This document shows, in pieces, positions 1 to 64,000 of a stretch of DNA of 64,000 nucleotides. Source of the stretch: Paenibacillus sp. UNC499MF (GTDB taxonomy: Bacteria > Bacillota > Bacilli > Paenibacillales > NBRC-103111); NCBI RefSeq assembly GCF_900107975.1, contig NZ_FNVF01000001.1:873237-937236 (forward strand), in the 5' to 3' direction. Every line of letters starts with the position of its first letter. The stretch's first letter is position 1. Below the pieces are notes generated by a model that saw only the letters and a program-made list of their open reading frames with translations, ran no database searches and was not told the origin of the DNA. The position numbers and the translations under genes are program-made.

Positions 1-105
1 GCGTCAGCACGCCTAGCGTCAGCACGCCTAGCGTCAGCACGCCTAGCGTCAGCACGCCTAGCGTCAGCACGCCTAGCGTCAGCACGCCTAGCGTCTGAGC
101 GCCCG
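1..105. repeat. 15-bp tandem repeat at window edge
   Basis: Six identical copies of a 15-base unit (gcgtcagcacgccta) run head to tail from base 1 to 90, followed by one degenerate copy to about 105. The array is cut by the window edge, so the total copy number is unknown. It ends just past the stop codon of the WYL regulator. There are no spacers, so it is not a CRISPR array. Confidence 0.97.
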
Positions 106-109
106 GCGA

Positions 110-1051
110 TCAGCTGTATTTACCGAGCAGCCGGGAAAGCAGGGCTTTCATTTCCGCCAGAAGCTCGGGTGAACGCTCAACGGCTGCTTCGCTGCCCAAG
201 CCGATAAAAAACTTCGCGAAGTAGGGTACATCCTCCTTCGAAACGGTTCCGTGAAGCCAGCCGGAGCCGTCTTCGCGGACCGTAAGCCTGGGCTCCGGCC
301 ATGGCTCCGCTTCGCACGCCTCGACCCCTTCACGGGTCAGCTCCGCGAATACCGGCACCTCGTCCCGCCTTTTATGTTCCGCAGACACCTTATTTTCGAG
401 ATGAACATGGCGGAGATCCAGCGGTTCAGCCGCCGAAGGCACGGCCGAATGGATGCGGTCGCACCGGAATACGCGCATCCCTTCCGACAGGCGGCAATAG
501 GCGGAGCAGTACCACAGCCCGTTTCTTGTGTAAATGCCGATCGGCTGAATTTCACGGTCGGAGTTTTTTTCCCGGGCTTCGTACCGGATGAGCAGAACGT
601 TCTGCCGTACGGCCGCGTCGAGCAGAACAGACAAGAAAGGAGCCGGAGCGTTTCGCACCGGTGTAATGAAATCTACCCGATTTTTCATTTGATCGATACG
701 TTCGCGGACATCTTCGGGCAAAAATGCGTAAAACTTTTTCAAGGCGGCGGAAGACTTTGCTTCAAACGGGAGGGAGGAATAGTGCCGGAGAGCGTGAACG
801 GCGAAAAAGATAGAAACGGCTTCTTCCTCGGTAAAGGCGATAGGAGGCAGCAGTCTTTCCCTCAGCACTTGATACCCGCCGTGCGGACCGACCTCCGAAT
901 AAAGGGGAACCCCCAATTCGCCCAGTTCCTGCAAATCCCTTAAAATCGTTCTCTGCGAGACGCCGAATTCGCGCGCGAGCTCTCCTACCGTAAACTTGCG
1001 CTTCCGGTTTACGGTCAACATCAGTTCCATGAGGCGTTTTGATTTGGACAT
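110..1051 (-). CDS. HTH/WYL-domain transcriptional regulator (YafY type)
   Basis: A DNA-binding regulator of 313 residues. An N-terminal DeoR-like helix-turn-helix (around residues 8-55, including FGVSQRTILRDLQELGELG) is followed by a long WYL effector domain (roughly 140-300). The start at 1051 is chosen because a GGAGG lies 9 bases upstream; the open frame continues further but without support. It is divergent from the alpha/beta hydrolase gene, with a perfect palindrome between them. This suggests that it controls itself and the hydrolase. Members of this family often respond to small ligands, but nothing here shows which one. Confidence 0.9.
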   Translation of the reverse strand: MSKSKRLMELMLTVNRKRKFTVGELAREFGVSQRTILRDLQELGELGVPLYSEVGPHGGYQVLRERLLPPIAFTEEEAVSIFFAVHALRHYSSLPFEAKSSAALKKFYAFLPEDVRERIDQMKNRVDFITPVRNAPAPFLSVLLDAAVRQNVLLIRYEAREKNSDREIQPIGIYTRNGLWYCSAYCRLSEGMRVFRCDRIHSAVPSAAEPLDLRHVHLENKVSAEHKRRDEVPVFAELTREGVEACEAEPWPEPRLTVREDGSGWLHGTVSKEDVPYFAKFFIGLGSEAAVERSPELLAEMKALLSRLLGKYS

Positions 1052-1080
1052 CGGGCAGCCTCCATCGACTTTTTTAATTA

Positions 1081-1095
1081 TGACAATAGTTGTCA
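1081..1095. promoter_or_regulatory. Palindromic operator candidate
   Basis: TGACAA-TAG-TTGTCA is a perfect inverted repeat (6-base arms, 3-base centre) in the divergent intergenic region between the WYL regulator and the hydrolase. TTGTCA arms resemble -35 boxes in both directions, so a bound protein would plausibly block transcription both ways. The WYL regulator next door is the obvious candidate to bind it, by inference only. Confidence 0.6.
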
Positions 1096-1314
1096 CTATT
1101 ATGCGATATACTGAGTACAAAGTCCAGAGAAACGCTTTAAGGGGCATACAGAAGCGCCCGTACAGGCCGGGAAAAAAGAGGTAGCGGCCATGCAAAGTTT
1201 TCCGCAATGGACAGTAACGCGATAATCGCATGGTTTCAGCCCGCATATTTACGCTTACCAAACGGTCATCGAAGAAAATCAATAAAATTTGAACGAGAAA
1301 GAGGAGATTACAAG

Positions 1315-2172
1315 ATGGAACATGCCAAAGAACAATTATCCGCAGAACGCCGCTATTTCAGATCGGGAGCCAATGAGCTTTCTTACGTGGATTACGGTGG
1401 GGACGATAAACCGGTCCTGCTGCTGCTGCACGGACATATGAACGATGCCGGGACATTTGCGGACCTGGCCTCCCGCCTTAAAAAAGAGTGGAGAGTGATC
1501 GGTCTCGATCAGCGGGGGCACGGCTGGAGCGGACATCCGGCCGATACGGATTATTCCCGGGAAAGCTACGTTACCGATATTCTGAATCTGGTCCGTCAGG
1601 AGCTTGGCGGCCAGCCCGTTGTTATGCTGGGCCACTCGCTGGGCGGCATCAACGCTTATCAGTTCGCTGCGCGATACCCCGAGTATGTCCGGGCCGTAAT
1701 TGTCGAAGACGTAGGGGCGGAAATTCACGCCGACCTTTCTTTTGCGGACAAGCTTCCCGAACGTTCCGCGACCCTGGGGGATTTGAGAGATTCGCTGGCA
1801 CGGCAGGGACTTAGAGCCATCGATTATTTTTCGGAAAGCGTGTTTGAGGATGAGAGAGGCTGGGGATTCCGGACCGATTTGAAAGGAATGAAGGCTTCCC
1901 AGGAAAACAGCAACGGACAGTGGTGGGAAGACTGGCTGGCTTCGACATGCCCGATTCTGCTCATTCACGGTAAAAAAAGCTTTGTCATGAACGCCGAACA
2001 CGCGGAGCTGATGAAATCCCGGAGGCCGAATACTTCGCTTGAGATTTTTGAACATTGCGGCCATGGAGTTCATTCCGACGATCCCGACGGGTATTATGCC
2101 GTTGTGAAACAATTTCTCGACGGTCTGGGCGAAAGCGGGAACGTGAACAAGAATGGGTTAGTGAAAGACTAG
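1315..2172 (+). CDS. Alpha/beta hydrolase
   Basis: A 285-residue alpha/beta-hydrolase-fold enzyme of the haloperoxidase/esterase type. The nucleophile elbow GHSLGG (Ser near residue 103) is present, as are the oxyanion-side HGH motif near residue 38 and a C-terminal HCGHGVHSDDP segment that supplies the catalytic His. No signal peptide is visible, so it is probably cytosolic. The ATG at 1315 has GAGGAG 8 bases upstream and is preferred to the upstream in-frame ATG at 1207. It is divergent from the WYL regulator, which may control it. The substrate cannot be told from sequence. Confidence 0.9.
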   Translation: MEHAKEQLSAERRYFRSGANELSYVDYGGDDKPVLLLLHGHMNDAGTFADLASRLKKEWRVIGLDQRGHGWSGHPADTDYSRESYVTDILNLVRQELGGQPVVMLGHSLGGINAYQFAARYPEYVRAVIVEDVGAEIHADLSFADKLPERSATLGDLRDSLARQGLRAIDYFSESVFEDERGWGFRTDLKGMKASQENSNGQWWEDWLASTCPILLIHGKKSFVMNAEHAELMKSRRPNTSLEIFEHCGHGVHSDDPDGYYAVVKQFLDGLGESGNVNKNGLVKD

Positions 2173-2364
2173 ACGTGGAAAAGCAAGGCATATCGCCTCC
2201 AGATGAAGTGACCGAAAGGCTGGCATGCGGCGAAAGCACAAAAACAAGATAAGGCAAGACAGAAGCAAGAAAATTTCCCGGCATCATAGGCCAGTGGGCA
2301 CCGCAGTAAGTAAGTGAATTATGCAGAACCTAAGTGAACTTTCTTATAAAAGGAAAAAACATAA

Positions 2365-2403
2365 GAAAAGGAAGAAGGGCGAGATATGCCTTTCTTCCTT
2401 TTT
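2365..2403. terminator. Bidirectional terminator between convergent genes
   Basis: An A-rich arm (aaaaggaagaa) pairs with ttcttcctttt across a short loop, with T runs on both strands. It sits between the hydrolase and the convergent SUKH gene and overlaps the end of the latter. Confidence 0.7.
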
Positions 2404-2927
2404 CATGCTTTAAAACCCGGCCAAAGCCAGTACTCCGACCCCTGAGAGACCACAAACAAGTCCAGCCATGTTTCGAAAGAAGCCTTCAGGTTAAGTGGCG
2501 TATCATCATTGCAATCCTGCCAGTACAAATACGCCGGCTTTCCTTGCCGTACATCCTCCGACCGGATAAAAAGAACGGCGGCGTTTAGAAACGCAACGGG
2601 GTAGCTTCCTTTTGCAAACAGATAGCCGTACTCTTTTCTCACGGCAGCTATATGGTCAAGACTTAGCAAATCTAACCCGCCGCTTTGAGAATCCGCATTC
2701 CGAAATAACCCGGCTCCGTTATGAAGCTCCAAGAAAAGTCTATAATCGTCCGGCAAGGCCCAGTGATTTTTTGTAAAAAATTTAGTGACCGCATCCGGGG
2801 GGTTCGGAGGCTCGAAAGAACATACCGTCTCCGTAATACAGCCGTCTCTGTTTTGCTGTGTAAAAACGGAGCTTTGCCGGCATCTGGCTTTTAAGCTCCC
2901 GAGAGTTTTTTCGAGCAGAGTTTGCAT
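2403..2927 (-). CDS. SMI1/KNR4 (SUKH) family protein, probable immunity protein
   Basis: A 174-residue protein of the SUKH superfamily. The family core is visible as LPDDYRLFLELHNGAGLF (residues 58-75), with later strands YPVAFLNAAVLFIRSED and AYLYWQDCNDD and the C-terminal helix SFETWLDLFV. The start at 2927 has GAGGAG 7 bases upstream. It lies directly downstream of, and on the same strand as, a secreted HNH nuclease gene, 66 bases away. SUKH proteins are known immunity partners of nuclease toxins, so it most likely neutralises that nuclease. The pairing is inferred from order and family. Confidence 0.88.
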   Translation of the reverse strand: MQTLLEKTLGSLKARCRQSSVFTQQNRDGCITETVCSFEPPNPPDAVTKFFTKNHWALPDDYRLFLELHNGAGLFRNADSQSGGLDLLSLDHIAAVRKEYGYLFAKGSYPVAFLNAAVLFIRSEDVRQGKPAYLYWQDCNDDTPLNLKASFETWLDLFVVSQGSEYWLWPGFKA

Positions 2928-2960
2928 TCGGATTCTCCTCTATCTGTAGTTGAGTGAAAT

Positions 2961-2988
2961 ACAAGGAGGAAGATGTCTTCCTCCTTGT
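2961..2988 (-). promoter_or_regulatory. Perfect hairpin between toxin and immunity genes
   Basis: Thirteen-base arms (acaaggaggaaga / tcttcctccttgt) are perfect complements around a 2-base centre, just after the nuclease stop codon and 34 bases before the SUKH start. No T-tract follows on the minus strand, so it is not a standard terminator. It could stabilise or process the transcript, or adjust the toxin:immunity ratio. Confidence 0.8.
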
Positions 2989-2993
2989 GCAAG

Positions 2994-4013
2994 TTAGTAT
3001 GAGGCCCACCAGCTTGTTAATTGTGAATGTTTCAGAATACTGCTAGACGAATTGTTATAATTCATAAGTGGAATTAAATTATACACATCATTGCTTCCTC
3101 CATATTTTAAAGGCTTCATGTGGTGGATCTCAACCTGATTCCATGAAAACTTGTACGGATTTCCCCAACTTTGTACGTAATGACTTTCGAATTTTGATCG
3201 ATAGTCACTTGATCTGTCTATGGGATTAATGGGAAGATCTGTCGGAGGGACATATAATTTTATTCCAGACTGTGGATCAGAATAGTTAAGTGGATAACTG
3301 GCCCCTTTTCTGTTTAAAAGAAAGGCGCCCCCTGATTCCGAGCCTGCCGGCCAATTTGGGTCTTTTTCAGCATAAATTATATTGTCATATTTCCAAAAAT
3401 GCGTATTATAGATTTTTTCAATATCAACAACATCTTCTAATACTTTGGCATCTTCAGATTGTTGGGAATATACTCCATAATAACCAGATTGATTTGTTGA
3501 TACAAGCATTTTCAACCTAACTTCATATTCTTTAGGACAGCCAACGCCCCAACACTTAGTTACTGTGCCAGTATTAACGATTTCGGCACTTGTAGTGTCT
3601 GGATTACCTACCACAAAATAAAATTTTACTGAAAAGAAAGCAAGGCTTGATTTCTGGGGAGATATTAGTGATGTAGTTTTTCCGGCCTCGATAATACTTT
3701 GAACATCCGAGATTTGCTTTTTAGTTTTGGTGTCAAAGGCTACTAAGTAGGTACCTTGCTTCAATACTTCTAAGTTGCCTTTATATTTTTTTATGGCTTC
3801 AGGCTCATAGTTGGTAAGTAACTCGTTAGTATAATCTTTATCAAGATAACCAAGCTGGTGAAGAGCTTTTAATTGTTCTTTTGCTTTCTTGTCCTCTTTT
3901 TCTAAAATTTGATTGTCATTTGTTGTGTAGGGAGGTGCTTGCTCAGCATACATCGGTGATGACAGACTAATAACCAAGGTAATGATCAATACAAAGGCAA
4001 ATAAATTTTTCAA
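2994..4013 (-). CDS. Secreted protein with C-terminal HNH nuclease domain (candidate toxin)
   Basis: A 339-residue protein starting at TTG (4013) behind an excellent AAGGAGG site. Residues 1-23 form a Sec signal peptide (charged start, FVLIITLVISLSS core, AEQ cleavage region). The middle 200 residues match nothing I recognise. The last 50 residues carry an HNH/GHH-type nuclease signature: VEIHHMKPLKYGGSNDVYNL with His297/298, Asn312 and His329. No LXG, RHS or other toxin-delivery domain is visible, so export would be by Sec. The gene is clearly more AT-rich than its surroundings, which suggests transfer. A SUKH gene follows. An antibacterial nuclease is the best guess, but a secreted nutritional nuclease is possible. 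Confidence 0.8.
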   Translation of the reverse strand: MKNLFAFVLIITLVISLSSPMYAEQAPPYTTNDNQILEKEDKKAKEQLKALHQLGYLDKDYTNELLTNYEPEAIKKYKGNLEVLKQGTYLVAFDTKTKKQISDVQSIIEAGKTTSLISPQKSSLAFFSVKFYFVVGNPDTTSAEIVNTGTVTKCWGVGCPKEYEVRLKMLVSTNQSGYYGVYSQQSEDAKVLEDVVDIEKIYNTHFWKYDNIIYAEKDPNWPAGSESGGAFLLNRKGASYPLNYSDPQSGIKLYVPPTDLPINPIDRSSDYRSKFESHYVQSWGNPYKFSWNQVEIHHMKPLKYGGSNDVYNLIPLMNYNNSSSSILKHSQLTSWWASY

Positions 4014-4147
4014 GCTAATACCTCCTTAAATTTTTCTGTCAAAAATAAAAGAAAGATTATAAATCACCTCCACCAATATTTGTAATTTAATATAAAATAT
4101 GTAAATTAAAATATCAATACCTAAACTGAAATGTTCAAAGATAAATA

Positions 4148-4174
4148 AAAAAAAGCCATCCCCGAAGATGGCTT
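4148..4174 (-). terminator. Terminator after manC
   Basis: On the minus strand AGCCATC-TTCGGG-GATGGCT is followed by eight T residues. The stem begins right at the manC stop codon. Confidence 0.88.
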
Positions 4175-5577
4175 CATTCATTTCCCGAACCGGTCTCCCT
4201 GACATTCTTGCACAGCAGCAGCGCTTCTTCCCAAGATAAGGAAGGGGCGGCCTGCGCAGGTTTTTGTTCGTCCGGACCGAACTCGATCTCGATCAGCTCA
4301 AGGGGGCCTGAGGAATCCGCCAGCAGGGCATGCCCTGTTCCGGCTTCCAGATGAAAGACGTCCCCGGCTTTGACGCCGGTTAAATGCCCGTCCATTATCA
4401 TCCGGCCGGAACCGGACAGCAGTGTCCAGCTTTTTTTCGCGTTGTCATGGGTCCGGTAAGGGAAAGATTTGCCGGGCAGCAGGGTGATCCGGCGAATTAC
4501 CGCTTCCGCGTCTGCGCCGTCCTCCGTACGGCCGAGCGTAGTGACGGTGCCCCACCTGTACTCCTCGTACATGGGGGTGCGGTCTTTGCCCGGATTGATT
4601 TGCTTGATCCGGCTGCTGCCGGCTTTGCTGGCAACGAGAATTCCGTCTGCGCTTGCCGCCACGATAATCCCCGATACATCGATGACATGGACGGGGGAGG
4701 CAAGCTCGTTGACGATGTGCGTGTCCGCCGAATCGTCCGATACTTCCCCGGGGCCGACGGCCCGGCTTTCCAGATGCGGAGCAAGCGCCTCCCAGTTCCC
4801 CAGGTCATCCCACCTGCCTTCGTACGGAAGGACGACGATGGGCTCCGTCTTCTCGACGACTTCCTCGTCAAAGCTCAGTTCCGGCAGCCCGCCGTACAAG
4901 CTGAGCAGATCCTCGCAGCTGCTTGGCAAACCATGCGATGCCAACACTTTCAGCATAAAAGAATTCGCGAAAGCGAACACGCCGCTGTTCCACAGAGCTC
5001 CCCGCGACAAGAGCGCCGCAGCGCCCTGTTCGTCCGGCTTTTCCGCGAATTTCGCCACGGGCAGATAGGGCGCTTTCTCCCCGTCCGGTGCGGCTGCCGG
5101 TACGATATACCCGTACTGGGTGGACGGGAAGGACGGTTTGGTGCCGATCAGAGCCATGCGGGCACCGGACTTCGCGAGCACAGAAGGAAGAGAGGCGACC
5201 TGCTCGAAGAAAGCGGCGTCCACGAAAGGATCGGCCGGCATAAAGCAGATAATTTCATCGGGGCTTGCGCCTTGAGCGTGAAGATACAGGCTGGCGAGGC
5301 CGATGGCCGTGAAGGTACCCCTCTTGTACGGCTCAGCCAGAACGGGGATGTTTTCGCCGATCTGGCTCTTGACGATTTCAAGCTGGCTGAAGTGGGTAAC
5401 GATAGATGTCGAACTGAGCAGACCCGCCTCGTCCAGCTGTCTGCATACCCGCTGCAGCATGGATTCCCTGCCGCCGTCCGGCGCCGGTAACAGCTTTAGA
5501 AACGTTTTGGACCGGATTTCGTTGGACAGCGGCCAAAGCCTTTTGCCGGATCCCCCCGACAGCAAAATGATTTTCAC
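4174..5577 (-). CDS. manC: Mannose-1-phosphate guanylyltransferase (type II, cupin-fused)
   Basis: Makes GDP-mannose from mannose-1-phosphate and GTP, in the cytosol, for polysaccharide or glycoprotein synthesis. The nucleotidyltransferase signature GGSGKRLWPLS occupies residues 8-18, and KFAEKPDE in the middle matches the substrate-binding region. The C-terminal third is a cupin of the kind found in ManC/AlgA enzymes (GSGRMIMDGHLTGVKAGDVF). The length of 467 is normal for that class. It starts at GTG (5577) with AAGGAGGAAG 6 bases upstream. It lies downstream of a DUF6492 gene on the same strand, so the two are probably cotranscribed and serve surface glycan synthesis. Whether the cupin half has isomerase activity is unknown. 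Confidence 0.92.
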   Translation of the reverse strand: MKIILLSGGSGKRLWPLSNEIRSKTFLKLLPAPDGGRESMLQRVCRQLDEAGLLSSTSIVTHFSQLEIVKSQIGENIPVLAEPYKRGTFTAIGLASLYLHAQGASPDEIICFMPADPFVDAAFFEQVASLPSVLAKSGARMALIGTKPSFPSTQYGYIVPAAAPDGEKAPYLPVAKFAEKPDEQGAAALLSRGALWNSGVFAFANSFMLKVLASHGLPSSCEDLLSLYGGLPELSFDEEVVEKTEPIVVLPYEGRWDDLGNWEALAPHLESRAVGPGEVSDDSADTHIVNELASPVHVIDVSGIIVAASADGILVASKAGSSRIKQINPGKDRTPMYEEYRWGTVTTLGRTEDGADAEAVIRRITLLPGKSFPYRTHDNAKKSWTLLSGSGRMIMDGHLTGVKAGDVFHLEAGTGHALLADSSGPLELIEIEFGPDEQKPAQAAPSLSWEEALLLCKNVRETGSGNE

Positions 5578-5633
5578 GGCTCTTCCTCCTTGTCTGAAAA
5601 ATTCCGGTCAGAAAAATAACCGGGCGCCGGGCG

Positions 5634-6446
5634 TTACTTGGCCTTCTTGGCTTTGAAATAGTAGCCTCCGCGTTTATGAAACGAGAGTGAGCGGAATTTG
5701 CCGGCCCATTTCTCCCTTTCGCTGTGCGGGACGAACCGGATGCTTTTTTTGAACTCCTTGTTGCGGGCGGGTTTTAACAGGGAAGTACCCGGATACCGGG
5801 CACGAACGAAGTTGCCGTACGTTTCGAATTCGGAAAAACCGAACTGCTTGGCGGTGTTCAGGTTTTTGAGAATGGCTCTGTACCACGGCATTTTGTGACG
5901 GGCCGAGATCGCTTTTTTCAGACGGGAAAGCTTGATTTTGTCGTAGAGCATATAGTGATTGACATAGGAAGGGCGGGAGGTGGCTTTCTGCCCCAGAAGC
6001 TTGGCATGAATGCGGAAATATTCGGCGTGGCTCCAATTCCGGGTAAAAAACACCTGTTTGCCGTTTTCCAGAAACCGGTGAGGGCGTATAAGCACGGTAT
6101 CCGCATCGGTGACGAGGAAATAGCGGTTGCCGCAAATTTTATCGCCGTTCAGCTTAAGCAGCTGCTGATACAGCCAGCCGGAACGGTCCCACCGTTTGGA
6201 ACGGTAGCGGATGTCTTTTTTCGTCAAAGGAAGAACGGAATTTTCATGAACAAACTTGCATTTCTTAACCTTACAAAGTTTTTTGATCCGGGGACTGTCG
6301 GGCGAAACGATATAAATGCTGCCGATCGGATGCTTGACATGCCGGCGGAGGCCGTCGATTACGAAGGGGAGAGTTTCCAAATCTTTGTCGATAGCCGGGA
6401 TCAGCACATCGATGGGTGTTCTGCCGCTTCCGGAAGCTTCGCTCAT
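5634..6446 (-). CDS. DUF6492 family protein, glycosyltransferase-like
   Basis: A 270-residue protein with the look of a GT-A-fold glycosyltransferase: an N-terminal DVLIPAIDKDLETL strand, a FLVTDADTVL segment with a DxD-like acidic motif, and a basic C-terminus rich in Lys and Tyr. The start at 6446 (MSEAS) follows a GGAG about 11 bases upstream; an alternative TTG lies 24 bases earlier. It is 56 bases upstream of manC, which points to a role in cell-surface carbohydrate synthesis using GDP-mannose or a derivative. The glycosyltransferase role is inferred. Confidence 0.75.
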   Translation of the reverse strand: MSEASGSGRTPIDVLIPAIDKDLETLPFVIDGLRRHVKHPIGSIYIVSPDSPRIKKLCKVKKCKFVHENSVLPLTKKDIRYRSKRWDRSGWLYQQLLKLNGDKICGNRYFLVTDADTVLIRPHRFLENGKQVFFTRNWSHAEYFRIHAKLLGQKATSRPSYVNHYMLYDKIKLSRLKKAISARHKMPWYRAILKNLNTAKQFGFSEFETYGNFVRARYPGTSLLKPARNKEFKKSIRFVPHSEREKWAGKFRSLSFHKRGGYYFKAKKAK

Positions 6447-6754
6447 TCTTGCTTCATCTCCATTTATCAAAATCTATCGATAGTCATGCAGTAAGATATG
6501 CGAGGGCGGTCCAACCCGTTTGTGTCACCGTCTACTTCTTTCTTTCATAGACAAAAGAGGGCGGAGGCGGGATAAGAGAATCCTTATCGACATTAACTAA
6601 AGCAGGAAAATGCGGCGAAATGTCGAATGTGATACTAAAGACCTAGGTCAATTCGACTCGCTGCCTGCATCGGGTCCTTTTATGTTTTCGCCCGGGGGCG
6701 GGAGCGGTCGGGGTGCGGGAAGCTTGCAAATAAACGGAAAGTGACGGAAACACC
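6447..6754. other. Divergent intergenic region before the KASIII operon
   Basis: About 308 bases between the DUF6492 gene and the nine-gene operon. It must hold the promoters for both directions, but I see no convincing sigma-A pair and no strong palindrome. The ribosome binding site before the first operon gene is also weak. Confidence 0.5.
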
Positions 6755-7753
6755 ATGAAAACTAGACAAGTAAAAATCTTGGGAACAGGAGCCTATCTGC
6801 CGGAAAAGCGGGTAACCGCGGAAGATTTGGATGCAAAACTCGGCAAACCCGAGGGCTGGGTATATAAAAAATCGGGCGTTAAGGTCAGGCATTACGCCGA
6901 AAACGAAAGTGTGTCGCAGATGGGAGCGAAGGCCGCCTTCGCGGCACTGGCGGACGCCGGTCTTGAAGCGGGCCGGCTCGACTGTATTATTTGCACGAAT
7001 GCGGTGCCGGAACAGCCCATTCCATGTACGGCGGCGCTTATTCAAAGCGAGATGGGACTGGGCGATTCGGGCATTCCGTGTCTCGACGTCAACTCCACCT
7101 GCCTGTCGTTTCTTGCCGGTCTGGATCTGATTTCCTACCTGATCGACGCGGGGCGGTATGAGCGCGTTCTGCTGGTGGCCCCGGAAATCGCCTCGGTCGG
7201 CCTGAATTACAGCCAGTCCGAAAGCGCGATTCTGTTCGGGGACGGAGCGGCCGCCGTAGTAGTCGGGCGAACCCCTGCGGGCGAAAGCTCGGGTATCCTG
7301 GCTTCCCGGATAGAAACCTACGGCTCCGGTGCGGCGCTCTCCGAGGTGAGAGGGGGCGGCTCCAAGCTGCCGTCGATCGCTTACAAACCGGAGCGAATAG
7401 ATGATTTCCTGTTTGATATGCAGGGGGAAGCCCTGTTTAAGAAAACGTCGAAGCTGCTTCCCCATTTTCTGAAAAAGCTGTTCGGAGAAGGCGGTGTCAC
7501 GATGGAAGACGTCGGCCTCGTCATTCCCCATCAGGGAAGCGCCATGGCGATGAGGCTTTTGCAGCGAAAGCTGCAAATCCCGGACGGCAAGCTGATGAAC
7601 ATCATCGAACATCACGGCAATATGATTGCCGCCTCGCTGCCGATGGGCCTGCATGAAGCGGTCCGGCTGGGCAGGCTGAAGCGCGGGGATTTGACGGCCG
7701 TTATCGGCATCTCGGCCGGACTGTCCCTGGGCGGGCTTCTCCTTGAGTATTAG
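6755..7753 (+). CDS. 3-oxoacyl-ACP synthase III (FabH-like)
   Basis: A 332-residue thiolase-fold condensing enzyme. The catalytic triad of the KASIII family is intact: Cys116 in VNSTCLSF, His259 in IPHQGS and Asn289 in HHGNMIAASLP. GDGAAAVVVG near residue 163 is the conserved glycine-rich loop. It should carry out a decarboxylative Claisen condensation between an acyl thioester and a malonyl-type unit, or a non-decarboxylative variant as in OleA. It opens a nine-gene operon that does not resemble a fatty-acid synthesis locus, so it is more likely a specialised paralogue than housekeeping fabH. The next gene overlaps it by 11 bases. Confidence 0.9.
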   Translation: MKTRQVKILGTGAYLPEKRVTAEDLDAKLGKPEGWVYKKSGVKVRHYAENESVSQMGAKAAFAALADAGLEAGRLDCIICTNAVPEQPIPCTAALIQSEMGLGDSGIPCLDVNSTCLSFLAGLDLISYLIDAGRYERVLLVAPEIASVGLNYSQSESAILFGDGAAAVVVGRTPAGESSGILASRIETYGSGAALSEVRGGGSKLPSIAYKPERIDDFLFDMQGEALFKKTSKLLPHFLKKLFGEGGVTMEDVGLVIPHQGSAMAMRLLQRKLQIPDGKLMNIIEHHGNMIAASLPMGLHEAVRLGRLKRGDLTAVIGISAGLSLGGLLLEY

Positions 7754-8993
7754 GAAGAAGCCGGAGAGCCTCCGCATCCTGATTACCGGAGGCCGGGCGC
7801 CCGCCGCACTGGATTTGGCCCGCCAGCTTTCCGCCCTCGGCCATACGATTTGCGCGGCGGAAAGTCTGGGGAGCCCTCTGCTGCGCTTTTCCCGCTGCAT
7901 AGAGAAATTTACCCGCATTCCGGGGCCGCGGGAAAATCCGGACGCGTTTGCGGAAGCGCTGCAAACCGTCGTCCGGGAACAGCGCATCGATCTGCTGATC
8001 CCGACATGCGAAGAGATCTATTACATTGCGGCCATCAAGGACCGGCTCCACGGCTGCACCGTGCTGACCGACAGCTTCGCCAAACTGACCGCGCTTCACG
8101 ACAAAGCGTCTTTTATCCGGCTGGTTGAGGCCATGGGGCTGCCGGCACCTCATACGATTCTGTTGGAAACGGAGGAGGAATTTCGCGCGCTTCCGGAAAA
8201 GGATGACGGCCGTAAATGGGTACTGAAGCCCGTTTACTCCAGATTTGCGAACCACGTGCGCCTGTACAGTCCGGGAGAAGATATGCCCCGGATTGACGTT
8301 TCGCAGAAGAACCCGTGGGTTGCCCAGCATTTCGTCGAAGGACGGGAGTACTGCACCTATGCGATTGCCCATGAAGGCCGCCTGACCGCCTATGCGGATT
8401 ATGCCCCCGATTATACGGCGGGGCGCGGGGCCGGTATTTATTTTAAATCGTGCGGCCGGCAGGATCTTTACGGATGGGTGGAGCGATTTGTCCGCGAAAC
8501 CGGATTTACGGGACAAATCGCGTTTGACTTTATCGTCACTGAAGCCGGGGTTATCTATCCGCTGGAGTGCAATCCGCGGGCAACGAGCGGGCTTCATCTT
8601 TTTACGCCCGAAGAGGGGATAGACCGGGCTCTGCTGGACTGCTCGGAAACGGTTGTAACGCCTTCTCCCGGCGGCCGTCCCGCCATGATTACCGCCGCGA
8701 TGCTGATGTACGGAGCGGCCGCGGACCGTACGCCCGCCGGGTTCCGTCACTGGATCGCCAGCCTTGCGCGCGGCAGGGATGTGATTTTCAGCCCGGGCGA
8801 TTGGGGGCCTGCCCTTGCCCAAGGGCGGATTTTGCTGGACTTATGGAGAGAGGCGCGGGCAAAACGCGTGCCGCTTAAAGAAATGACCACATACGACATC
8901 GAATGGAATGGTTGCTATGAAAGCTTTGGTGACGGGGGCGACAGGTTTTCTCGGAGGAAATCTGGTGCGCCGCCTGCTGGAGGAAGGCTATGA
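7743..8993 (+). CDS. ATP-grasp domain protein (first of two paralogues)
   Basis: A 416-residue protein of the carbamoyl-phosphate-synthase-like ATP-grasp group, which joins a carboxylate to an amine or thiol through an acyl-phosphate. An N-terminal pre-ATP-grasp Rossmann part (ILITGGRAPAALDLARQL) is followed by KWVLKPVYSRFANHV, AQHFVEGREYC and the Mg/ATP segment PLECNPRATSGLHLF. It starts at TTG inside the end of the KASIII gene, implying translational coupling. Its C-terminus runs 77 bases into the next gene; homology with the second ATP-grasp protein ends at YDIEWNG, so the last 25 or so residues look like a run-on tail. The substrate is unknown. Confidence 0.85.
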   Translation: MSIRKKPESLRILITGGRAPAALDLARQLSALGHTICAAESLGSPLLRFSRCIEKFTRIPGPRENPDAFAEALQTVVREQRIDLLIPTCEEIYYIAAIKDRLHGCTVLTDSFAKLTALHDKASFIRLVEAMGLPAPHTILLETEEEFRALPEKDDGRKWVLKPVYSRFANHVRLYSPGEDMPRIDVSQKNPWVAQHFVEGREYCTYAIAHEGRLTAYADYAPDYTAGRGAGIYFKSCGRQDLYGWVERFVRETGFTGQIAFDFIVTEAGVIYPLECNPRATSGLHLFTPEEGIDRALLDCSETVVTPSPGGRPAMITAAMLMYGAAADRTPAGFRHWIASLARGRDVIFSPGDWGPALAQGRILLDLWREARAKRVPLKEMTTYDIEWNGCYESFGDGGDRFSRRKSGAPPAGGRL

Positions 8994-9912
8994 AGTGACG
9001 GCGATAGGTCGCAACCCGGAAGCGGGAAGAAGACTTATGCTGGAAGGAGCCGGCTTCCTGCGGATGGACCTGGCGTCTGAGGAGATGCCGGCAGCCGTAC
9101 GGGGCCACGAGCTTGTTTTTCACTGCGGAGCGATGTCCGCTCCGTGGGGGGCTTACCGGGACTTTTACACCTCCAATGTGACGGGGACGCGGCAGATCAT
9201 CCGGGGGTGCATGGAGCACGGCGTCCGACGGCTGATCTACGTGTCGACGCCGTCGATCTATTTCGATTACCGGGACCGACTGGGAATCTCCGAAGAAGAA
9301 CCCCTGCCGCTAAGAGGCGTCAACGGCTACGCACAGACGAAACGTCTGGCGGAAAACGAACTCGATGCCGCCCATAAAGCCGGGCTCCCGGTAATCACGA
9401 TCCGCCCGAGAGGGCTCTTCGGACCCGGAGACACGGCGATTTTCCCGCGGCTGCTGCGCGCCAACGAGGAGAAGTTCGTGCCGGTTTTCGGCGGCGGACG
9501 CGCATTTATGGATGTCACTTACATCGACAACGTGACGGAAGCGCTTCTGTGCTGCGCGCGCGCCGATCAAGCCTGCGACGGGCGGAAGTATAACATCACC
9601 AACGGCGAGCCCGTTTATGTGTACGAGCTGCTGGAGGAGCTTTTCCGGCTGCTGGAAATGCCCTTCCGCGCGAGGAAAATACCGTATCCGGCCGCATACG
9701 GTGCCGCCGCGGCAATGGAAGCCTTCGCGGCGCTTCCTTTCGTGCGCAAAGAACCGATGCTCACGAGATACACGGTAGCGCTGCTCGCTTTCAGCCAGAC
9801 GCTGGATATATCCAAAGCGCAGCGTGAGCTCGACTACAGGCCCCCGGTGTCCGTCGCTGACGGTATCCGGCGCTTCAGCCGGTGGTGGAAGGAACAGGAG
9901 GAACGAGCATGA
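8917..9912 (+). CDS. NAD(P)-dependent epimerase/dehydratase-type reductase
   Basis: A 331-residue extended short-chain dehydrogenase. GATGFLGGNLVRRLL (residues 6-20) is the dinucleotide-binding motif, and the catalytic Tyr-Lys pair is in GYAQTKRLAE, with STPSIYF upstream supplying the Ser/Thr. It resembles the 3-beta-hydroxysteroid-dehydrogenase/OleD group as much as sugar epimerases, so reduction of a beta-keto product of the neighbouring KASIII is plausible but inferred. The ATG at 8917 gives the Rossmann start; its ribosome binding site is weak and the start lies inside the ATP-grasp gene, so translation is probably coupled. Confidence 0.88.
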   Translation: MKALVTGATGFLGGNLVRRLLEEGYEVTAIGRNPEAGRRLMLEGAGFLRMDLASEEMPAAVRGHELVFHCGAMSAPWGAYRDFYTSNVTGTRQIIRGCMEHGVRRLIYVSTPSIYFDYRDRLGISEEEPLPLRGVNGYAQTKRLAENELDAAHKAGLPVITIRPRGLFGPGDTAIFPRLLRANEEKFVPVFGGGRAFMDVTYIDNVTEALLCCARADQACDGRKYNITNGEPVYVYELLEELFRLLEMPFRARKIPYPAAYGAAAAMEAFAALPFVRKEPMLTRYTVALLAFSQTLDISKAQRELDYRPPVSVADGIRRFSRWWKEQEERA

Positions 9913-10754
9913 AACTGACGATGCACTGCACAGGTACATGCAAACAGCTGGAGAGTTTGTCTATGCGCGGAGGGAAATGGAAGTCCATCGCGTTTCCGGG
10001 TCTTTTTGCTATGATAGAGCATCCTTCCGAAGGGTTAATTTTGTTTGACACGGGATATTCCCCGCGGTTTGCGGAGGCGACGAGGCGGCTGCCTTATGCC
10101 CTCTACCGCTGGACGACTCCGGTAGATACGGAGGGATATCTGTCCGCGGCAGAGCATGTAAAGGCGGCCGGATACGTTCCGGAGGATGTGACTTCGGTCA
10201 TTATTTCGCATTTTCATGGAGATCACATCTGCGGGCTGGGAGACTTTCCGAACGCGAAGTTAATCTGCTCCAAAGCGGGCTACGAATCGGTCGCTGCTTT
10301 AAAAGGGCTGGCCGCGGTAAAAAGGGCGGTGCTTCCGGACCTGATTCCGCCGGATTTCGAGGCCCGGGCGAGCTGGGTGGAACAGTGCCCGGAAGCGGAC
10401 CTGCCGGCCGTGTGCCGCCCGTTCGAACGGGGCCGGGACCTGTTTGGCGACGGAAGCGTGACCGCCGTGGATCTTTCCGGCCATGCCGCGCACCAGATCG
10501 GCGTTTTCCTCAGAGGAACGGACGGAACCCCCGTGCTGCTCGGCGCGGACGCAAGCTGGTCGGCGCAGGCCGTCCGGGAGAACCGGCTGCCCAGTCCGCC
10601 CGCTTTTATTTTGTTCGACGGTAGGCGGGACTACAAACGCACTTTCGGCAATCTCGTCGAGCTGCAGCGCAGGCAGCCGGGGATGCGCCTTCTTTTTACC
10701 CATTGCGCGGAAGCGTGGGAACTTTGCGGAAAGGAGGGCATTGAACTCCCGTGA
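9909..10754 (+). CDS. MBL-fold metallo-hydrolase
   Basis: A 281-residue metallo-beta-lactamase-fold enzyme. The metal-binding signature is clear in SHFHGDHICG (HxHxDH), with GHAAHQIGVF giving the next His and LLGADASW the bridging Asp. The start overlaps the previous stop as ATGA and has AGGAGG 7 bases upstream. In this operon it may act as a thioesterase or lactonase releasing an acyl product, but the family also includes glyoxalases and phosphodiesterases, so the reaction is not fixed. Confidence 0.88.
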   Translation: MKLTMHCTGTCKQLESLSMRGGKWKSIAFPGLFAMIEHPSEGLILFDTGYSPRFAEATRRLPYALYRWTTPVDTEGYLSAAEHVKAAGYVPEDVTSVIISHFHGDHICGLGDFPNAKLICSKAGYESVAALKGLAAVKRAVLPDLIPPDFEARASWVEQCPEADLPAVCRPFERGRDLFGDGSVTAVDLSGHAAHQIGVFLRGTDGTPVLLGADASWSAQAVRENRLPSPPAFILFDGRRDYKRTFGNLVELQRRQPGMRLLFTHCAEAWELCGKEGIELP

Positions 10755-12106
10755 AACTCGCCCTGCTGCTTAAACAATACGCTTTGACCAAATGGAACAA
10801 ACATAGATGGAAAAGCCGGGAACATCTTGAAGCGTGGCAAAATGCGCGAGTCCGCGCTTTTCTCGAAGAAACCCGGCGCAAGTCGCCATTCTACGCCCGC
10901 CTGTATGACGGTCTTCCGCTTGAAAACTGGCGTGAATGGCCGACTATCGACAAGGCGGCCATGATGGACGGCTTCGACGAGCTGAACACAGCGGGCATCA
11001 CGAAGGACGAAGCGCTCCATGCGGCACTTCAGGCGGAGCGCGAACGCGACTTTACCCCCGAGCTAAACGGCGTTACCGTCGGGCTCTCCTCCGGCACGTC
11101 GGGCAGCCGCGGGCTGTTCATCGTCAGCGCCGGGGAAAGAGCGGCGTGGGCAGGGGCCGCACTGGCAAAGGCGCTGCCGGGCTCTCTGCTGCGCAAGCAC
11201 CGGATCGCCTTCTTTCTCCGCGCGGACAGCAACCTGTACCAGACGGTACAGTCACGGAGAATCCGGTTCAGCTTCTTCGACATGATCCGCCCGGTCCGGG
11301 AGCATATCGAGCGGCTCGGCGGGCTGCAGCCGACCCTTCTGATCGCTCCGCCGTCCATGCTCCGGCTGCTGGCGGAAGCGAAGCGGCGGGGGGAATTGGC
11401 GATTGCGCCGGACAAGATCATTTCCGTCGCGGAAGTGCTGGAGCCGATTGACCGGCAGGTGATCGAGCATGTTTTCGGTACCCGGCTGCACCAGATTTAC
11501 CAGTGCACCGAAGGGTTTCTGGGCGCGACGTGCGAACACGGGACGCTGCATCTCAACGAGGATATCGCCGTGATCCAGCGGGAGTATGTGGATGCGGAGC
11601 GGCGGACGTTCATGCCGGTGATTACGGATTTCTCGCGTACATCCCAGCCCATCATTCGCTACCGGCTGAACGATCTGCTCACGCTCCGGGATGAGCCTTG
11701 TCCCTGCGGTTCGGTGTTCACGGCGGTCGAATCCGTCAGCGGACGCGCGGACGATTTATTCTTCGGCCGGAGTACGGAGGTGGGCGGAGACGTTCCCCTC
11801 TTTCCGGATTTTATCCGGCGGGCGGTTATGATGGCTTCGGACGAAATAACCGAGTACAAAGTCGTCCAGCTCGGTCCGGAAAGTCTGGAAGTATCAGTCC
11901 GCACAAAAGAAGGAGCGCCGGACGTCACAGGAGCGCTCCGGCGGGAACTGACCGGCATTTTCGGGCAGCATGGCTGCCTGCCTCCCGAAATTACGTTTAC
12001 GCCTTACTCGTTTCAGCCGGGGTTAACGAAATTGCGTAGAATTGAGCGCGCTTTTTCCGTGGAGAAGGGTAGGGGGGCCGACGAAGAGAGGAACGTCAGA
12101 AGATGA
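10751..12106 (+). CDS. Adenylate-forming ligase, F390-synthetase/PaaK-like
   Basis: A 451-residue acyl-adenylating enzyme. The nucleotide loop is GLSSGTSGSRG (about residues 114-124), QIYQCTEGFLG matches the A5 region, YRLNDLL the ribose-binding Asp, and CPCGS the cysteine pair typical of PaaK and coenzyme-F390-synthetase relatives. It would activate a carboxylic acid as an AMP ester for transfer to CoA, an amine or a hydroxyl. It starts with GTG overlapping the upstream stop (GTGA) and overlaps the next ATP-grasp gene by 4 bases. True F390 synthesis is unlikely because this organism group lacks F420-dependent methanogenesis. Confidence 0.87.
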   Translation: MKLALLLKQYALTKWNKHRWKSREHLEAWQNARVRAFLEETRRKSPFYARLYDGLPLENWREWPTIDKAAMMDGFDELNTAGITKDEALHAALQAERERDFTPELNGVTVGLSSGTSGSRGLFIVSAGERAAWAGAALAKALPGSLLRKHRIAFFLRADSNLYQTVQSRRIRFSFFDMIRPVREHIERLGGLQPTLLIAPPSMLRLLAEAKRRGELAIAPDKIISVAEVLEPIDRQVIEHVFGTRLHQIYQCTEGFLGATCEHGTLHLNEDIAVIQREYVDAERRTFMPVITDFSRTSQPIIRYRLNDLLTLRDEPCPCGSVFTAVESVSGRADDLFFGRSTEVGGDVPLFPDFIRRAVMMASDEITEYKVVQLGPESLEVSVRTKEGAPDVTGALRRELTGIFGQHGCLPPEITFTPYSFQPGLTKLRRIERAFSVEKGRGADEERNVRR

Positions 12107-13404
12107 ATGTGCTTCTCACAGGCTGCCGCTCCTACACGGCTCTGGATCTGGCGAGACGGTTTCGTGCCTGCGGGTGGAATGTTTTTGCCGCAGACAGTGT
12201 AAAATTTCCGGTCTGCCGCGGTTCACGGGCGGTGAAAAAGTTTTTCCATATTCCTTCACCGAGAGAAGGATACCGGGAGTTTATTGACGCGCTGTCGGCC
12301 GTTATCCGGACGGCCGGAATCGATCTGCTTCTGCCCACGAGTGAGGAAATCTTCTATATCGCTCATGGCCGGGAAGAACTGGCCCGATACTGCCGCGTGT
12401 TCTGCGACGATTTCGACGTGCTGAAATCGCTGCACAACAAGTGGACATTTTCCTTGCATACGGAAGGAAAGTCCGTGAAAACTCCCGCGACGAAGCTGCT
12501 CACGTCCGCCGCCCGGCTTGAAGAACTCGGCGATCCTTCCGCTTTCGCGTTCAAGCCGGTGTACAGCCGCTTCGCTTCGGAGGCGCTTCTGGCTCCGTCC
12601 CGGCTTCCGGCGGGATTTGCGCCGTCCGTGGAGCGCCCCTGGATCGCGCAGAGGTATGTCCGCGGCCGGGAGCTGTGCAGCTATCACTTGGCCGCGGACG
12701 GCAAAATCACGGCCTCCGGCTCCTACGAGCCGCTGTACCGGCTCGGCCAGGCTTCCGGCTATTACTTCAAGCCGGTACACCGCGAGAAAATCGACAGCTT
12801 TGCGGCCGAACTGGTCCGCAAGCTCGATTTTACAGGGCATGTGGCGTTTGACTACATAGAGGAAAAGGACGGGACCCTGCATGTGCTCGAATGCAACCCG
12901 CGGGCGACGAGCGGGCTGCATCTCGCCGGCACCGCGGGGCTGATGAAGCCGTTCGGCGGAATGCGAGAAGCAGTTCCGGAAACAACCGCGGAGAAGTTTT
13001 TGGAGGAAGGCGCTGCTCCTGGGGCTGTATATTGCGGGTGGAAACCTGGCGAATTATCATCACATCATGCGCCGGACAACCGACCGGCAGGATCGGCCGG
13101 GCGGGCAAGCCCGTCAAACCCGGCAAACCCAGCAAACCCCGAGTCCGCGGAAGCTCCCCGGATGATCGGGTATGCCATGCTGGGAAATCCCTTTTACCAC
13201 GGCTTTGGGCTCTCCGGAATCGCGCGGTGGCTGAGCGATTTCCGCAGCGGACGGGATGTGCTTTTCAGCCGGGAAGACCCGTGGGTGCCATTGCTGCATG
13301 GAGGCAGTCTGGCCGAAACGGTTTTCGACTCGCTGCGGAAGCGGGTCGCTTTTAAGGATGCGGCAACGGCCGACATCGAATGGGACGGCGAAGATTTGAA
13401 GTGA
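12103..13404 (+). CDS. ATP-grasp domain protein (second paralogue, with insertion)
   Basis: A 433-residue paralogue of the ATP-grasp protein encoded four genes upstream: both share VYSRFA in the nucleotide-binding strand, ECNPRATSGLHL in the metal site and (A/Y)DIEW(D/N)G at the end. It differs by about 45 extra residues near 300-350 that are low in complexity (Pro, Asn, Ala, Ser, including SNPANPANP). It overlaps the adenylating enzyme by ATGA and has GAGAGGAACG upstream. Two ligases in one operon suggest two successive amide or ester bond formations, an inference. Confidence 0.85.
   Translation: MNVLLTGCRSYTALDLARRFRACGWNVFAADSVKFPVCRGSRAVKKFFHIPSPREGYREFIDALSAVIRTAGIDLLLPTSEEIFYIAHGREELARYCRVFCDDFDVLKSLHNKWTFSLHTEGKSVKTPATKLLTSAARLEELGDPSAFAFKPVYSRFASEALLAPSRLPAGFAPSVERPWIAQRYVRGRELCSYHLAADGKITASGSYEPLYRLGQASGYYFKPVHREKIDSFAAELVRKLDFTGHVAFDYIEEKDGTLHVLECNPRATSGLHLAGTAGLMKPFGGMREAVPETTAEKFLEEGAAPGAVYCGWKPGELSSHHAPDNRPAGSAGRASPSNPANPANPESAEAPRMIGYAMLGNPFYHGFGLSGIARWLSDFRSGRDVLFSREDPWVPLLHGGSLAETVFDSLRKRVAFKDAATADIEWDGEDLK
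13112..13141 (+). repeat. Short low-complexity insertion in ATP-grasp gene
   Basis: A run of near-identical acccggcaa / acccagcaa units inside the second ATP-grasp gene, encoding NPANPANP. A close copy lies at 26797-26829 inside an unrelated flavoprotein gene. It keeps the reading frame in both. Confidence 0.7.
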
Positions 13405-13476
13405 AGGTCTGATGCCTGATGCGCTTAAGAACCTTTTTTAACCGCAAAACCTATAACGGAACGGGAGGTGCCGCCG

Positions 13477-14037
13477 GTGCGGGACTATACTTTTGACGAA
13501 ACGTTTGTAAAACGAGCGGGGGCGCGGGAAGAAATTTTGGAGATGTTCCTTCGGAATTGGAAGCTTCCCCTGACGGAAGACGAAACTGAAGAGATCGCCG
13601 CAAGACAGAAAAATCCTTTTCCGGCGAACTCGCCCTTTTACGATTCCTACATCCCGATCGATCCCGCCGGATGGCGTATGCCGCAGGGGGAACTGCCGCA
13701 CGCGTATGCGGATTTATTGCGCTACTCGGACGGAGGAGAATTTCAGAACGGGGAACGATATTTCCAATTTTTCTCCACATCCGACTTCCGGGAAATGAAC
13801 CTGGCGTACGAGCTGCCCGAATATATGCCTTTGTCCGTTTCTTTTGCGATGGACGGCTGCGGAAACCATTATCTTTTCGATATGAGACAAGCGCCGGTGA
13901 AAGGCGAATATCCCATCCTTGCCGCGCATTCGGGCAGCCTGGGGTACGATGACTGCGTCCGGGTGGCGGATTCCTTCGAGGAGCTGTGCCGGGGAAGAAG
14001 CTCGCTGGACGATGAATTAGACAGCCGTTACACCTGA
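13477..14037 (+). CDS. SMI1/KNR4 family protein
   Basis: A 186-residue member of the SMI1/KNR4 (SUKH) group. ELPHAYADLLRYSDGGEF is the family's LPxxYxxfLxxsdGG core, followed by FAMDGCGNHYLFDMR, GEYPILAAHSG and the VADSFEELCRG end helix. GTG at 13477 is chosen because GGGAGG lies 8 bases upstream. It sits inside the biosynthetic operon, 72 bases after the ATP-grasp gene and 19 before the acyltransferase-like gene. Its role there is unclear: SUKH proteins bind protein partners, and some are immunity factors. Confidence 0.82.
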   Translation: MRDYTFDETFVKRAGAREEILEMFLRNWKLPLTEDETEEIAARQKNPFPANSPFYDSYIPIDPAGWRMPQGELPHAYADLLRYSDGGEFQNGERYFQFFSTSDFREMNLAYELPEYMPLSVSFAMDGCGNHYLFDMRQAPVKGEYPILAAHSGSLGYDDCVRVADSFEELCRGRSSLDDELDSRYT

Positions 14038-14056
14038 ACGGCCGGGGAGGGACTCA

Positions 14057-15250
14057 ATGACACAGCCGGCTGAATCTACAGAAGAATGGCAGGCGGAGCA
14101 GAATAATTTGAACGGGGCTGAGGAGTGTACTCCCGTGAATGAAAGCGGCCCGGGGAAATCTCATCCGGCGAACGAGATGACGAGGGCCTACACAGAGCCG
14201 CTGATCGACGGCGGCACCGAAGCGTATATCCGGAACGTGCGGACGACAATGGAACTGGTCCGGGCCGGAGAGCAGCTGCTTCCCGTAACGGTGAACGAAA
14301 CGGAGTACGAGAACTCCTATGTTTGTTCGCCTTATTCGACCTACGTGTCCTACGCGCTGGAAGAGCTGGTGCTGTTCAAGAGCGAGCTGCTGAAAAGCGT
14401 ATTGCGGGGAGTGATAGGCTTCCTATCGCCGCTGCTGAAAGGCGCCCGGATCAACCGGAACGTGCATGTCAATAACTGGCTGCTTTCCACGAATTTGTAC
14501 GAGGAACTGCCGCGGGAGGATATCCGTGAGCTGACCGGCGGTCTGCTGAAGCGTTATCCGTCGCATGCTATCATTTTCAGGTCGCTGAATGAGGTGACCA
14601 ATCCGCAGCTGATGAAGGATCTGACGAAACTGGGATGGATTTTCGTTCCGAGCCGGCAGGTGTACTTTTTCGACGGGCGCGAGCCGGATTATATGCACAA
14701 ATCGAACAACGTATGGGACAAAAAGCTGCTCAGGCGCTCACCGCTGCGGATTGTGGGGCACGAGGAGATTGTACCGTCCGATTATCCGCGCATCGTGGAG
14801 CTTTACGAGGATTTGTACATCCGTAAATATTCCCGGCTGAATCCGCGGTTTACGGAAGCTTATATCGCCAATTGCCATAAGCACGGGCTGCTTCGGATCG
14901 GCGGTTTGAGAGACAGCTCGGGGATATTGCAGGGTGTGATCGGCTGTTTCGAAAAAGCCGGCGTCATCACGGCGCCGCTGGTCGGCTACAACACCTCTCT
15001 TCCGCAGAAGGACGGGCTTTACCGGATGCTGATGAATCTGGTGCTGACCCGGGCGGCCGAACAATCGAAGCTGCTGCATTTAAGCTCCGGCGCAGCGCAT
15101 TTCAAGCGTATCCGGGGAGGAAGCCCGGCCATCGAATACAGCGCCGTTTATATCCGGCATCTGCCGCTGAGGCGGCGGGCCGTATGGCTCGGATTAAGTC
15201 GACTTTTGAATGGAGTTGGGGTACCCGTGATGAGGAAGTACCGGTTATGA
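14057..15250 (+). CDS. Acyltransferase-like protein (weak GNAT resemblance)
   Basis: A 397-residue protein with no confident family match by eye. The first 40 residues are hydrophilic and probably disordered. The second half (about 230-390) shows GNAT-like order: RIVELYEDLYIRKYS, GLLRIGGLRDSSGILQGVIG and a C-terminal helix-strand with GAAHFKRIRGG. A strong GGGGAGGG lies 7 bases before the ATG. The stop overlaps the Rieske gene start (ATGA). An N- or O-acyltransferase acting on the operon's product fits the context, but this is a guess. Confidence 0.6.
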   Translation: MTQPAESTEEWQAEQNNLNGAEECTPVNESGPGKSHPANEMTRAYTEPLIDGGTEAYIRNVRTTMELVRAGEQLLPVTVNETEYENSYVCSPYSTYVSYALEELVLFKSELLKSVLRGVIGFLSPLLKGARINRNVHVNNWLLSTNLYEELPREDIRELTGGLLKRYPSHAIIFRSLNEVTNPQLMKDLTKLGWIFVPSRQVYFFDGREPDYMHKSNNVWDKKLLRRSPLRIVGHEEIVPSDYPRIVELYEDLYIRKYSRLNPRFTEAYIANCHKHGLLRIGGLRDSSGILQGVIGCFEKAGVITAPLVGYNTSLPQKDGLYRMLMNLVLTRAAEQSKLLHLSSGAAHFKRIRGGSPAIEYSAVYIRHLPLRRRAVWLGLSRLLNGVGVPVMRKYRL

Positions 15251-16326
15251 ATCGGACGAGGAACGATGTTAGCAAAACGGACGGCGCGAAGGAATCCGCC
15301 GTGTACGCGGAGCTGGAAAAGCACTGGCTGCCGCTCTGCCCGTCGCAGGATCTGAAGCGCAAGCCGCTCGGGCTGACGGTGCTTGACGTGCCGCTCGTCC
15401 TGTTCCGCACGGAGGAGGGCGTACACGCCCTGCTGGACCGCTGCCCGCACCGGAATGTGCCTCTGTCGGGAGGGCGACTGAAAGCGGGAAAGCTGGTCTG
15501 CCCTTACCACGGGTGGGAATTCGACGGAACCGGAACATGCACCCGGGTGCCGGGTCTGTGCACGTTCAAGCCGGGTCCGCACCAGGACGCGTCTCCGGTT
15601 GCCGTGCGTGAGCGGGACGGCTTCGTCTGGGTCCGGCTCGGTGAAGGGAAGGCCGCCGGGGAGCCGGATGGAATGCCCGGTCCGGAGCCTTTGTCCCTGC
15701 CGTTTATGAACGACCCGGAGTACTACTCCTTCGTCTGGAAAACGGCCGTCCGGGGATCGCTGCTGAACGCGGCGGAAAACCTGCTGGACGCCACGCACAC
15801 GCACTATGTCCACGCGGGACTCATCCGGACGGACAGCGGTCGCCAGACCGTGAACGCCCGCATCCGGGCGGAAGGTGCCACCGTTGAGATCGAATATACA
15901 GGCGAGTCCGGGCAGGCCGGTCTTATCTCGCGCTTGTTCGAGCGGGACAGGCAGCGGAGCTACGGCCGGTTCTTTATGCCGGGTGTCGCCCAGATAGAAT
16001 ATTCCTCCGAGAAAGGCTTAACGCTGCTCATCACCGCCGTGATGAGACCGACTTCCTACGCTTATCAGGATATTTACGCGGTCATTACCATGAAGCGCGG
16101 CCGGTTCACGAACGGGCTGAAGAAGCGGCTGCTTACCCCTTTTCTGAAAAAAGCGCTAAACCAGGACATCGCGATCGTCGAGACCCAGCAGAGGGCCCTG
16201 GAACGCTGGGGCGGCGAAAGCTTTCATTCCACGCAGGCGGACCTGATCCGTCCTTACCTGGAGCAGCTTATGAAAGGGAAAGTATACGACGCTCCTTATG
16301 AGAAGAAGGTCCAGTTGTTTGTGTAG
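15247..16326 (+). CDS. Rieske 2Fe-2S oxygenase, large-subunit type
   Basis: A 359-residue Rieske non-haem iron oxygenase. The [2Fe-2S] ligands are in CPHRNVPLSGG and CPYHGWEF (about residues 59-86). The catalytic domain carries LLDATHTHYVHAG, which provides the Asp and two His of the mononuclear iron site. Such enzymes hydroxylate, desaturate or cyclise, and need a ferredoxin reductase that is not encoded nearby. It ends the nine-gene operon. Its presence argues for an oxidatively tailored product rather than a plain lipid. Confidence 0.9.
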   Translation: MNRTRNDVSKTDGAKESAVYAELEKHWLPLCPSQDLKRKPLGLTVLDVPLVLFRTEEGVHALLDRCPHRNVPLSGGRLKAGKLVCPYHGWEFDGTGTCTRVPGLCTFKPGPHQDASPVAVRERDGFVWVRLGEGKAAGEPDGMPGPEPLSLPFMNDPEYYSFVWKTAVRGSLLNAAENLLDATHTHYVHAGLIRTDSGRQTVNARIRAEGATVEIEYTGESGQAGLISRLFERDRQRSYGRFFMPGVAQIEYSSEKGLTLLITAVMRPTSYAYQDIYAVITMKRGRFTNGLKKRLLTPFLKKALNQDIAIVETQQRALERWGGESFHSTQADLIRPYLEQLMKGKVYDAPYEKKVQLFV

Positions 16327-16407
16327 GCTCTGCATTCGAGCATTCGACATCCGGCTCTTCTTTTAAAATCCGCAGAATTTCAGATAAATGTTGTTATTTC
16401 CGTGAAT

Positions 16408-16442
16408 AGAGATGGGATTTCTGGAAAATCTCTTATTTTTTC
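16408..16442 (+). terminator. Possible terminator of the nine-gene operon
   Basis: AGAGAT and ATCTCT arms enclose a 14-base loop and are followed by TTATTTTTT. The stem is short, so the call is tentative. Confidence 0.5.
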
Positions 16443-16516
16443 GAAACCTTTATGCCTGAAAGAGACGGAAGTATAGTACACTTAATAAGATCTTATCTGA
16501 AAGTATAGAAAGCTGT

Positions 16517-17794
16517 GTGATAGCTGTGACAAGAGAGCATCAGGACCAACTCGGTTTTTATAACAATATAGAAGAAGCTGCGGCTCATATCATTGAGGTT
16601 GTCAGCGGCCTGCTTCAAGTGAATACCATTTTTGTCGCAACCAACGACGGACGGACCAATACGATTCTGAAGGCGTTCAACCGTCAGGAACAGCTCGTTA
16701 GAGAAGGCGACGAGCTCCCTTATGACATCAGCTACTGCAGCCTGGTAGGACGCAATACCGGTGAGCCGCTTGTTATTGCCGACACGGCGGTTAGTTCGCT
16801 TACTGCGGATCTGGAAGTAACCCGTGTGCTCGGAAGCCGTTCTTTTATCGGGCTGCCCATCATTTTGAAGAACGGGCATTTTTACGGTACGATCTGTATT
16901 CTCGATCATCCGTCTTATCCCGTTTCGGACACGGATCTCAAAACCCTGAGCGCGATGGCGGTCTTTCTGGCCCACGTGGTGGAGCTTGAGCATACGGTCA
17001 CGGAACTGCGGGAAGCCCAGCAGATCCTTCGGGAGTCGCATGCCGCTTCCGAGCAGTCATCCAAGATCAAGAGCAAGCTTCTTGCCATGATCGGCCAGGA
17101 GATCAAGACGCCGATGACCGGCATTATGGGCATGACGGACTTGATGCAGGATACGGAGCTGAGCGAGGAGCAGAAGAGCTACATGAGCATCATTGAAACG
17201 AGCAACAACTCTCTGCTCAATCTCGTAACGGACATTCTGGACTACAGCAAAATGGAATCGGGCGGCGTATCGGTAGAGGCGGAGCCGTTCGAGCTGCTCC
17301 CCGCCTTGGAAGAAGTCGTGAATCTGTACGGGATCAGGCATGCTGGCGGGCGGGCAGTCCGTCTCGACGCGGCTCCCGGACTTCCTGCGGTTGTCGTAGG
17401 CGATCCCGTGAAGATCCGGGATGTGCTGATCAAGCTGCTCGATCATGCTTCCAAAAACGCCCGTGCCGGCGATCTTACACTGGCGGCGGTCCAGATGGCG
17501 GATAGGGATCATCCCGATGTGCATCATATCCGTTTTGCCGTTAAAGCGCCGCTTATTACTCCCGATAAACTGGAATTTCTCATGGAAGGAGCCGGCTTCA
17601 AAGCCGACGCTTCGTCCGTTCCCGTCTATGAAACGAGTCTGGATCTGGCGATCAGCAAGAAGCTGGTCGATCTCATGGAAGGGCAGATCTGGACGGAGAG
17701 CGACAGGCAGAGAGAGACGGATTTGCTCTTCGCCCTTACGCTGAGCAAGTATGCCGAAGCAGCCGAAGCGGCGGCAGTTGAAAAACATAAATAA
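16517..17794 (+). CDS. GAF-histidine-kinase-like protein with degenerate catalytic core
   Basis: A 425-residue protein with an N-terminal GAF domain (about 15-160), a dimerisation helix pair (185-255) and a remnant ATPase region (270-410). It resembles hybrid sensor kinases, but the phospho-acceptor His is Gln194 (IGQEIKTP in place of the family's SHELRTP type). The N-box reads LLDHASKNA without the usual Asn, and no DxGxG box is visible. It should therefore lack normal autophosphorylation. A family of inactive scaffolds or decoys would fit, or a decaying gene, though the frame is fully open. The start (GTG 16517, or GTG 16526) has no clear ribosome binding site. Confidence 0.85.
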   Translation: MIAVTREHQDQLGFYNNIEEAAAHIIEVVSGLLQVNTIFVATNDGRTNTILKAFNRQEQLVREGDELPYDISYCSLVGRNTGEPLVIADTAVSSLTADLEVTRVLGSRSFIGLPIILKNGHFYGTICILDHPSYPVSDTDLKTLSAMAVFLAHVVELEHTVTELREAQQILRESHAASEQSSKIKSKLLAMIGQEIKTPMTGIMGMTDLMQDTELSEEQKSYMSIIETSNNSLLNLVTDILDYSKMESGGVSVEAEPFELLPALEEVVNLYGIRHAGGRAVRLDAAPGLPAVVVGDPVKIRDVLIKLLDHASKNARAGDLTLAAVQMADRDHPDVHHIRFAVKAPLITPDKLEFLMEGAGFKADASSVPVYETSLDLAISKKLVDLMEGQIWTESDRQRETDLLFALTLSKYAEAAEAAAVEKHK

Positions 17795-17836
17795 AAGATG
17801 ACAGAAGCGCCTCCGCGTTTCTGTCATCTTTTTTTC
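17794..17836 (+). terminator. Terminator after GAF pseudokinase gene
   Basis: AAAGATGACAGAA and TTCTGTCATCTTT arms around an 11-12-base loop, followed by a T run. Confidence 0.92.
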
Positions 17837-17923
17837 GTTTGGCGGTCATACTTGTCTTATGGAGAAGGAATCCGGAAAGAACGCGGCAATTGAAAAGCGG
17901 CATGGAGAGGAAGGAGGGAAGCC

Positions 17924-18868
17924 GTGAAAGCCGATCATGAATTCAAAACCATCCGGGCGTCGCTTCCGCAGTGGATAGAGGAAAGCTGCAAGCTGACTTC
18001 CCGGGGAAACGTGGCGTCTTATATTCCGGAGCTTGCAAAAGCCCCGGCTTCCGCCCTGGGCATTCACCTGCTGAACGGACAGGGGGAGCATTTGTCCGCG
18101 GGAGACTGCGGGCTGCCTTTTACGATGCAGAGTATTTCCAAAGTGTTTACGCTGATTCTCGCACTGATGGATAACGGGGAAGAAGCGGTCTTCTCGAAAG
18201 TCGGCAAAGAGCCGACGGGCGACGATTTCAACTCCATGCTGAAGCTGGAGCTTGTGGAGCCCGGCATTCCGTTCAATCCGCTGATCAACGCGGGAGCGAT
18301 TGCCGTGTCTTCGTTAATCAAAGGCGCCGGTCCCGAAGCGAAGTCGGCGAGAGTGCTGTCGTTTTTCCGGGAGCTCGCCGCTAACGGCAAGCTGGATTAC
18401 GACGAGGCGGTATACCGGTCGGAGAATGAAACCGGGCATATGAACCGTTCGCTCGCGTATTTTCTGAAAGAGAACGAGGTTCTCGACGGTGGTGTCGAGG
18501 AGGTTCTCGAGGTGTATTTCCGCCACTGCTCGATCCGGGTCACATGCGGCGATCTTTCGCGGATGGCTCTGATTCTCGCTTTCGACGGGTACGACCCGCT
18601 TACGGGTAAAACGCTCATTCCGCGGCGGTACGTTCAGATCGCGAAAACGTTTATGACCACCTGCGGAATGTACAACGCTTCCGGAGAATTTGCCATCAGC
18701 GTTGGGCTGCCGGCGAAAAGCGGCGTTTCCGGCGGCATCCTGACCCTCGTGCCGGGCCGGTACGGAATCGGTCTTATCGGGCCCTCGCTCAACCGCAAAG
18801 GCAACAGCGTCGCAGGCGTCGATCTGCTTGAGAAGCTGTCGGCAAGCTATGACTGGAGCTTGTTCTGA
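17924..18868 (+). CDS. glsA: Glutaminase
   Basis: Hydrolyses glutamine to glutamate and ammonia in the cytosol. The 314-residue protein belongs to the serine-dependent beta-lactamase-like glutaminases: the Ser70-x-x-Lys73 nucleophile pair is in MQSISKVFTL, NAGAIAVSSL is the signature segment, and SGEFA and GKSGVSGG-like motifs (AKSGVSGGI) occur near the C-terminus. GTG at 17924 has GAAGGAGGG upstream. It stands alone between a terminator and a convergent DUF1003 gene. Confidence 0.95.
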   Translation: MKADHEFKTIRASLPQWIEESCKLTSRGNVASYIPELAKAPASALGIHLLNGQGEHLSAGDCGLPFTMQSISKVFTLILALMDNGEEAVFSKVGKEPTGDDFNSMLKLELVEPGIPFNPLINAGAIAVSSLIKGAGPEAKSARVLSFFRELAANGKLDYDEAVYRSENETGHMNRSLAYFLKENEVLDGGVEEVLEVYFRHCSIRVTCGDLSRMALILAFDGYDPLTGKTLIPRRYVQIAKTFMTTCGMYNASGEFAISVGLPAKSGVSGGILTLVPGRYGIGLIGPSLNRKGNSVAGVDLLEKLSASYDWSLF

Positions 18869-18873
18869 ATGAA

Positions 18874-19437
18874 TTATTTCCGCCTTGCGCGTGCGGTTTT
18901 CGCCCGCCCGGGGCGGCTTTTGGCGCGGGAGCGTGCGGATAACCGGAGCTCGATCCGCTGGAGCTTCACTTCAAGTTCCTTTAAATTTTGCTGGATTTCC
19001 AGGTTCTCCTGTTCGGCTTTATAATTGATGGCGATGTCGAGCATTTGCTCCTGTTTATCTTTGGCGGCCTGGCGGTTTTGGCTTTTCTGAATCAGGGTCG
19101 ATTGGAACAGGGAAAGGATGGACAGGGCGAAGCTGAGAATAAACAACGAGTTTCTTTCGCTGTTGACGAGCATCCAGATCGTAATAATGACCGCCGAGGA
19201 TGTAACGAACCACCAGCTTCCTGCCAGGACGGCAACGTGATCGGCCAGACGGTCCCAGCGGTTCGTCTTTTTCTCCTGCTGCTCGTGCAGATGGGCCTTG
19301 ATCTTTCCCTGGTAGTCGCGGACCATATCGGTGACGCGCTCGACATCTCTTTTGTGCAGCTTCTGCCTCGGATATTTCTCCAGCTCCTTCAAAAGCCGTT
19401 CTTCGGAAGTTCTCTCCGTCTCGCTTTTATAACTCAT
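18874..19437 (-). CDS. DUF1003 family membrane protein
   Basis: A 187-residue protein with two transmembrane helices in the middle (WWFVTSSAVIITIWMLV and LFILSFALSILSLFQSTL), between a charged N-terminal helix and a long coiled-coil-like, very basic tail (ARSRAKSRPGRAKTARARRK). The family pattern is recognisable in LADHVAVLAGSW and KSQNRQAAKDK. The function of DUF1003 is not established. The stop lies 5 bases from the convergent glsA stop. The ATG has GGGAGG upstream. Confidence 0.88.
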   Translation of the reverse strand: MSYKSETERTSEERLLKELEKYPRQKLHKRDVERVTDMVRDYQGKIKAHLHEQQEKKTNRWDRLADHVAVLAGSWWFVTSSAVIITIWMLVNSERNSLFILSFALSILSLFQSTLIQKSQNRQAAKDKQEQMLDIAINYKAEQENLEIQQNLKELEVKLQRIELRLSARSRAKSRPGRAKTARARRK

Positions 19438-19641
19438 GGTGTCTGTTTCCTCCCGGTTTATAGCCTGTTTAAATTTACTGCGGAAATGTTAGCCAATTGG
19501 ACAGAATCGGGGTAAAATAGGGAATTACCCGGTATACTTCTTCTTTTAACTGGAAAAGTATAGGGGCATCATCGGAATGCGCCCCTTTGGACAGGGCAAA
19601 TTAAGCAGAAGATACCTACTAAACGACAAGGGAGAAGCCCA

Positions 19642-20856
19642 ATGCGCGCTATTGCGATGCTTCAAAATCCTAAGCAGCGGAAGCTGCTGTTCAGCGCCGG
19701 TTTAAGCTGGCTGTTCGATGCCATGGATGTCGGCATTATTTCATTTATCGTCGCGGCTTTAACGGTTCACTGGAAGCTCAGCGCGGGACAGGTCGGCATT
19801 CTGACCAGCATTAACTCGGTCGGGATGGCCTTCGGGGCGGCGATCGCGGGGTATTTGGCAGACCGTTACGGACGCAAATCCGTCCTGGTCTGGACCCTGC
19901 TCATTTTTTCGGCCGCCAGCGGCTTGTCCGCCCTGGCCGCGAGTTTTACCGTCCTCTGCATCCTGCGGTTTATCGCGGGTGTCGGACTGGGCGGAGAGCT
20001 GCCTGTCGCATCCACGCTCGTATCGGAGAGCATGCCCGTGCAGGACAGGGGAAGAGCCGTCGTGCTGCTCGAAAGCTTCTGGGCGGGAGGCTGGATTCTG
20101 GCGGCGCTCATCGCTTATTTCGTCATCCCGAAGTACGGCTGGCAGTCCGCCTTCGTCATCGGAGCCGTGCCTGCGCTCTACGCGCTGTATTTGAGGCGGG
20201 CGATTGAAGATCCTCCGCGGTTCAGAAAAGAACGGTCGGGCGAATCTTCGTTTACGGCCAAATTGAAATCCGTCTGGTCCCGCGATTACCGGCGGTCGAC
20301 CGTTATGCTGTGGGTATTGTGGTTTACTGTCGTGTTCTCGTATTACGGCATGTTCCTGTGGCTTCCGACGGTTATGGTGATGAAAGGTTTTACGCTGGTC
20401 AAAAGCTTTCAGTACGTGCTCATCATGACGCTCGCCCAGCTTCCGGGTTATTTTACGGCCGCCTATTTTATCGAGAAATTCGGCCGCAAATTCGTTCTCG
20501 TCACCTATCTGGTGCTGACCGCTTTCAGCGCCATATGGTTCGGCGGAGCTTCCACGGAAGGCATGCTGATCGCGGCGGGCATGTGCTTGTCTTTCTTTAA
20601 CCTCGGAGCCTGGGGCGGCCTGTACGCCTATACGCCCGAGCTGTATCCGACGGCGATCCGATCGACGGGGGCGGGTCTGGCCGCCTCGTTTGGCCGCATA
20701 GGCGGTATTGTCGCTCCGCTGCTGGTCGGGGTGCTCGTCGGATGGGGAATCGGCATTCAGGCGATTTTCATCCTCTTTTTCGTCATGATCCTGATCGGCG
20801 CGCTGGCCGTGCTGTTTTGGGGAGACGAGACCAAAGGCAGAGAGCTTTCTTCCTGA
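19642..20856 (+). CDS. niaP: MFS transporter, niacin permease (NiaP) type
   Basis: A 404-residue, 12-helix major facilitator. The loop 2-3 signature GYLADRYGRKSVLV is intact, as is GVGLGGELPVASTLVSE in helix 4-5. Overall it matches what I remember of B. subtilis YceI/NiaP (GLxWLFDAMDVGI start, FSYYGMFLWLP, SFFNLGAWGGLYAYTPELYP). It would import nicotinate or a similar aromatic acid by proton symport. Upstream are two inverted repeats, 19510-19530 (GGGTAA/TTACCC) and 19533-19562 (TATACTT/AAGTATA), that may regulate it. No NiaR box was recognised. Confidence 0.82.
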   Translation: MRAIAMLQNPKQRKLLFSAGLSWLFDAMDVGIISFIVAALTVHWKLSAGQVGILTSINSVGMAFGAAIAGYLADRYGRKSVLVWTLLIFSAASGLSALAASFTVLCILRFIAGVGLGGELPVASTLVSESMPVQDRGRAVVLLESFWAGGWILAALIAYFVIPKYGWQSAFVIGAVPALYALYLRRAIEDPPRFRKERSGESSFTAKLKSVWSRDYRRSTVMLWVLWFTVVFSYYGMFLWLPTVMVMKGFTLVKSFQYVLIMTLAQLPGYFTAAYFIEKFGRKFVLVTYLVLTAFSAIWFGGASTEGMLIAAGMCLSFFNLGAWGGLYAYTPELYPTAIRSTGAGLAASFGRIGGIVAPLLVGVLVGWGIGIQAIFILFFVMILIGALAVLFWGDETKGRELSS

Positions 20857-21031
20857 CCTGAGGCAAGGCGCAGTTTATGACAACGAATACCGAAACGAGC
20901 GGCGTTTGTAAAAAAAGCATATCCCGTCCGTGTGCCGGAAGTCGCCGGCAGACTACCGCAATGTTTCGCCGAGCAATGCGTGCTGTGAGCTTCGCGGATG
21001 CGGAAAGCAAACTGCGAAGGCGCAATGAATC

Positions 21032-21064
21032 AAGGATTGTCTCTACATGGGACAATCTTTTTTT
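21032..21064 (+). terminator. Terminator downstream of niaP
   Basis: GATTGTC and GACAATC arms with an outer AAG/CTT extension, followed by seven T residues; about 175 bases beyond the niaP stop. Confidence 0.8.
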
Positions 21065-21169
21065 GTCGGCGGATGAAAGTGCCCGATAGGCGGATAAGAC
21101 CGACTCGCCGAACGGCTGGACTCCGAACAGGAATACACCGGTGACTGGACTGTCATGATGCGGTACCGG

Positions 21170-21217
21170 CATGAAACTGACATGAAACCGTCATGAAACC
21201 GTCATGAAACCGACATG
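21170..21217 (+). promoter_or_regulatory. Array of 11-bp direct repeats before a GntR operon
   Basis: Units of the form ATGAAACCGTC are repeated four times with exact 11-base spacing: CATG begins at 21170, 21181, 21192, 21203 and 21214. One helical turn per unit places every copy on the same DNA face. This is the geometry of OmpR/PhoB-family binding sites (for example the Pho box). The GntR gene starts 160 bases downstream. Confidence 0.6.
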
Positions 21218-21379
21218 CGGTCCTTTCTTGTGATACTGTCATGCGATCTTTCATGCGATACCGTTATGAGATGCCGCAGTGTGCCCGAAATGATTCGCGG
21301 GAAGTGTTTTACAGATCGTAGTTTTTGTGCTATTTTAGATAAAAGACCAATCATCCTATGTTTGGAGGTATAAAAAGAC

Positions 21380-22072
21380 ATGCTGGAAAAACCGAAAAAA
21401 TTAACGCTGGTCGAGCAGGTTGCCGATCAGCTTCAGACTTTAATCGAATCCGGCCGCTGGCCTGTCGGAACGCGTATTCCTCCGGAGCCGGAGCTGTCGG
21501 AGACACTGGGCGTCAGCCGCAATACGATCCGCGAAGCCGTGCGGGCGATGGTTCATGCGGGGCTGCTGCAGACGAAGCAGGGGGACGGCACGTACGTGTG
21601 CTCGTCCAGTGTCCTCGGCGTCGTTCTGCAGAAGCGGGTCCGCCAGTCCACGCTGATCGAGACGCTGGAAGTGCGGCAGGCGCTGGAGCGCGAAGCGGCC
21701 AGGCTTGCGGCGGAGCGCAGGACGGACGAAGACGTCGCTTCCCTGAAGCATCATCTGGACGCGTGCACGGCGGCTGCGGAAGCCGGAGATATGGCCTCCT
21801 ATTCGGGCGCGGATATCCGGCTTCACCAGGCGGTCGTCACGGCGGCGCATAACGAGCTGTTTAGCGAACTGTACGCTCACATGACCGGAGCGCTGGATCT
21901 TTCCGTACGAAGTTTGACGGAGGTTGTCACGGAAGTCGATCTTCATCACCGCAGTCATGCCAGAATGATCGACGCCATTATCCGGCAGGATGTGGAAGAA
22001 GCCGCGGAGGCGGTGCACGAATATATCTCGCATTCCAGAAACGATTTGAAACGCTTGGAGGAACTTTCATGA
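21380..22072 (+). CDS. GntR-family (FadR/FCD) transcriptional regulator
   Basis: A 230-residue regulator. The winged helix-turn-helix is at residues 8-70 (RIPPEPELSETLGVSRNTIREAV, then GLLQTKQGDGTYV), followed by an all-helical FCD ligand domain with the metal-binding Asp/His pattern (DIRLHQAVVTAAHNELF; HRSHARMIDAI). TTTGGAGGTATAAAAAG precedes the ATG. It overlaps the CynX-type transporter gene by ATGA, so it most likely senses that transporter's substrate, perhaps a small carboxylate. Confidence 0.92.
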   Translation: MLEKPKKLTLVEQVADQLQTLIESGRWPVGTRIPPEPELSETLGVSRNTIREAVRAMVHAGLLQTKQGDGTYVCSSSVLGVVLQKRVRQSTLIETLEVRQALEREAARLAAERRTDEDVASLKHHLDACTAAAEAGDMASYSGADIRLHQAVVTAAHNELFSELYAHMTGALDLSVRSLTEVVTEVDLHHRSHARMIDAIIRQDVEEAAEAVHEYISHSRNDLKRLEELS

Positions 22073-23340
22073 ACACTAGAAATATGACACCATCGGAAGA
22101 CCTGCCGCTTGCGGGACAGGATCAAGCTGCGGCGAGAACGGCCGGCTGGCTGCTGATCGTCGGCATTTTATTTATCGGAGCCGTACTGAGAGCTCCGCTC
22201 ACATCCGTCGGACCTTTGATCGGCACCATTAAAGGAGAGCTCGGCATCTCCAACACGCTGGCGGGCACGCTGACGACACTGCCTTTGCTCATGTTTGCCG
22301 TTATTTCCCCGTTCGCCCCGAAATGGGCCAAGAAGTACGGGATCGAAACGGTATTGCTTGTCGCCGCAACCGTGCTGACCGCCGGAATTATACTCCGGTC
22401 GGCATCGGGAGCGGGAACGCTTTTTCTGGGAACCGCCCTGCTGGGGGTGGCCATTGCCCTGTGCAACGTGCTGCTTCCCAGTCTGATCAAGCGGGATTTT
22501 CCCGCCCGGATCGGTCTGATGACCGGCGTATACTCCGTGTCGATGAACTTGAGCGGCGCGGCGGCATCGGGCGTCAGCGTACCGGCGGCAAGCAGCCTGG
22601 GTCTCGGCTGGAAAGGCTCGCTGGGAATCTGGGCCGCGCTGAGTATGCTGGCTCTGCTGTTTTGGGTGCCGCAGGTGACAGGCGTCCGCAAAGCGCGCCG
22701 GGTGGCCCGGATATCCGCCATTTCGGCGAATAATTCCGGCGATAAAACCACTTCCGTCTGGAAATCGCCACTAGCCTGGAAAGTCACCCTGTTCATGGGA
22801 CTTCAGTCGACGTTTTTCTACGCATTTATCGCCTGGCTGCCGGCAGTCCTGAACACCAGAGGATTGTCCGCGGGGTATGCGGGATGGATGCTTTCCCTTA
22901 TGCAGCTCGCGCTTCTGCCCATTTCGTTTGTGGTACCCGTCCTGGCGGCGAAAATGGCTAATCAGCGCTTCCTGGTCACCCTTACGTCCGCGCTGTTTCT
23001 GGCCGGAATTCTCGGACTGCTGCTGGGAAGCACGGCTCTTGTGCCGCTGTGGATTATGTTGACGGGGATAGCCGGAGGCTGCGCGTTCAGTCTGGCGATG
23101 ATGTTCTTCAGCCTGCGCACGCGAAGCGCCCAGCAGTCCGCCGAACTGTCCGGCATGGCCCAATCGTTCGGTTACCTGCTGGCGGCGGCCGGCCCGATTT
23201 TGTTCGGTTTTCTGCACGATACGACAGGCGGGTGGACGACTCCGCTTCTCCTGCTTGCCGCAATCGCCGTTCTGCTCTTTATCGTCGGGCAGGGTGCCGC
23301 GGCTAACCGGTTCATCGGAGAAGAACACGGAACGAAATAA
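22069..23340 (+). CDS. MFS transporter, CynX/NimT family
   Basis: A 423-residue, 12-helix transporter of the cyanate/2-nitroimidazole exporter-importer family. The N-terminal helix RAPLTSVGPLIGTIKGELGIS is typical of that family, as is the helix 4-5 stretch ALCNVLLPSLIKRDFPARIG. It resembles B. subtilis YycB, which also sits beside a FadR-type gene. Translation is coupled to the regulator. The substrate is unknown. Confidence 0.88.
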   Translation: MNTRNMTPSEDLPLAGQDQAAARTAGWLLIVGILFIGAVLRAPLTSVGPLIGTIKGELGISNTLAGTLTTLPLLMFAVISPFAPKWAKKYGIETVLLVAATVLTAGIILRSASGAGTLFLGTALLGVAIALCNVLLPSLIKRDFPARIGLMTGVYSVSMNLSGAAASGVSVPAASSLGLGWKGSLGIWAALSMLALLFWVPQVTGVRKARRVARISAISANNSGDKTTSVWKSPLAWKVTLFMGLQSTFFYAFIAWLPAVLNTRGLSAGYAGWMLSLMQLALLPISFVVPVLAAKMANQRFLVTLTSALFLAGILGLLLGSTALVPLWIMLTGIAGGCAFSLAMMFFSLRTRSAQQSAELSGMAQSFGYLLAAAGPILFGFLHDTTGGWTTPLLLLAAIAVLLFIVGQGAAANRFIGEEHGTK

Positions 23341-23438
23341 AAGCTTAACGCTGCACGCGTTCACGAGACACGGAAGAAATCCGGCGTTCATCTGTGGTAA
23401 GATAAGGAGCATGAACCCGGTAAATGGAGTGAAGCTTT

Positions 23439-24023
23439 TTGACGAAAAAACAAATCAAGCTCATACTTGCTTTCGGACTGTTCATTGTCCTGATGTTCGC
23501 GTTGAAAAACGCGGGAACTTTTCTCGTCTATACGGAAGAGCCGGTTAAATCCGATGTGATTCTCGTGCTTTCGGGAGACAGGGGAGATAGGACAGAGAAG
23601 GGAGCCGAGCTGTACAAAAACGGAGTCGCCCCTTTTCTTATGTTCTCGGGGGGTGAAGTGTACCGGAACAGCAAAATGGCCGGCCTCATGAAAGATCACG
23701 CCATGGAACTCGGAGTCCCCGAACAAGCGATCGTCCTCGAAGACCGGGCGGACAGCACCTATGAAAATGCCGTTTTTTCCAAAAAAGTCATCGGGCAGCA
23801 CGGGTTTAAATCCGTGACCGTCGTTTCTTCGGACTTTCACATGAGAAGGGTCAAGCTTCTTTTCGACCGGGTCTTCAAAGATTCAGGCATCCAGCTTCAT
23901 TACGTGGCCGCTCCTGACAAAAATTTTACTCCCCTGAAATGGTGGGGCAACAATAAAAGTCTGATGGTTACGTTTACGGAATATCTTAAGCTAACCGGTT
24001 ATTTTTTCGGTAAAAATTCATAA
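23439..24023 (+). CDS. DUF218/YdcF-SanA family membrane-anchored protein
   Basis: A 194-residue protein with a single N-terminal membrane anchor (IKLILAFGLFIVLMFAL) and an extracellular DUF218 domain: SDVILVLSGDRGDR, GVAPFLMFSGG, EDRADSTYENAVFSKKV and VSSDFHMRRVKLLFDRVF. Family members are linked to envelope integrity and peptidoglycan or lipid-carrier metabolism, but the reaction is not known. The start is TTG (23439), with GGAG 11 bases upstream. Confidence 0.87.
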   Translation: MTKKQIKLILAFGLFIVLMFALKNAGTFLVYTEEPVKSDVILVLSGDRGDRTEKGAELYKNGVAPFLMFSGGEVYRNSKMAGLMKDHAMELGVPEQAIVLEDRADSTYENAVFSKKVIGQHGFKSVTVVSSDFHMRRVKLLFDRVFKDSGIQLHYVAAPDKNFTPLKWWGNNKSLMVTFTEYLKLTGYFFGKNS

Positions 24024-24029
24024 GTTCGC

Positions 24030-24057
24030 AAGCCGCGCTTTATGCGGCTTTTTTTAT
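24030..24057 (+). terminator. Terminator after DUF218 gene
   Basis: AAGCCGC-gctttat-GCGGCTT followed by a T tract. Confidence 0.92.
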
Positions 24058-24403
24058 TTGGCGCAAAAAAGGCGGCCGGAACGAGAGGCTGACGGGTACA
24101 CATCCTTTCGGATACGCGGCCGTGCAAAAGCGGTCAAATCTCCGTCCGCACCGCGGCACCATTCCGATGACAAAGTACATGGGCTTTGAGGGCGCAGTGC
24201 TTGTGTCCATGCCGATGGCGGACCGCATGCTGCTCTCATGCAGCGGTGCAGCCGTGTATCCTGCCTGAACGGAGTGCCTGTACTAAGCTACCTCCGCTGT
24301 GAATACAAATAAACAGAGGGGCCGGTCGAATGCGGAACCGGCCTGCCGTATTGCTGTTTTCGGCCGATCAGGCCTATTCATAGACGAGGAGATGAACCTG
24401 TAG
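24058..24403. other. Intergenic region before the type III PKS operon
   Basis: These 346 bases hold no gene I can support. Short open frames exist on both strands at 24050-24240, without ribosome binding sites. An imperfect stem GCCGGT...ACCGGC lies at 24320-24341. The promoter of the PKS operon should be here but is not obvious. Confidence 0.5.
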
Positions 24404-25558
24404 ATGAATCAGAACAAGACGACTCCCGCAACCGCAATTCTTGGGATAGGCACGGCAGTCCCGGCCCACCGGCTGGAACAATCGGAAGTGGTTCTCCGTT
24501 TGGCTCAGGCATTGGAACGTTATCCCGATTCCGCGCGCTGGGCCAAAAGGTTGTTCAAGCAGTGCGGCGTGCAAACCCGGTACACCTGCGAGCCCGGCCT
24601 CCTGGAGCCTGTCTCTTCCTGCCGCTATTTGCCGGATACGGAGCCGGGCCTTATCCCGACGACTGCCGAACGGATGGCGGTTTATAAAAAGGAATCGCTG
24701 CCGCTGGCGCATCAAGCGGCCGGACAAGCTTTGGCGGACAGCGGTCTCCGCGTTTCGGACATCACGCATCTGATTACCGTAAGCTGCACGGGGCAGTTCC
24801 TGCCGGGGCTGGATGCCGTGCTCGTAAGAGAACTGGGCTTATCTCCGGAAGTTTCCCGCATCCCGCTTCAATTTATCGGATGCGCGGCCGGCCTGCGTGC
24901 CGTATGCCTCGCCCGTGAAATTGCCGATTCCGCTCCGCAGGCGAACGTGCTGATCGTGAGCGTCGAACTGTGCACGCTGCATATACAGCCCTCGGGCAGC
25001 AAAGAAGCTCTTTTCGGCGCGTCTTTTTTCGGAGATGGGGCCTCCGCCTGCGTTATCGGCCGCACGGGACAATCGCGGCACGGAATATTCGGGCTCGGTG
25101 AACACCGGTCCGTCCTTATTCCGGAAGCGGCGGAGGAGATGACCTGGGAAGTGGGCAACTTCGGTTTCGATTTATACTTGTCGCCCCATATACCCAAGCT
25201 CATCACAAACCGCATTCCGCCGGAAGTCGGTAAACTGCTTGGCGGGGAACGTCTGCCCGAGCTGTGGGCGATACATCCCGGAGGCAAAGGGATCGTGGAT
25301 GCGGTCCAGCAGGTATATGGCCTGACGGAGGAACAGACAGCGCCCAGCAGACAAGTGCTGCGGGATTTCGGCAACCTTTCTTCCGCTACGATTTTTTTCG
25401 TCCTGCAGCAGATGCGTACGGAGCTTCGGACAGCGGGAGCGGATACCGCCGATGGAATCGCTCTGGCTTTCGGTCCCGGAATAACGGCCGAGCTTATCCG
25501 CTTCACCTACATGCCGGTAGGCGCGGCGGAGGAGAAAACAGCGCATGCCGCCGTTTGA
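24404..25558 (+). CDS. Type III polyketide synthase (chalcone-synthase family)
   Basis: A 384-residue homodimeric type III PKS. All three catalytic residues are present: Cys160 (FIGCAAGLRA), His291 (WAIHPGGKGI) and Asn324 (FGNLSSATI). Bacterial members extend an acyl-CoA starter with malonyl-CoA units and cyclise to alkylpyrones, alkylresorcinols or tetrahydroxynaphthalene. It is followed by a methyltransferase gene overlapping by 14 bases, then a flavin oxidoreductase and an MMPL exporter. That resembles B. subtilis bpsAB with added tailoring and export. The ribosome binding site is weak (GGAG 13 bases before the ATG). Confidence 0.95.
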   Translation: MNQNKTTPATAILGIGTAVPAHRLEQSEVVLRLAQALERYPDSARWAKRLFKQCGVQTRYTCEPGLLEPVSSCRYLPDTEPGLIPTTAERMAVYKKESLPLAHQAAGQALADSGLRVSDITHLITVSCTGQFLPGLDAVLVRELGLSPEVSRIPLQFIGCAAGLRAVCLAREIADSAPQANVLIVSVELCTLHIQPSGSKEALFGASFFGDGASACVIGRTGQSRHGIFGLGEHRSVLIPEAAEEMTWEVGNFGFDLYLSPHIPKLITNRIPPEVGKLLGGERLPELWAIHPGGKGIVDAVQQVYGLTEEQTAPSRQVLRDFGNLSSATIFFVLQQMRTELRTAGADTADGIALAFGPGITAELIRFTYMPVGAAEEKTAHAAV

Positions 25559-26291
25559 CCGTCTGCGCAGCCGTTCGCCGGAATCGGAGTATATGGACGA
25601 TTTCACTCGCGGCGGAGCCGAACTCCGGGAAGCTCTGCGGCATCTCCGCAGGCTCAACCGTCTTTTCGCAGCGCCGGGTCCGACTTTGTACGGGATCGGG
25701 AGATTGTGGGCGGCCGCCGGAAAACCGCAGCATTTGACCGTGCTTGACGTCGGTTCCGGCTCCGGCGACATAAACCGTCATGTGCTTCGCTGGGCGGATG
25801 AACGCAAGGTAAGCGTGAAGATCACCCTTTGTGATATTACGGAAGAAGCCTGCGAGGAGGCACGGCATTTGTTCCGCGGGGAACCTAGAGTGGAGATCCG
25901 CCGGGCGGATTTGTCCGAGCTTCCCGAAGGGTGCGCCGATATTGTGACCGCCGCCCAGTTTCTCCACCACTTCTCCCGGGAAGATCTCCCGGACGTCGTG
26001 AGGACGATGCTCCGGGCTTCCCGCTTCGGCATCGCCGTCAACGATATTCACCGTCACTGGCTTGCCTGGTCCGCCGTCTGGCTGGCTTCCCGCATCTTAT
26101 CGGGGAACCGTTACATCCGCCATGACGGACCGCTGTCCGTCGCCAAAGGATTCTCCCGGGAGGACTGGTCCGAGCTGAGAAGAGTACTGGAGATGCCGGA
26201 TTATCACGTTTCGTGGAGACCGCTGTTCCGCTATGCGGTCGTAATTCCCCGGCAGCCCGGGCCGGAAGCGGACCCGGAGCCGAACCCGTGA
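25545..26291 (+). CDS. Class I SAM-dependent methyltransferase
   Basis: A 248-residue methyltransferase. Motif I is VLDVGSGSGDINRHV (about residues 65-79), with CDITEEACEEA as motif II and ADIVTAAQFLHHFS as motif IV. The start has GGAGGAG upstream and lies within the PKS reading frame. It probably O-methylates the polyketide product, by analogy with the methyltransferase role of BpsB, although BpsB belongs to a different (membrane) family. It overlaps the flavoprotein gene (GTGA). Confidence 0.9.
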   Translation: MPPFDRLRSRSPESEYMDDFTRGGAELREALRHLRRLNRLFAAPGPTLYGIGRLWAAAGKPQHLTVLDVGSGSGDINRHVLRWADERKVSVKITLCDITEEACEEARHLFRGEPRVEIRRADLSELPEGCADIVTAAQFLHHFSREDLPDVVRTMLRASRFGIAVNDIHRHWLAWSAVWLASRILSGNRYIRHDGPLSVAKGFSREDWSELRRVLEMPDYHVSWRPLFRYAVVIPRQPGPEADPEPNP

Positions 26292-27517
26292 CTGTAACCG
26301 AGACGGATGCTGCCGTTCTGGGAGGCGGCTTAGCCGGAAGCCTTATCGCTAAAAGTCTGGCGGAAAAAGGATGGCGGACGCTCCTGGTGGACCGGAACCG
26401 CTTTCCCCGCCATAAGGTGTGCGGGGAGTTTCTGTCGCCGGAAGTCCGGCAGATGCTGGATGCGGCCGGATTGACGGACCGCGTGTCGGCCCTTCGCCCC
26501 GCCGCGGTGGAGCGGGTGCGGCTGATTTCCGCGGAAGGCGGACGTGTCGACATCCCGCTGCCGGGAATCGCGATGGGACTCAGCCGCTTCCGGCTTGACG
26601 AAGCGCTGCATGAAGCCGCCGCAGAAGCAGGAGCCCGGGTCCGGACATCTTCGGCCGTTCTCTCGGTTGAGAGGCTTTCGGACGAGAGCTGCGAGGTGAG
26701 AGTGAGGAGAGGCAGCGGCATTGAGATCATCCGGGCCCGCACGGTTATTGCCGCCTGGGGGGCGAACGGGCAGGCTGCCGTAACCGGTTTTTCGGGCCCG
26801 GCAACACCCGGTAACCCAGCAAATCCCGCCCCCTCCGCATTGGTGGATCGCGGCCGGAGCACCTTGTACCCGTGGAGCCGCAGCGCCCCCGACTATATGG
26901 GCGTCAAATCCCACTACACGGGCATCGAGATGGAGCCGGTCGTCGAGCTGTATCTCTTCCCGGGCGGCTACCTAGGGCTGTGCCCCGTCGAAGACGGCCT
27001 CGTGAACGCGTCCGCGCTGCTGTCGCGGGATGCGTTCCGCGGCGCGGGCAAGAGCGTCTCCGCGCTGCTCGAAGCCGCGGCGCAGCGGTGCCCCCCGCTT
27101 CATTCGAAGCTGAAGCGGGGGCTGCCTGTGCCCGGTGCTCAGGCAGCGGTCGCGCCGGTGAAGCTGAACCGGCGCCCGAACCCTTGGGACATGGTGCCGC
27201 GTCTGGGGGATTCATCGGTGATGATTCCCCCGCTGTGCGGGGACGGCATGTCCATGGCCCTCCGCTCGGCGCGCCTGTGCGCCCCCCTGGCAGACGGATA
27301 TCTGCGGGGGGAGCTGAGCCTGGCCGGGTGGGAAGAGCAGTACGTCCGCGCCGTTAAGCGGACCTTCGGGGGGCCGCTGCGGTGGGGAAGGCTGCTGCAG
27401 TCGTCCCTCGGCAGTCCGGCCGTGGTCCGCATGCTGCTGCGTCTTGCGCAGCTTTCGCCGGGCGTGGCCTCCGGATTATTGAAGGCCACCCGGCTGAAGC
27501 CGGAAGGAGAAAACTGA
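26288..27517 (+). CDS. FAD-dependent oxidoreductase (geranylgeranyl-reductase-like)
   Basis: A 409-residue flavoprotein. The N-terminal FAD-binding motif is AAVLGGGLAGSLIAKSLAEKG, HKVCGEFLSPE is the family's second signature, and GDSSVMIPPLCGDGMSMAL is the C-terminal GD motif. It may hydroxylate or reduce the methylated polyketide. The region around residues 170-190 contains a short Pro/Asn/Gly/Ala insertion (TPGNPANPAP) that looks foreign to the fold. Starts at GTG, coupled to the methyltransferase stop. Confidence 0.88.
   Translation: MTVTETDAAVLGGGLAGSLIAKSLAEKGWRTLLVDRNRFPRHKVCGEFLSPEVRQMLDAAGLTDRVSALRPAAVERVRLISAEGGRVDIPLPGIAMGLSRFRLDEALHEAAAEAGARVRTSSAVLSVERLSDESCEVRVRRGSGIEIIRARTVIAAWGANGQAAVTGFSGPATPGNPANPAPSALVDRGRSTLYPWSRSAPDYMGVKSHYTGIEMEPVVELYLFPGGYLGLCPVEDGLVNASALLSRDAFRGAGKSVSALLEAAAQRCPPLHSKLKRGLPVPGAQAAVAPVKLNRRPNPWDMVPRLGDSSVMIPPLCGDGMSMALRSARLCAPLADGYLRGELSLAGWEEQYVRAVKRTFGGPLRWGRLLQSSLGSPAVVRMLLRLAQLSPGVASGLLKATRLKPEGEN
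26797..26829 (+). repeat. Short low-complexity insertion in flavoprotein gene
   Basis: acccggtaacccagcaaatccc closely matches the insert at 13112-13141 in an unrelated gene, also in frame and also encoding NPANP. Confidence 0.65.
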
Positions 27518-27550
27518 TCTTCGGCACCTATTCGAAAAAGAGGGGAGGAC

Positions 27551-29674
27551 ATGGGCTTGCACAGACTGGCTGTCCTCTCTTTCCGCTATCCGAAAATCAT
27601 TCTCGTCTGTTGGACGGTATGCCTCGTTATTTTCGGGGGCGGCGCCCTCCGCCTTCCCACCGTGCTTGGAGGGCACGGTCTTGATCCCGACGGATCGTCA
27701 GGAACGGTCCGGCAGCGGCTGGATGAGGGCTTTAACCGGCCTGCCGAACCGGTCGTGATCTGGTTTGAACAGAACAAACCCGGTTCCAAGGAGGCGTTTA
27801 AAGCTTATATCCGGTCCGCTTTGCAGAGTGCCGAAGGCTTGCCCGGACTGGAGAGAATCGTTTCACCCCTCGGTAACGGGGAGATGCTCCGTTCCGGAAA
27901 AGCCTACGCGCTGCTGGACATCCGCTTTACCGGACGGGATGAACGAGCGGTGCTGGCCGAGCTGCGCGGGCGACTGCCTGTCCAGTCCGGCTTCGTGTGG
28001 ATGCTCACCGGGAAGCCGGTCGTTCAGGCGGATGTGAATGCGGCGAGCGAAACGGATATGAGAAAAGCGGAGCTGATCGGACTTCCGGCCGCGTTTCTTA
28101 TCCTTTGGGCAGCCTTCGGCGGAGTGGCGACCGCTTTGATTCCGGTCGTAATCGGGTCGGTTTCGACAGTCGTCTCGATGGGAATCGTTTACGGGCTGGG
28201 GATGCGGACGGAGTTATCCAATTTCGTACTGAATGTCATTCCGATGGTGGGGCTGGCGCTGAGTATCGATTTTTCCCTCATGCTGGTCAGCCGGTTCCGG
28301 GAAGAAATGAGCTGCGGGAGGGCCGAACAGGCGCTTCGGGTGACGATGCGGACCTCGGGAAGAGCGGTATTGTATTCGGCCGGCTGTGTGGCGCTTGGCC
28401 TGCTCGGCATCCTGTTCATACCTCTGCCGATGTTCGCTTCGGTGGCCTGGGCCGCTCTTACCGTGCTGTTTGTGTCCGTGTTCTTGTCATTTACGCTGCT
28501 GCCTGCGGTATTGTCCTTCCTGAGAAAAAGGATCGCAGCCGAGAATACCGTCCGGTCCGACGGAACAGGAGGCATCTTCTGGTATCGCCTGTCCGAGGCC
28601 GTTATGAAAAGACCGCTGCGGATGGCGGTGCTCGCTGCCCTGGTCGTTGTCATGTGCATCCTGCCGGTGGGCAGCATGAAAATGGCGGTCCCGGATGCGG
28701 CATCGCTTCCGGAGGGTACGGAATCTCGCGCCGCCGCCGAACGGCTGGCCGCTCGTTTTCCTTCCCCGGATGCGACCTTTCTTCTCGGAGTGCGGGCTGC
28801 AAGCCCCGGCAGCGGACAAAGTTTTGACTGGCAGTATGCTTACCGGAAGTTTCTACAGCTTCGGCGGGACCCGCAAGTAATCCGGGTAGATTCGGTTTTC
28901 TCCAGACTGGACATGAACGGCGAACAGCTATCTCTGCTTCATAAACAGGCGGATATTCGTCACGAAGCCGCCCTGCTTCCCTTTTATTTTCATGAAAATC
29001 AGCTGGTCATGGACGTTTATCTCCGCACGGACCCTGATTCGGAAGAAACGAGGCAGTGGCTGCGCAAATGGGAGACGGCCGGAATTCAGGAACGGATTCC
29101 TTTCCGGCTTGGCGGAGAAGCCAAGTATCGTCAGGAAGTGTTCGACGCCATTTTTGCAAACTTGTATAAAGTGCTGCTGTTTGTTATCGTTACGAATTTC
29201 GTCCTGCTGTACAGGGCGTTCCGGTCCGTGTTTATTCCGCTTAAGACGCTCCTGATGAATGTTCTCGGCATTACCGCTTCCTTCGGCCTGCTGACCTGGA
29301 TCTTTCAGGAAGGGGCGGCAGGGGACGGCTCTATCGCGATCATGATACCCGTATTCATTTTCGGCCTGGTGTTCGGCATCAGCATGGATTACGGGGTGTT
29401 CCTTGTCGCGCGCATTGCCGAGCTTTACGGGCAGACAAGGGACAACGATTACGCGGTTGCGGCGGGTCTGGCTGCGACAAGCCGGATCATTACTTCGGCC
29501 GCCGCTATTATGATTGCCGTTACGCTTCCGTTTGCGGGAGCGGACGTAGCGGGGGTCAGACAGCTGGGAACCGGAATCGCGGGGGCGATTTTACTGGATG
29601 CGACTTTGATCCGCATGATTCTGGTGCCGGCTTTAATGAAACTTCTGGGCAAATGGAACTGGTGGTCGCTTTAA
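27551..29674 (+). CDS. MMPL/RND-family transporter
   Basis: A 707-residue protein with two repeats of one transmembrane helix, a large extracytoplasmic loop and a bundle of five helices. The conserved MMPL motifs appear in both halves: LALSIDFSLMLVSRFREE and FGISMDYGVFLVARIAEL, whose Asp residues carry the proton relay. Relatives export lipids and lipophilic polyketides. As the last gene of the PKS operon, 33 bases after the flavoprotein gene with GAGGGGAGG upstream, it most likely exports the finished polyketide. Confidence 0.92.
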   Translation: MGLHRLAVLSFRYPKIILVCWTVCLVIFGGGALRLPTVLGGHGLDPDGSSGTVRQRLDEGFNRPAEPVVIWFEQNKPGSKEAFKAYIRSALQSAEGLPGLERIVSPLGNGEMLRSGKAYALLDIRFTGRDERAVLAELRGRLPVQSGFVWMLTGKPVVQADVNAASETDMRKAELIGLPAAFLILWAAFGGVATALIPVVIGSVSTVVSMGIVYGLGMRTELSNFVLNVIPMVGLALSIDFSLMLVSRFREEMSCGRAEQALRVTMRTSGRAVLYSAGCVALGLLGILFIPLPMFASVAWAALTVLFVSVFLSFTLLPAVLSFLRKRIAAENTVRSDGTGGIFWYRLSEAVMKRPLRMAVLAALVVVMCILPVGSMKMAVPDAASLPEGTESRAAAERLAARFPSPDATFLLGVRAASPGSGQSFDWQYAYRKFLQLRRDPQVIRVDSVFSRLDMNGEQLSLLHKQADIRHEAALLPFYFHENQLVMDVYLRTDPDSEETRQWLRKWETAGIQERIPFRLGGEAKYRQEVFDAIFANLYKVLLFVIVTNFVLLYRAFRSVFIPLKTLLMNVLGITASFGLLTWIFQEGAAGDGSIAIMIPVFIFGLVFGISMDYGVFLVARIAELYGQTRDNDYAVAAGLAATSRIITSAAAIMIAVTLPFAGADVAGVRQLGTGIAGAILLDATLIRMILVPALMKLLGKWNWWSL

Positions 29675-29690
29675 CCGCATATAAGCTGCG

Positions 29691-29716
29691 AAACCGCAGG
29701 TGCTGCGGTTTTTTTG
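29691..29716 (+). terminator. Terminator of the type III PKS operon
   Basis: AAACCGCAG-gtg-CTGCGGTTT followed by T residues. Confidence 0.93.
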
Positions 29717-29883
29717 TGTGTTTAATGGGGTTTGAGGTTGTTTTTCAATAAGAATTACTTGTCACTTTTTACGAAGTTATAAATATATCGGGGGTAAGGC
29801 CGTTTATTTGTGCTACAATCGAAGTAACTTTGTGCCTTGCGCTTGATCTCTAGTCCAAACTTCGTGAGTGAGGAGCAATCGCT

Positions 29884-31320
29884 ATGTCAGATGATGAACC
29901 CGATGATTACCAGGAAACCGGAAGTATCAAGAAAGCCGAACCGGCCGGTATTTCAGCCGGCTTGGACCGCGGGGAGGAACATGCGCCCACGGCCCGTGAA
30001 GCGGTTACTTTCTGGAAGCTGCTTGTCTTCTTTGTACCGCTCGGCATAGCGGCCAGTCTGGTCACGATGTCCCATTCGATCATTAACAGTACGCTTGCCC
30101 GCGCGCCTGATCCCGAACATGTTATCGCGGGCTACGCCATTGCGATGAGCCTTCTCGGTATAACGGAGAAGCCGGCCGTGCTGCTCCGGCAGACTTGTTC
30201 CGCTCTTGTCCGCGACCGGGTTTCGTTCCGCGCCATGCGGCGGGTCGCGTTTTATGTGTTCGCGTCCATTATGGCGGCCGGGCTCATCTTGTCGTATTTG
30301 CCGCCCGGTAAATGGCTGATGGGCGCCGTTTTCGGAATCGGCGGCGCTCAGCTCGAAAACGTTCTGAACGTTTACCGGATTCTTATGTTTGTCAGCCTGT
30401 TTTCGGGGCTCAGGTGTCTTTATCACGGATTGATCATCTATAACAAAAGAACGTTCTGGCTGACGATCGGAATGGTCGTCCGTCTCGTCGGCATGTATCT
30501 GGTCGCGCAGTATTACATACGGGTACACGGAGTTACCGGAAGCAGCGTGGGCGCGATTATTTTTCTGGTCGGCATGATCATTGAGAGCGCCGTTGCGGTA
30601 TGGGAGGGCACTGCGCTGCTTAAGCGTAAAATACCGGAGAAGGACCCGGAGCATACCGTTGAAAAGACGGGCGATGTTTTCCGGTTTTACAAGCCGCTCC
30701 TTTTCTCGTCGTTTATTGCGGTGGTGATCGGTCCGTCGCTGAACGCGCTGCTCGGCAAGGCGGGAGATGCGGTTATCGCTATCGCGGCGTTCGCCGTCGC
30801 TTCCAATTTGACGCAGCTCGTGCAAAGCTTTTTTTCGTATATTCATCAGATTGTGCTGAATTTTTACCGGATTCATCCCGAACGCGTCAAACGTTTCGTG
30901 CTGGTCATCAGCTTCATTCCGTCCGTTCTGATCGGTTTACTGGCTTATACGGCGGCCGGACCGTGGTTTCTGAGCGAGGTTATCGGTGTCGGCGACCGGC
31001 TGATGGAGGAAGTGATCAAAACGCTGCGCGTGTTTATGATTCTCACACTCGTATTTCCCTGGCTCGATTACTGCAACGGCATTCTTATGCTGCGGCGGGA
31101 AACTCGGACGATGGTCTATTCGCAATCGGCCAACGTCACCGTGATGTTCGTCTCGCTTGTGCTGCTGATCGTGTTAACGCCGGGCTGGAACGGAGCCATC
31201 GGCGCATTTGCCCAGTCGATCGGAACGCTGGCGGAGTTTATCGTCGTCCTTTTTGCGGTAAAGCGGGGCAGGGGAGAAGCACAGATAGACAGCCGTCTGC
31301 CACAGGGAAAATCCGTCTGA
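29884..31320 (+). CDS. MOP-superfamily membrane transporter (MATE/ANKH-like)
   Basis: A 478-residue integral membrane protein with about 12 helices after a hydrophilic N-terminal tail of some 45 residues. The first helix (LLVFFVPLGIAASLVTMSHS) and the block around HGVTGSSVGAIIFLVGMIIES resemble the progressive-ankylosis (ANKH) branch of the MOP superfamily, while the overall form fits MATE exporters. The substrate is unknown. The ATG has GAGGAG 8 bases upstream. It is monocistronic, between the PKS terminator and the esterase gene. Confidence 0.78.
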   Translation: MSDDEPDDYQETGSIKKAEPAGISAGLDRGEEHAPTAREAVTFWKLLVFFVPLGIAASLVTMSHSIINSTLARAPDPEHVIAGYAIAMSLLGITEKPAVLLRQTCSALVRDRVSFRAMRRVAFYVFASIMAAGLILSYLPPGKWLMGAVFGIGGAQLENVLNVYRILMFVSLFSGLRCLYHGLIIYNKRTFWLTIGMVVRLVGMYLVAQYYIRVHGVTGSSVGAIIFLVGMIIESAVAVWEGTALLKRKIPEKDPEHTVEKTGDVFRFYKPLLFSSFIAVVIGPSLNALLGKAGDAVIAIAAFAVASNLTQLVQSFFSYIHQIVLNFYRIHPERVKRFVLVISFIPSVLIGLLAYTAAGPWFLSEVIGVGDRLMEEVIKTLRVFMILTLVFPWLDYCNGILMLRRETRTMVYSQSANVTVMFVSLVLLIVLTPGWNGAIGAFAQSIGTLAEFIVVLFAVKRGRGEAQIDSRLPQGKSV

Positions 31321-31446
31321 GCTTTCCGGAAATTTAAACGGAATTTAAACAAAATGCCTCCTCCTTTTAAATGACAGGGTCTAGTATATAGGTGGTCATC
31401 CTCGTTATGACGCTATTACTTACCGGTTTACTAGGGGGAATTTCTT

Positions 31447-32883
31447 TTGCAATATCATCATCAGAAACTAAAAACAATCCGGACGACGATCGCCTTGACG
31501 ATTGCCGCCGTCTGCGCGTTTCCCACCGCAGGTATGGCAGCCGCCAAACCCGGCGCGGACAGCAAGCCATCCGCCGTCAGTACAACACAGCAGTACGGAC
31601 GGAACTGGGCGAACTGGATTCAAAGCCATGCTTACGCGCTGGACCGCATTCAGCCTGAAGCAAGCGAGAAAGGCGTCATCGAAAAAGACCGGTTTAAAGA
31701 TCTGGAATTTCTGAAGCCGCTCCTTATCGATAAAAGACTGGTCTACCTTGGCGAAAACACGCACGGGGCGGCGGAATACAGTTCTTCGAAAGTCCGTCTC
31801 ATCCAGTATCTGCACCAGGAGCTCGGTTACGATGTCATTGCCTTCGAATCGGGACTCGGGAATGCGTCGGCCGCCCTTGCCAAGAGCGCCGACACGACCC
31901 CGGAACAAATGATGAAAGAAGCCGTTTTTGGAGTATGGTGGTCCAAGGAGACGCTTCCGCTTTTTGACTATATCAAGCAGACTCTAGCAACGGACAAGCC
32001 GCTGATTCTGAGCGGTTTCGATATGCAGATCCAGTCGCCGTATTCGGATTTCGTCCGTGAATGGATCGGGTCCGGGAACGCCAAACTTGCGGCGGCTTTC
32101 GCGGATGCGGAACAGGAGCTGGGCGACTGGAGCTTCAGCGAAGACGAAGCGGGATATGCCAAGGCGAAACCGCGCCTCCTGGAAACGTATAAAAGCATGA
32201 GGGCATTTGTGAACGAGAACGCCGGCAAGCTGAAAGCGGACTACCCCCGCAATCCGCACTTGGTCGAGATGACGCTGCGCGTTCTGGATAACCGGATCAA
32301 GGTCATAAATACGTATACCGAGGCGAATATCCGCAGCAACCTTGCGCTCAAGAAGAACGATATCGTCCCTTTCCAGGAAACGGTAAGGATGCGTGACGAG
32401 ATGATGGCGGGCAATCTCACTTGGCTTGCCGACGAGATTTACCCCGACAAGAAAATCATCGTCTGGGGACACAACGTACATATCCGGAAGAAAAACTCGG
32501 CGGTTTTAAATTCGGCCTACTCGGGGCTGAGCCTTATGGGCGAGAGCATGCCGGCCCGTTTAAAGAAACAGAGCTATGTGATCGGCCTGTACACGTATCA
32601 GGGCGAAGCCGCCAACAATATGGGGCAGAGCTATTCTATCGTTAAGCCGGATAAGGGTTCTCTCGAAGACATTTTGAAACAGCACGGACATCCCTATACG
32701 TTTGTCGACCTCAAATACCGCAAAGACAAACCGGGAACTTCCTGGATGTTCGAACCCCGCCTTTCCCTCGATTGGGGATTGATGCAGGAAAGTTTCATTC
32801 CGCGCGATCAATTTGACGGGCTGCTGCTGGTCGATACGGTCCATCCGCCGTCTTATATGCGCGATAAACCGGGGCCGCAGTAA
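31447..32883 (+). CDS. Erythromycin-esterase family protein, secreted
   Basis: A 478-residue protein with a signal peptide (LKTIRTTIALTIAAVCAF, AMAAA-type cleavage site near residue 32). The family signature appears in YLGENTHGAAEY, YDVIAFESGLG, and WGHNVHIRKK, which hold the conserved Glu and His residues. True members hydrolyse the macrolide lactone ring, but most chromosomal Bacillales members have unknown roles. It starts at TTG (31447) behind AGGGGG. The extracellular location would suit a detoxifying esterase, but resistance is not shown. Confidence 0.85.
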   Translation: MQYHHQKLKTIRTTIALTIAAVCAFPTAGMAAAKPGADSKPSAVSTTQQYGRNWANWIQSHAYALDRIQPEASEKGVIEKDRFKDLEFLKPLLIDKRLVYLGENTHGAAEYSSSKVRLIQYLHQELGYDVIAFESGLGNASAALAKSADTTPEQMMKEAVFGVWWSKETLPLFDYIKQTLATDKPLILSGFDMQIQSPYSDFVREWIGSGNAKLAAAFADAEQELGDWSFSEDEAGYAKAKPRLLETYKSMRAFVNENAGKLKADYPRNPHLVEMTLRVLDNRIKVINTYTEANIRSNLALKKNDIVPFQETVRMRDEMMAGNLTWLADEIYPDKKIIVWGHNVHIRKKNSAVLNSAYSGLSLMGESMPARLKKQSYVIGLYTYQGEAANNMGQSYSIVKPDKGSLEDILKQHGHPYTFVDLKYRKDKPGTSWMFEPRLSLDWGLMQESFIPRDQFDGLLLVDTVHPPSYMRDKPGPQ

Positions 32884-32905
32884 CACCGCCCCGTCAAAAT
32901 GCACG

Positions 32906-32940
32906 GCCGGAATCCGCCCAGGCGGATTACCGGCTTTTTT
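32906..32940 (+). terminator. Terminator after esterase-family gene
   Basis: GCCGGAATCCGCC pairs with GGCGGATTACCGGC around a short loop, with six T residues following. Confidence 0.92.
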
Positions 32941-33123
32941 GTGCAACCGGCACCCGTTATAAAGCCGGAGTATCTTTTTTACTATGGATTAATTATTCAT
33001 CCGAAACGGGCTCAATGGAAGGATGACGCTAGCATCGTTGCACCTGAAAAGATGCAAGCTGCCGACAACTTCCGCTATAATAGATAGCAAAGTAAAAATG
33101 TTCCAGTAACGGGAGGTGGAAGG

Positions 33124-33747
33124 ATGGACTTTTTTAAGGGGCGTATTGAAGCGGAAGCGGAACTGCGGGAGATGCTCGGGTACCCGAACAAAATCGTGGA
33201 AGCGATGAAAATTTCGTATATGGAGCGGCACTGCAGGGAGTTTATCGGACTGTCGCCCATCCTGTTTGCGTCAACGGCCGATCGCCGGGGCAATTGCGAC
33301 GTTTCGCCGAGAGGCGACGCGCCCGGATTCGTCAAGGTGCTGGACGATCATCACCTCGTTATACCGGAAAGGCCGGGCAACCGGCGGATGAATACATACC
33401 GCAATGTCCTGGAAAACCCTCATATCGGACTTATTTTTATTATACCGGGCCTCGAAGAAACCTTGCGGATCAACGGAAAAGCGTGCCTGACGAGAGATCC
33501 CGGTCTGCTCGCTCCGCTTGAGGCGCACGGCAAGATCCCGAAGCTGGCGATCGGAGTCGAGGTGGAAGAGGTTTTTCTGCACTGTGCAAAAGCGTTTAAG
33601 CGCTCGGAACTGTGGGACAGTGGCACCTGGCCCGCGACTTTGCCCTCCGTGCCGGAAATGATCGCCGCCCATGCCAATCGTCCGGATATTACGGCGGATG
33701 AGGTTTCCAAAGGGTTGAAGGAAAGCTATGAGAAGAGAATGTACTGA
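33124..33747 (+). CDS. PPOX-type flavoprotein (pyridoxamine-phosphate-oxidase-like)
   Basis: A 207-residue split-barrel FMN protein. ILFASTADRRGNCDVSPRGDAPGF is interrupted here as two segments that together form the FMN-binding strands; LVIPERPGNRRMN and IGLIFIIPGLEETLRINGKA match the MSMEG_1061-like subgroup of general PPOX proteins. The C-terminal part HCAKAFKRSELW is also typical. The reaction is unknown; relatives use F420 or FMN. GGGAGGTGG lies just before the ATG. Confidence 0.87.
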   Translation: MDFFKGRIEAEAELREMLGYPNKIVEAMKISYMERHCREFIGLSPILFASTADRRGNCDVSPRGDAPGFVKVLDDHHLVIPERPGNRRMNTYRNVLENPHIGLIFIIPGLEETLRINGKACLTRDPGLLAPLEAHGKIPKLAIGVEVEEVFLHCAKAFKRSELWDSGTWPATLPSVPEMIAAHANRPDITADEVSKGLKESYEKRMY

Positions 33748-33782
33748 GACGTGGCGGTATACAAATGAAGGAGGCGGGCTTG

Positions 33783-34205
33783 ATGTCAAGCGCCGAGGAA
33801 GAAAAGGAGCCTGCCTGGGAACGTCCCGGCTTTGTTTCCTTGTGGGTCGGACGCTTCAGCGGGGATGAAGAACTTGGGCAGTATACGGAATTTACGTATG
33901 ATGAAGACGGGGAAAGCGTACTGCCGGCATTTTGCGGCGATTTCGGGCTCGGCTGGTTCGACGAAGATTTTATCGAAGCCTATCTCGTTGAGGAAGAAAC
34001 TTCATCGCTGGCTGAGCTCCTGGAAGGATGTTCGTACGATGAACAGATCATTCCTGCATTTGAGGCGCTAGGTCTTCCGGAGGGAACCGTCTGGAATACG
34101 GTGGTGCTCCTTTACGATTTCGCCTACCCTTTGAATAACCGTGGGAAAAGTGCCGCGTCCGGCGCGAACCGTCTTGTATTCGCAGGAACGGCGGAGTACG
34201 AGTGA
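33783..34205 (+). CDS. Immunity protein 22 (Imm22) family protein
   Basis: A 140-residue acidic protein matching the Imm22 family: FVSLWVGRFSGDEELGQYTE, FTYDEDGE, WFDEDFIEAY and a later SYDEQIIPAF. Imm22 proteins are predicted to protect against polymorphic nuclease toxins. No toxin gene is adjacent, so this is an orphan. The ATG at 33783 fits the AAGGAGG 10 bases upstream better than the in-frame ATG at 33765. It follows the PPOX gene by 35 bases. Confidence 0.82.
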   Translation: MSSAEEEKEPAWERPGFVSLWVGRFSGDEELGQYTEFTYDEDGESVLPAFCGDFGLGWFDEDFIEAYLVEEETSSLAELLEGCSYDEQIIPAFEALGLPEGTVWNTVVLLYDFAYPLNNRGKSAASGANRLVFAGTAEYE

Positions 34206-34295
34206 GGAGACAAAATTTTGTTATCTCACCGATTAAAAGGATGATTTTTACAACCGCTTCTTTTGCCTGTAAGGTAGAGAACAGAGGTGAGAATG

Positions 34296-35075
34296 ATGAC
34301 AACTGATTTCGGAAAAGTATCGGACGATTACGCAAAATACCGGGATGCTCTTCCCGATCTGCTGTTCCGGCAGCTGAAAGCGCGCGGAACCGATTTTGAA
34401 GGCAGGAAGGGACTGGATCTCGGCGCCGGCACCGGTATTTTTAGCAGAGCTCTTGCGGAGCGCGGGGCAAATGTTACGGGGATCGAGCCTTCGGCGGAGC
34501 TGATCGAAGCGGCTGTCGCGCAAAGCCCGAAAGCCGGATTGGGACTGATTTCGTACGTGCAGGCCTCCGCCGAGGAATTCAGGCTGCCGGACACGTACTC
34601 GTTCGTTACAGCCGTCCGGGCCTGGCATTGGTTTGACCGTGATCGGACGCTGGAAAATATCCGGCGGCATCTGACGCCCGGGGGGAGCCTCATCGTGATA
34701 AATTCGGTATTCGAATCCGCGTCGAAGGCTGTTCAGCTCACACTCAGGATTTTGAAAGAAAACGGAATCGTCCTGAAACCGGCCGGCTCAAACGCGGAAG
34801 TCAGGGAAAGAAGAAGCGGCTTTCCCGCGAATTGGTTTGAGGAATGGGAGCGGCATGGATTCCGTCTCAGGCACGAATGGGAACAGACTTATTCGCTTGC
34901 CTATACCCCCGAAGACTGGTGCGGCAAAATCAGGTCGGTTTCCTGGCTGGCAAACGAATCTGAGGAGCTCCGAATGAAGGTGAGCGGGGAACTGCTGCGG
35001 AACTTGTCCGCCTTTGACCCGGTTCTGTCTATTCCGCACAAGTACTCGGTGATCGTGTTGACTCTGGAGAGCTAA
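34296..35075 (+). CDS. Class I SAM-dependent methyltransferase
   Basis: A 259-residue methyltransferase resembling the UbiE/trans-aconitate group. Motif I is GLDLGAGTGIFSRALAERGA (about residues 39-58), GIEPSAELIEAA motif II, and VTAVRAWHWFD the post-motif region that is typical of this subgroup. The start at ATG 34296, or 34293, follows AGAGGTGA. The substrate is unknown. Confidence 0.85.
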   Translation: MTTDFGKVSDDYAKYRDALPDLLFRQLKARGTDFEGRKGLDLGAGTGIFSRALAERGANVTGIEPSAELIEAAVAQSPKAGLGLISYVQASAEEFRLPDTYSFVTAVRAWHWFDRDRTLENIRRHLTPGGSLIVINSVFESASKAVQLTLRILKENGIVLKPAGSNAEVRERRSGFPANWFEEWERHGFRLRHEWEQTYSLAYTPEDWCGKIRSVSWLANESEELRMKVSGELLRNLSAFDPVLSIPHKYSVIVLTLES

Positions 35076-35112
35076 GGGTCTCCACACATGTTCAGGAAAG
35101 AGGGTGACTTCC

Positions 35113-35703
35113 ATGATTATTTGGGTGAACGGCGCGTTCGGCTCCGGCAAGTCCCAAACGACTCACGAGCTGCACCGGCGCATACCCGGTTCGTTTTTAT
35201 ACGATCCCGAAAATGCGGGATATTTTATACGCAAAAATGTGCCATCTTCCACGGCGCTGGATGATTTTCAGGATTATCCGATGTGGCGGGAAAGCAATTA
35301 CGGCATGCTGAATTACATAAGCGGTAAATTTGACGGTGTTATCCTCGTTCCGATGACTCTCGTCAACCCGGTCTATTTCGACGAGATTGTGGGGAGGCTC
35401 CGGCGCGAAAACAGGACGGTTCACCATTTCGCTCTCTGCGCGTCCAAGGAAACGCTGCTCCGAAGATTAAAATCGCGGGGAGAAGGGTCGAATTCGTGGG
35501 CGGCCCGCCAGATTGACCGCTGCAGAGAGGGACTTTCACAGGAAGTCTTTAAACATCACCTTGATACGGATTTGTTGACAATCGGCGAAGTAAGCGAGAA
35601 AATCGTCGCCCTTGCCGGAATAAGGCTGCTCCCCGACAACAGGAGCACGCTTCGGAAGAAGGCCGACCGCCTGCTTACCCAGCTTAAACAAATCCGCTTC
35701 TAG
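35113..35703 (+). CDS. tmrB: Tunicamycin resistance protein, P-loop ATP-binding
   Basis: A 196-residue P-loop protein strikingly like B. subtilis TmrB: WVNGAFGSGKSQTTHELHRR (Walker A GAFGSGKS), FQDYPMWRESNYG, VPMTLVNPVYF, RTVHHFALCASKETLLRRL and NSWAARQIDRC. TmrB is membrane-associated, binds tunicamycin and blocks its entry. ATG 35113 has AGAGGGTGA upstream. In this window it may be an intrinsic resistance gene rather than part of a tunicamycin cluster, since no other tun genes are present. Confidence 0.92.
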   Translation: MIIWVNGAFGSGKSQTTHELHRRIPGSFLYDPENAGYFIRKNVPSSTALDDFQDYPMWRESNYGMLNYISGKFDGVILVPMTLVNPVYFDEIVGRLRRENRTVHHFALCASKETLLRRLKSRGEGSNSWAARQIDRCREGLSQEVFKHHLDTDLLTIGEVSEKIVALAGIRLLPDNRSTLRKKADRLLTQLKQIRF

Positions 35704-35716
35704 AAAGGAAGCCACC

Positions 35717-36265
35717 GTGACGACCGTTCAAAGAACCACAGGCCTGCTGCTGCTCTTATTCGGAACGTTTTTCTCCTTGGCGGCCGGTAATTTGCCGGCG
35801 GCATTTATAAGCCTGGTAGGGGGTTTTGTCCTGATGTCCCTGTCTAAGCTTGTGGAATTTCAGCAGGCGGCGTATCTCAAATCCCTCGGACTGCCGGTAA
35901 CGGGTGAACAGCTCCACCTGATTATGAAATATTCACCGGAATATGAGGTAGAGTCCGGGGATTTTAACGTATATCCGGAGGGGCATAAGGAATATACTCT
36001 CCTTCGTCTGGAAGGCGAGTTATACATATCGGCGCAGGTGTTTCAAAACGTAATGACCCGGGTGGAAAGCGAGTACACATTCAACTTCCCGGGCCGCGAG
36101 CCCGTTATTCTGTTCCGTGCACAATCGATCTACAAAGGGGCCGAGTTGTTCGAATACGGAGGAGGGGCATTCGTCAGCATTTCGGCACTGGATCTGGAGT
36201 GCCAATTATGCGAGGGACGGCTTCTGCTGAATTTCGCGGCACAGGGGAGAGAGACCGACGATTAA
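35717..36265 (+). CDS. Hypothetical membrane protein
   Basis: A 182-residue protein I do not recognise. Residues 8-50 form two close transmembrane helices (GLLLLLFGTFFSLAAG, AAFISLVGGFVLMSL), followed by a soluble beta-rich domain of about 125 residues. It starts at GTG (35717) with AAAGGAAG upstream, 13 bases after tmrB, so the two may be cotranscribed. Confidence 0.75.
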   Translation: MTTVQRTTGLLLLLFGTFFSLAAGNLPAAFISLVGGFVLMSLSKLVEFQQAAYLKSLGLPVTGEQLHLIMKYSPEYEVESGDFNVYPEGHKEYTLLRLEGELYISAQVFQNVMTRVESEYTFNFPGREPVILFRAQSIYKGAELFEYGGGAFVSISALDLECQLCEGRLLLNFAAQGRETDD

Positions 36266-36561
36266 ACTAGGGCTTCTTTGCAGCACAAACAGGCGGCGGA
36301 ATTGGCGGCCGAGTCAATGGTTAACGGGGTTAACGATTGGCATGCCCGCTCTGGCGGAACGGAAGAAAACGAGTGGATTTAAGGGACGGAAAGCTATCTC
36401 GGCCGGGCGGACGTTATTTTGGTCATGGAAAAAAGCTTTGGAGAAGGATGTCATCTCGGCGCTTATCTTAGCGTTTTGTGCGGTTGCCCGGGAAATGAAA
36501 GATTTATTTCTCAATTTATTTCCTGTAGCAGAAAGCATGGAGGGAACGGAGGGACGCGTAT

Positions 36562-36744
36562 ATGGAGGTAAACGTCATCGGCTGGCTGACCTTGGCACTC
36601 ATCAATGCGGGCCTGGCCCAGGGAAAAAACAGGAGCGGATTAAACTGGTTTTTCATCTCGCTGCCGATGGGACCGCTGGCTACTCTGCTTATTGTCGTTT
36701 GGGATAGGATCCCAAAGGAGCCCGAACGGAAAAGAATGTACTAA
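36562..36744 (+). CDS. Small hypothetical membrane protein (60 aa)
   Basis: A 60-residue protein with two short hydrophobic stretches (VIGWLTLALINAGLA, GPLATLLIVVW) and a basic C-terminus. GGAGGGACG lies about 10 bases before the ATG. Similar short proteins, often called phospholipase-D-nuclease-N-like or hypothetical, are common in Bacillales, but I cannot assign a family. The 296 bases upstream (36266-36561) show no gene with a ribosome binding site. Confidence 0.65.
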   Translation: MEVNVIGWLTLALINAGLAQGKNRSGLNWFFISLPMGPLATLLIVVWDRIPKEPERKRMY

Positions 36745-36746
36745 AA

Positions 36747-36781
36747 AAAGAGCTGTTTCCCTGCGAGGGAGACAGCTCTTT
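36747..36781. terminator. Terminator between convergent genes
   Basis: AAAGAGCTGTtTCCCT and AGGGAgACAGCTCTTT around a gcg loop. The minus strand has the longer T tract, so it mainly serves the sensor-domain gene. Confidence 0.88.
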
Positions 36782-36784
36782 GCA

Positions 36785-37459
36785 TTACCGTAACCGGGGA
36801 GCGGGATGATAAGACGGCGCTCCGATTCGCGTCATTTCTACTGCGACGGAACCCATAAACTGGGCCAGCTTGCGGATGGCGATTATGGCGACCGGAGCCG
36901 CCAGGATGCCGATTCCCGTAAAGATGAAGGAAAGCTGCAGGGAGTCGATCCGTTCGTTCATCAGGAAGAAGTTCAACTGATCCTGGAAAATATCGATGTG
37001 GAGGGTTTGAAGAAGAACCCAGTACACAATCGGAGAAACCACCAGAGCCAGCACGCCCAAGGCAAGAGATACCGCGAACGCAAACGCGAGAATGCCGAGC
37101 GGCAGGCGGATGAACTGCCAAAGCAGCGCGCTGAACGAGCGTGTATCCACCACTTCAGCGCCAAGCCGGGCCCAGAAGGACTTCCCTTCTTCGGCAAATG
37201 CGCTTCCGGAAGTTTCCGTCTCCGTCTGGGGTTCCAGGCCGAGAAGCCGGGATGCGAGGCGGGCGTCCAGGTCCGTCAGGTGCCGGTTCGTCCGCAGTAC
37301 GAACAGAAGAAGCGGGAACCCGATAAAGATCGGCATGAGCCCGACGGACAACGCTATTCCTACTACCGCATATACAAATCCGAAAATTCCCATGGGAAGA
37401 AGTGCGAGCAGATAAAAAAACGATGCCGTAAAGTCTGGAGATTTGTTCAATGCTTCCAC
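36785..37459 (-). CDS. Putative sensor-domain membrane protein
   Basis: A 224-residue membrane protein with four hydrophobic blocks arranged as two pairs; the pattern FFYLLALLPMGIFGFVYAVVG ... LLLFVLRTNRHLTDLDARLASRLLG fits the Pfam putative-sensor domain usually fused to histidine kinases. Here it stands without a kinase. It starts at GTG (37459) with AAGGAC upstream. Function unknown. Confidence 0.72.
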   Translation of the reverse strand: MEALNKSPDFTASFFYLLALLPMGIFGFVYAVVGIALSVGLMPIFIGFPLLLFVLRTNRHLTDLDARLASRLLGLEPQTETETSGSAFAEEGKSFWARLGAEVVDTRSFSALLWQFIRLPLGILAFAFAVSLALGVLALVVSPIVYWVLLQTLHIDIFQDQLNFFLMNERIDSLQLSFIFTGIGILAAPVAIIAIRKLAQFMGSVAVEMTRIGAPSYHPAPRLR

Positions 37460-37516
37460 CGTCCTTAAGTGATTTGCATACTAAGACGACGGTGGAGAAA
37501 GGTTCCCTTCAAAAAC

Positions 37517-38164
37517 CTACAAAAAAGGGATTTTGAAAGATTTTTTGTACAGCGGATACAGCCATTTCACACCGCTTGGCGTCAAGGTATCGGCGAACAG
37601 ATGGGAGAAGTAGCCCGCGACGGCGACCATCATAATGCCCTCCAGCTGCAGTTGTTTCTCCAGCTCCATGCCGATGGCGCCCCATGCCGCAAGCGCCCAT
37701 ACCGTGTGCGTCATTCCGCGGTGTTTCAGCCAGGGAGCCCACACGACAAAAGCGCCGAGTCCCATCAGCCACTTCATCTGGGTATCCCAGCCCCAGTAAA
37801 TGAGACCCGCTCCGACCAGGCTGACAAGCGCGTTGCGGATGATCCCTTCTTTGGTCACAAAGCCTATCAGAAAGATCATGACCGCGATCGTCATCCGTTC
37901 GGGGTAAAACTGATGCTTCGTAAAGAACAGGTAGGCCACGGCCGCTACAAGCAAAGCGCCTCCCCACAGAAACACTTCGCGGAGCCATTTGGATATTTTG
38001 CCGAGCTTGCTGCTCAGCATGCTGGGGCCGTCCAGATCCGCGCTTAGCGCGGAGAAAGCGGCCACCGATATGTATACCGCGGCGTTCGTTAAGGTAAAAG
38101 GATGAATAGCGGACGCGGCAAGTCCGATGGCCGTACCGATTGCGAGATGAGTTGATCCTTTCAT
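37517..38164 (-). CDS. Membrane-bound metal-dependent hydrolase, YdjM/DUF457 type
   Basis: A 215-residue membrane protein. The motif set is typical: STHLAIGTAIG (His near the N-terminus), FSALSADLDGPSM, KHRGMTHTVWAL and GYFSHLFADTLTPSGVKWLYP, which together provide His/Asp metal ligands next to helices. The start at 38164 has ACGGAGG upstream. Relatives include the LexA-regulated E. coli YdjM; the substrate is thought to be lipid-linked but is not established. Confidence 0.87.
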   Translation of the reverse strand: MKGSTHLAIGTAIGLAASAIHPFTLTNAAVYISVAAFSALSADLDGPSMLSSKLGKISKWLREVFLWGGALLVAAVAYLFFTKHQFYPERMTIAVMIFLIGFVTKEGIIRNALVSLVGAGLIYWGWDTQMKWLMGLGAFVVWAPWLKHRGMTHTVWALAAWGAIGMELEKQLQLEGIMMVAVAGYFSHLFADTLTPSGVKWLYPLYKKSFKIPFL

Positions 38165-38280
38165 AAGGCCTCCGTTGACTGACGATGATAGTGAAGGCAA
38201 ACATATGTTTGCTAAGACAGTATACAAGGAAAGCCCGATTCACACAAGACACGGAGGAAAAATATACCCTTTGCCGGAAC

Positions 38281-38314
38281 AAAAAACAGGAAACCCGAAG
38301 GCTTCCTGTTTTAG
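38281..38314 (-). terminator. Terminator of the gerABC operon
   Basis: On the minus strand AACAGGAA-gccttcgggt-TTCCTGTT is followed by TTTT, about 45 bases after the gerC stop. Confidence 0.85.
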
Positions 38315-38357
38315 CCGGATCTATTTCCGTATCCTCGCACATTCAATCCCCGTACAT

Positions 38358-39455
38358 TCAATCAAAGAAATTACCGAAATTTTTAATACGAAACTCGGCT
38401 TTGACATGAACTTGTATAGCCGGATACGTCTCTTCCCAGTCCAGCTTCTTCCACTCCGCGTACCCCAGCTTGTTCCGGACGTACCGGCCGAGCCCGATGC
38501 TGTCGGTGCCGCTTTCCTGGAGTATGGAGAATACCCTTTCGGAATGCTCGGAAATATAAGCGCCTACTTTCTTCTCCACCTTGGAGAGATCATTCGAGCT
38601 TAGATCGAGGCTGCCGATATATTCAAGAACGCTTCCTTGGACGGCCATATGGATGTCCGCGTGAATAACGCCCTTTTCGTCGGTACGGATTTTAATTTTC
38701 CGTTTGCTGGAGATGGCATTGAACATGATCGATTTAACTTCCTCGTCGTTCAAGGCGAATGAAAATTCACCCTGTCTCTGGTTCTGGTACAGCAAATTAA
38801 AGAAGATCATGTCTTTCGTAGGAAGCTTGGTGACATAGACATCGTTCTTGAATAAACCGATTCCGCTGATCTCCAGGTCTTTTCCGGATGCGCGGATAAC
38901 TGTCGCGATCGGATCGATGCCCTCGTCGAAATAATCCCGGATAAACTGATGGAGAAGAATGCGGGGCATGTTTTGGAGCTGAAACTCTTTCTGCACCAGC
39001 TTGGCCACATACTGCTCCGTTTTGGGGTGGCCGGGATAATCGCGGCTGATGATATCGCGCGCTTCGCCTTCCACAAGGATGATGTTGGCTCTTTTGGAGA
39101 TGGAAGGATCGCGCAGCAGGCTGTCCATATGCTGGCGAAGGCCGGTTTCGGCCAGCTTAATGCCGTAAAGCAAGTTCCTGAGCTGTCCGCTGACAAGCGT
39201 CCGGCTCGTTTTCCGGGAAAGCAGGTTTTTCGCCGCTTTATTGCTAGATGCCGTTATCATCAATACTTCGTCGTGGCCGTCCTGGGATTCCCTCTCAATA
39301 ACGGGGATGCTCAAGGTGGCCTTCATTTTATTGTCCGGCGCCCAGTCATAGGCGGCAGACTGCACGTAGCCGATTTTTTCGAGAATGTTCTGGTCGCTTG
39401 TGCAGCCGGCAAGAAGAAAGAGCGCCGCAAGGACAAGAATGCCCGGCTTATGCAT
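38358..39455 (-). CDS. gerC: Spore germination lipoprotein, Ger(x)C family
   Basis: The C subunit of a nutrient germinant receptor in the inner spore membrane. The 365-residue precursor has a lipoprotein signal (ILVLAALFLLAGC, lipid-modified Cys near residue 18). The body matches Ger(x)C proteins, with GYVQSAAYDWAPDNKMKATL near the N-terminus and a basic C-terminal strand region. The start at 39455 has AAGGAGGGGGG upstream and overlaps the end of gerB by 8 bases, so translation is coupled. Third gene of a gerA-gerB-gerC operon, expected to be sigma-G dependent. Confidence 0.94.
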   Translation of the reverse strand: MHKPGILVLAALFLLAGCTSDQNILEKIGYVQSAAYDWAPDNKMKATLSIPVIERESQDGHDEVLMITASSNKAAKNLLSRKTSRTLVSGQLRNLLYGIKLAETGLRQHMDSLLRDPSISKRANIILVEGEARDIISRDYPGHPKTEQYVAKLVQKEFQLQNMPRILLHQFIRDYFDEGIDPIATVIRASGKDLEISGIGLFKNDVYVTKLPTKDMIFFNLLYQNQRQGEFSFALNDEEVKSIMFNAISSKRKIKIRTDEKGVIHADIHMAVQGSVLEYIGSLDLSSNDLSKVEKKVGAYISEHSERVFSILQESGTDSIGLGRYVRNKLGYAEWKKLDWEETYPAIQVHVKAEFRIKNFGNFFD

Positions 39456-40530
39456 TTGCCCCCCTCCTTTTACGGAAAAGTAAGACAACGAGAGCAAATA
39501 CCGGCAAAAAGAACGCGAGAAAAATCGTCATGACACTGAGATAACCGAACCACTTTTCCACGGTGATTAGGGTTTTGGGAATGTACGAAATGAAAAAGGT
39601 GACTAGCACGATCGCAGTGGACATATATTTTGCGTTTACTTTGGGAGCCAGCCGGGCCAGTGTTTCTTTGCCGCTCCAGAAATACATGGAGGCCGTTACG
39701 ATCACGGAAATGAGAAAAACGCTGTACAAGAAATTTTGAACGCGTTCCATAAACGGAAATTTCACATAAGCGAGCAGGTCCAGCAGCGGAAAAGACTGAT
39801 GTTTAAGCTGGATATAGCTGAAAACGCCGTAACAGATGAACGTGACCATCATATACACGAACATCACCACAAAGTTTCCGAGGTAAACCCCCTTCATCCA
39901 ATTCACGCTCCGGCTGGCATAGGGAATAAGGAACAGGCTGACTTCGTAGCCCATAAAGGCGCTGTACATTTTGACAAACCCTGAGGCCATGCTTTCCCCG
40001 TCTTGAAAAAAGGAAGTTGTGAGCCGGACGGAATCGAACTCCGTCGTGAAAGCGACGAAAATCGGAGCGAGCAGCAGAAGCAGCAGGCAGAAAATGATGT
40101 TTGCTTTCGAGATGGTGTAAATGCCCTTGAGAAGCAGCAGCAGGACGAGAATGTCCAGAACCATTTTCAACACCATATCGGGCGTCGAAGGAAAAATCAG
40201 CAGCTGATAAATGAGCGCATACTGCTTGACCACCAGGCATCCGATCATGCTGAATACGCCTGTCATGAACAGATAGAGCGGCGCCAGCAGCCATGCGGGA
40301 ATCGCCTTCTCCACGATTTCGAAGAAGGACGCTCCTTTACCGTGCTTGTTCACAAGCGAGATCAGATAAATATTGAAAGTAACGAGAACCCCGACGAAAA
40401 GCATGGATGCCCAGCCGTTCGTTCCGAAATGAGTGGCCGCGATCCGCGGGAGAGTGAAGAATACGACACCCATCTGCGTGTTGAAAACGAGAAACCCGGC
40501 ATGGTGGGTATATAATTTCTCCCTGGACAA
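39448..40530 (-). CDS. gerB: Spore germination permease, GerAB family
   Basis: The B subunit of the germinant receptor, an APC-superfamily-like membrane protein of 360 residues with ten helices; it forms the germinant-binding site. HHAGFLVFNTQMGVVFFTLPR is the typical first helix, and LVVKQYALIYQLLIFPSTP-like sequence follows helix 3. It starts at TTG (40530) with TAGGTGG upstream, 10 bases after the gerA stop. Confidence 0.95.
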   Translation of the reverse strand: MSREKLYTHHAGFLVFNTQMGVVFFTLPRIAATHFGTNGWASMLFVGVLVTFNIYLISLVNKHGKGASFFEIVEKAIPAWLLAPLYLFMTGVFSMIGCLVVKQYALIYQLLIFPSTPDMVLKMVLDILVLLLLLKGIYTISKANIIFCLLLLLLAPIFVAFTTEFDSVRLTTSFFQDGESMASGFVKMYSAFMGYEVSLFLIPYASRSVNWMKGVYLGNFVVMFVYMMVTFICYGVFSYIQLKHQSFPLLDLLAYVKFPFMERVQNFLYSVFLISVIVTASMYFWSGKETLARLAPKVNAKYMSTAIVLVTFFISYIPKTLITVEKWFGYLSVMTIFLAFFLPVFALVVLLFRKRRGANA

Positions 40531-40540
40531 AGCCGACCAC

Positions 40541-42019
40541 CTACTTTTTGAGCTTGTTGTATTTTTTGTTCATGGCAAGGGACTGGGTAGGCCTGCTTTT
40601 CAGGCTCCAGAAAGGGGCCCGGATAAAGATGTCCTTCCAGTCCTTGAATTTGATGGGAGCGACCGGAATCGTGTACGGAGCGCCGAGGCTCGTTAATTTG
40701 GCCAGATGGATGATGACCAGGGCGATGCCGGCCATCAGGCCGAAATTGCCCAGCACGCCGGCCGCGATCACCAATCCGAAGCGGATCAGCCGGATGGAAG
40801 CGCTCATCGTATAGCTGGGAATCACATAAGAGGCTATCGCCGAAGAAGCCACCGCAATGATCAGGATATTGCTCGTAAAACCCGCCTGCACGGCCGCCTG
40901 TCCGATGACGATACCGCCTACGATACCGATCGTCTGTCCGATTTTGGTGGGGAGCCGGGCTCCGGCTTCCCGGAGCAGCTCAATCGTCGTCTCCATGAGA
41001 AGCGCTTCAAAAACGGGCGGAAAAGGGACACGGCTGCGTGATTCCGTCAGCGTCATGATCAGATTGTCCGGAATCATCTCGTAATGGTACGTCGTAATGG
41101 AAACATACAAGGCCGTAAACGAGATGGTGATAATAAAAGCCGCATAACGCAGCAGGCGGGTCATGGTGCCGACCGCCCAGCGGCTGTAGTAGTCGTCGGG
41201 TGAAATAAAAAACTCGAAAAAGGATGTCGGTCCGCAGATGACCGACGGGCTTTGCTCCACGATAGCGACGACTTTGCCTTCCACGAGTTTGGAGGCCGCA
41301 ACGTCGGGACGTTCCGTGTTCAGCATGATCGGGAATACCGAGTTGGGATAATCGTCAATAAGCTGGACGAGCATGGTCGCATCGAAGATCGCGTCCGTCT
41401 CGATAGCCTGTATACGCTGCGACATCGTGTTCACGTAATCCATGTTGGCGATTCCGTCGATATAGAGGACGAATATTTTGGTGTTCGTAACCTCGCCCAC
41501 GGTAAACGTCTGGACTTTCAGATGACTGCTTTTTACCCGCCTGCGGATGAGAGACAAGTTCGCTTCCAGAGATTCCGTAAAAGCGTCGTGGGGGCCGACG
41601 ATTACGCCTTCCGCCTCCGACTGCTCGATAGCGCGGACTTCAGGCCCGTAAATATCGACGGTATAAGCGGTCCCCCTGACAAACAGGGCGGCCCAGCCGC
41701 TTACGATTTTTTCGACAAGCAGGCTTTCCTCGGTCACACGGATAAAAATCGAATTTTTCAGCAGCTCGTCCGTTTCGTCCGCTTGAATATTTTCGAGAGG
41801 GGTCAAAATTTCGCGCTCGAACAGATCGGGGCTGACCATATGTTTGAAATAAAAAAGCGTGATCCCAAGCTCCGGAAACTCCCGCTCGGTAAGATCGCTG
41901 CAGTCTTTAAACTGTGCTCTTATCGCTTCAAGCACGGGAGGGACGGCATGGATTTGCCGGATTACGGGCGAAGGGGGATTCGTGCCGGACAACAAGCGCA
42001 TCCATTTTTTGAAAAGCAT
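40541..42019 (-). CDS. gerA: Spore germination protein, GerAA family
   Basis: The A subunit of the germinant receptor, 492 residues. A soluble N-terminal domain of about 250 residues (SDLTEREFPELGITLFYFKH, LYIDGIANMDYVNTM, VQLIDDYPNSVFPIMLNTERPD) is followed by five or six membrane helices and the conserved RVPFPPVFEALLMETTIELLREAG-type loop. The start at 42019 has GGAGGAGATG upstream; a longer open frame exists but lacks support. It opens the operon with gerB and gerC and confirms a spore-forming host. Confidence 0.95.
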   Translation of the reverse strand: MLFKKWMRLLSGTNPPSPVIRQIHAVPPVLEAIRAQFKDCSDLTEREFPELGITLFYFKHMVSPDLFEREILTPLENIQADETDELLKNSIFIRVTEESLLVEKIVSGWAALFVRGTAYTVDIYGPEVRAIEQSEAEGVIVGPHDAFTESLEANLSLIRRRVKSSHLKVQTFTVGEVTNTKIFVLYIDGIANMDYVNTMSQRIQAIETDAIFDATMLVQLIDDYPNSVFPIMLNTERPDVAASKLVEGKVVAIVEQSPSVICGPTSFFEFFISPDDYYSRWAVGTMTRLLRYAAFIITISFTALYVSITTYHYEMIPDNLIMTLTESRSRVPFPPVFEALLMETTIELLREAGARLPTKIGQTIGIVGGIVIGQAAVQAGFTSNILIIAVASSAIASYVIPSYTMSASIRLIRFGLVIAAGVLGNFGLMAGIALVIIHLAKLTSLGAPYTIPVAPIKFKDWKDIFIRAPFWSLKSRPTQSLAMNKKYNKLKK

Positions 42020-42226
42020 TGCCCCATCTCCTCCGCCGGTTTTTCCTATTTTGTGAAAAGCGGGAAGATTTATACCTCCTGTCGAATTTTGCGCTTTAAC
42101 GTACGTCCGCACCCGTAGAACTCATGGAATGCCCGGACAGAACCGATTTTTTTGCGGTGAATGGGGTAAGTATAAACAGGAACAGCGTTTTCTGGGAAAC
42201 TACGGAGTAAGAAAGGAGCCGAACAG

Positions 42227-43048
42227 ATGGAAAATACATTTGAAGACAAAAGGATGCCGGTCACGTCTGTCAAGAGCGGAGAAGGGACCGAGGTTACCCC
42301 GGATATCTACTGTCTAACCTTGCAGATCGTGAACGTCGTATTTGTGGGGGAAGTCAGCAATCCGCAGGGATGGGTGCTCGTGGACGCCGGAATGCCGCGC
42401 TCCGCGGACGACATCGCCGAAGCCGCGGAAAAGCGCTTCGGGACGGTGCCTCCGCGCGCGATTGTATTGACCCACGGTCATTTCGATCATGTAGGCGCCA
42501 TCGTCGAACTGGTCAAGCGGTGGAATGTGCCCGTATACGCGCACGAGCTTGAGATTCCTTATTTGAACGGCATGCAGGACTATCCGCCGGCCGATCCCGA
42601 TGTGGACAGCGGGCTTGTCGCGAAGATGTCGCCGACTTTCCCGAACGAAGGAATCGATCTGGGCAGCTACCTGCGCAAGCTTCCTGCGGACGGGTCCATC
42701 CCGGAAATGCCGGACTGGAGATGGATTCATACGCCGGGCCACACGCCGGGGCACATTTCTCTTTTCCGGGACAAGGATAAGGCATTGATTGCGGGAGACG
42801 CTTTCGTGAACGTCAAGCAGGAGTCGCTTTATAAAGTGATCATGCAGACGCCGGAGGTGAACGGGCCCCCGAAATATTTTACGACCGACTGGGAAGCGGC
42901 CAAAATCTCCGTCCGTTTTCTGGAAGGACTGCAGCCTTCTCTGGCCGTTACGGGACACGGAAGACCTGTTTCGGGACAAGAATTGGCGGAAGGATTGCGA
43001 ACACTTTCTGAACATTTCGAAGAACGGGCGATGCCGGAGGGAAAATAA
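42227..43048 (+). CDS. MBL-fold metallo-hydrolase
   Basis: A 273-residue metallo-beta-lactamase-fold enzyme. Metal ligands are LTHGHFDHVGA (HxHxDH), HTPGHTPGHISLF and ALIAGDAFV, with a final TGHGRPVSGQEL. Probably cytosolic. It resembles the generic YqjP/glyoxalase-II-like hydrolases of Bacillales. GAAAGGAGCC precedes the ATG by 6 bases. It is divergent from gerA and has no obvious operon partner. Confidence 0.9.
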   Translation: MENTFEDKRMPVTSVKSGEGTEVTPDIYCLTLQIVNVVFVGEVSNPQGWVLVDAGMPRSADDIAEAAEKRFGTVPPRAIVLTHGHFDHVGAIVELVKRWNVPVYAHELEIPYLNGMQDYPPADPDVDSGLVAKMSPTFPNEGIDLGSYLRKLPADGSIPEMPDWRWIHTPGHTPGHISLFRDKDKALIAGDAFVNVKQESLYKVIMQTPEVNGPPKYFTTDWEAAKISVRFLEGLQPSLAVTGHGRPVSGQELAEGLRTLSEHFEERAMPEGK

Positions 43049-43184
43049 GAGCTGAAATCTCTCTTTTTTTAAGGTGAATTGTCTGAAAACTTGGCGAAAA
43101 ACCCGGCAATCTATGAGCTTTTTACCAAAAAAACCATAATTGCCGGTTAAATTGTGAACTCTTGTGACAAAATGCGCAATTTTT

Positions 43185-43213
43185 TTGGACTTTTCTATAG
43201 ACTGCATTATAAT
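43185..43213 (+). promoter_or_regulatory. Sigma-A promoter of odhAB
   Basis: TTGGAC and a perfect TATAAT separated by 17 bases. It lies about 140 bases before odhA in a 306-base intergenic region that also has an inverted repeat (AACCCGGCAAT / ATTGCCGGTT) at 43100-43150, possibly the upstream terminator. Confidence 0.85.
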
Positions 43214-43354
43214 AAGTATTGTAATTTCCACATTTGATGACGATACCTGAAATTGAGAAGAGATTCTCGACGAGGAAGGCTATCGTTATTGTTATGCTAG
43301 AAGTTCTTTACGAGCAGAACTAATATCTTAAAAGTGAGGCGGAAAATTACAGCT

Positions 43355-46204
43355 ATGAAGAATGAAGTGGAAGGCAGTCGATGGCCCTGGGAATCTTATT
43401 ACGGGCCGAACCTAGGTTACATTCAAGAGAAGTATGAGCAGTATCTGAACGATCCCGATTCTGTGGAAGCAGCTTATCGGGACCTGTTTGCGCGTTTTGG
43501 AGCGCCTCCGGCAACGGTACAAACCGTCCAATCGGAAGGTCAGGCAAACGCAGGAACCACTACCACCAGCGACCCGAACGTGCTGAAGAAAGTCGTCGCC
43601 GTCGGCAAACTGGTGTGGAATATTCGCACATACGGGCACTTAGCTGCCAACCTGGACCCGCTGGGTCTGAGCACCAACCCGGATACAAGACTGCTTGAGC
43701 CGGGCACATACGGCCTGACAAAGGAAGATCTGATGGCTATGCCCGCTTCAATCGTCTGGGAAGAAGCACCTTCTGACGTGGCGAACGGCTGGGAAGCGAT
43801 CGAGCGCCTTCGTCAAAGGTATTCCCAATCGATCGGTTTTGAATTCAGCCACGTTCACGAAGAAGACGAGCGCAACTGGCTGAACCGCCAAGCGGAATCC
43901 GGCGCCTCCATCGAGCCGCTGACGAAAGAAGAGCGCACCAAGCTTCTTGACCGGCTTGTGCAGACAGAGCAGTTTGAAAACTTCCTGCACCGCACGTTTG
44001 TCGGACAGAAACGTTTCTCACTGCAAGGCACGGACGTACTTATTCCACTTTTAGATGAAATCGTGCATGAAGTCGTTCACGACGGAGCGGAGCACATTCT
44101 GATGGGGATGGCTCACCGCGGACGCCTGAACGTGCTTGCTCACATTCTGGGTAAGCCGTACAAGAAAATTTTTGCTGAATTCCATCATTCGCCGAACAAA
44201 GACATCATTCCGTCCGAAGGTTCCACAGGAATCAACTACGGCTGGACAGGGGACGTAAAGTACCACCTGGGTGCAAGACGCTCAATCAAGGAAGGCGAAA
44301 CTAGAGAAGCCAAGCTGACTCTCGCGAACAACCCGAGTCACTTGGAGTTTGTAGGCGCAGTCGTTGAGGGCTTTGCGCGTGCGGCACAAGATAATCGTGA
44401 AAATCCCGGCTATCCAGATCAGGATCTGAACAAGGCGGCTTGTATTGTCATGCACGGCGACGCCGCTTTCCCGGGTGAAGGAATCGTTGCCGAGACGCTC
44501 AACTTTACGAAGCTGACCGGTTACGAGAACGGCGGAACGATCCACATTATCGTCAACAACCGGGTAGGCTTTACGACCGACAGCTCGGACTCCCGCTCCA
44601 CTCATTATGCGAGCGACCTGGCCAAAGGCTACGAGATTCCGATCGTTCACGTTAATGCGGACGACCCGGAAGCGTGTCTCGCGGCGGCGCGTCTGGCTTG
44701 CGAATACCGCAACCGGTTCAAGAAGGACTTCCTGATCGACCTGATCGGCTACCGCCGTTACGGCCACAACGAGAACGACGATCCGGAAACGACTCAGCCG
44801 CTGATGTACGGCAAAGTGAAGAGCCATTCCACGATCTCCGTTCTGTATGCGGAAAAGCTGAAACAGGAAGGGCTTGTAGACGATAACGGCTACCAGCAGA
44901 TGATCCAGAACATCCAGAACACGCTTCAGGAATCGTACGAGCTCGTCAAAAATCACCAAGGCAAGGGAAAGCGTGTCGCCGAGCCGGCTATTTTCGACGA
45001 TCTCAAGAAAATCAAAACGGCCGTTCCGCTTCCGGAACTGCAGGAAATCAACCGCGAGCTGATCACATGGCCGGAAGATTTCAACGTCTATCCGAAATTG
45101 CAGCGGATCCTGGAACGCCGCGGAGACGCGCTTAACGAGGGCGGCAAGGTAGACTGGGCTCTGGCGGAAACGCTGGCGTTCGCTACGATTCTGGCCGACG
45201 GCAAGCCGATCCGGATCAGCGGACAAGACGTGGGCCGCGGAACGTTCGCGCACCGTCACCTTGTTCTGCACGATGTAAAGAACGGCTCGACTTACTCGCC
45301 GCTGCACAAGCTGCCGCAGGCGCGCGCATCGTTCGCTATTTACAACAGCCCGCTGTCCGAAGGCTCCGTTCTTGCTTTCGAATACGGCTACAACGTATAT
45401 TCGCCTGAAACGCTCGTTATCTGGGAAGCCCAGTACGGCGATTTCGCCAACGCGGCGCAGGTCATCATCGACCAGTTCATCTCCGCGGGCCGTTCCAAAT
45501 GGGAGCAAAAGTCCAGTCTCGTGATGCTTCTGCCGCACGGCTACGAAGGTCAAGGACCGGAACACTCCAGCGCCCGTCTGGAACGTTTCCTGCAGCTTTC
45601 CGCCGAGAACAACTGGACGGTCGCGAACCTGAGCAGCGCGGCGCAGTATTTCCATATTCTCCGCCGTCAAGCCGCCATTACGGAACGCGAAGAGGCTCGT
45701 CCGCTCGTCATTATGGCGCCGAAAAGCCTGATCCGCAACGCGCGCGTGTCTTCCGACGGCAAGGAGTTCAGCGAAGGTTCCTTCCTGCCGGTCATGGAAC
45801 AGAAAGGCCTTGGCGATCAGCCGAAGAAAGTGAAACGTCTTGTGCTGACCACCGGTAAAATGGCGATCGATCTGGAAGAAGCGGTTGAAACTTCCGAAGA
45901 CCGCGATTTCTCGTGGCTTCATATTGCCCGCGTCGAGCAGCTTTACCCGCTGCCGGAACAGGATATCGCGGACATCATCGCGAAGTACCCGGGACTGAAG
46001 GAAATCGTCTGGGTACAAGAAGAACCGCGGAACATGGGCTCCTGGAACTTCATGGAATCCCGCATCCGTTCCCTTGCGCCGGACAAAGTCAACGTGCGTT
46101 ACGTAGGTCTGCCTGACCGCTCCAGCCCGGCCAGCGGCTTCCAGGAGATTCATACGTACGAACATAACCAGATTATCTCGCTCGCTCTTAAACAACCGGA
46201 ATAA
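43355..46204 (+). CDS. odhA: 2-oxoglutarate dehydrogenase E1 component
   Basis: The thiamin-diphosphate-dependent E1 subunit of the citric-acid-cycle 2-oxoglutarate dehydrogenase complex: it decarboxylates 2-oxoglutarate and passes succinyl to the E2 lipoyl group. The 949-residue length fits B. subtilis OdhA. The N-terminal tail WESYYGPNLGYIQEKYEQYL is typical, GMAHRGRLNVLAHILGKP is the substrate-site signature, and GDAAFPGEGIVAETLNF is the ThDP/Mg motif. The C-terminal transketolase-like half carries SGQDVGRGTFAHRH. The ATG at 43355 agrees with family N-termini, though the best ribosome binding site (GTGAGG) is about 15 bases away. Followed by odhB after 25 bases. Confidence 0.97.
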   Translation: MKNEVEGSRWPWESYYGPNLGYIQEKYEQYLNDPDSVEAAYRDLFARFGAPPATVQTVQSEGQANAGTTTTSDPNVLKKVVAVGKLVWNIRTYGHLAANLDPLGLSTNPDTRLLEPGTYGLTKEDLMAMPASIVWEEAPSDVANGWEAIERLRQRYSQSIGFEFSHVHEEDERNWLNRQAESGASIEPLTKEERTKLLDRLVQTEQFENFLHRTFVGQKRFSLQGTDVLIPLLDEIVHEVVHDGAEHILMGMAHRGRLNVLAHILGKPYKKIFAEFHHSPNKDIIPSEGSTGINYGWTGDVKYHLGARRSIKEGETREAKLTLANNPSHLEFVGAVVEGFARAAQDNRENPGYPDQDLNKAACIVMHGDAAFPGEGIVAETLNFTKLTGYENGGTIHIIVNNRVGFTTDSSDSRSTHYASDLAKGYEIPIVHVNADDPEACLAAARLACEYRNRFKKDFLIDLIGYRRYGHNENDDPETTQPLMYGKVKSHSTISVLYAEKLKQEGLVDDNGYQQMIQNIQNTLQESYELVKNHQGKGKRVAEPAIFDDLKKIKTAVPLPELQEINRELITWPEDFNVYPKLQRILERRGDALNEGGKVDWALAETLAFATILADGKPIRISGQDVGRGTFAHRHLVLHDVKNGSTYSPLHKLPQARASFAIYNSPLSEGSVLAFEYGYNVYSPETLVIWEAQYGDFANAAQVIIDQFISAGRSKWEQKSSLVMLLPHGYEGQGPEHSSARLERFLQLSAENNWTVANLSSAAQYFHILRRQAAITEREEARPLVIMAPKSLIRNARVSSDGKEFSEGSFLPVMEQKGLGDQPKKVKRLVLTTGKMAIDLEEAVETSEDRDFSWLHIARVEQLYPLPEQDIADIIAKYPGLKEIVWVQEEPRNMGSWNFMESRIRSLAPDKVNVRYVGLPDRSSPASGFQEIHTYEHNQIISLALKQPE

Positions 46205-46229
46205 TAACCATGCATAGGAGGTCACCATC

Positions 46230-47504
46230 GTGGCTGATATTAAAGTGCCTGAACTAGGCGAATCTATTACTGAGGCAACCATTTCTAAATGGCTTGTTAC
46301 TGAAGGAAGTACGGTAAGTCAAGGCGACTTGCTGCTTGAACTGGAAACGGACAAAGTAAACCTGGAAATCAGCGCGGAACAGGACGGCGTCCTGTCCGAA
46401 ATCCGCAAGCAGGAAGGCGACAACGTATCGGTCGGCGAAATCGTCGGCGTGATCGGCGCTTCCTCCGGCGCACCGGCGTCTGCGGCTCCGGCGGCAGCGC
46501 CTGAAGCTCCGAAAGCGGCGGAAGCTCCGGCAGCTTCCCCGGCAGCTCAAGCGCCAGCGACAGCTCCAGCGGCTTCCGCAGCGGAAAGCGATAGCGCGGC
46601 ACTGGCTGCTTCCCCGGCCGCCAGAAAGCTTGCCAGAGAGCGCGGTATCGACCTGAGCCAGGTCAAATCGCAGGATCCGATCGGCCGCGTGTACCCGGAC
46701 GACGTGAAGTCCCACGGCACGCAAGCGGCACAACCGGCAAGCGCGCCGGCTGCCGCGAAGTCCGCGGGTGCTGGACAAGCCGCTCAGCAAGCGGTACCGG
46801 GCAAACCGGTTGAGCGCAAGCGCATGTCCCGCCGCCGTCAGACTATCGCGAACCGTCTCGTGGAAGCTCAGCACACGGCTGCCATGCTGACGACGTTCAA
46901 CGAAGTCGACATGACGGCGATCCTCGACGTGCGCAAACGCCGCAAGCAGGCGTTCCTGGACAAGCACGAAGTGGGCCTCGGCTTTATGTCTTTCTTCACG
47001 AAAGCCGTCGTCGGCGCTCTGAAGAAATTCCCTCATCTGAACGCGGAGATCGACGGAGACGATATCGTCGTGAAGCAGTTCTATGATATCGGTATCGCCG
47101 TATCCGCGAAGGAAGGTCTGGTCGTTCCGGTCGTACGCGAAGCGGACCGTCTGAGCTTTGCGGATATCGAGAAGCAGATCGGGGACCTGGCTGCCAAGGC
47201 GCGTGCCAACACCCTGGCACTGTCCGACCTTCAAGGCGGCACGTTCACGATCACGAACGGCGGCGTATTCGGCTCCCTGCTGTCCACGCCGATTCTTAAC
47301 GCTCCGCAAGTGGGCATTCTGGGCATGCACAAAATCCAGATCCGTCCGGTTGCGATCGACGCGGAAAGAATGGAAAACCGTCCGATGATGTACATCGCGC
47401 TTTCCTACGATCACCGTATCGTAGACGGCAGCGAGGCCGTTCGCTTCCTCGTCACCGTAAAAGAACTGCTCGAAGATCCGGAATCCCTGCTGCTTGAAGG
47501 TTAA
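46230..47504 (+). CDS. odhB: Dihydrolipoyllysine-residue succinyltransferase (2-oxoglutarate dehydrogenase E2)
   Basis: The core subunit of the 2-oxoglutarate dehydrogenase complex. One lipoyl domain (residues 1-76, with Lys42 in [11 protein letters not shown]) is joined by an Ala/Pro linker to the E1/E3-binding domain (about 130-168, [15 protein letters not shown]), and a second Ala-rich linker leads to the acyltransferase domain with the catalytic [12 protein letters not shown] (His395, Asp399). It starts at GTG with ATAGGAGGT upstream. No E3 gene follows, so lipoamide dehydrogenase is shared from elsewhere, as in B. subtilis. Confidence 0.97.
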
Positions 47505-47560
47505 TCGCTCCCAGGGAGTTTAAACGGGCGGCACATTCACACAACCTAGCTTATTGATAT

Positions 47561-47596
47561 AAAAGCCTGCCGGGCATTTGTCCGGCGGGCTTTTTT
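47561..47596 (+). terminator. Terminator of odhAB
   Basis: AAAAGCCTGCCGG and CCGGCGGGCTTTTTT arms around a short loop. Confidence 0.92.
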
Positions 47597-47947
47597 GCAA
47601 TTAGATGCGGCGGCCCTACGAAAATCAGTCTAATTAAAGTGATTTTAATGATGCTAATTATTAATGAGATTAACTAAAGTATTTCAGACAGTCTTCATCT
47701 ATTTCTATTTCGACTTTCACTTCTAATTCTGCTCTGTGCTTCTACTCTACTGATCCGTCACGATACCCCAGTCTGTCAGTTCTTTTTCCCGGCGGCTCCA
47801 TTACAAATCGAGGTTTGCCGGACCCCGCAGACGTTTTTAAAATCCGGAAGGCTCCGACTGTCATAGGAAATGCTTTTCTGGGTAATGAATGAAGAGAAGC
47901 GGACACAGCGACAGAACAGACAGACCATTTCGAAGGGGGAAGCAGAG
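47597..47947. other. AT-rich intergenic region
   Basis: These 351 bases carry no gene I can support. The first part is AT-rich with many TTAAT repeats, which could be promoter or spacer. The only clear signal is the GGGGGAAG ribosome binding site for the small gene that follows. Confidence 0.5.
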
Positions 47948-48103
47948 ATGAAAATTATGATTACGCAGAGCGAAGCGCTGGAAAGAGGAATCTGGCCCGA
48001 AGTGATGAGCATGTTCGGCTTAAATCAAGAGGACGATGTGTGGGCCAATGAAGAATTTGTCTTGACCGAGGAACAGGCCAAAAAGCTCGGATTGCTCTCT
48101 TGA
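47948..48103 (+). CDS. Small hypothetical protein (51 aa)
   Basis: A 51-residue protein with an N-terminal MITQSEALERGIWPEVMSMF and an acidic DDVWANEEFVLTEEQAKKLGLL end. GGGGGAAGCAGAG before the ATG supports translation. Similar short proteins occur widely in Paenibacillus without known function; I do not recognise a domain. Confidence 0.7.
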   Translation: MKIMITQSEALERGIWPEVMSMFGLNQEDDVWANEEFVLTEEQAKKLGLLS

Positions 48104-48191
48104 AGATTCGGAGCCGGAAGAGAGGGATGGGAAATTCCCGGATTCGGTGTATAATAGGCTTCGAAGGTTTTGATGAGAAAGGAATGCTGAC

Positions 48192-48485
48192 ATGCTGACG
48201 ATTACGGCTTATAGTGCAGAACTTGTAAAAGACCCGTTCGGAATTATTCCGGGCAAGCGTTATGAATTTAATCTGGAGGTAGACGTACCGGAAGACGACG
48301 AGCTGTACACGGCGAACGGAATCTATCTGCGGGTGATATACGGCGTGGATGAAAATCAAAGCCGGATCATCAAGTACGATATCCACGAAAATTCGACGGA
48401 TGCCTATCTTGAGTTCGATCTTGAGGACGAAGAGCTTGCCGTCGTCGATACGTTTTGCAGGGAACACCTTCCGCAGGACGAATAA
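48192..48485 (+). CDS. DUF6509-like hypothetical protein
   Basis: A 97-residue acidic protein (SAELVKDPFGIIPGKRYEF, then VPEDDELYTANGIYLRVIYG) that resembles the Bacillales DUF6509 family. No signal peptide or membrane helix. GAAAGGAATG precedes the ATG. A TATAAT is visible at 48150-48155 with no convincing -35. Function unknown. Confidence 0.75.
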   Translation: MLTITAYSAELVKDPFGIIPGKRYEFNLEVDVPEDDELYTANGIYLRVIYGVDENQSRIIKYDIHENSTDAYLEFDLEDEELAVVDTFCREHLPQDE

Positions 48486-48538
48486 AAGGGGAGGACGAAA
48501 GGGCGTTCAGTGCGCTCACCCGACCCCGTCGTTTTGGC

Positions 48539-48587
48539 AAAAGGCTTACCAGGACCGTCTCCGGACGGCCTCGTAAAGCCTTTTTTT
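48539..48587 (+). terminator. Terminator after DUF6509-like gene
   Basis: Outer arms AAAAGGCTTAC / GTAAAGCCTTTT enclose an inner CCGTC-tcc-GGACGG hairpin; a T run follows. Confidence 0.85.
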
Positions 48588-48656
48588 ATGCTTTATTTGC
48601 TGTACATGAGGGAATGCTCGCCATAAAAGTGCCGTGCGGATATAAGCCGGCCGCAT

Positions 48657-48686
48657 AAAAAGCCTGCTCCTAAGGGAACAGGCTCG
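48657..48686 (-). terminator. Terminator after acidic-protein gene
   Basis: On the minus strand AGCCTG and CAGGCT arms with an internal CCTTAGG, followed by TTTTTA. Confidence 0.8.
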
Positions 48687-48723
48687 GCAGCTGTAAGTAA
48701 GGGAAGCGAAGGGATTGCTGGAT

Positions 48724-49002
48724 TTAATCCGAAACTTCTTCGGACGCCGCTTCTTCAACGGCTTCATCTGGCTCGGCGTTTCCACCGGCTTCCGGCACTT
48801 CGCCGTCGTCCGTTTCCGAGATATCTTCCGGCGTGTCCTCGTCCGGTTCGCCATTTTCCGCCGTTTCGTCTTCCGCAGCTTCGGCGGCGTTTTCGGCTTC
48901 AGCCGTGGTATCCTCAACCGCCTCAACCTCGCCGGCAGTGGCCGTTTCTGTGCCTGTGGCTTCTTCTTCGGACAATTGAATTTCTTTTTCGGATTCTGCC
49001 AT
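48724..49002 (-). CDS. Highly acidic low-complexity protein (92 aa)
   Basis: A 92-residue protein made mostly of Glu, Ala, Asp and Thr, with one Ile-Gln-Leu patch near the start and no Arg, Cys, Trp, Tyr or Phe; Lys occurs only once. It is expected to be disordered. ATGGAGGGATGAACG before the ATG and its own terminator show that it is a real gene; the longer basic frame read on another frame of the same strand is a shadow. Function unknown; a charge-buffering or protein-interaction role is possible. Confidence 0.75.
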   Translation of the reverse strand: MAESEKEIQLSEEEATGTETATAGEVEAVEDTTAEAENAAEAAEDETAENGEPDEDTPEDISETDDGEVPEAGGNAEPDEAVEEAASEEVSD

Positions 49003-49106
49003 CGTTCATCCCTCCATTTGTACACTTAGTTCTCTAAGCGCACTTCCAGCATACCAGACGGTAAGGGAAGAAAATGTCGGAGGTTGAGAGCGCACTCATT
49101 AAAGTT

Positions 49107-49562
49107 CTATAAATCTTGGGACATCCGGACCATATCGATCACCTGCATTCCGTTCTCGTAAATTTCTTCGTCATAGTGCCGGACAAAAAAGTCCTTGTCG
49201 ATTCCCGTAATCCGGAATCCGCATTTCTGATAAAGCGCAAGCTGGGCGACCCCGGTGCTGCCTGTCCCGATTTCGATCGTTTTGAAGCCGAATTCCCTGG
49301 CCTGCCCGATGGCATGAAGAACCAGCCGCTTGCCGTAGCCTCTGCCGTGACAATCCTCGCGGACCGCCACGTTAACGAGCTCGACCGTACCCGGGCGGGT
49401 CGGCAGCAGCACGTAGACGCCTATCACGGTCCCGTCGGCAGCCGCAGCGGTAAAGCAGCGTCCTCTTTGTATGTATTCCCGGACCAGCTCTTCCGAAGGA
49501 TCGGCAAGCAGAAGCAGGTCCATCGGATAGGGCCCGCCTGGGCGTAATTCCGTAATGTTCAT
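49107..49562 (-). CDS. GNAT-family N-acetyltransferase
   Basis: A 151-residue acetyltransferase. The acetyl-CoA loop is VAVREDCHGRGYGKRLVLHA (residues about 77-96), preceded by the strand ELVNVAV and followed by GFKTIEIGTGSTGVAQLALYQKCGF. The ATG at 49562 has AAAAGGAG 9 bases upstream. Similar to B. subtilis YvbK-like proteins; the acceptor is unknown. Confidence 0.9.
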   Translation of the reverse strand: MNITELRPGGPYPMDLLLLADPSEELVREYIQRGRCFTAAAADGTVIGVYVLLPTRPGTVELVNVAVREDCHGRGYGKRLVLHAIGQAREFGFKTIEIGTGSTGVAQLALYQKCGFRITGIDKDFFVRHYDEEIYENGMQVIDMVRMSQDL

Positions 49563-49712
49563 ACTATTTTCTCCTTTTATACGAGTTCTGTTTTCTGGTA
49601 ACTCCACACCTTAATCCTATTAAACATCCATCCCCTAATTCCTGTTTCACGGAAGGGAAAAACACTTTTCGGCTCGAATTGTTTTGGGAACAGGATTCGG
49701 GAGGCGTTGCAC

Positions 49713-50525
49713 ATGGAACCTATCGTGAACTATTACAGCCGATTCGACGAGTGGGGGAGACTGGACCGGGAACCGTGGGAGTACCTCATAAATATCTCTT
49801 TTATCAAAAAGTTTATCCCCCCGGGCGCCGCTGTTCTGGATAACGGAGCGGGGCCCGGCAAATACGCCATGGAGCTGGCTCGCCTAGGCCACCGGGTAAC
49901 CCTGGCCGATTTAACGCCCAAGCTCGTGGAAACGGCGCGAAGCAAAGCGGAAGAGCTGGGGCTTCTGGATCGGTTCGGCGGCTTTCATGCGGCGGATGCC
50001 AGGGACCTCAGCTTGTTCGGAGACGGTCAGTTCGGCGCATCCCTGATGCTCGGTCCTCTGTATCATCTGCAGGCCGCAGAAGACCGGGTGAGGGCGGTAC
50101 GCGAGCTGCACCGGGTAACGGCCAAAGACGGCTGGGTCTTTGTCGCTTTTATGCCGCGGATCAGGCATCTCGCCAATTCCCTGCGCTTTCCGCGGAACTG
50201 GAGGCCGAACGATACCGTCAGCGGCCTGGAAGCTTTCGCCGAAACGGGCGCCTTCAATCACAGCGAGGAAGGGCGCTTTACCGGCGCGTACTATTTTCAG
50301 GTGGGAGACATCGTCCCGTTCATGGAATCACACGGCTTCGGGACCGTCAAGCTGATCGGTTCGGGAAGTATCGCCGGCGAAATGACAGAGGAGCAGTGGG
50401 ATTATTGGCGCGCGCAGGGGGAGGAAGTTTCCCGCAGAGTGCTGGATCTGATCCTGCAGGCGGCCGAAGATCCGTACAATCTCGGTTCTTCTTCGCACCT
50501 TTTGTATATCGGCCGGAGACTTTGA
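49713..50525 (+). CDS. Class I SAM-dependent methyltransferase
   Basis: A 270-residue methyltransferase. Motif I is VLDNGAGPGKYAMELARLGH (about residues 42-61), ADLTPKLVETA motif II, and SLMLGPLYHLQ motif IV. The start at 49713 has GGGAGGCG upstream. Isolated gene; the substrate is unknown. Confidence 0.87.
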   Translation: MEPIVNYYSRFDEWGRLDREPWEYLINISFIKKFIPPGAAVLDNGAGPGKYAMELARLGHRVTLADLTPKLVETARSKAEELGLLDRFGGFHAADARDLSLFGDGQFGASLMLGPLYHLQAAEDRVRAVRELHRVTAKDGWVFVAFMPRIRHLANSLRFPRNWRPNDTVSGLEAFAETGAFNHSEEGRFTGAYYFQVGDIVPFMESHGFGTVKLIGSGSIAGEMTEEQWDYWRAQGEEVSRRVLDLILQAAEDPYNLGSSSHLLYIGRRL

Positions 50526-50650
50526 AGCGGCCCTCTGATTATTCTCTGTATAGGGATTGGAATAAGCAGGTTTTAACGCTATAATCGAGGTAGGATTTTT
50601 AGCTTATTTTTCGATCCATTAAATTCAAACGAAGTAAGGAGCCTTTACTG

Positions 50651-51580
50651 ATGGAAAAAACATTGATTTTCGGACACAAAAACCCGGACACCGACACCAT
50701 TTGTTCCGCACTCGCATATGCAGACCTGAAAACCCAGCTTGGCGAAAACGTAGAAGCGGTCCGCCTGGGAGCCGTAAGCGGCGAAACCCAATTCGCGCTG
50801 GATACTTTTAAGGCAGAAGCTCCCCGTCTCGTCGAGACGGTTGCCGGCGAAGCCAAGACCGTTATTCTCGTCGATCATAACGAACGTCAGCAGAGCGTAA
50901 GCGACATCGATCAAGTGCGCGTTACCGAAGTCATCGACCACCACCGCATCGCGAACTTCGAGACAAGCGGCCCGCTCTACTACCGCGCCGAACCCGTCGG
51001 CTGCACGGCAACGATTCTGAACAAGCTGTACAAAGAAAACGGCAAGACCGTCCCGCAAAACATCGCCGGACTGATGGTATCCGCTATTATTTCGGACACG
51101 CTGCTTCTGAAATCGCCGACCTGCACGGAGCAGGACGTGGCGGCTGCCCGCGAACTGGCGGAAATCGCCGGCGTTAACCTTGAAAGCTACGGGCTGGACA
51201 TGCTCAAAGCGGGCGCGGACCTTAGCGACAAAACGATCGAGCAGCTCATTTCGCTGGACGCGAAAGAGTTCCAGATGGGCTCCCACAAGGTGGAAATCGC
51301 GCAAGTGAACGCGGTGGACACGAACGATATTCTCGCTCGTCAGGACGAGCTGGAAGCCGCTTTGAACGCGATTATCGAGAAAAAAGGACTGGATCTTTTC
51401 CTGTTCGTCGTAACCGACATTCTTAACAACGATTCCATCGGTCTGGCGCTCGGCTCTTCCGCCAAAGCGGTTGAGGAAGCGTATAACGTAACGCTGGCCG
51501 ACAACAAAGCGGTGCTGAAAGGCGTCGTTTCCCGCAAATCGCAAATCGTGCCTGTCCTGACGGACATTTTGAGCAAATAA
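50651..51580 (+). CDS. ppaC: Manganese-dependent inorganic pyrophosphatase
   Basis: Hydrolyses pyrophosphate to two phosphates in the cytosol, driving biosynthetic reactions. A DHH-family (family II) enzyme of 309 residues: [20 protein letters not shown] holds the first metal ligands, VDHNERQQS and DHHRIANF the next, and the C-terminal DHHA2 domain ends with [21 protein letters not shown] precedes the ATG. Confidence 0.96.
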
Positions 51581-51596
51581 GCTTTAACGATAACGG

Positions 51597-51626
51597 CCGC
51601 CGGGCATCCAAGCCCGGCGGTTTTTT
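51597..51626 (+). terminator. Terminator of ppaC
   Basis: CCGCCGGG-catccaa-GCCCGGCGG-like stem followed by six T residues. Confidence 0.93.
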
Positions 51627-51833
51627 AACGTTCACTGACGCCGGAACGGATGCCGGTACCGATTGCGTCAGTCGGAATGGCTGGCCTGCCCCTCAAACAT
51701 ATGCTCACAGCACGTACGTTACGCTTAATGCAAGGCCCAGGCGTTTCTTGAGGCGGCAACAAAGTCGGCTGAGGAAAAATCGAGAACCAGCAGGCATTTA
51801 GAACGCGATGGCAAAAAAAGTTAGCTTTGCCTC

Positions 51834-51882
51834 TTGACGAAACGGCCGCTCGGCTTTTATTATTTATTTATCAATAAATAAA
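51834..51882 (+). promoter_or_regulatory. tetR-type promoter overlapped by a palindrome
   Basis: TTGACG (51834-51839) and TATTAT (51858-51863) are 18 bases apart. A perfect inverted repeat TTTATTTAT-CA-ATAAATAAA begins at the -10 box (51863-51882). A related palindrome lies before the next gene (52463-52480). Both suggest binding by the TetR-family protein encoded between them. The rest of the 316-base gap upstream (51627-51833) shows no gene. Confidence 0.8.
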
Positions 51883-51896
51883 AAGGGGGTGCGGAA

Positions 51897-52415
51897 TTGG
51901 TTGTCCGCGAAGATCGCAAAGAACAGATTATAGACGCAGCCGTGGGAATATTCGCGGAACTCGGATATTATAAAGCAACGACAGCCATGGTGGCTAAAGC
52001 GGCGGGCGTAACGCAGCCGTACGTGTTTCATTTTTTCAAGAACAAGGAAGAACTGTTCAAGGCCGTGGTTGACCGGGCCGTACTGCGGCTCTACAATGCC
52101 TTCATGCAGGTGGAGGCTCCGGGGAATCTCATTATGGAGTCGATGGGCCAGGCATTCAACGAACTGATGCGGGTCAACCGGGCGGAAATGTTAATGGTGC
52201 TGCAGGCGCCGGCCATATCGGAACCCGAAATCCGCAGACATATGGGCGAGAAGTTTTCGCTGATACACACTTCAATCGTGCGGAAATTCAAGGAAGCCGG
52301 GGTAGACGATGTCGAGACGGCGGCCGGCAATTTCATGGCAATCGGACTTCTGATCGTAACTTCGGATGTGCTGCAGCTTCCCGAGCTGCTGCCTTTCAAA
52401 GACTTGAACTGCTAG
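51897..52415 (+). CDS. TetR-family transcriptional regulator
   Basis: A 172-residue repressor-type regulator. The helix-turn-helix is at residues 10-55 (IIDAAVGIFAELGYYKATTAMVAKAAGV, then YVFHFFKNKEELFKAVV); the remaining helices form the ligand domain. It starts at TTG (51897) with AAGGGGGTG upstream. Palindromes before it and before the following membrane-protein gene imply self-regulation and control of that gene. Confidence 0.92.
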   Translation: MVVREDRKEQIIDAAVGIFAELGYYKATTAMVAKAAGVTQPYVFHFFKNKEELFKAVVDRAVLRLYNAFMQVEAPGNLIMESMGQAFNELMRVNRAEMLMVLQAPAISEPEIRRHMGEKFSLIHTSIVRKFKEAGVDDVETAAGNFMAIGLLIVTSDVLQLPELLPFKDLNC

Positions 52416-52462
52416 GACAGATCAAGGCGGCACGTTAAAGCTGCCTATTTTTTTGCAGAATC

Positions 52463-52480
52463 ATTTATTGACTAATAAAT
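52463..52480 (+). promoter_or_regulatory. Second TetR-type operator palindrome
   Basis: ATTTATT-gact-AATAAAT, matching the arms of the palindrome at 51863-51882. It lies about 30 bases before the membrane-protein start, where a promoter is expected. Confidence 0.72.
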
Positions 52481-52508
52481 AAATATCCAAGAAGAGGAAG
52501 TGCTCAAA

Positions 52509-53396
52509 ATGAAACCAGCTCTTTTTAACGGACACAAAGACTCCAATTCAATGTTTTCAGGCGAACGTATACTAATCTGGACGGGGTTGGCAGGCTTTAT
52601 ACTGGCGGCTTTTATGGCGGTTTATATGACCTTATACGGAAGCCGGGTTCTTCCGGAAGGGAACTTGGAAAGCGCCTTTTCCTTTAACGCCGCACTAGGC
52701 ATGTTTATCCTGTCGATAGCGGCCATTCTGCCTTTGGCCCGTATGAGCGTCCGCTCGCGCAAAGTGTACCGCTGGATGCTCGCCTTCACCGCAGGGGCAG
52801 CCTATCTGCTGGAATCCGTTCAGCACCTGAGGGGAATCAATCCGCGCTTTACGCAGGCGGGCTCCACCGTCGACCGTATCGCGGGCATCACCTTCGGTAT
52901 GGACTCCATGCTGCTGATTGTTCTTATTGTCTGGCTTGCAGCGGCTTTTTTCAGAAAAACGGCCTTAAGGGACCGGCCGCTTGTCATTCTCGGCATCCGG
53001 TACGGGTTTCTCTCCACTATGGCGGCCGTCGCGGCGGGGATCGGCATGGTCGTTCTCGAGAGCCGCTATACCGGTGCTGCTGGCAATCTGATCGTCCTGC
53101 ACGGGCTCGGATTTCATGCGGTTCAGACGATTCCGCTGCTTGGCTGGCTGCTGGAAAAATCGGACGAAGGCCAGTCCCGCAAAGTCCTGCTTGTCCACGC
53201 AGGCGCAATCGGCTGGATGCTTGCGGTCGCCGGTATCGCAATCCAGACGGCTTCGGGCATGTCCGTCGCCGAGCTGTCGCCCTGGACGCTCGCGGCGGCC
53301 GCCGGGATGCTCGTGTGGCTCTTTGCCCTCGGCACGGCTCTCCGGATGTCGGTAACCGTAAGCTGGAAAACCCGGGCGGGCCTGCCGAAACTGTAA
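52509..53396 (+). CDS. Hypothetical multi-pass membrane protein
   Basis: A 295-residue membrane protein with about eight helices, which I do not recognise. Helices include ILIWTGLAGFILAAFMAVYM, LGMFILSIAAILPLA, MLLIVLIVWLAAAFF and LLVHAGAIGWMLAVAGIAI. Conserved-looking polar spots are HLRGINPRFT and HGLGFHAVQ. The ATG at 52509 has GAGGAAG upstream. It is probably the main target of the TetR-family regulator just before it. Confidence 0.75.
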   Translation: MKPALFNGHKDSNSMFSGERILIWTGLAGFILAAFMAVYMTLYGSRVLPEGNLESAFSFNAALGMFILSIAAILPLARMSVRSRKVYRWMLAFTAGAAYLLESVQHLRGINPRFTQAGSTVDRIAGITFGMDSMLLIVLIVWLAAAFFRKTALRDRPLVILGIRYGFLSTMAAVAAGIGMVVLESRYTGAAGNLIVLHGLGFHAVQTIPLLGWLLEKSDEGQSRKVLLVHAGAIGWMLAVAGIAIQTASGMSVAELSPWTLAAAAGMLVWLFALGTALRMSVTVSWKTRAGLPKL

Positions 53397-53475
53397 CGGC
53401 TCCAAGGCGCGGCGAGGAGCCGCATGCCGGAGGTTAACTATAGCCGGACGCGCCGGATTGGCGGTTGATCCATGG

Positions 53476-53516
53476 CCGGATTTCCTTGCAGACGAAGGAA
53501 ATCCGGTCTTTTTTTC
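53476..53516 (+). terminator. Terminator after membrane-protein gene
   Basis: CCGGATTTCCTT-gcagacg-AAGGAAATCCGG followed by TCTTTTTTT. Confidence 0.94.
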
Positions 53517-53687
53517 GGCTGAGCAAAGAGAGATTGAAAGTTTTGGAGGGAGGAAGTAATTTCGGCGTTTCTAAATGGTTCGTTGTTGTTATAATAACTA
53601 CATCGAACCTATCTGTTTTCCGGCCGGATCACCGGTTCGGTGAAACAGCGCCCCTCATTTAGGGGGCAGAAAGCAAGGAGGCTTCCC

Positions 53688-56600
53688 GTGAACATCCCTT
53701 CGCAGGCTAAAGAAACCCTTTTTACTCATTTGTACGGTCAGGCCGCGAACGGTCTTGTATTTGCATCTCCGGAAAACGGGGAGTGGCTAAGCATTAACCC
53801 GGCTTTGTGCGGCATTCTGGGTTATTCGGAAGCGGAGCTGCGCGAAAAAAACGAGCAAGAGATTGTGCATCCCGAAGACCGGCTCACCGACGAGCACGGA
53901 CAGGTGATGGAAAAGTTGACCCGTTTTCCCGGTGAGATTTATGAAAGGGAGAAACGGTATTTTCATAGGAACGGGAACGTCATCACGGTATCCACCCGTA
54001 CAACTCTCGCACGCGATAACGCGGCAGGCCATCCGCTCTATCTTATCCATGAAATCGCGGATATAACGGATAAAAAAGCAGCCGAAAAAGAGCTGGAGGA
54101 CAACCGTGATCTTTCCCTGCTTTTTTCCAAAAACATTCAGGATGTTATCTCGTTCAGCTCGCCGAGCGGGACGATTCTATATATTTCCCCTTCCGTAGAA
54201 GGGCTCCTCGGCTATAAACCGGAAGAAATGATCGGGCGCAAGCGCGTCGATTTCTACCACCCCGAAGATGCTTTCCAAATGCGAAGCCGCGACAAGCTTT
54301 ATTCGGAGAAAGAAGTTTTTATAAGGCGGGTCCGGCACAAGCAGGGCCATTATATTTGGCTGGAGACCGCTTTTCAGCTGGTACGTAACAGTGAAGGCCG
54401 CGTTATCAAAATATTGGCGATCGGGCGCAACGTGACGGAGCGGAAAAAGTATGAAGAAACGCTGGCCGAGGCACAGCGGATTGCGCATATCGGTTCGTGG
54501 GAGTGGGACCTGCTGAGTTCGCGGCTTTCTTTCTCGGATGAAATGCGCCGTATTTTCGGTTACGCCATCCATTCCGTCGATTCCAATGCGGATTTATTCA
54601 TGAGCTGCATTGACCCCGGAGATCTTCCGCGTGTCCGCGAAAGCATCGGGAATGCGATAGCAAAAGGGGAGTCCGGCGAGCTGGTCTACAAAATCTGTCT
54701 GCCGGACCAGTCGGTCCGTACCATCGCGGGCCAATGGGAGGTTGTTACCGACGAATTCAACCATCCCATTCAAATCATCGGAATGGTGCAGGATATAACC
54801 GAACGCCGGAGGATGGAAGAACGGATTCTGGAAAGCGAGCAGAATTACCGGCTTATCTCGGAATACTCGCTTGATTTTATTTCCCGGCATGCCGTCGATG
54901 AGCAGGCGACGTTCCTGTTCGTGTCTCCGATCTGCCGCACGATGCTCGGTTACGAGCCCGAGGAAATGGTGGGCACACCGGGGCTAGGCTATATTCACCC
55001 CGACGATGTCGACAACGTTAAAGAGTATCTCCAGGAAAATCTCCATGGGGAAGGCGACGAGAAGATAACGTTCCGGTTTTTCCGCAAAGACGGCACGTAT
55101 GTCTGGTTTGAAACGACCAGCCGCTACACTGTGGACGATCAGAACAGAAATCAGGAGATCGTGGCCATTTCCCGCGATATTACGGAGCGCAAAAACACGG
55201 AGCTGCGCCTCCAGGAATACAAATCGCTGTTTGATTACAATCCCGTCGGCGTAGCCTCGCTTGATCTCCAAGGAAATCTGCTGACGGCTAACCGGGGCCA
55301 GCAGATGTTAACGGGATACTCCGAGAAGGAGCTGACCGACCGGCATTTCGCCGCGCTCGTTCATCCGGACGATTACGAGAAGACCCTCCGGCACTTCGGG
55401 CTGGCGGTGAAAGGGGATCCGCAAGCTTACGAGATCGGCCTCATTCATAAAGACGGACACCGCATCGAAGCGAATATCCTGAACGTTCCGATTGTGCTTG
55501 GCGGCAGCATAGTCGGGGTGTACGTCCTGACGAGCGACATTACGGACCGGAAAAAATATACGGAAGAGATCGAGAAGCTGAGCTATGAGCACGCGCTGAT
55601 TCTCAATTCCGTTTCCGAAGGAATTTTCGGGCTGGACTTGCTCGGGCAGGGGATGTTTATCAATCCCGCCGGCGCATCCATGCTCGGGTTTAACCCGAAA
55701 GAACTGATCGGAAGCCGTTACCTCCAAACCGTTGAGCAGGCTTGCCCGGACGGCAATCACTATCTTCCCGGAGACTCGCCGATCGAACGGGCGGTAAGGG
55801 ACGGCGTATCGGTATCTCCGAGCGAAGGCATATTCTGGCGGAAGGACGGAACGAGCTTCCTGGCGTCCTATCAAGTTACCCCTCTGTTCGATAAGGGAGA
55901 GAGGAAGGGCGTCGTGGTCGTTTTCCGCGATGTGACGAACGAGAAAGAAATTATCCGGGCCAAAGAATTTGCCGAACAGGCCGACCGGGCAAAGTCGGAG
56001 TTTCTGGCCATTATGTCCCATGAGCTGCGCACGCCGATGAACGGAATTATCGGCATGACCGGCCTCCTTCAGGAAACGATGCTCGACGAGGAGCAGCGCA
56101 GCTACGCGGATATTATCCGGGAGAGCAGCGACGCCCTGCTGCACATTTTGAATGAAATTCTGGATTTCTCCCGGATCGAGGCCGGCAAAATGGAATTAAA
56201 CCTGGGGGCGGTCGATTTAAGGGAAACGCTCGCGGGTGTTATGGAGCTGTTCCGGGTGAAGGCGGAAGAGAAAGGGCTGGAGCTTTCGCATGATATTCCG
56301 GCCGGATTACCCCGGTACGTGATGGGGGACGAGGCGCGAATCCGGCAAGTGCTGATCAATCTGATCAGCAACGCGATCAAATTTACCGAGCAGGGAAGCG
56401 TATCGATAGCCGTGGAAATGACCTCTGCCTCCGATCACCGGTCGGTTCTGCTGGAGTTTAAAATCCGCGATACGGGGATCGGAATTCCCGCAGGCAAAAT
56501 TCACCGGCTGTTTCAATCGTTCTCGCAGCTGCATCCCGCCATTAACCGCAAATATGGCGGTACCGGGCTCGGCTTGTCGATCAGCAAGAAGCTGGCCGAG

Positions 56601-57149
56601 CTGATGGGGGGCGAAATCGGTGTGGAGAGCGAAGAGGGCGCCGGCTCCACCTTCTTCTTCACCCTTCCCTCCGGTTTGGGCCTTGCGGAGACTTCAGATC
56701 CCGCCGCCGATACCTCCAAGGCACCGGCCGCCATGGTCCCGTCTCTTCCGGAAGCGCAGCCTGAGCCTTTGCGGCTGCTCATTGCGGATGATCATCCGAT
56801 GAACCGGACGCTGCTGCTGACGTTAACCGGCAAGCTCGGATACGCGGCAGATGTCGCAACGAGCGGCGCGGAGGCCGTGCAGGCTGCGGGAGAGCATGCG
56901 TACGATATCATCTTTATGGATGTGCAGATGCCCGTTATGGACGGGTTTGAGGCGACCCGTCTCATCCGTGAGAAATACGGGGAAGGTCCGTCAGCTCCCG
57001 TCATCATTGCCGTCACCGCCTTTGCCAGGGAGGAAGACAAACAGCGGTGCCTGGCATTCGGGATGAACGATTATATCAGCAAACCTATTCTTTCGGATGA
57101 GCTTAAACGTCTGCTTGCCGAGTGGTCCGCCCGGATAAAAGAGCGATAG
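53688..57149 (+). CDS. Hybrid sensor histidine kinase with six PAS domains and a receiver
   Basis: A 1153-residue cytosolic sensor without membrane helices. Six PAS modules, several with PAC segments, occupy about residues 10-130, 138-255, 257-375, 381-500, 506-625 and 631-755. HisKA follows with His778 in MSHELRTPMNGI. The ATPase domain (about 880-1000) has Asn895 in the N-box, DTGIGI and GGTGLGLSI. A C-terminal receiver (1028-1150) has acidic pair IADDHP and phospho-acceptor Asp1078 in FMDVQMPVMDGF. It starts at GTG (53688), with AAGGAGG upstream. No output regulator is adjacent. The ligand is unknown; PAS domains may sense redox, light or small molecules. Confidence 0.94.
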   Translation: MNIPSQAKETLFTHLYGQAANGLVFASPENGEWLSINPALCGILGYSEAELREKNEQEIVHPEDRLTDEHGQVMEKLTRFPGEIYEREKRYFHRNGNVITVSTRTTLARDNAAGHPLYLIHEIADITDKKAAEKELEDNRDLSLLFSKNIQDVISFSSPSGTILYISPSVEGLLGYKPEEMIGRKRVDFYHPEDAFQMRSRDKLYSEKEVFIRRVRHKQGHYIWLETAFQLVRNSEGRVIKILAIGRNVTERKKYEETLAEAQRIAHIGSWEWDLLSSRLSFSDEMRRIFGYAIHSVDSNADLFMSCIDPGDLPRVRESIGNAIAKGESGELVYKICLPDQSVRTIAGQWEVVTDEFNHPIQIIGMVQDITERRRMEERILESEQNYRLISEYSLDFISRHAVDEQATFLFVSPICRTMLGYEPEEMVGTPGLGYIHPDDVDNVKEYLQENLHGEGDEKITFRFFRKDGTYVWFETTSRYTVDDQNRNQEIVAISRDITERKNTELRLQEYKSLFDYNPVGVASLDLQGNLLTANRGQQMLTGYSEKELTDRHFAALVHPDDYEKTLRHFGLAVKGDPQAYEIGLIHKDGHRIEANILNVPIVLGGSIVGVYVLTSDITDRKKYTEEIEKLSYEHALILNSVSEGIFGLDLLGQGMFINPAGASMLGFNPKELIGSRYLQTVEQACPDGNHYLPGDSPIERAVRDGVSVSPSEGIFWRKDGTSFLASYQVTPLFDKGERKGVVVVFRDVTNEKEIIRAKEFAEQADRAKSEFLAIMSHELRTPMNGIIGMTGLLQETMLDEEQRSYADIIRESSDALLHILNEILDFSRIEAGKMELNLGAVDLRETLAGVMELFRVKAEEKGLELSHDIPAGLPRYVMGDEARIRQVLINLISNAIKFTEQGSVSIAVEMTSASDHRSVLLEFKIRDTGIGIPAGKIHRLFQSFSQLHPAINRKYGGTGLGLSISKKLAELMGGEIGVESEEGAGSTFFFTLPSGLGLAETSDPAADTSKAPAAMVPSLPEAQPEPLRLLIADDHPMNRTLLLTLTGKLGYAADVATSGAEAVQAAGEHAYDIIFMDVQMPVMDGFEATRLIREKYGEGPSAPVIIAVTAFAREEDKQRCLAFGMNDYISKPILSDELKRLLAEWSARIKER

Positions 57150-57158
57150 AACCCGTGA

Positions 57159-57184
57159 AAACCCGCCGTGAAGCGGGTTTTTTT
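57159..57184 (+). terminator. Terminator of hybrid kinase gene
   Basis: AAACCCGC-cgtgaa-GCGGGTTT followed by T residues. Confidence 0.92.
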
Positions 57185-57228
57185 GTTGCAAAAGCCGGAT
57201 TACCGGGATTAGGCGAACCGGAGGCGAT

Positions 57229-57257
57229 TTGTGAAGTCGCTCATAATGTTTTATAAT
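57229..57257 (+). promoter_or_regulatory. Sigma-A promoter of yojF-bshB2
   Basis: TTGTGA and a perfect TATAAT with a 17-base spacer, about 80 bases before yojF. Confidence 0.78.
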
Positions 57258-57338
57258 TAGCTACATTTAAACCTACAATAGATTAGCCGCATACAATAGT
57301 TTAGGTGAATACGTCAGTATATTACTGGAGGAATCTTC

Positions 57339-57683
57339 ATGCAGTTTATTAAGCAGGCAGCGGTTCAGCAGGTTCTTGATCTGCTTAAGGCCCAAGACCT
57401 GTATATTCATCTGGAAATGACCAACGGGGCGTACGCATCTCATCTGGATCAGTCCAAACATACGGCCTCGACGTTTATCCGCAATTCCAAGATCCGTTAT
57501 ATACAGGGATCTATTGCCGGAAACGGTCCCTACCGGGTCGGGCTTAAAATGGAAGAAGGCTGGGTTTATTCCGAAGGACTTACCCATTGGGACGAAACGG
57601 AGACGGAGAGACTGATTTTATCGGGACATGATAAAGACGGCAAGCTTGTCGTTTCCCTGCAGTTGAGCCGCAGCCCTTTTTAA
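57339..57683 (+). CDS. yojF: YojF family protein (DUF1806)
   Basis: A 114-residue protein matching B. subtilis YojF: YIHLEMTNGAYASH, AFIRNSK-like TFIRNSKIRY, GPYRVGLKMEEGWVYSEGLTHW. It is always found next to bshB2 in Bacillales, and the same order holds here with a 20-base gap. Its function is not known, but it is presumably connected with bacillithiol metabolism. TGGAGGAATC precedes the ATG. Confidence 0.93.
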   Translation: MQFIKQAAVQQVLDLLKAQDLYIHLEMTNGAYASHLDQSKHTASTFIRNSKIRYIQGSIAGNGPYRVGLKMEEGWVYSEGLTHWDETETERLILSGHDKDGKLVVSLQLSRSPF

Positions 57684-57703
57684 CTTACAAAGAGAGAAGG
57701 TAA

Positions 57704-58366
57704 ATGGAGATGGAACGACACATACTGGTCGTCCTGCCGCATCCCGATGACGAAGCGTTCAGCGTGTCCGGTACGCTTGCGGGCCATATACGGCAAGGAA
57801 CTCCCGTGACTTACGCGTGTTTGACACTGGGAGAAATGGGACGCAATATGGGAAACCCCCTTGCGGCCAACCGCGTGACGCTGCCCGAAATCCGCAAAGC
57901 CGAGCTTGAGGAATCGTGCCGGTCGATCGGAATTGAGGATCTGCGCATGCTGGGCTTTCACGATAAAACGATTGAGTTCGAAGACCGGGAACTGCTCGTC
58001 GACAAAATCCGCGGGCTCATAGAGGAATTGAATCCTTCACTGGTTATCACGTTCTATCCGGGCTACAGCGTGCATCCGGACCATGACGCCACAGGGGCGG
58101 CCGTTATAGATACCGTTCAAAGAATGCCCCTGGAAGAGAGACCGGCCGTTCACTGCATCGCTTTTTCCAAAGGCTGCGAAGAGGTACTCGGTAAAGCGGA
58201 CATCGTGAACGATGTTAGGGCTTATATGCCGCAGAAGCTGGGCTCGATCCTTGCCCACAGCTCCCAGTTCCAGCTAAACGGACAGCTCAGCGGTAAATCC
58301 GCAGGCGACCAAGAGGTACTGGACCGGTTCGGCCGCGAGCGGTTATGGACCTACCGGTTTCAATAA
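57704..58366 (+). CDS. bshB2: Bacillithiol biosynthesis deacetylase BshB2
   Basis: A LmbE-like zinc deacetylase of 220 residues that removes acetyl from GlcNAc-malate, or acts as a bacillithiol-conjugate amidase. Zinc ligands are in LPHPDDEAFS (His-Pro-Asp-Asp) and YSVHPDHDATG. The N-terminus aligns with B. subtilis BshB2 from the first ATG (57704). Its presence shows that the host uses bacillithiol. Confidence 0.94.
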   Translation: MEMERHILVVLPHPDDEAFSVSGTLAGHIRQGTPVTYACLTLGEMGRNMGNPLAANRVTLPEIRKAELEESCRSIGIEDLRMLGFHDKTIEFEDRELLVDKIRGLIEELNPSLVITFYPGYSVHPDHDATGAAVIDTVQRMPLEERPAVHCIAFSKGCEEVLGKADIVNDVRAYMPQKLGSILAHSSQFQLNGQLSGKSAGDQEVLDRFGRERLWTYRFQ

Positions 58367-58402
58367 AAGGGTGAGGGCGTAGAGGCGCTGCCGCAACCAG
58401 GG

Positions 58403-58444
58403 AAAGACCGTCAGGGACATTGGAATGTCCTTATCGGTCTTTTT
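58403..58444 (+). terminator. Terminator of yojF-bshB2
   Basis: AAAGACCG...CGGTCTTTTT outer arms with an inner GGGACAT-tgga-ATGTCC hairpin. Confidence 0.9.
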
Positions 58445-58659
58445 CCGCAGCTTATGCCAAGTGGCGGGAATCGGCAAGTTGTCAGCACCTGATGGTTCCA
58501 GCTCTACTCTTGCTTTGGACCGATTCCGGAAATTTTTTCCCGTTTCCCTTGCTCCGCTCATTTGCCAAAACGGCGGATTTGAACTACTATTAACCGTGAA
58601 GTTGTTTGACATGTTACGTTCGTATCTTAAGACAATTGAATATTCAACATTCTTTATCA

Positions 58660-58845
58660 AACAGGTTCCGGTTCATTCTTCAATGAGAGGGAACGGATTA
58701 AAAGGGAAGTCCGGTGCAATTCCGGCACGGTCCCGCCACTGTAAGGGAAAAGGGGGATATCCCCCGGCCGAAGCGCATTATGCCACTGGGTAAACCCGGG
58801 AAGGCGCGCAGGGGATTCCCGAGTCAGGAGACCTGCCTGTTTACC
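58660..58845 (+). ncRNA. Cobalamin riboswitch
   Basis: A full B12 aptamer can be read: AAAAGGGAAGTCCGGTGCAA, the CGGTCCCGCCACTGTAAGGG core, TGCCACTGGG...CCCGGGAAGGCG and the B12-box GAGTCAGGAGACCTGCC at 58821-58837. The flanking ACAGG/CCTGT arms close the structure. It precedes a terminator (58969-58998) and one methyltransferase gene, implying that adenosylcobalamin or a related cobamide switches that gene off. Between the preceding terminator and the aptamer (58445-58659) no gene is convincing; a TTGACA at 58606-58611 may be its promoter. Confidence 0.95.
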
Positions 58846-58968
58846 GGTAACTTCATTCCTACGCGGATATAGGATGGCGTTGATGCGAATGTTCTCCCTG
58901 ATCGCCAGGGTCTTTCAGCTTTCATCTGTTAATGGAACGGACCCGCGCGTATTTATGCGACGAACCCG

Positions 58969-58998
58969 AACATCCTGCCTCCGGCGGGATGTTTTTTA
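58969..58998 (+). terminator. Riboswitch expression-platform terminator
   Basis: AACATCCtGCC-tcc-GGCgGGATGTT followed by TTTTT, about 105 bases before the methyltransferase gene. It should form when the aptamer holds cobalamin. Confidence 0.88.
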
Positions 58999-59102
58999 TT
59001 TGCACCTAAATGAAATCCGCCCCATCATGACCGCAATCAATGCGCGTAAGAAACAAAGGCAGCCGGAACCGACTATTTACCACCGCATGGGGAGGAAAAG
59101 AG

Positions 59103-59993
59103 ATGTATTACGGAGTGAAACTGAATACGAATTACAAAACCCTCTGGCAGGAGGGGATGAAGGATTGGGACGGAAATCTCCCCGTAAGGATGACGGATGA
59201 CGTCAAGGAAGAAGGATTCTGGAACGCTTTTATGAAAAAGAAAGAAGAATCCGGTGTGGATTCCTGGGTCGCCAATCTGCGCAAGGAGCTTATCTCATTT
59301 ATCGATCCCGGCGAGGACGTGCTGGAAATCGGGCCCGGCTGGGGCAACTATACGTTCGAAGCGGCCGAGAAAGCGGGTTCCCTTACATGCGTCGACAGCT
59401 CCGAGAGCGTGCTTGCTTTCTTGAAAGCCGCAGCGGAGCGGAAGGGCTGGAATCACGTAAACTTCGTGCATGCCAAGTGGGAGGAGCTTCCCGAGGTGGA
59501 GCCGGCCGACGTTGTGTTCGGGGTTAACTGCTATTACCGGATGCAGGAGATCGACCGTGCGCTTCTGCATATCAACAACACGGCGAAGCGCCTTGGAATC
59601 GCGGGGATGGTAAGCGGCCCCGAAAAACCCCATTACAAAGACATCGAGGAGCAGTTGGGCTGCAGAATCAGGTTTCAACGCAGAGATTATATCCATTTGC
59701 AGAATCTGCTCTATGAGCTGGGAATCGATGCGAACTGTAAAATCGTCAACCTGCACAAAACATATGCGTATGACACGGAGGAGGAACTGCTGAAGGACAA
59801 CCTGAGCGCGGTTCTGGACAAGGAATTTGACCGGAAGAAGGCTGCCCGGCTGCTGTATGCGTATGTGCGTGAAGCCGACGGCAAGCTGATATACCCGCAC
59901 AATTTCAAAGCGGCTCTCCTTTACTGGAAGCCGGAGAAAAGGCTGGAGCCTGCGGTCCTGCATCCGGAAGTTATGCGGGCCGTCCAGGTTTGA
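59103..59993 (+). CDS. SAM-dependent methyltransferase under cobalamin control
   Basis: A 296-residue class I methyltransferase. Motif I is VLEIGPGWGNYTFEAAEKAG (about residues 78-97), CVDSSESVLAF motif II, and ADVVFGVNCYYRM motif IV. The N-terminal 70 residues and the C-terminal 100 (YPHNFKAALLYW) are not seen in ordinary members. ATG 59103 has GGGGAGG upstream. It is the only gene between the riboswitch and its own terminator, so it depends entirely on cobalamin status. It may modify a corrinoid or replace a B12-dependent step, but neither is shown. Confidence 0.87.
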   Translation: MYYGVKLNTNYKTLWQEGMKDWDGNLPVRMTDDVKEEGFWNAFMKKKEESGVDSWVANLRKELISFIDPGEDVLEIGPGWGNYTFEAAEKAGSLTCVDSSESVLAFLKAAAERKGWNHVNFVHAKWEELPEVEPADVVFGVNCYYRMQEIDRALLHINNTAKRLGIAGMVSGPEKPHYKDIEEQLGCRIRFQRRDYIHLQNLLYELGIDANCKIVNLHKTYAYDTEEELLKDNLSAVLDKEFDRKKAARLLYAYVREADGKLIYPHNFKAALLYWKPEKRLEPAVLHPEVMRAVQV

Positions 59994-60014
59994 TGAGGCC
60001 GCTTGAACTGTTTT

Positions 60015-60051
60015 CCCGGATAACGCGACTTTGCGTTCCGGGCTTTTTTTT
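60015..60051 (+). terminator. Terminator of the cobalamin-controlled gene
   Basis: CCCGGAtAACGC-gactt-GCGTTCCGGG followed by eight T residues. Confidence 0.93.
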
Positions 60052-60167
60052 GTTTTCCGAACAGAAAAAGGAGTGCGGAGAGGAAAGAGCTTGTCATAGA
60101 TGAAGACAGGCTCGCATAGGATGAATTACGTGAATCGTCTGAGGGAGAAGTCTTTTTTGTTGAAAAG

Positions 60168-60180
60168 CGTAATTATTACG
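60168..60180 (+). promoter_or_regulatory. Zur box before the permease operon
   Basis: CGTAATTATTACG, a perfect 13-base palindrome inside GCGTAATTATTACGATTAAA, matches the Bacillus Zur consensus. It lies 40 bases before the permease start. An identical core is at 63776-63788. Confidence 0.88.
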
Positions 60181-60219
60181 ATTAAAATAAGGGGACTGGC
60201 GCAAACAGGAGGGAAGATC

Positions 60220-61242
60220 GTGTACGTTGACGGAACAAGCAGAAGGATGAGGAATAGAAATCTGATCGTTATCGCAGCGGGAAGTTTCCTGGCCGTACTG
60301 GCCTGGCAAGCCCTGCGGACCGGGAGTGTGGTTTTGCCGGACCCCTCTGTCATCGGGCTGTTCAAAACGATGTTCATCGGCATCGTGCTCGAAGCGGTTC
60401 CTTTTATTATGCTGGGTGTGGTGCTTTCCTCGTTTATGCAGGTCTACATCCCGGAGACCTGGATCCGTAAAGCGATCCCCCGGAATCCTTTTCTCGGACT
60501 CGTGTTTGCCTGTCTGCTAGGCATTCTGTTCCCGATTTGCGAATGCGGCATGATCCCGGTCGTCCGGCGGCTGATCAACAAGGGAATGCCCTTGTACATA
60601 GGCGTGGTCGTCATTCTTGCGGGACCCGTCGTCAACCCGGTCGTTTATGCGGCCACCTATACGGCCTTCCGGATGAATCCCGAAATGGTGTATGCCCGAA
60701 TGGGACTGGCTCTTGGAACGGGCGCGCTGATCGGCTTGTTCGTTTACGCGTTTATCAACAAAAACCCTCTGAAACACAGGCTGGATACGCTGTACTCCGG
60801 GAACGGGCAAGACTGCGCGCACGCGCAGGGAAGCGGTAAATTTTTAGCGATGACGAGCCATGCGGGCACGGAATTTTTCGACATGGGGAAATACCTTATT
60901 TTCGGTTCCCTCATTACGGCCGTTATTCAAGCGTTTGTACCGAGAGGAGATTTGTCGGCGCTGGGAGAGGGAGAGGTGCTTCCTCATCTGTTTATGATGG
61001 GGTTTGCCTACATTCTGTCCCTATGTTCGACCTCGGACGCCTTTGTCGCTTCCTCCTTTCTGCAGACGTTTTCCAAAGGATCGCTGCTCACGTTCCTTGT
61101 CTTCGGACCTATGCTCGATTTCAAAAGCACGCTGATGCTTTTGTCCGTTTTCAAAACGAAGTTTGTCCTGCTGCTTGCCCTGCTCATTACGGTGACCGTG
61201 TTTGCCGGTTCTGTCTTGGTCGAGCACTTATTTTTCAGATAA
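60220..61242 (+). CDS. UPF0718 permease
   Basis: A 340-residue membrane protein of the UPF0718/ArsP-like permease family, with about eight helices. FPICECGMIPVVRRLINKG is the conserved Cys-bearing loop, and SLCSTSDAFVASSF the second signature. The GTG at 60220 has AGGAGGG upstream; longer frames would run through the Zur box and are rejected. Together with the DUF1980 gene 26 bases later it matches B. subtilis ycgR-ycgQ. Being Zur-controlled, it probably helps zinc homeostasis, perhaps moving a metal or a metal-binding thiol. Confidence 0.87.
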   Translation: MYVDGTSRRMRNRNLIVIAAGSFLAVLAWQALRTGSVVLPDPSVIGLFKTMFIGIVLEAVPFIMLGVVLSSFMQVYIPETWIRKAIPRNPFLGLVFACLLGILFPICECGMIPVVRRLINKGMPLYIGVVVILAGPVVNPVVYAATYTAFRMNPEMVYARMGLALGTGALIGLFVYAFINKNPLKHRLDTLYSGNGQDCAHAQGSGKFLAMTSHAGTEFFDMGKYLIFGSLITAVIQAFVPRGDLSALGEGEVLPHLFMMGFAYILSLCSTSDAFVASSFLQTFSKGSLLTFLVFGPMLDFKSTLMLLSVFKTKFVLLLALLITVTVFAGSVLVEHLFFR

Positions 61243-61268
61243 GCAGTTGAAATCGGGAGGTGGACCGG

Positions 61269-62207
61269 GTGGAAGACAGGCGCATGTACGCCTTTCATTA
61301 TTTTTTCAGAGCGGCAATTTTATGCGGGTTTTCGTTCTATATCGTTTATCTCGTCAAAACGGGCGGCTTGGCACATTATTTGGCGCCCCGTCTGTTCCCT
61401 TACGTCAAAGCTTCGGCGATCGCTTTGTTCGTATTGGCGGTGATCCAGATTTATCTGGCTTTACAGCCTGCCGCAAACAGCGAACCCGACTGCGGATGCG
61501 AGCCCGTTATACGCAAATCCAAGCTTTCGCACGGTGCCGCCTACTCCTTGTTCCTTTTGCCGCTGCTGCTCGGTTTTCTGCTGCCTGACCGTGTAACGGG
61601 AAGCGATATCGCTCAGGTGAAAGGGATTCAATTGAATGCCTCCAACCTGCAAAAGCAGCAGGGAGCGGAGCCGCAGGAAAAGCCGGCAGAAAAGCCGAAA
61701 ACATCGGGAGAAGTACGGCAGGGCGGAGAGCAAACCGACGAAAGCAGGCTTAAGGAGATGTTTAAGGGCAGCCGCTTTACGGAAGAGTATGCGAAGCTGG
61801 CCATGCGGCTTTACCGGAACGAAACCATTCTGATCGGAGAAAAAGGGTTTATGGAAAAGCTGACGGCAGTGGATCTGTTTGCCGGCCGTTTTGCGGGGAA
61901 GCAAATGGAAATCAGCGGCTTCGTGTACCGGGAGGAAGGGATGCCCCAAAACCGGTTTGTCGTAGCCCGGCTGACGATGCAGTGCTGCTCGGCCGATGCC
62001 TCCCCGTATGGCGTGATCGTTGAGGCGCCGGATGCGGGTTCGTATCCGAAGGATACCTGGGTAACGGTGAAGGGCACGATCCGGAAGTCCGTGTATGAAG
62101 GCAAAGACGTGATGAAGCTGGAGGGAGCCGTTATCCGGAAAATAAAAGAGCCGTCGTCTCCATACGTTTATCCGTATGCCGGCGATTTCGCCGATCTTGG
62201 AAAATAG
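61269..62207 (+). CDS. TIGR03943/DUF1980 membrane protein (YcgQ-like)
   Basis: A 312-residue protein with two N-terminal membrane segments plus a third (YSLFLLPLLLGFLLPD), a charged Gln/Glu/Lys linker and an extracytoplasmic domain (SGFVYREEGMPQNRFVVARL, MQCCSADASPYGVIVE, VKLEGA-type end) that forms an OB-like fold in relatives. It pairs with the UPF0718 permease in many Bacillales. GTG 61269 has GGGAGG 8 bases upstream. Expected to be cotranscribed under Zur. Confidence 0.86.
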   Translation: MEDRRMYAFHYFFRAAILCGFSFYIVYLVKTGGLAHYLAPRLFPYVKASAIALFVLAVIQIYLALQPAANSEPDCGCEPVIRKSKLSHGAAYSLFLLPLLLGFLLPDRVTGSDIAQVKGIQLNASNLQKQQGAEPQEKPAEKPKTSGEVRQGGEQTDESRLKEMFKGSRFTEEYAKLAMRLYRNETILIGEKGFMEKLTAVDLFAGRFAGKQMEISGFVYREEGMPQNRFVVARLTMQCCSADASPYGVIVEAPDAGSYPKDTWVTVKGTIRKSVYEGKDVMKLEGAVIRKIKEPSSPYVYPYAGDFADLGK

Positions 62208-62219
62208 CGCTAAGGCAAC

Positions 62220-62248
62220 AAAACCGCTTTCCGTCGGAAAGCGGTTTT
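62220..62248 (+). terminator. Terminator of the permease operon
   Basis: AAAACCGCTTTCC-gtc-GGAAAGCGGTTTT, thirteen perfect pairs, with only four T residues at its end. Confidence 0.85.
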
Positions 62249-62268
62249 GGACGTTGCAGGAGCAGGTA

Positions 62269-62412
62269 GGTGCAAGAGCCAGCAGGTGTAAGAGCTGTAA
62301 GTGCAAAGAGCTGGTAAGTGCAAGAGCCGGTAGGTGCGAGAGCCGGTAGGTGCAGGAACTGGTAGTGCAAGAGCCGGCAGGTGTAAGAGCTGGTAAGTGC
62401 AAGAGCCGGTAG
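62269..62412 (+). repeat. Degenerate 16-bp tandem repeat
   Basis: About nine imperfect copies of a unit like gtgcaagagccggta run head to tail between the permease operon terminator and the CobW gene. They carry no spacers and encode nothing convincing. The remaining 219 bases to the CobW gene also show no gene. Confidence 0.85.
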
Positions 62413-62631
62413 ATTCAGGTTATCGTACCGCTTGCGGCTCCCAGCGTACGGTGATTCGCTGTATGACGGCGGCCGGTCCACCAACTCGACTACGGGTAGA
62501 CACAATCGGCAGAATAGGGAGCCGGTACAGCAAATCGTTCCGCACCACGCAAGGTGCCTATGCTCGATGCTTGGTTGGCGTTTCAGGACAGCTTGGCTGA
62601 GCGGCAGGCACCTGACTGATTGTAGCTGGGG

Positions 62632-63702
62632 CTAATTCCGGCGGACCGGCCCTGGTTCAACGGGCAGCGGCTTTCCCGGCAGCCGTTTCCACTCTTCGCT
62701 CAGCCGTTCCGTATCCAGATCGATCCCTATAAACACGAGATAGGGTTCTCCCCGGTAAAAAGAAGGCTCCCAGACACTCCGTTTTCCGGCGTACTGAAGC
62801 AGATGTGTGTGTCCGGATTCTGAGAAGGTCACATACCCTTTGGCGCGGAGCAGCCCGTCCTTCCAGCGCTGGAGGAAAGCGTCCACGTCTCCTTTGGTCA
62901 GCCCCGCAGCCTGATTCCACGGGAGAGTAACGGTGCGGACGCGGGAGTGGGAGGGAGCCGTTTGCAACGGGGCAGGCGAGTTCGCGGAGCGCTTGCCGCT
63001 TTCCGCACCGGCTGTGCTGGGCTCCTTCGGATGAGTCCGTATCTTCGTCATCCGGATAGGCCGGACCGTCAGAGGCCCATTCTGCGCAGGCTGGACGCCT
63101 TCCAGGATCGGCTGCAGCTCAACGCGGCAGTGAGTGGTATACACGAGCATGGCATGCCCGTTCAGCTTGCGTATCGCCTTCTCGATTTGATGCAGCCGGA
63201 TGCGGTGCACATAATCCGTTTTGTTGACCAGAATCAGGTCGGCCACTTCAACCTGCCTGCGAAGCGTCCTCACGAGCTGTCTGTCCGATGCGAACAGGCT
63301 GTTGTAATCCATGAAATTTTCCGCATCGAGCACCGTGATGACCTGCTTCAGAAATACACGGTTCAGCAGACCGGGCTCCGTAAGCACATCGGCGATTTCT
63401 TCAGGATTAGCGACCCCGGTCAGTTCAATGATAAGGATGTCCGGATTGCGCAGCATCAGCGTCTGCAAACTGCCTGTAAGCTCGCTTTTCTTACTGCAGC
63501 AGACACAGCCGTCCAGCAGTTTCTCAATCGATGCGGAGCTGTGTCCTTCCAGAATCAAGCCGTCGACATCGGCTTTGCCCAGCTCATTCATCAGAATCCC
63601 GGGGCGCAGGCCGAGTGTCTTCGATTCTTCGAGCATCCGGAGCAGAAGCGTCGTTTTACCGCTGCCCAAAAAACCGCTGAGTACGAACACAGGTATTTTC
63701 AC
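62632..63702 (-). CDS. CobW/COG0523-family GTPase, zinc-related
   Basis: A 356-residue metallochaperone-type GTPase. Walker A is GFLGSGKTT (residues 10-18), the metal-binding motif is DGCVCC (Cys-x-Cys-Cys near residue 68), ELTGVANPEE is the Walker-B neighbourhood, and NKTD the guanine-specificity motif. The C-terminal CobW domain is interrupted by a Ser/Pro/Ala-rich linker around residues 225-250. It starts at GTG with AAAGGAAC upstream. The Zur box 74 bases upstream makes a zinc chaperone or stress role (as for B. subtilis ZagA/YciC) much more likely than cobalamin synthesis. Confidence 0.92.
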   Translation of the reverse strand: MKIPVFVLSGFLGSGKTTLLLRMLEESKTLGLRPGILMNELGKADVDGLILEGHSSASIEKLLDGCVCCSKKSELTGSLQTLMLRNPDILIIELTGVANPEEIADVLTEPGLLNRVFLKQVITVLDAENFMDYNSLFASDRQLVRTLRRQVEVADLILVNKTDYVHRIRLHQIEKAIRKLNGHAMLVYTTHCRVELQPILEGVQPAQNGPLTVRPIRMTKIRTHPKEPSTAGAESGKRSANSPAPLQTAPSHSRVRTVTLPWNQAAGLTKGDVDAFLQRWKDGLLRAKGYVTFSESGHTHLLQYAGKRSVWEPSFYRGEPYLVFIGIDLDTERLSEEWKRLPGKPLPVEPGPVRRN

Positions 63703-63775
63703 GGCTCAGTTCCTTTCTGAGAGCAAATAGTTGTTAATATTGTATTCTTGTCCGGGATGGAACATGTGATAAAAT

Positions 63776-63788
63776 CGTAATTATTACG
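63776..63788 (-). promoter_or_regulatory. Zur box before the CobW-type GTPase gene
   Basis: CGTAATTATTACG within AAAATCGTAATTATTACGTT, the same perfect palindrome as at 60168-60180. It lies in the promoter region of the minus-strand GTPase gene. Confidence 0.9.
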
Positions 63789-63944
63789 TTTAATTTTATT
63801 TTACAGGAAGCAGGGTCGTCCGGCAAGCCGGATACCATTTCAAGTGGGGAGGGAAAGGGAGGATCAAAGGCTGCTATACTTTCTAAATTTGTAACTTCTA
63901 TAATTATATCCGGGTAAAAAGTCCTAAATTATTTGAAGTGGTAA

Positions 63945-63983
63945 AAAAATCCTCCAAACCCATTAAAGAGTCGGAGGATTTTT
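63945..63983. terminator. Terminator near the right window edge
   Basis: AAAAATCCTCC and GGAGGATTTTT arms around a 17-base loop. It may end a gene lying beyond the right edge, read from the other strand. The bases 63790-63944 show no gene. Confidence 0.75.
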
Positions 63984-64000
63984 AACTAGCCTATGCTTTT

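What the first reader, a model, noticed from the sequence alone, without database searches (positions are those of the whole stretch)
6755..16326. Nine-gene operon of unfamiliar composition, a candidate new biosynthetic system
Seen: nine same-strand genes packed with 4- to 77-base overlaps: KASIII, ATP-grasp, epimerase-type reductase, MBL hydrolase, adenylating ligase, second ATP-grasp, SUKH protein, acyltransferase-like protein, Rieske oxygenase. Known: OleA (KASIII-like), OleD (epimerase-type reductase) and OleC (adenylating) form beta-lactones or olefins; ATP-grasp ligases make amide bonds. Inference: an acyl chain is condensed and reduced, activated, joined to amines and oxidised, giving a lipid-like conjugate or beta-lactone-like product. 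I know of no characterised pathway with this set.
Basis: partly seen in the sequence, partly recalled or inferred. Interest (0 to 1): 0.82.

Follow-up and report, generated by a model that had tools for sequence, protein, structure and literature searches.

The report
Widespread lipid-like biosynthesis gene cluster
This Paenibacillus operon is one version of a gene set, found in many bacterial groups including about one in eight complete E. coli genomes, that probably builds a fatty two-part molecule and attaches different water-loving groups to it, but whose product is not known from this work.

Summary
The operon is real: all nine reading frames are there, and the catalytic residues I could test are kept. 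Its core (ketosynthase KAS, reductase EPI, hydrolase MBL, ligase LIG) is kept together in 72 of 79 LIG-bearing loci from many phyla, and with other partners in 672 of 5,426 complete E. coli genomes. KAS groups with the chain-fusing pyrone ketosynthases MxnB/CorB, apart from FabH, and lacks OleA's catalytic glutamate. The "acyltransferase" has the double-GNAT fold of aminoacyl-tRNA-dependent transferases; AG1 resembles PylC. LIG, AG and GNAT occur in the same 17 of 59 relatives, even where unlinked; AG and GNAT are fused in Helicobacter; Neisseria carries core and AG-GNAT-Rieske at two places. Other lineages have glycosyltransferases, a DUF3419 protein or desaturases instead. Best reading: the core makes a fused, reduced, activated acyl unit; a module adds the polar part, here amino acids. 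Product and chemistry are not shown; exceptions exist (LIG without core, AG without GNAT). SUKH is a local insertion. The literature search was too weak to claim absence from print.

The parts
6755..7753 (+). KAS: KASIII-type ketosynthase, 332 aa, Cys116-His259-Asn289
   Evidence: NF005541 437 bits over cut-off 402; triad in 69 of 69 rows, window included; with MxnB/CorB apart from FabH, 100/100
7743..8993 (+). AG1: ATP-grasp ligase, 416 aa, TTG start
   Evidence: NF005315 409 bits over cut-off 406; AF2 pLDDT 90.1; fold nearest 2pn1 Z 25.6 (293 aligned, 3.9 A), purK, PylC Z 24.4 (289 aligned, 3.0 A); amino-acid ligases RizA and 3vot in the Foldseek list
8917..9912 (+). EPI: extended SDR reductase (ORF from 8908; start 8917 likely)
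   Evidence: Epimerase/3Beta_HSD; best named family OleD, below its cut-off; Ser113, Tyr141, Lys145 in 77 of 77 rows
9909..10754 (+). MBL: metallo-beta-lactamase-fold hydrolase, lactonase-like (ORF from 9882; start 9909 likely)
   Evidence: Lactamase_B; nearest NCBIfam AttM lactonase 71 bits, below cut-off 390; HxHxDH, His201, Asp223, His274 in 75 of 75 rows
10751..12106 (+). LIG: PaaK/F390-synthetase-type adenylating ligase
   Evidence: TIGR02304 494 bits over cut-off 252; Thr253, Glu254, Arg303, Tyr304, Asp308 in 78 of 78 rows, P-loop positions 76-78, Cys-x-Cys 77, Arg305 70
12103..13404 (+). AG2: second ATP-grasp ligase, paralogue of AG1 (38% identical)
   Evidence: ATP-grasp_3; alignment A3; two AG matches in each of the five genomes of the genus searched
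13468..14037 (+). SUKH-1 (SMI1/KNR4) protein, inserted; probably not part of the pathway
   Evidence: PF09346; found in 2 of 79 loci and 0 of 20; gaps of 63 and 19 bases on its sides
14057..15250 (+). GNAT: double-GNAT protein, probable aminoacyl-tRNA-dependent transferase
   Evidence: Acetyltransf_6; AF2 pLDDT 89.9, residues 1-35 low; nearest folds Sbb17/Sba18 Z 17.6-17.3, FemX Z 16.5-17.1, MprF/PGS Z 13.6-15.6
15247..16326 (+). RIE: Rieske non-haem iron oxygenase (ORF from 15184; start 15247 likely)
   Evidence: Rieske + VanA_C; Rieske and Fe ligands in 13 of 13 rows

Best explanation
A biosynthetic operon made of a widespread core plus a swappable decoration module. Inferred steps: (1) KAS, from the clade of the chain-fusing ketosynthases MxnB/CorB, loads one acyl chain on Cys116 and joins it to a second acyl or beta-ketoacyl thioester, giving a two-chain beta-keto intermediate that may close to a lactone; (2) MBL, a two-metal lactonase/thioesterase-type hydrolase, frees the acid; (3) EPI reduces a ketone to a hydroxyl; (4) LIG adenylates the acid and passes it to a nucleophile; (5) in this lineage AG1 and AG2 (ATP-grasp) and GNAT (aminoacyl-tRNA-dependent) add amino-acid units, and RIE hydroxylates or desaturates. 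The product would be an aminoacylated, two-chain lipid-like compound. Shown: conserved linkage, catalytic residues of the enzymes tested, the KAS clade, the predicted folds of GNAT and AG1, co-occurrence. Inferred: substrates, order of steps, product, role.
For: KAS, EPI and MBL within 6 kb and on the strand of LIG in 72 of 79 loci. KAS + MxnB/CorB apart from FabH at 100/100; 345 and 334 bits to MxnB/CorB, 285 to the best FabH, 123 to OleA. MxnB joins two beta-keto chains in vitro and has two substrate tunnels (PMC5724707; passages and two sections read). GNAT fold: the ten best by Z are aminoacyl-tRNA-dependent synthases (Sbb17, Sba18) and FemX. AG1 fold: 2pn1, purK, PylC. LIG over its cut-off, AG and GNAT in the same 17 of 59 relatives, with GNAT on another contig in G051 and G031. 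AG and GNAT lie in one 745-aa frame in L075 and L082. Neisseria G070: core at one place, AG, GNAT and RIE within 4 kb of each other at another. Of 15 genomes chosen for having no AG hit near the core, 14 have no AG anywhere in the assembly (a 16th, G072, was put in by mistake and has one). Other modules beside the core: GT21 and UGT-type glycosyltransferases, DUF3419, PAP2 + FA_hydroxylase + FA_desaturase, sulfotransferase.
Against: No product or activity is known. KAS has the same Cys-His-Asn triad as FabH, so ordinary malonyl extension is possible; whether KAS is sister to MxnB/CorB or contains them is open (AU p 0.43). A shared fold does not prove use of aminoacyl-tRNA: N-myristoyltransferase and mycothiol synthase are in the same lists with lower scores, and Foldseek's TM-scores by query length are only 0.28-0.49 in the 50 rows shown. 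AG does not always come with GNAT: 15 of 79 loci have AG and all core genes but no GNAT near (GNAT was sought genome-wide only in those whose genomes were searched), and G072 has AG without GNAT in the assembly. LIG also occurs without the core: Pseudomonas pMPPla107 L135, and L060 and L122 show LIG only. Modules are not strictly exclusive: Rhizobium L138 has AG, GNAT and RIE plus a glycosyltransferase nearby. The tie of other head-group genes to the core rests on neighbourhood in few loci (DUF3419 family in 3 of 79). No carrier-protein gene lies in the operon. L137 and L139 show no AG, GNAT or glycosyltransferase in the stretches viewed. The 17-of-59 match is inflated by shared ancestry, and absences in MAGs may be gaps.
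Confidence: 0.45

Rival explanations
1. KAS works like FabH: it extends one acyl chain with malonyl-ACP, MBL releases the beta-keto acid, EPI reduces it, and LIG attaches the resulting linear 3-hydroxy acid to amino acids or other nucleophiles, giving a one-chain lipid conjugate.
For: FabH-type triad intact; the best FabH still scores 285 bits; the PpyS paper places MxnB/CorB within the FabH clade (PMC4578411).
Against: KAS is with MxnB/CorB apart from the FabH rows at 100/100; 18 of 20 core- or LIG-bearing genomes have two or more PF08541 matches, so a further KASIII is usually present for simple extension.
Confidence: 0.25
2. An Ole-like beta-lactone or olefin pathway: condensation, reduction and adenylation-driven beta-lactone formation.
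For: EPI's best named family is OleD; reaction types match OleA, OleD and OleC; in the 55-row tree the one OleA-like row joins the KAS/MxnB side at 86/88, on a branch of length 3.58 flagged as unsure.
Against: The catalytic Glu of OleA/PpyS is Ile or Leu in 69 of 69 KAS rows (position by PMC4578411, and by alignment); OleA scores only 123 bits; LIG is TIGR02304 and none of its six NCBIfam hits is an OleC model; an OleD-like frame beside the OleA-like gene in L143 is 29% identical to EPI over 217 aa.
Confidence: 0.1
3. The final product is an alpha-pyrone or other lactone (signal or antibiotic) made by KAS, with MBL a lactonase that limits or opens it, and AG/GNAT later tailoring or self-protection.
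For: MxnB makes an alpha-pyrone; MBL's nearest named families and best PDB matches are lactonases.
Against: MBL is in the core of most loci with all metal ligands kept, which suits a biosynthetic step; EPI and LIG have no clear role in making a pyrone.
Confidence: 0.12
4. Housekeeping or catabolic operon, for instance degradation of an aromatic or fatty acid through a CoA ligase.
For: LIG is distantly related to phenylacetate-CoA ligases.
Against: Sporadic presence (e.g. 7 of 398 and 6 of 299 genomes, centre genomes included), a ketosynthase and several bond-forming ligases, no beta-oxidation family among the nine genes.
Confidence: 0.05

Closest known systems
MxnB / CorB chain-fusing ketosynthases (myxopyronin, corallopyronin)
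   Same: Nearest solved relatives of KAS, with it apart from FabH, same Cys-His-Asn triad, Val (there) or Ile/Leu (here) in place of OleA's Glu
   Different: They join chains made by large PKS/NRPS assembly lines; here KAS sits with a reductase, lactonase-like hydrolase and ligase, without a PKS in the operon
OleABCD olefin / beta-lactone pathway
   Same: Similar order of reaction types; EPI's best named family is OleD
   Different: KAS lacks the catalytic Glu; no alpha/beta hydrolase (OleB); ligase of another family; MBL extra
Aminoacyl-tRNA-dependent transferases (Sbb17/Sba18, FemX, MprF)
   Same: Double-GNAT fold over 236-282 aligned residues, Z 13.6-17.6
   Different: Only 9-14% identical; acceptor and use of tRNA unknown
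PylC and L-amino-acid ligases (ATP-grasp)
   Same: AG1 fold, Z 24.4 to PylC
   Different: 14% identical; substrates unknown
PqsA/PqsD/PqsE-type alkylquinolone genes (recalled)
   Same: Also pair an adenylating ligase, KASIII-type enzymes and an MBL-fold enzyme (recalled)
   Different: The PQS enzyme 3h76 (PqsD, recalled) scores 177 bits and PqsC at most 114, against 345 for MxnB; no EPI, AG or GNAT (recalled)

Membership tests
MxnB/CorB-type ketosynthase | Closer to MxnB/CorB than to FabH in a tree | tested here: met
   100/100 split in the 50-row tree; 95/81 in the 55-row tree; sister or nested unresolved (AU p 0.43)
MxnB/CorB-type ketosynthase | Fuses two beta-keto chains into an alpha-pyrone | not testable with these tools
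   needs assay
OleA (olefin) ketosynthase | Catalytic Glu from the partner subunit (E117 in OleA, E105 in PpyS) | tested here: not met
   Ile or Leu in 69 of 69 rows; alignment with the OleA-like L143 row; position from PMC4578411
Ole pathway | OleC-type ligase and OleB hydrolase in the operon | tested here: not met
   LIG is TIGR02304 over cut-off; no alpha/beta hydrolase family among the nine genes
OleD (2-alkyl-3-oxoalkanoate reductase) | Score over the NF042422 cut-off | tested here: not met
   236 bits against 580
TIGR02304 F390 synthetase-related | Score over curated cut-off and adenylation motifs | tested here: met
   494 bits against 252; motifs
Aminoacyl-tRNA-dependent transferases | Double-GNAT fold | tested here: met
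   predicted model and fold comparison
Aminoacyl-tRNA-dependent transferases | Uses aminoacyl-tRNA as donor | not testable with these tools
   needs assay
ATP-grasp ligases | ATP-grasp fold with conserved Glu/Asn metal ligands | tested here: met
   predicted fold; E275, N277, R279 invariant in 29 rows, taken as metal and phosphate ligands from general knowledge
Rieske oxygenases | CxH...CxxH cluster and Asp/His/His iron site | tested here: met
   13 of 13 rows
Quorum-quenching AHL lactonases | Score over curated cut-off of AttM/AiiA models | tested here: not met
   71 of 390 and 39 of 375 bits

The most novel reading that the evidence does not exclude
The core defines a new bacterial lipid class: a two-chain acyl unit made outside ordinary fatty-acid and phospholipid synthesis by a chain-fusing ketosynthase, which different bacteria turn into different polar lipids by swapping head-group modules (tRNA-dependent and ATP-grasp amino acids, sugars, homoserine-type, sulfate), including an unrecognised lipid of some E. 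coli lineages.
Probability: 0.3. Interest if true: 0.92.

Novelty: new variant of a known kind. Interest (0 to 1): 0.75.

Why it matters
Four linked genes of unknown product recur across many phyla, also in pathogens and commensals, and in 672 of 5,426 complete E. coli genomes (between narI and purU in the two records viewed). The set pairs a pyrone-clade ketosynthase with what looks like tRNA-dependent aminoacylation, a combination I know from no pathway (recalled). The split arrangement in Neisseria, the AG-GNAT fusion and the swapped modules give clear, testable predictions: strains with and without the core should differ by one family of compounds whose polar part follows the module.

Tried and rejected
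OleA/olefin reading: weakened by the missing Glu, the profile scores and the ligase family (see rivals); the tree with OleA in it does not help, since that row sits on a very long branch and joins the KAS side. Betaine, sugar or desaturase genes as general partners: rejected as general, since each occurs in only part of the loci. SUKH as a pathway member: rejected (2 of 79 and 0 of 20 loci). G072 was wrongly put among genomes lacking AG near the core: its locus L068 had already shown an AG1 hit.

Literature: ten searches. Of the four that required all terms, two returned papers: 5 papers on MxnB/CorB; 7 papers naming F390 synthetase with E. coli; two searches returned none. Of the seven I looked at passages in two (PMC9823363: a Pseudomonas syringae transposon hit named coenzyme F390 synthetase, kinship not checked; PMC2649909: an F390-synthetase-annotated gene in a fatty-acid cluster compared with ladderane genes, kinship not checked) and at the listing only for the other five. 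Of the five I read passages and sections 7 and 9 of PMC5724707 and parts 1 and 2 of 3 of PMC4578411, and the listing only of the other three. All six searches with a minimum below the full number of terms returned zero, which may be a fault of that mode; so I make no claim that the system is absent from print.

Limits: the search for related loci picks loci by patterns from LIG and keeps the best 80, so the 79 loci are a capped sample of LIG relatives, many from MAGs and some cut by contig ends; L016, L024, L035, L044, L060, L070 and L076 lack one or more core partners in view. AG, GNAT and RIE were counted by nearness on either strand. Three of the 20 extra loci (L123, L125, L127) have the contig lengths of contigs already among the 79 (L022, L026, L024). 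Row labels FabH, OleA, DarB-like and other in the trees were given by me: OleA from a recalled motif and an OleD-like neighbour, the rest by score and recall. In the PDB list the OleA score is the 3s21/3s23 row (3S23 is named OleA in PMC5724707); FabH, PqsD and 3row are named from recall. VIA-align and Foldseek lists are capped at 50 rows; families not listed are not excluded. Pfam was run only on chosen neighbour genes; other members of neighbour families are placed by clustering. Structures of KAS, LIG, EPI, MBL and RIE were not predicted (the two jobs went to GNAT and AG1).
Full report
WHAT IS THERE. The nine + strand reading frames exist (proteins P0001-P0009). Pfam and NCBIfam give: KAS, KASIII (NF005541, 437 bits, cut-off 402); AG1, ATP-grasp (NF005315, 409, cut-off 406); EPI, extended SDR; MBL, metallo-beta-lactamase fold; LIG, TIGR02304 'F390 synthetase-related' (494, cut-off 252); AG2, ATP-grasp; SUKH-1; GNAT, Acetyltransf_6; RIE, Rieske with VanA_C. 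Likely starts by upstream sequence are EPI 8917, MBL 9909, RIE 15247, which turns most overlaps into 4-base ones; SUKH is flanked by gaps of 63 and 19 bases. The genome is a Paenibacillus relative: the nearest named records are P. chitinolyticus NBRC 15660 and Paenibacillus sp. HGH0039, each 89% identical in LIG.

CONSERVATION. A scan of one genome per species with LIG gave 79 loci (capped at the best 80). Same-strand KAS, EPI and MBL lie within 6 kb of LIG in 72 of 79; AG is also near in 55, AG and GNAT in 39, and AG, GNAT and RIE in 12. Titles of the 79 records span Bacillota, Acholeplasma, Actinomycetes, Chloroflexota lineages, Acidobacteria, Armatimonadota, a cyanobacterium, Eremiobacterota, Bdellovibrionales, Campylobacterota, Alpha- and Gammaproteobacteria, Burkholderiaceae, Neisseria and Parachlamydiaceae; many are MAGs. 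The order differs by lineage: KAS-AG-EPI-MBL-LIG-GNAT in many Paenibacillaceae and Brevibacillus loci, KAS-EPI-MBL-LIG-AG-GNAT-RIE in Shewanella, Arcobacter and Jidaibacter, EPI-MBL-LIG-KAS in Enterococcus, Microbacterium and Acholeplasma. Of 20 further loci from genome searches, 17 show all four core genes; L126 and L127 lack an MBL hit and L122 shows LIG only. The set is sporadic: TIGR02304 hits at E 1e-60 or better in 7 of 398, 2 of 247, 1 of 150, 1 of 246 and 6 of 299 genomes drawn around carriers in five phyla (the carrier at the centre is counted, so two of these samples add none), and over the cut-off in 17 of 59 relatives.

E. COLI. A plasmid-collection search with LIG found E. coli records; the region viewed holds KAS, SDR, MBL, LIG, PAP2, sterol-desaturase-type and acyl-CoA desaturase genes between narI and purU. 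That seven-gene stretch matches 672 of 5,426 complete E. coli genomes, 671 over at least 80% of its length; strain JJ2434 has it at the same place. Complete genomes are a biased sample.

CATALYTIC RESIDUES. Invariant in the aligned rows, window included: KAS Cys116/His259/Asn289 in 69; EPI Ser113/Tyr141/Lys145 in 77; MBL HxHxDH plus His201, Asp223, His274 in 75; LIG Thr253-Glu254, Arg303, Tyr304 and Asp308 in 78, with P-loop and Cys-x-Cys positions in 76 to 78 of 78 and Arg305 in 70; RIE cluster and iron ligands in 13. AG has E275, N277, R279 invariant in 29 rows, AG1 and AG2 included. For GNAT no catalytic residue is known to test.

KAS. The closest solved structures are MxnB and CorB (345 and 334 bits), then FabH (285 for the best), PqsD (177) and OleA (123) with the family profile. 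A 55-row tree puts KAS and MxnB/CorB together at 95/81; there the one OleA-like row joins their side at 86/88, on a branch of length 3.58 that the program flags as unsure. Without the longest branches the split from FabH is 100/100. In the first tree MxnB/CorB nested inside KAS; in the second their place is open, and a tree with KAS alone is not rejected (AU p 0.43). The residue that acts as base in OleA and PpyS is replaced by Val in MxnB/CorB (PMC4578411) and by Ile or Leu in 69 of 69 KAS rows (alignment). MxnB joins two beta-keto chains and has two substrate tunnels (PMC5724707). So KAS is most likely a chain-fusing enzyme of the MxnB kind, but malonyl extension is not excluded; the PpyS authors place MxnB/CorB within the FabH clade.

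GNAT AND AG. The GNAT model (pLDDT 89.9) matches aminoacyl-tRNA-dependent peptide synthases Sbb17/Sba18 (Z 17.6-17.3), FemX (16.5-17.1) and MprF/PGS (13.6-15.6) over 236-282 residues at 9-14% identity; Foldseek ranks Sba18/Sbb17 and MprF first, with TM-scores by query length of 0.39-0.49. AG1 (pLDDT 90.1) matches 2pn1 (Z 25.6), purK and PylC (24.4), with the amino-acid ligases RizA and 3vot also in the Foldseek list. These point to amino-acid joining; a shared fold does not prove it.

LINKAGE WITHOUT NEIGHBOURHOOD. In 59 relatives LIG over the cut-off, GNAT and AG are found in the same 17 genomes and in none of the other 42 at the limits used, including G051 and G031 where GNAT lies on another contig. 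AG and GNAT lie in one 745-aa frame in Helicobacter valdiviensis L075 and in L082. In Neisseria G070 the core is at one place and AG, GNAT and RIE lie within 4 kb of each other at another. In Parachlamydiaceae G078 GNAT is on another contig. Of 15 genomes chosen for lacking AG near the core, 14 have no AG in the assembly and G070 has one; a sixteenth, G072, was put in by mistake and has AG beside its core. In 20 genomes searched for GNAT (these 16 and four AG-type ones) it was found in G070 and the four AG-type ones, so G072 has AG without GNAT. Relatedness inflates these counts, and MAG gaps can make absences.

OTHER MODULES. Beside the core in other lineages: GT21 and UGT-type glycosyltransferases and an SDR (Enterococcus L036; by clustering L039, part of it in L016 and L057; UGT-type in L052 and L118, by clustering L050 and L061); DUF3419 (BtaA-like, name recalled; Pfam on L053, clustering for L074 and L038), with ABC-type genes in L053 (permease match below its cut-off) and a methyltransferase in L038; PAP2, FA_hydroxylase and desaturases in E. 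coli and in L115, with PAP2 and similar frames in L114; sulfotransferase and TetR in Ketogulonicigenium and Paracoccus; an AMP-binding/carrier protein in L041. Several such enzymes add a polar group to a hydroxyl or acid (general knowledge). This is the basis of the core-plus-module reading and is neighbourhood evidence only. Against strict swapping, Rhizobium L138 has AG, GNAT and RIE and also a glycosyltransferase gene; against a fixed core, Pseudomonas pMPPla107 has a LIG relative with no core gene annotated around it.

READING. The core most likely fuses two acyl chains, frees and reduces the product and adenylates it; the module supplies the polar part. In this window that module is AG1, AG2, GNAT and RIE. 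AG2 is a second ligase found in all five genomes of the genus that were searched; SUKH is a local insertion. Nothing here shows the product, its place in the cell or its role.

KNOWN OR NEW. The enzyme families are known, and KAS, AG1 and LIG pass the cut-offs of NCBI families whose names state no pathway. I found no paper describing the set, but the literature search was weak (see Tried and rejected), and no cluster library such as MIBiG was at hand.

Noticed in passing
window 24404-29674: Type III polyketide synthase, methyltransferase, FAD oxidoreductase and MMPL transporter in a row, followed by an erythromycin-esterase-family gene at 31447-32883; looks like a separate alkylpyrone/resorcinol-type operon (recalled comparison).
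   Followed up: no
L142 6001-12882 (E. coli JJ2434): Core four genes plus PAP2, sterol-desaturase-type and fatty-acid desaturase genes between narI and purU; the stretch matches 672 of 5,426 complete E. coli genomes.
   Followed up: partly
L114, L115: Unnamed, probably enterobacterial genomes carry the core beside genes that look like LuxI/LuxR (recalled) and, in L114, a pectinesterase-family gene.
   Followed up: no
L140 3800-10366: A 227-kb plasmid of Paenibacillus urinalis carries KAS, ATP-grasp, reductase, MBL, LIG and GNAT genes in this order, followed by an SDR gene.
   Followed up: no
L075 8591-10828, L082: AG and GNAT are one 745-aa frame in Helicobacter valdiviensis and in the record titled Campylobacter jejuni isolate_W1.
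   Followed up: no
window 13468-14037: SUKH-1 gene between AG2 and GNAT; not found in same-genus loci L129 and L130, where GNAT follows AG2 directly.
   Followed up: partly
L011, L014, L015, L017, L019, L032: An SDR gene of one family follows LIG or GNAT in several Paenibacillus loci (family c7; Pfam adh_short on L011) and may be a further pathway reductase.
   Followed up: no
L135 8905-10203: Plasmid pMPPla107 of Pseudomonas amygdali holds a LIG relative with no KAS, reductase or MBL gene annotated in the 19 kb viewed.
   Followed up: no
G073:C4:41263-42357: The GNAT match in this genome holds one in-frame TGA.
   Followed up: no
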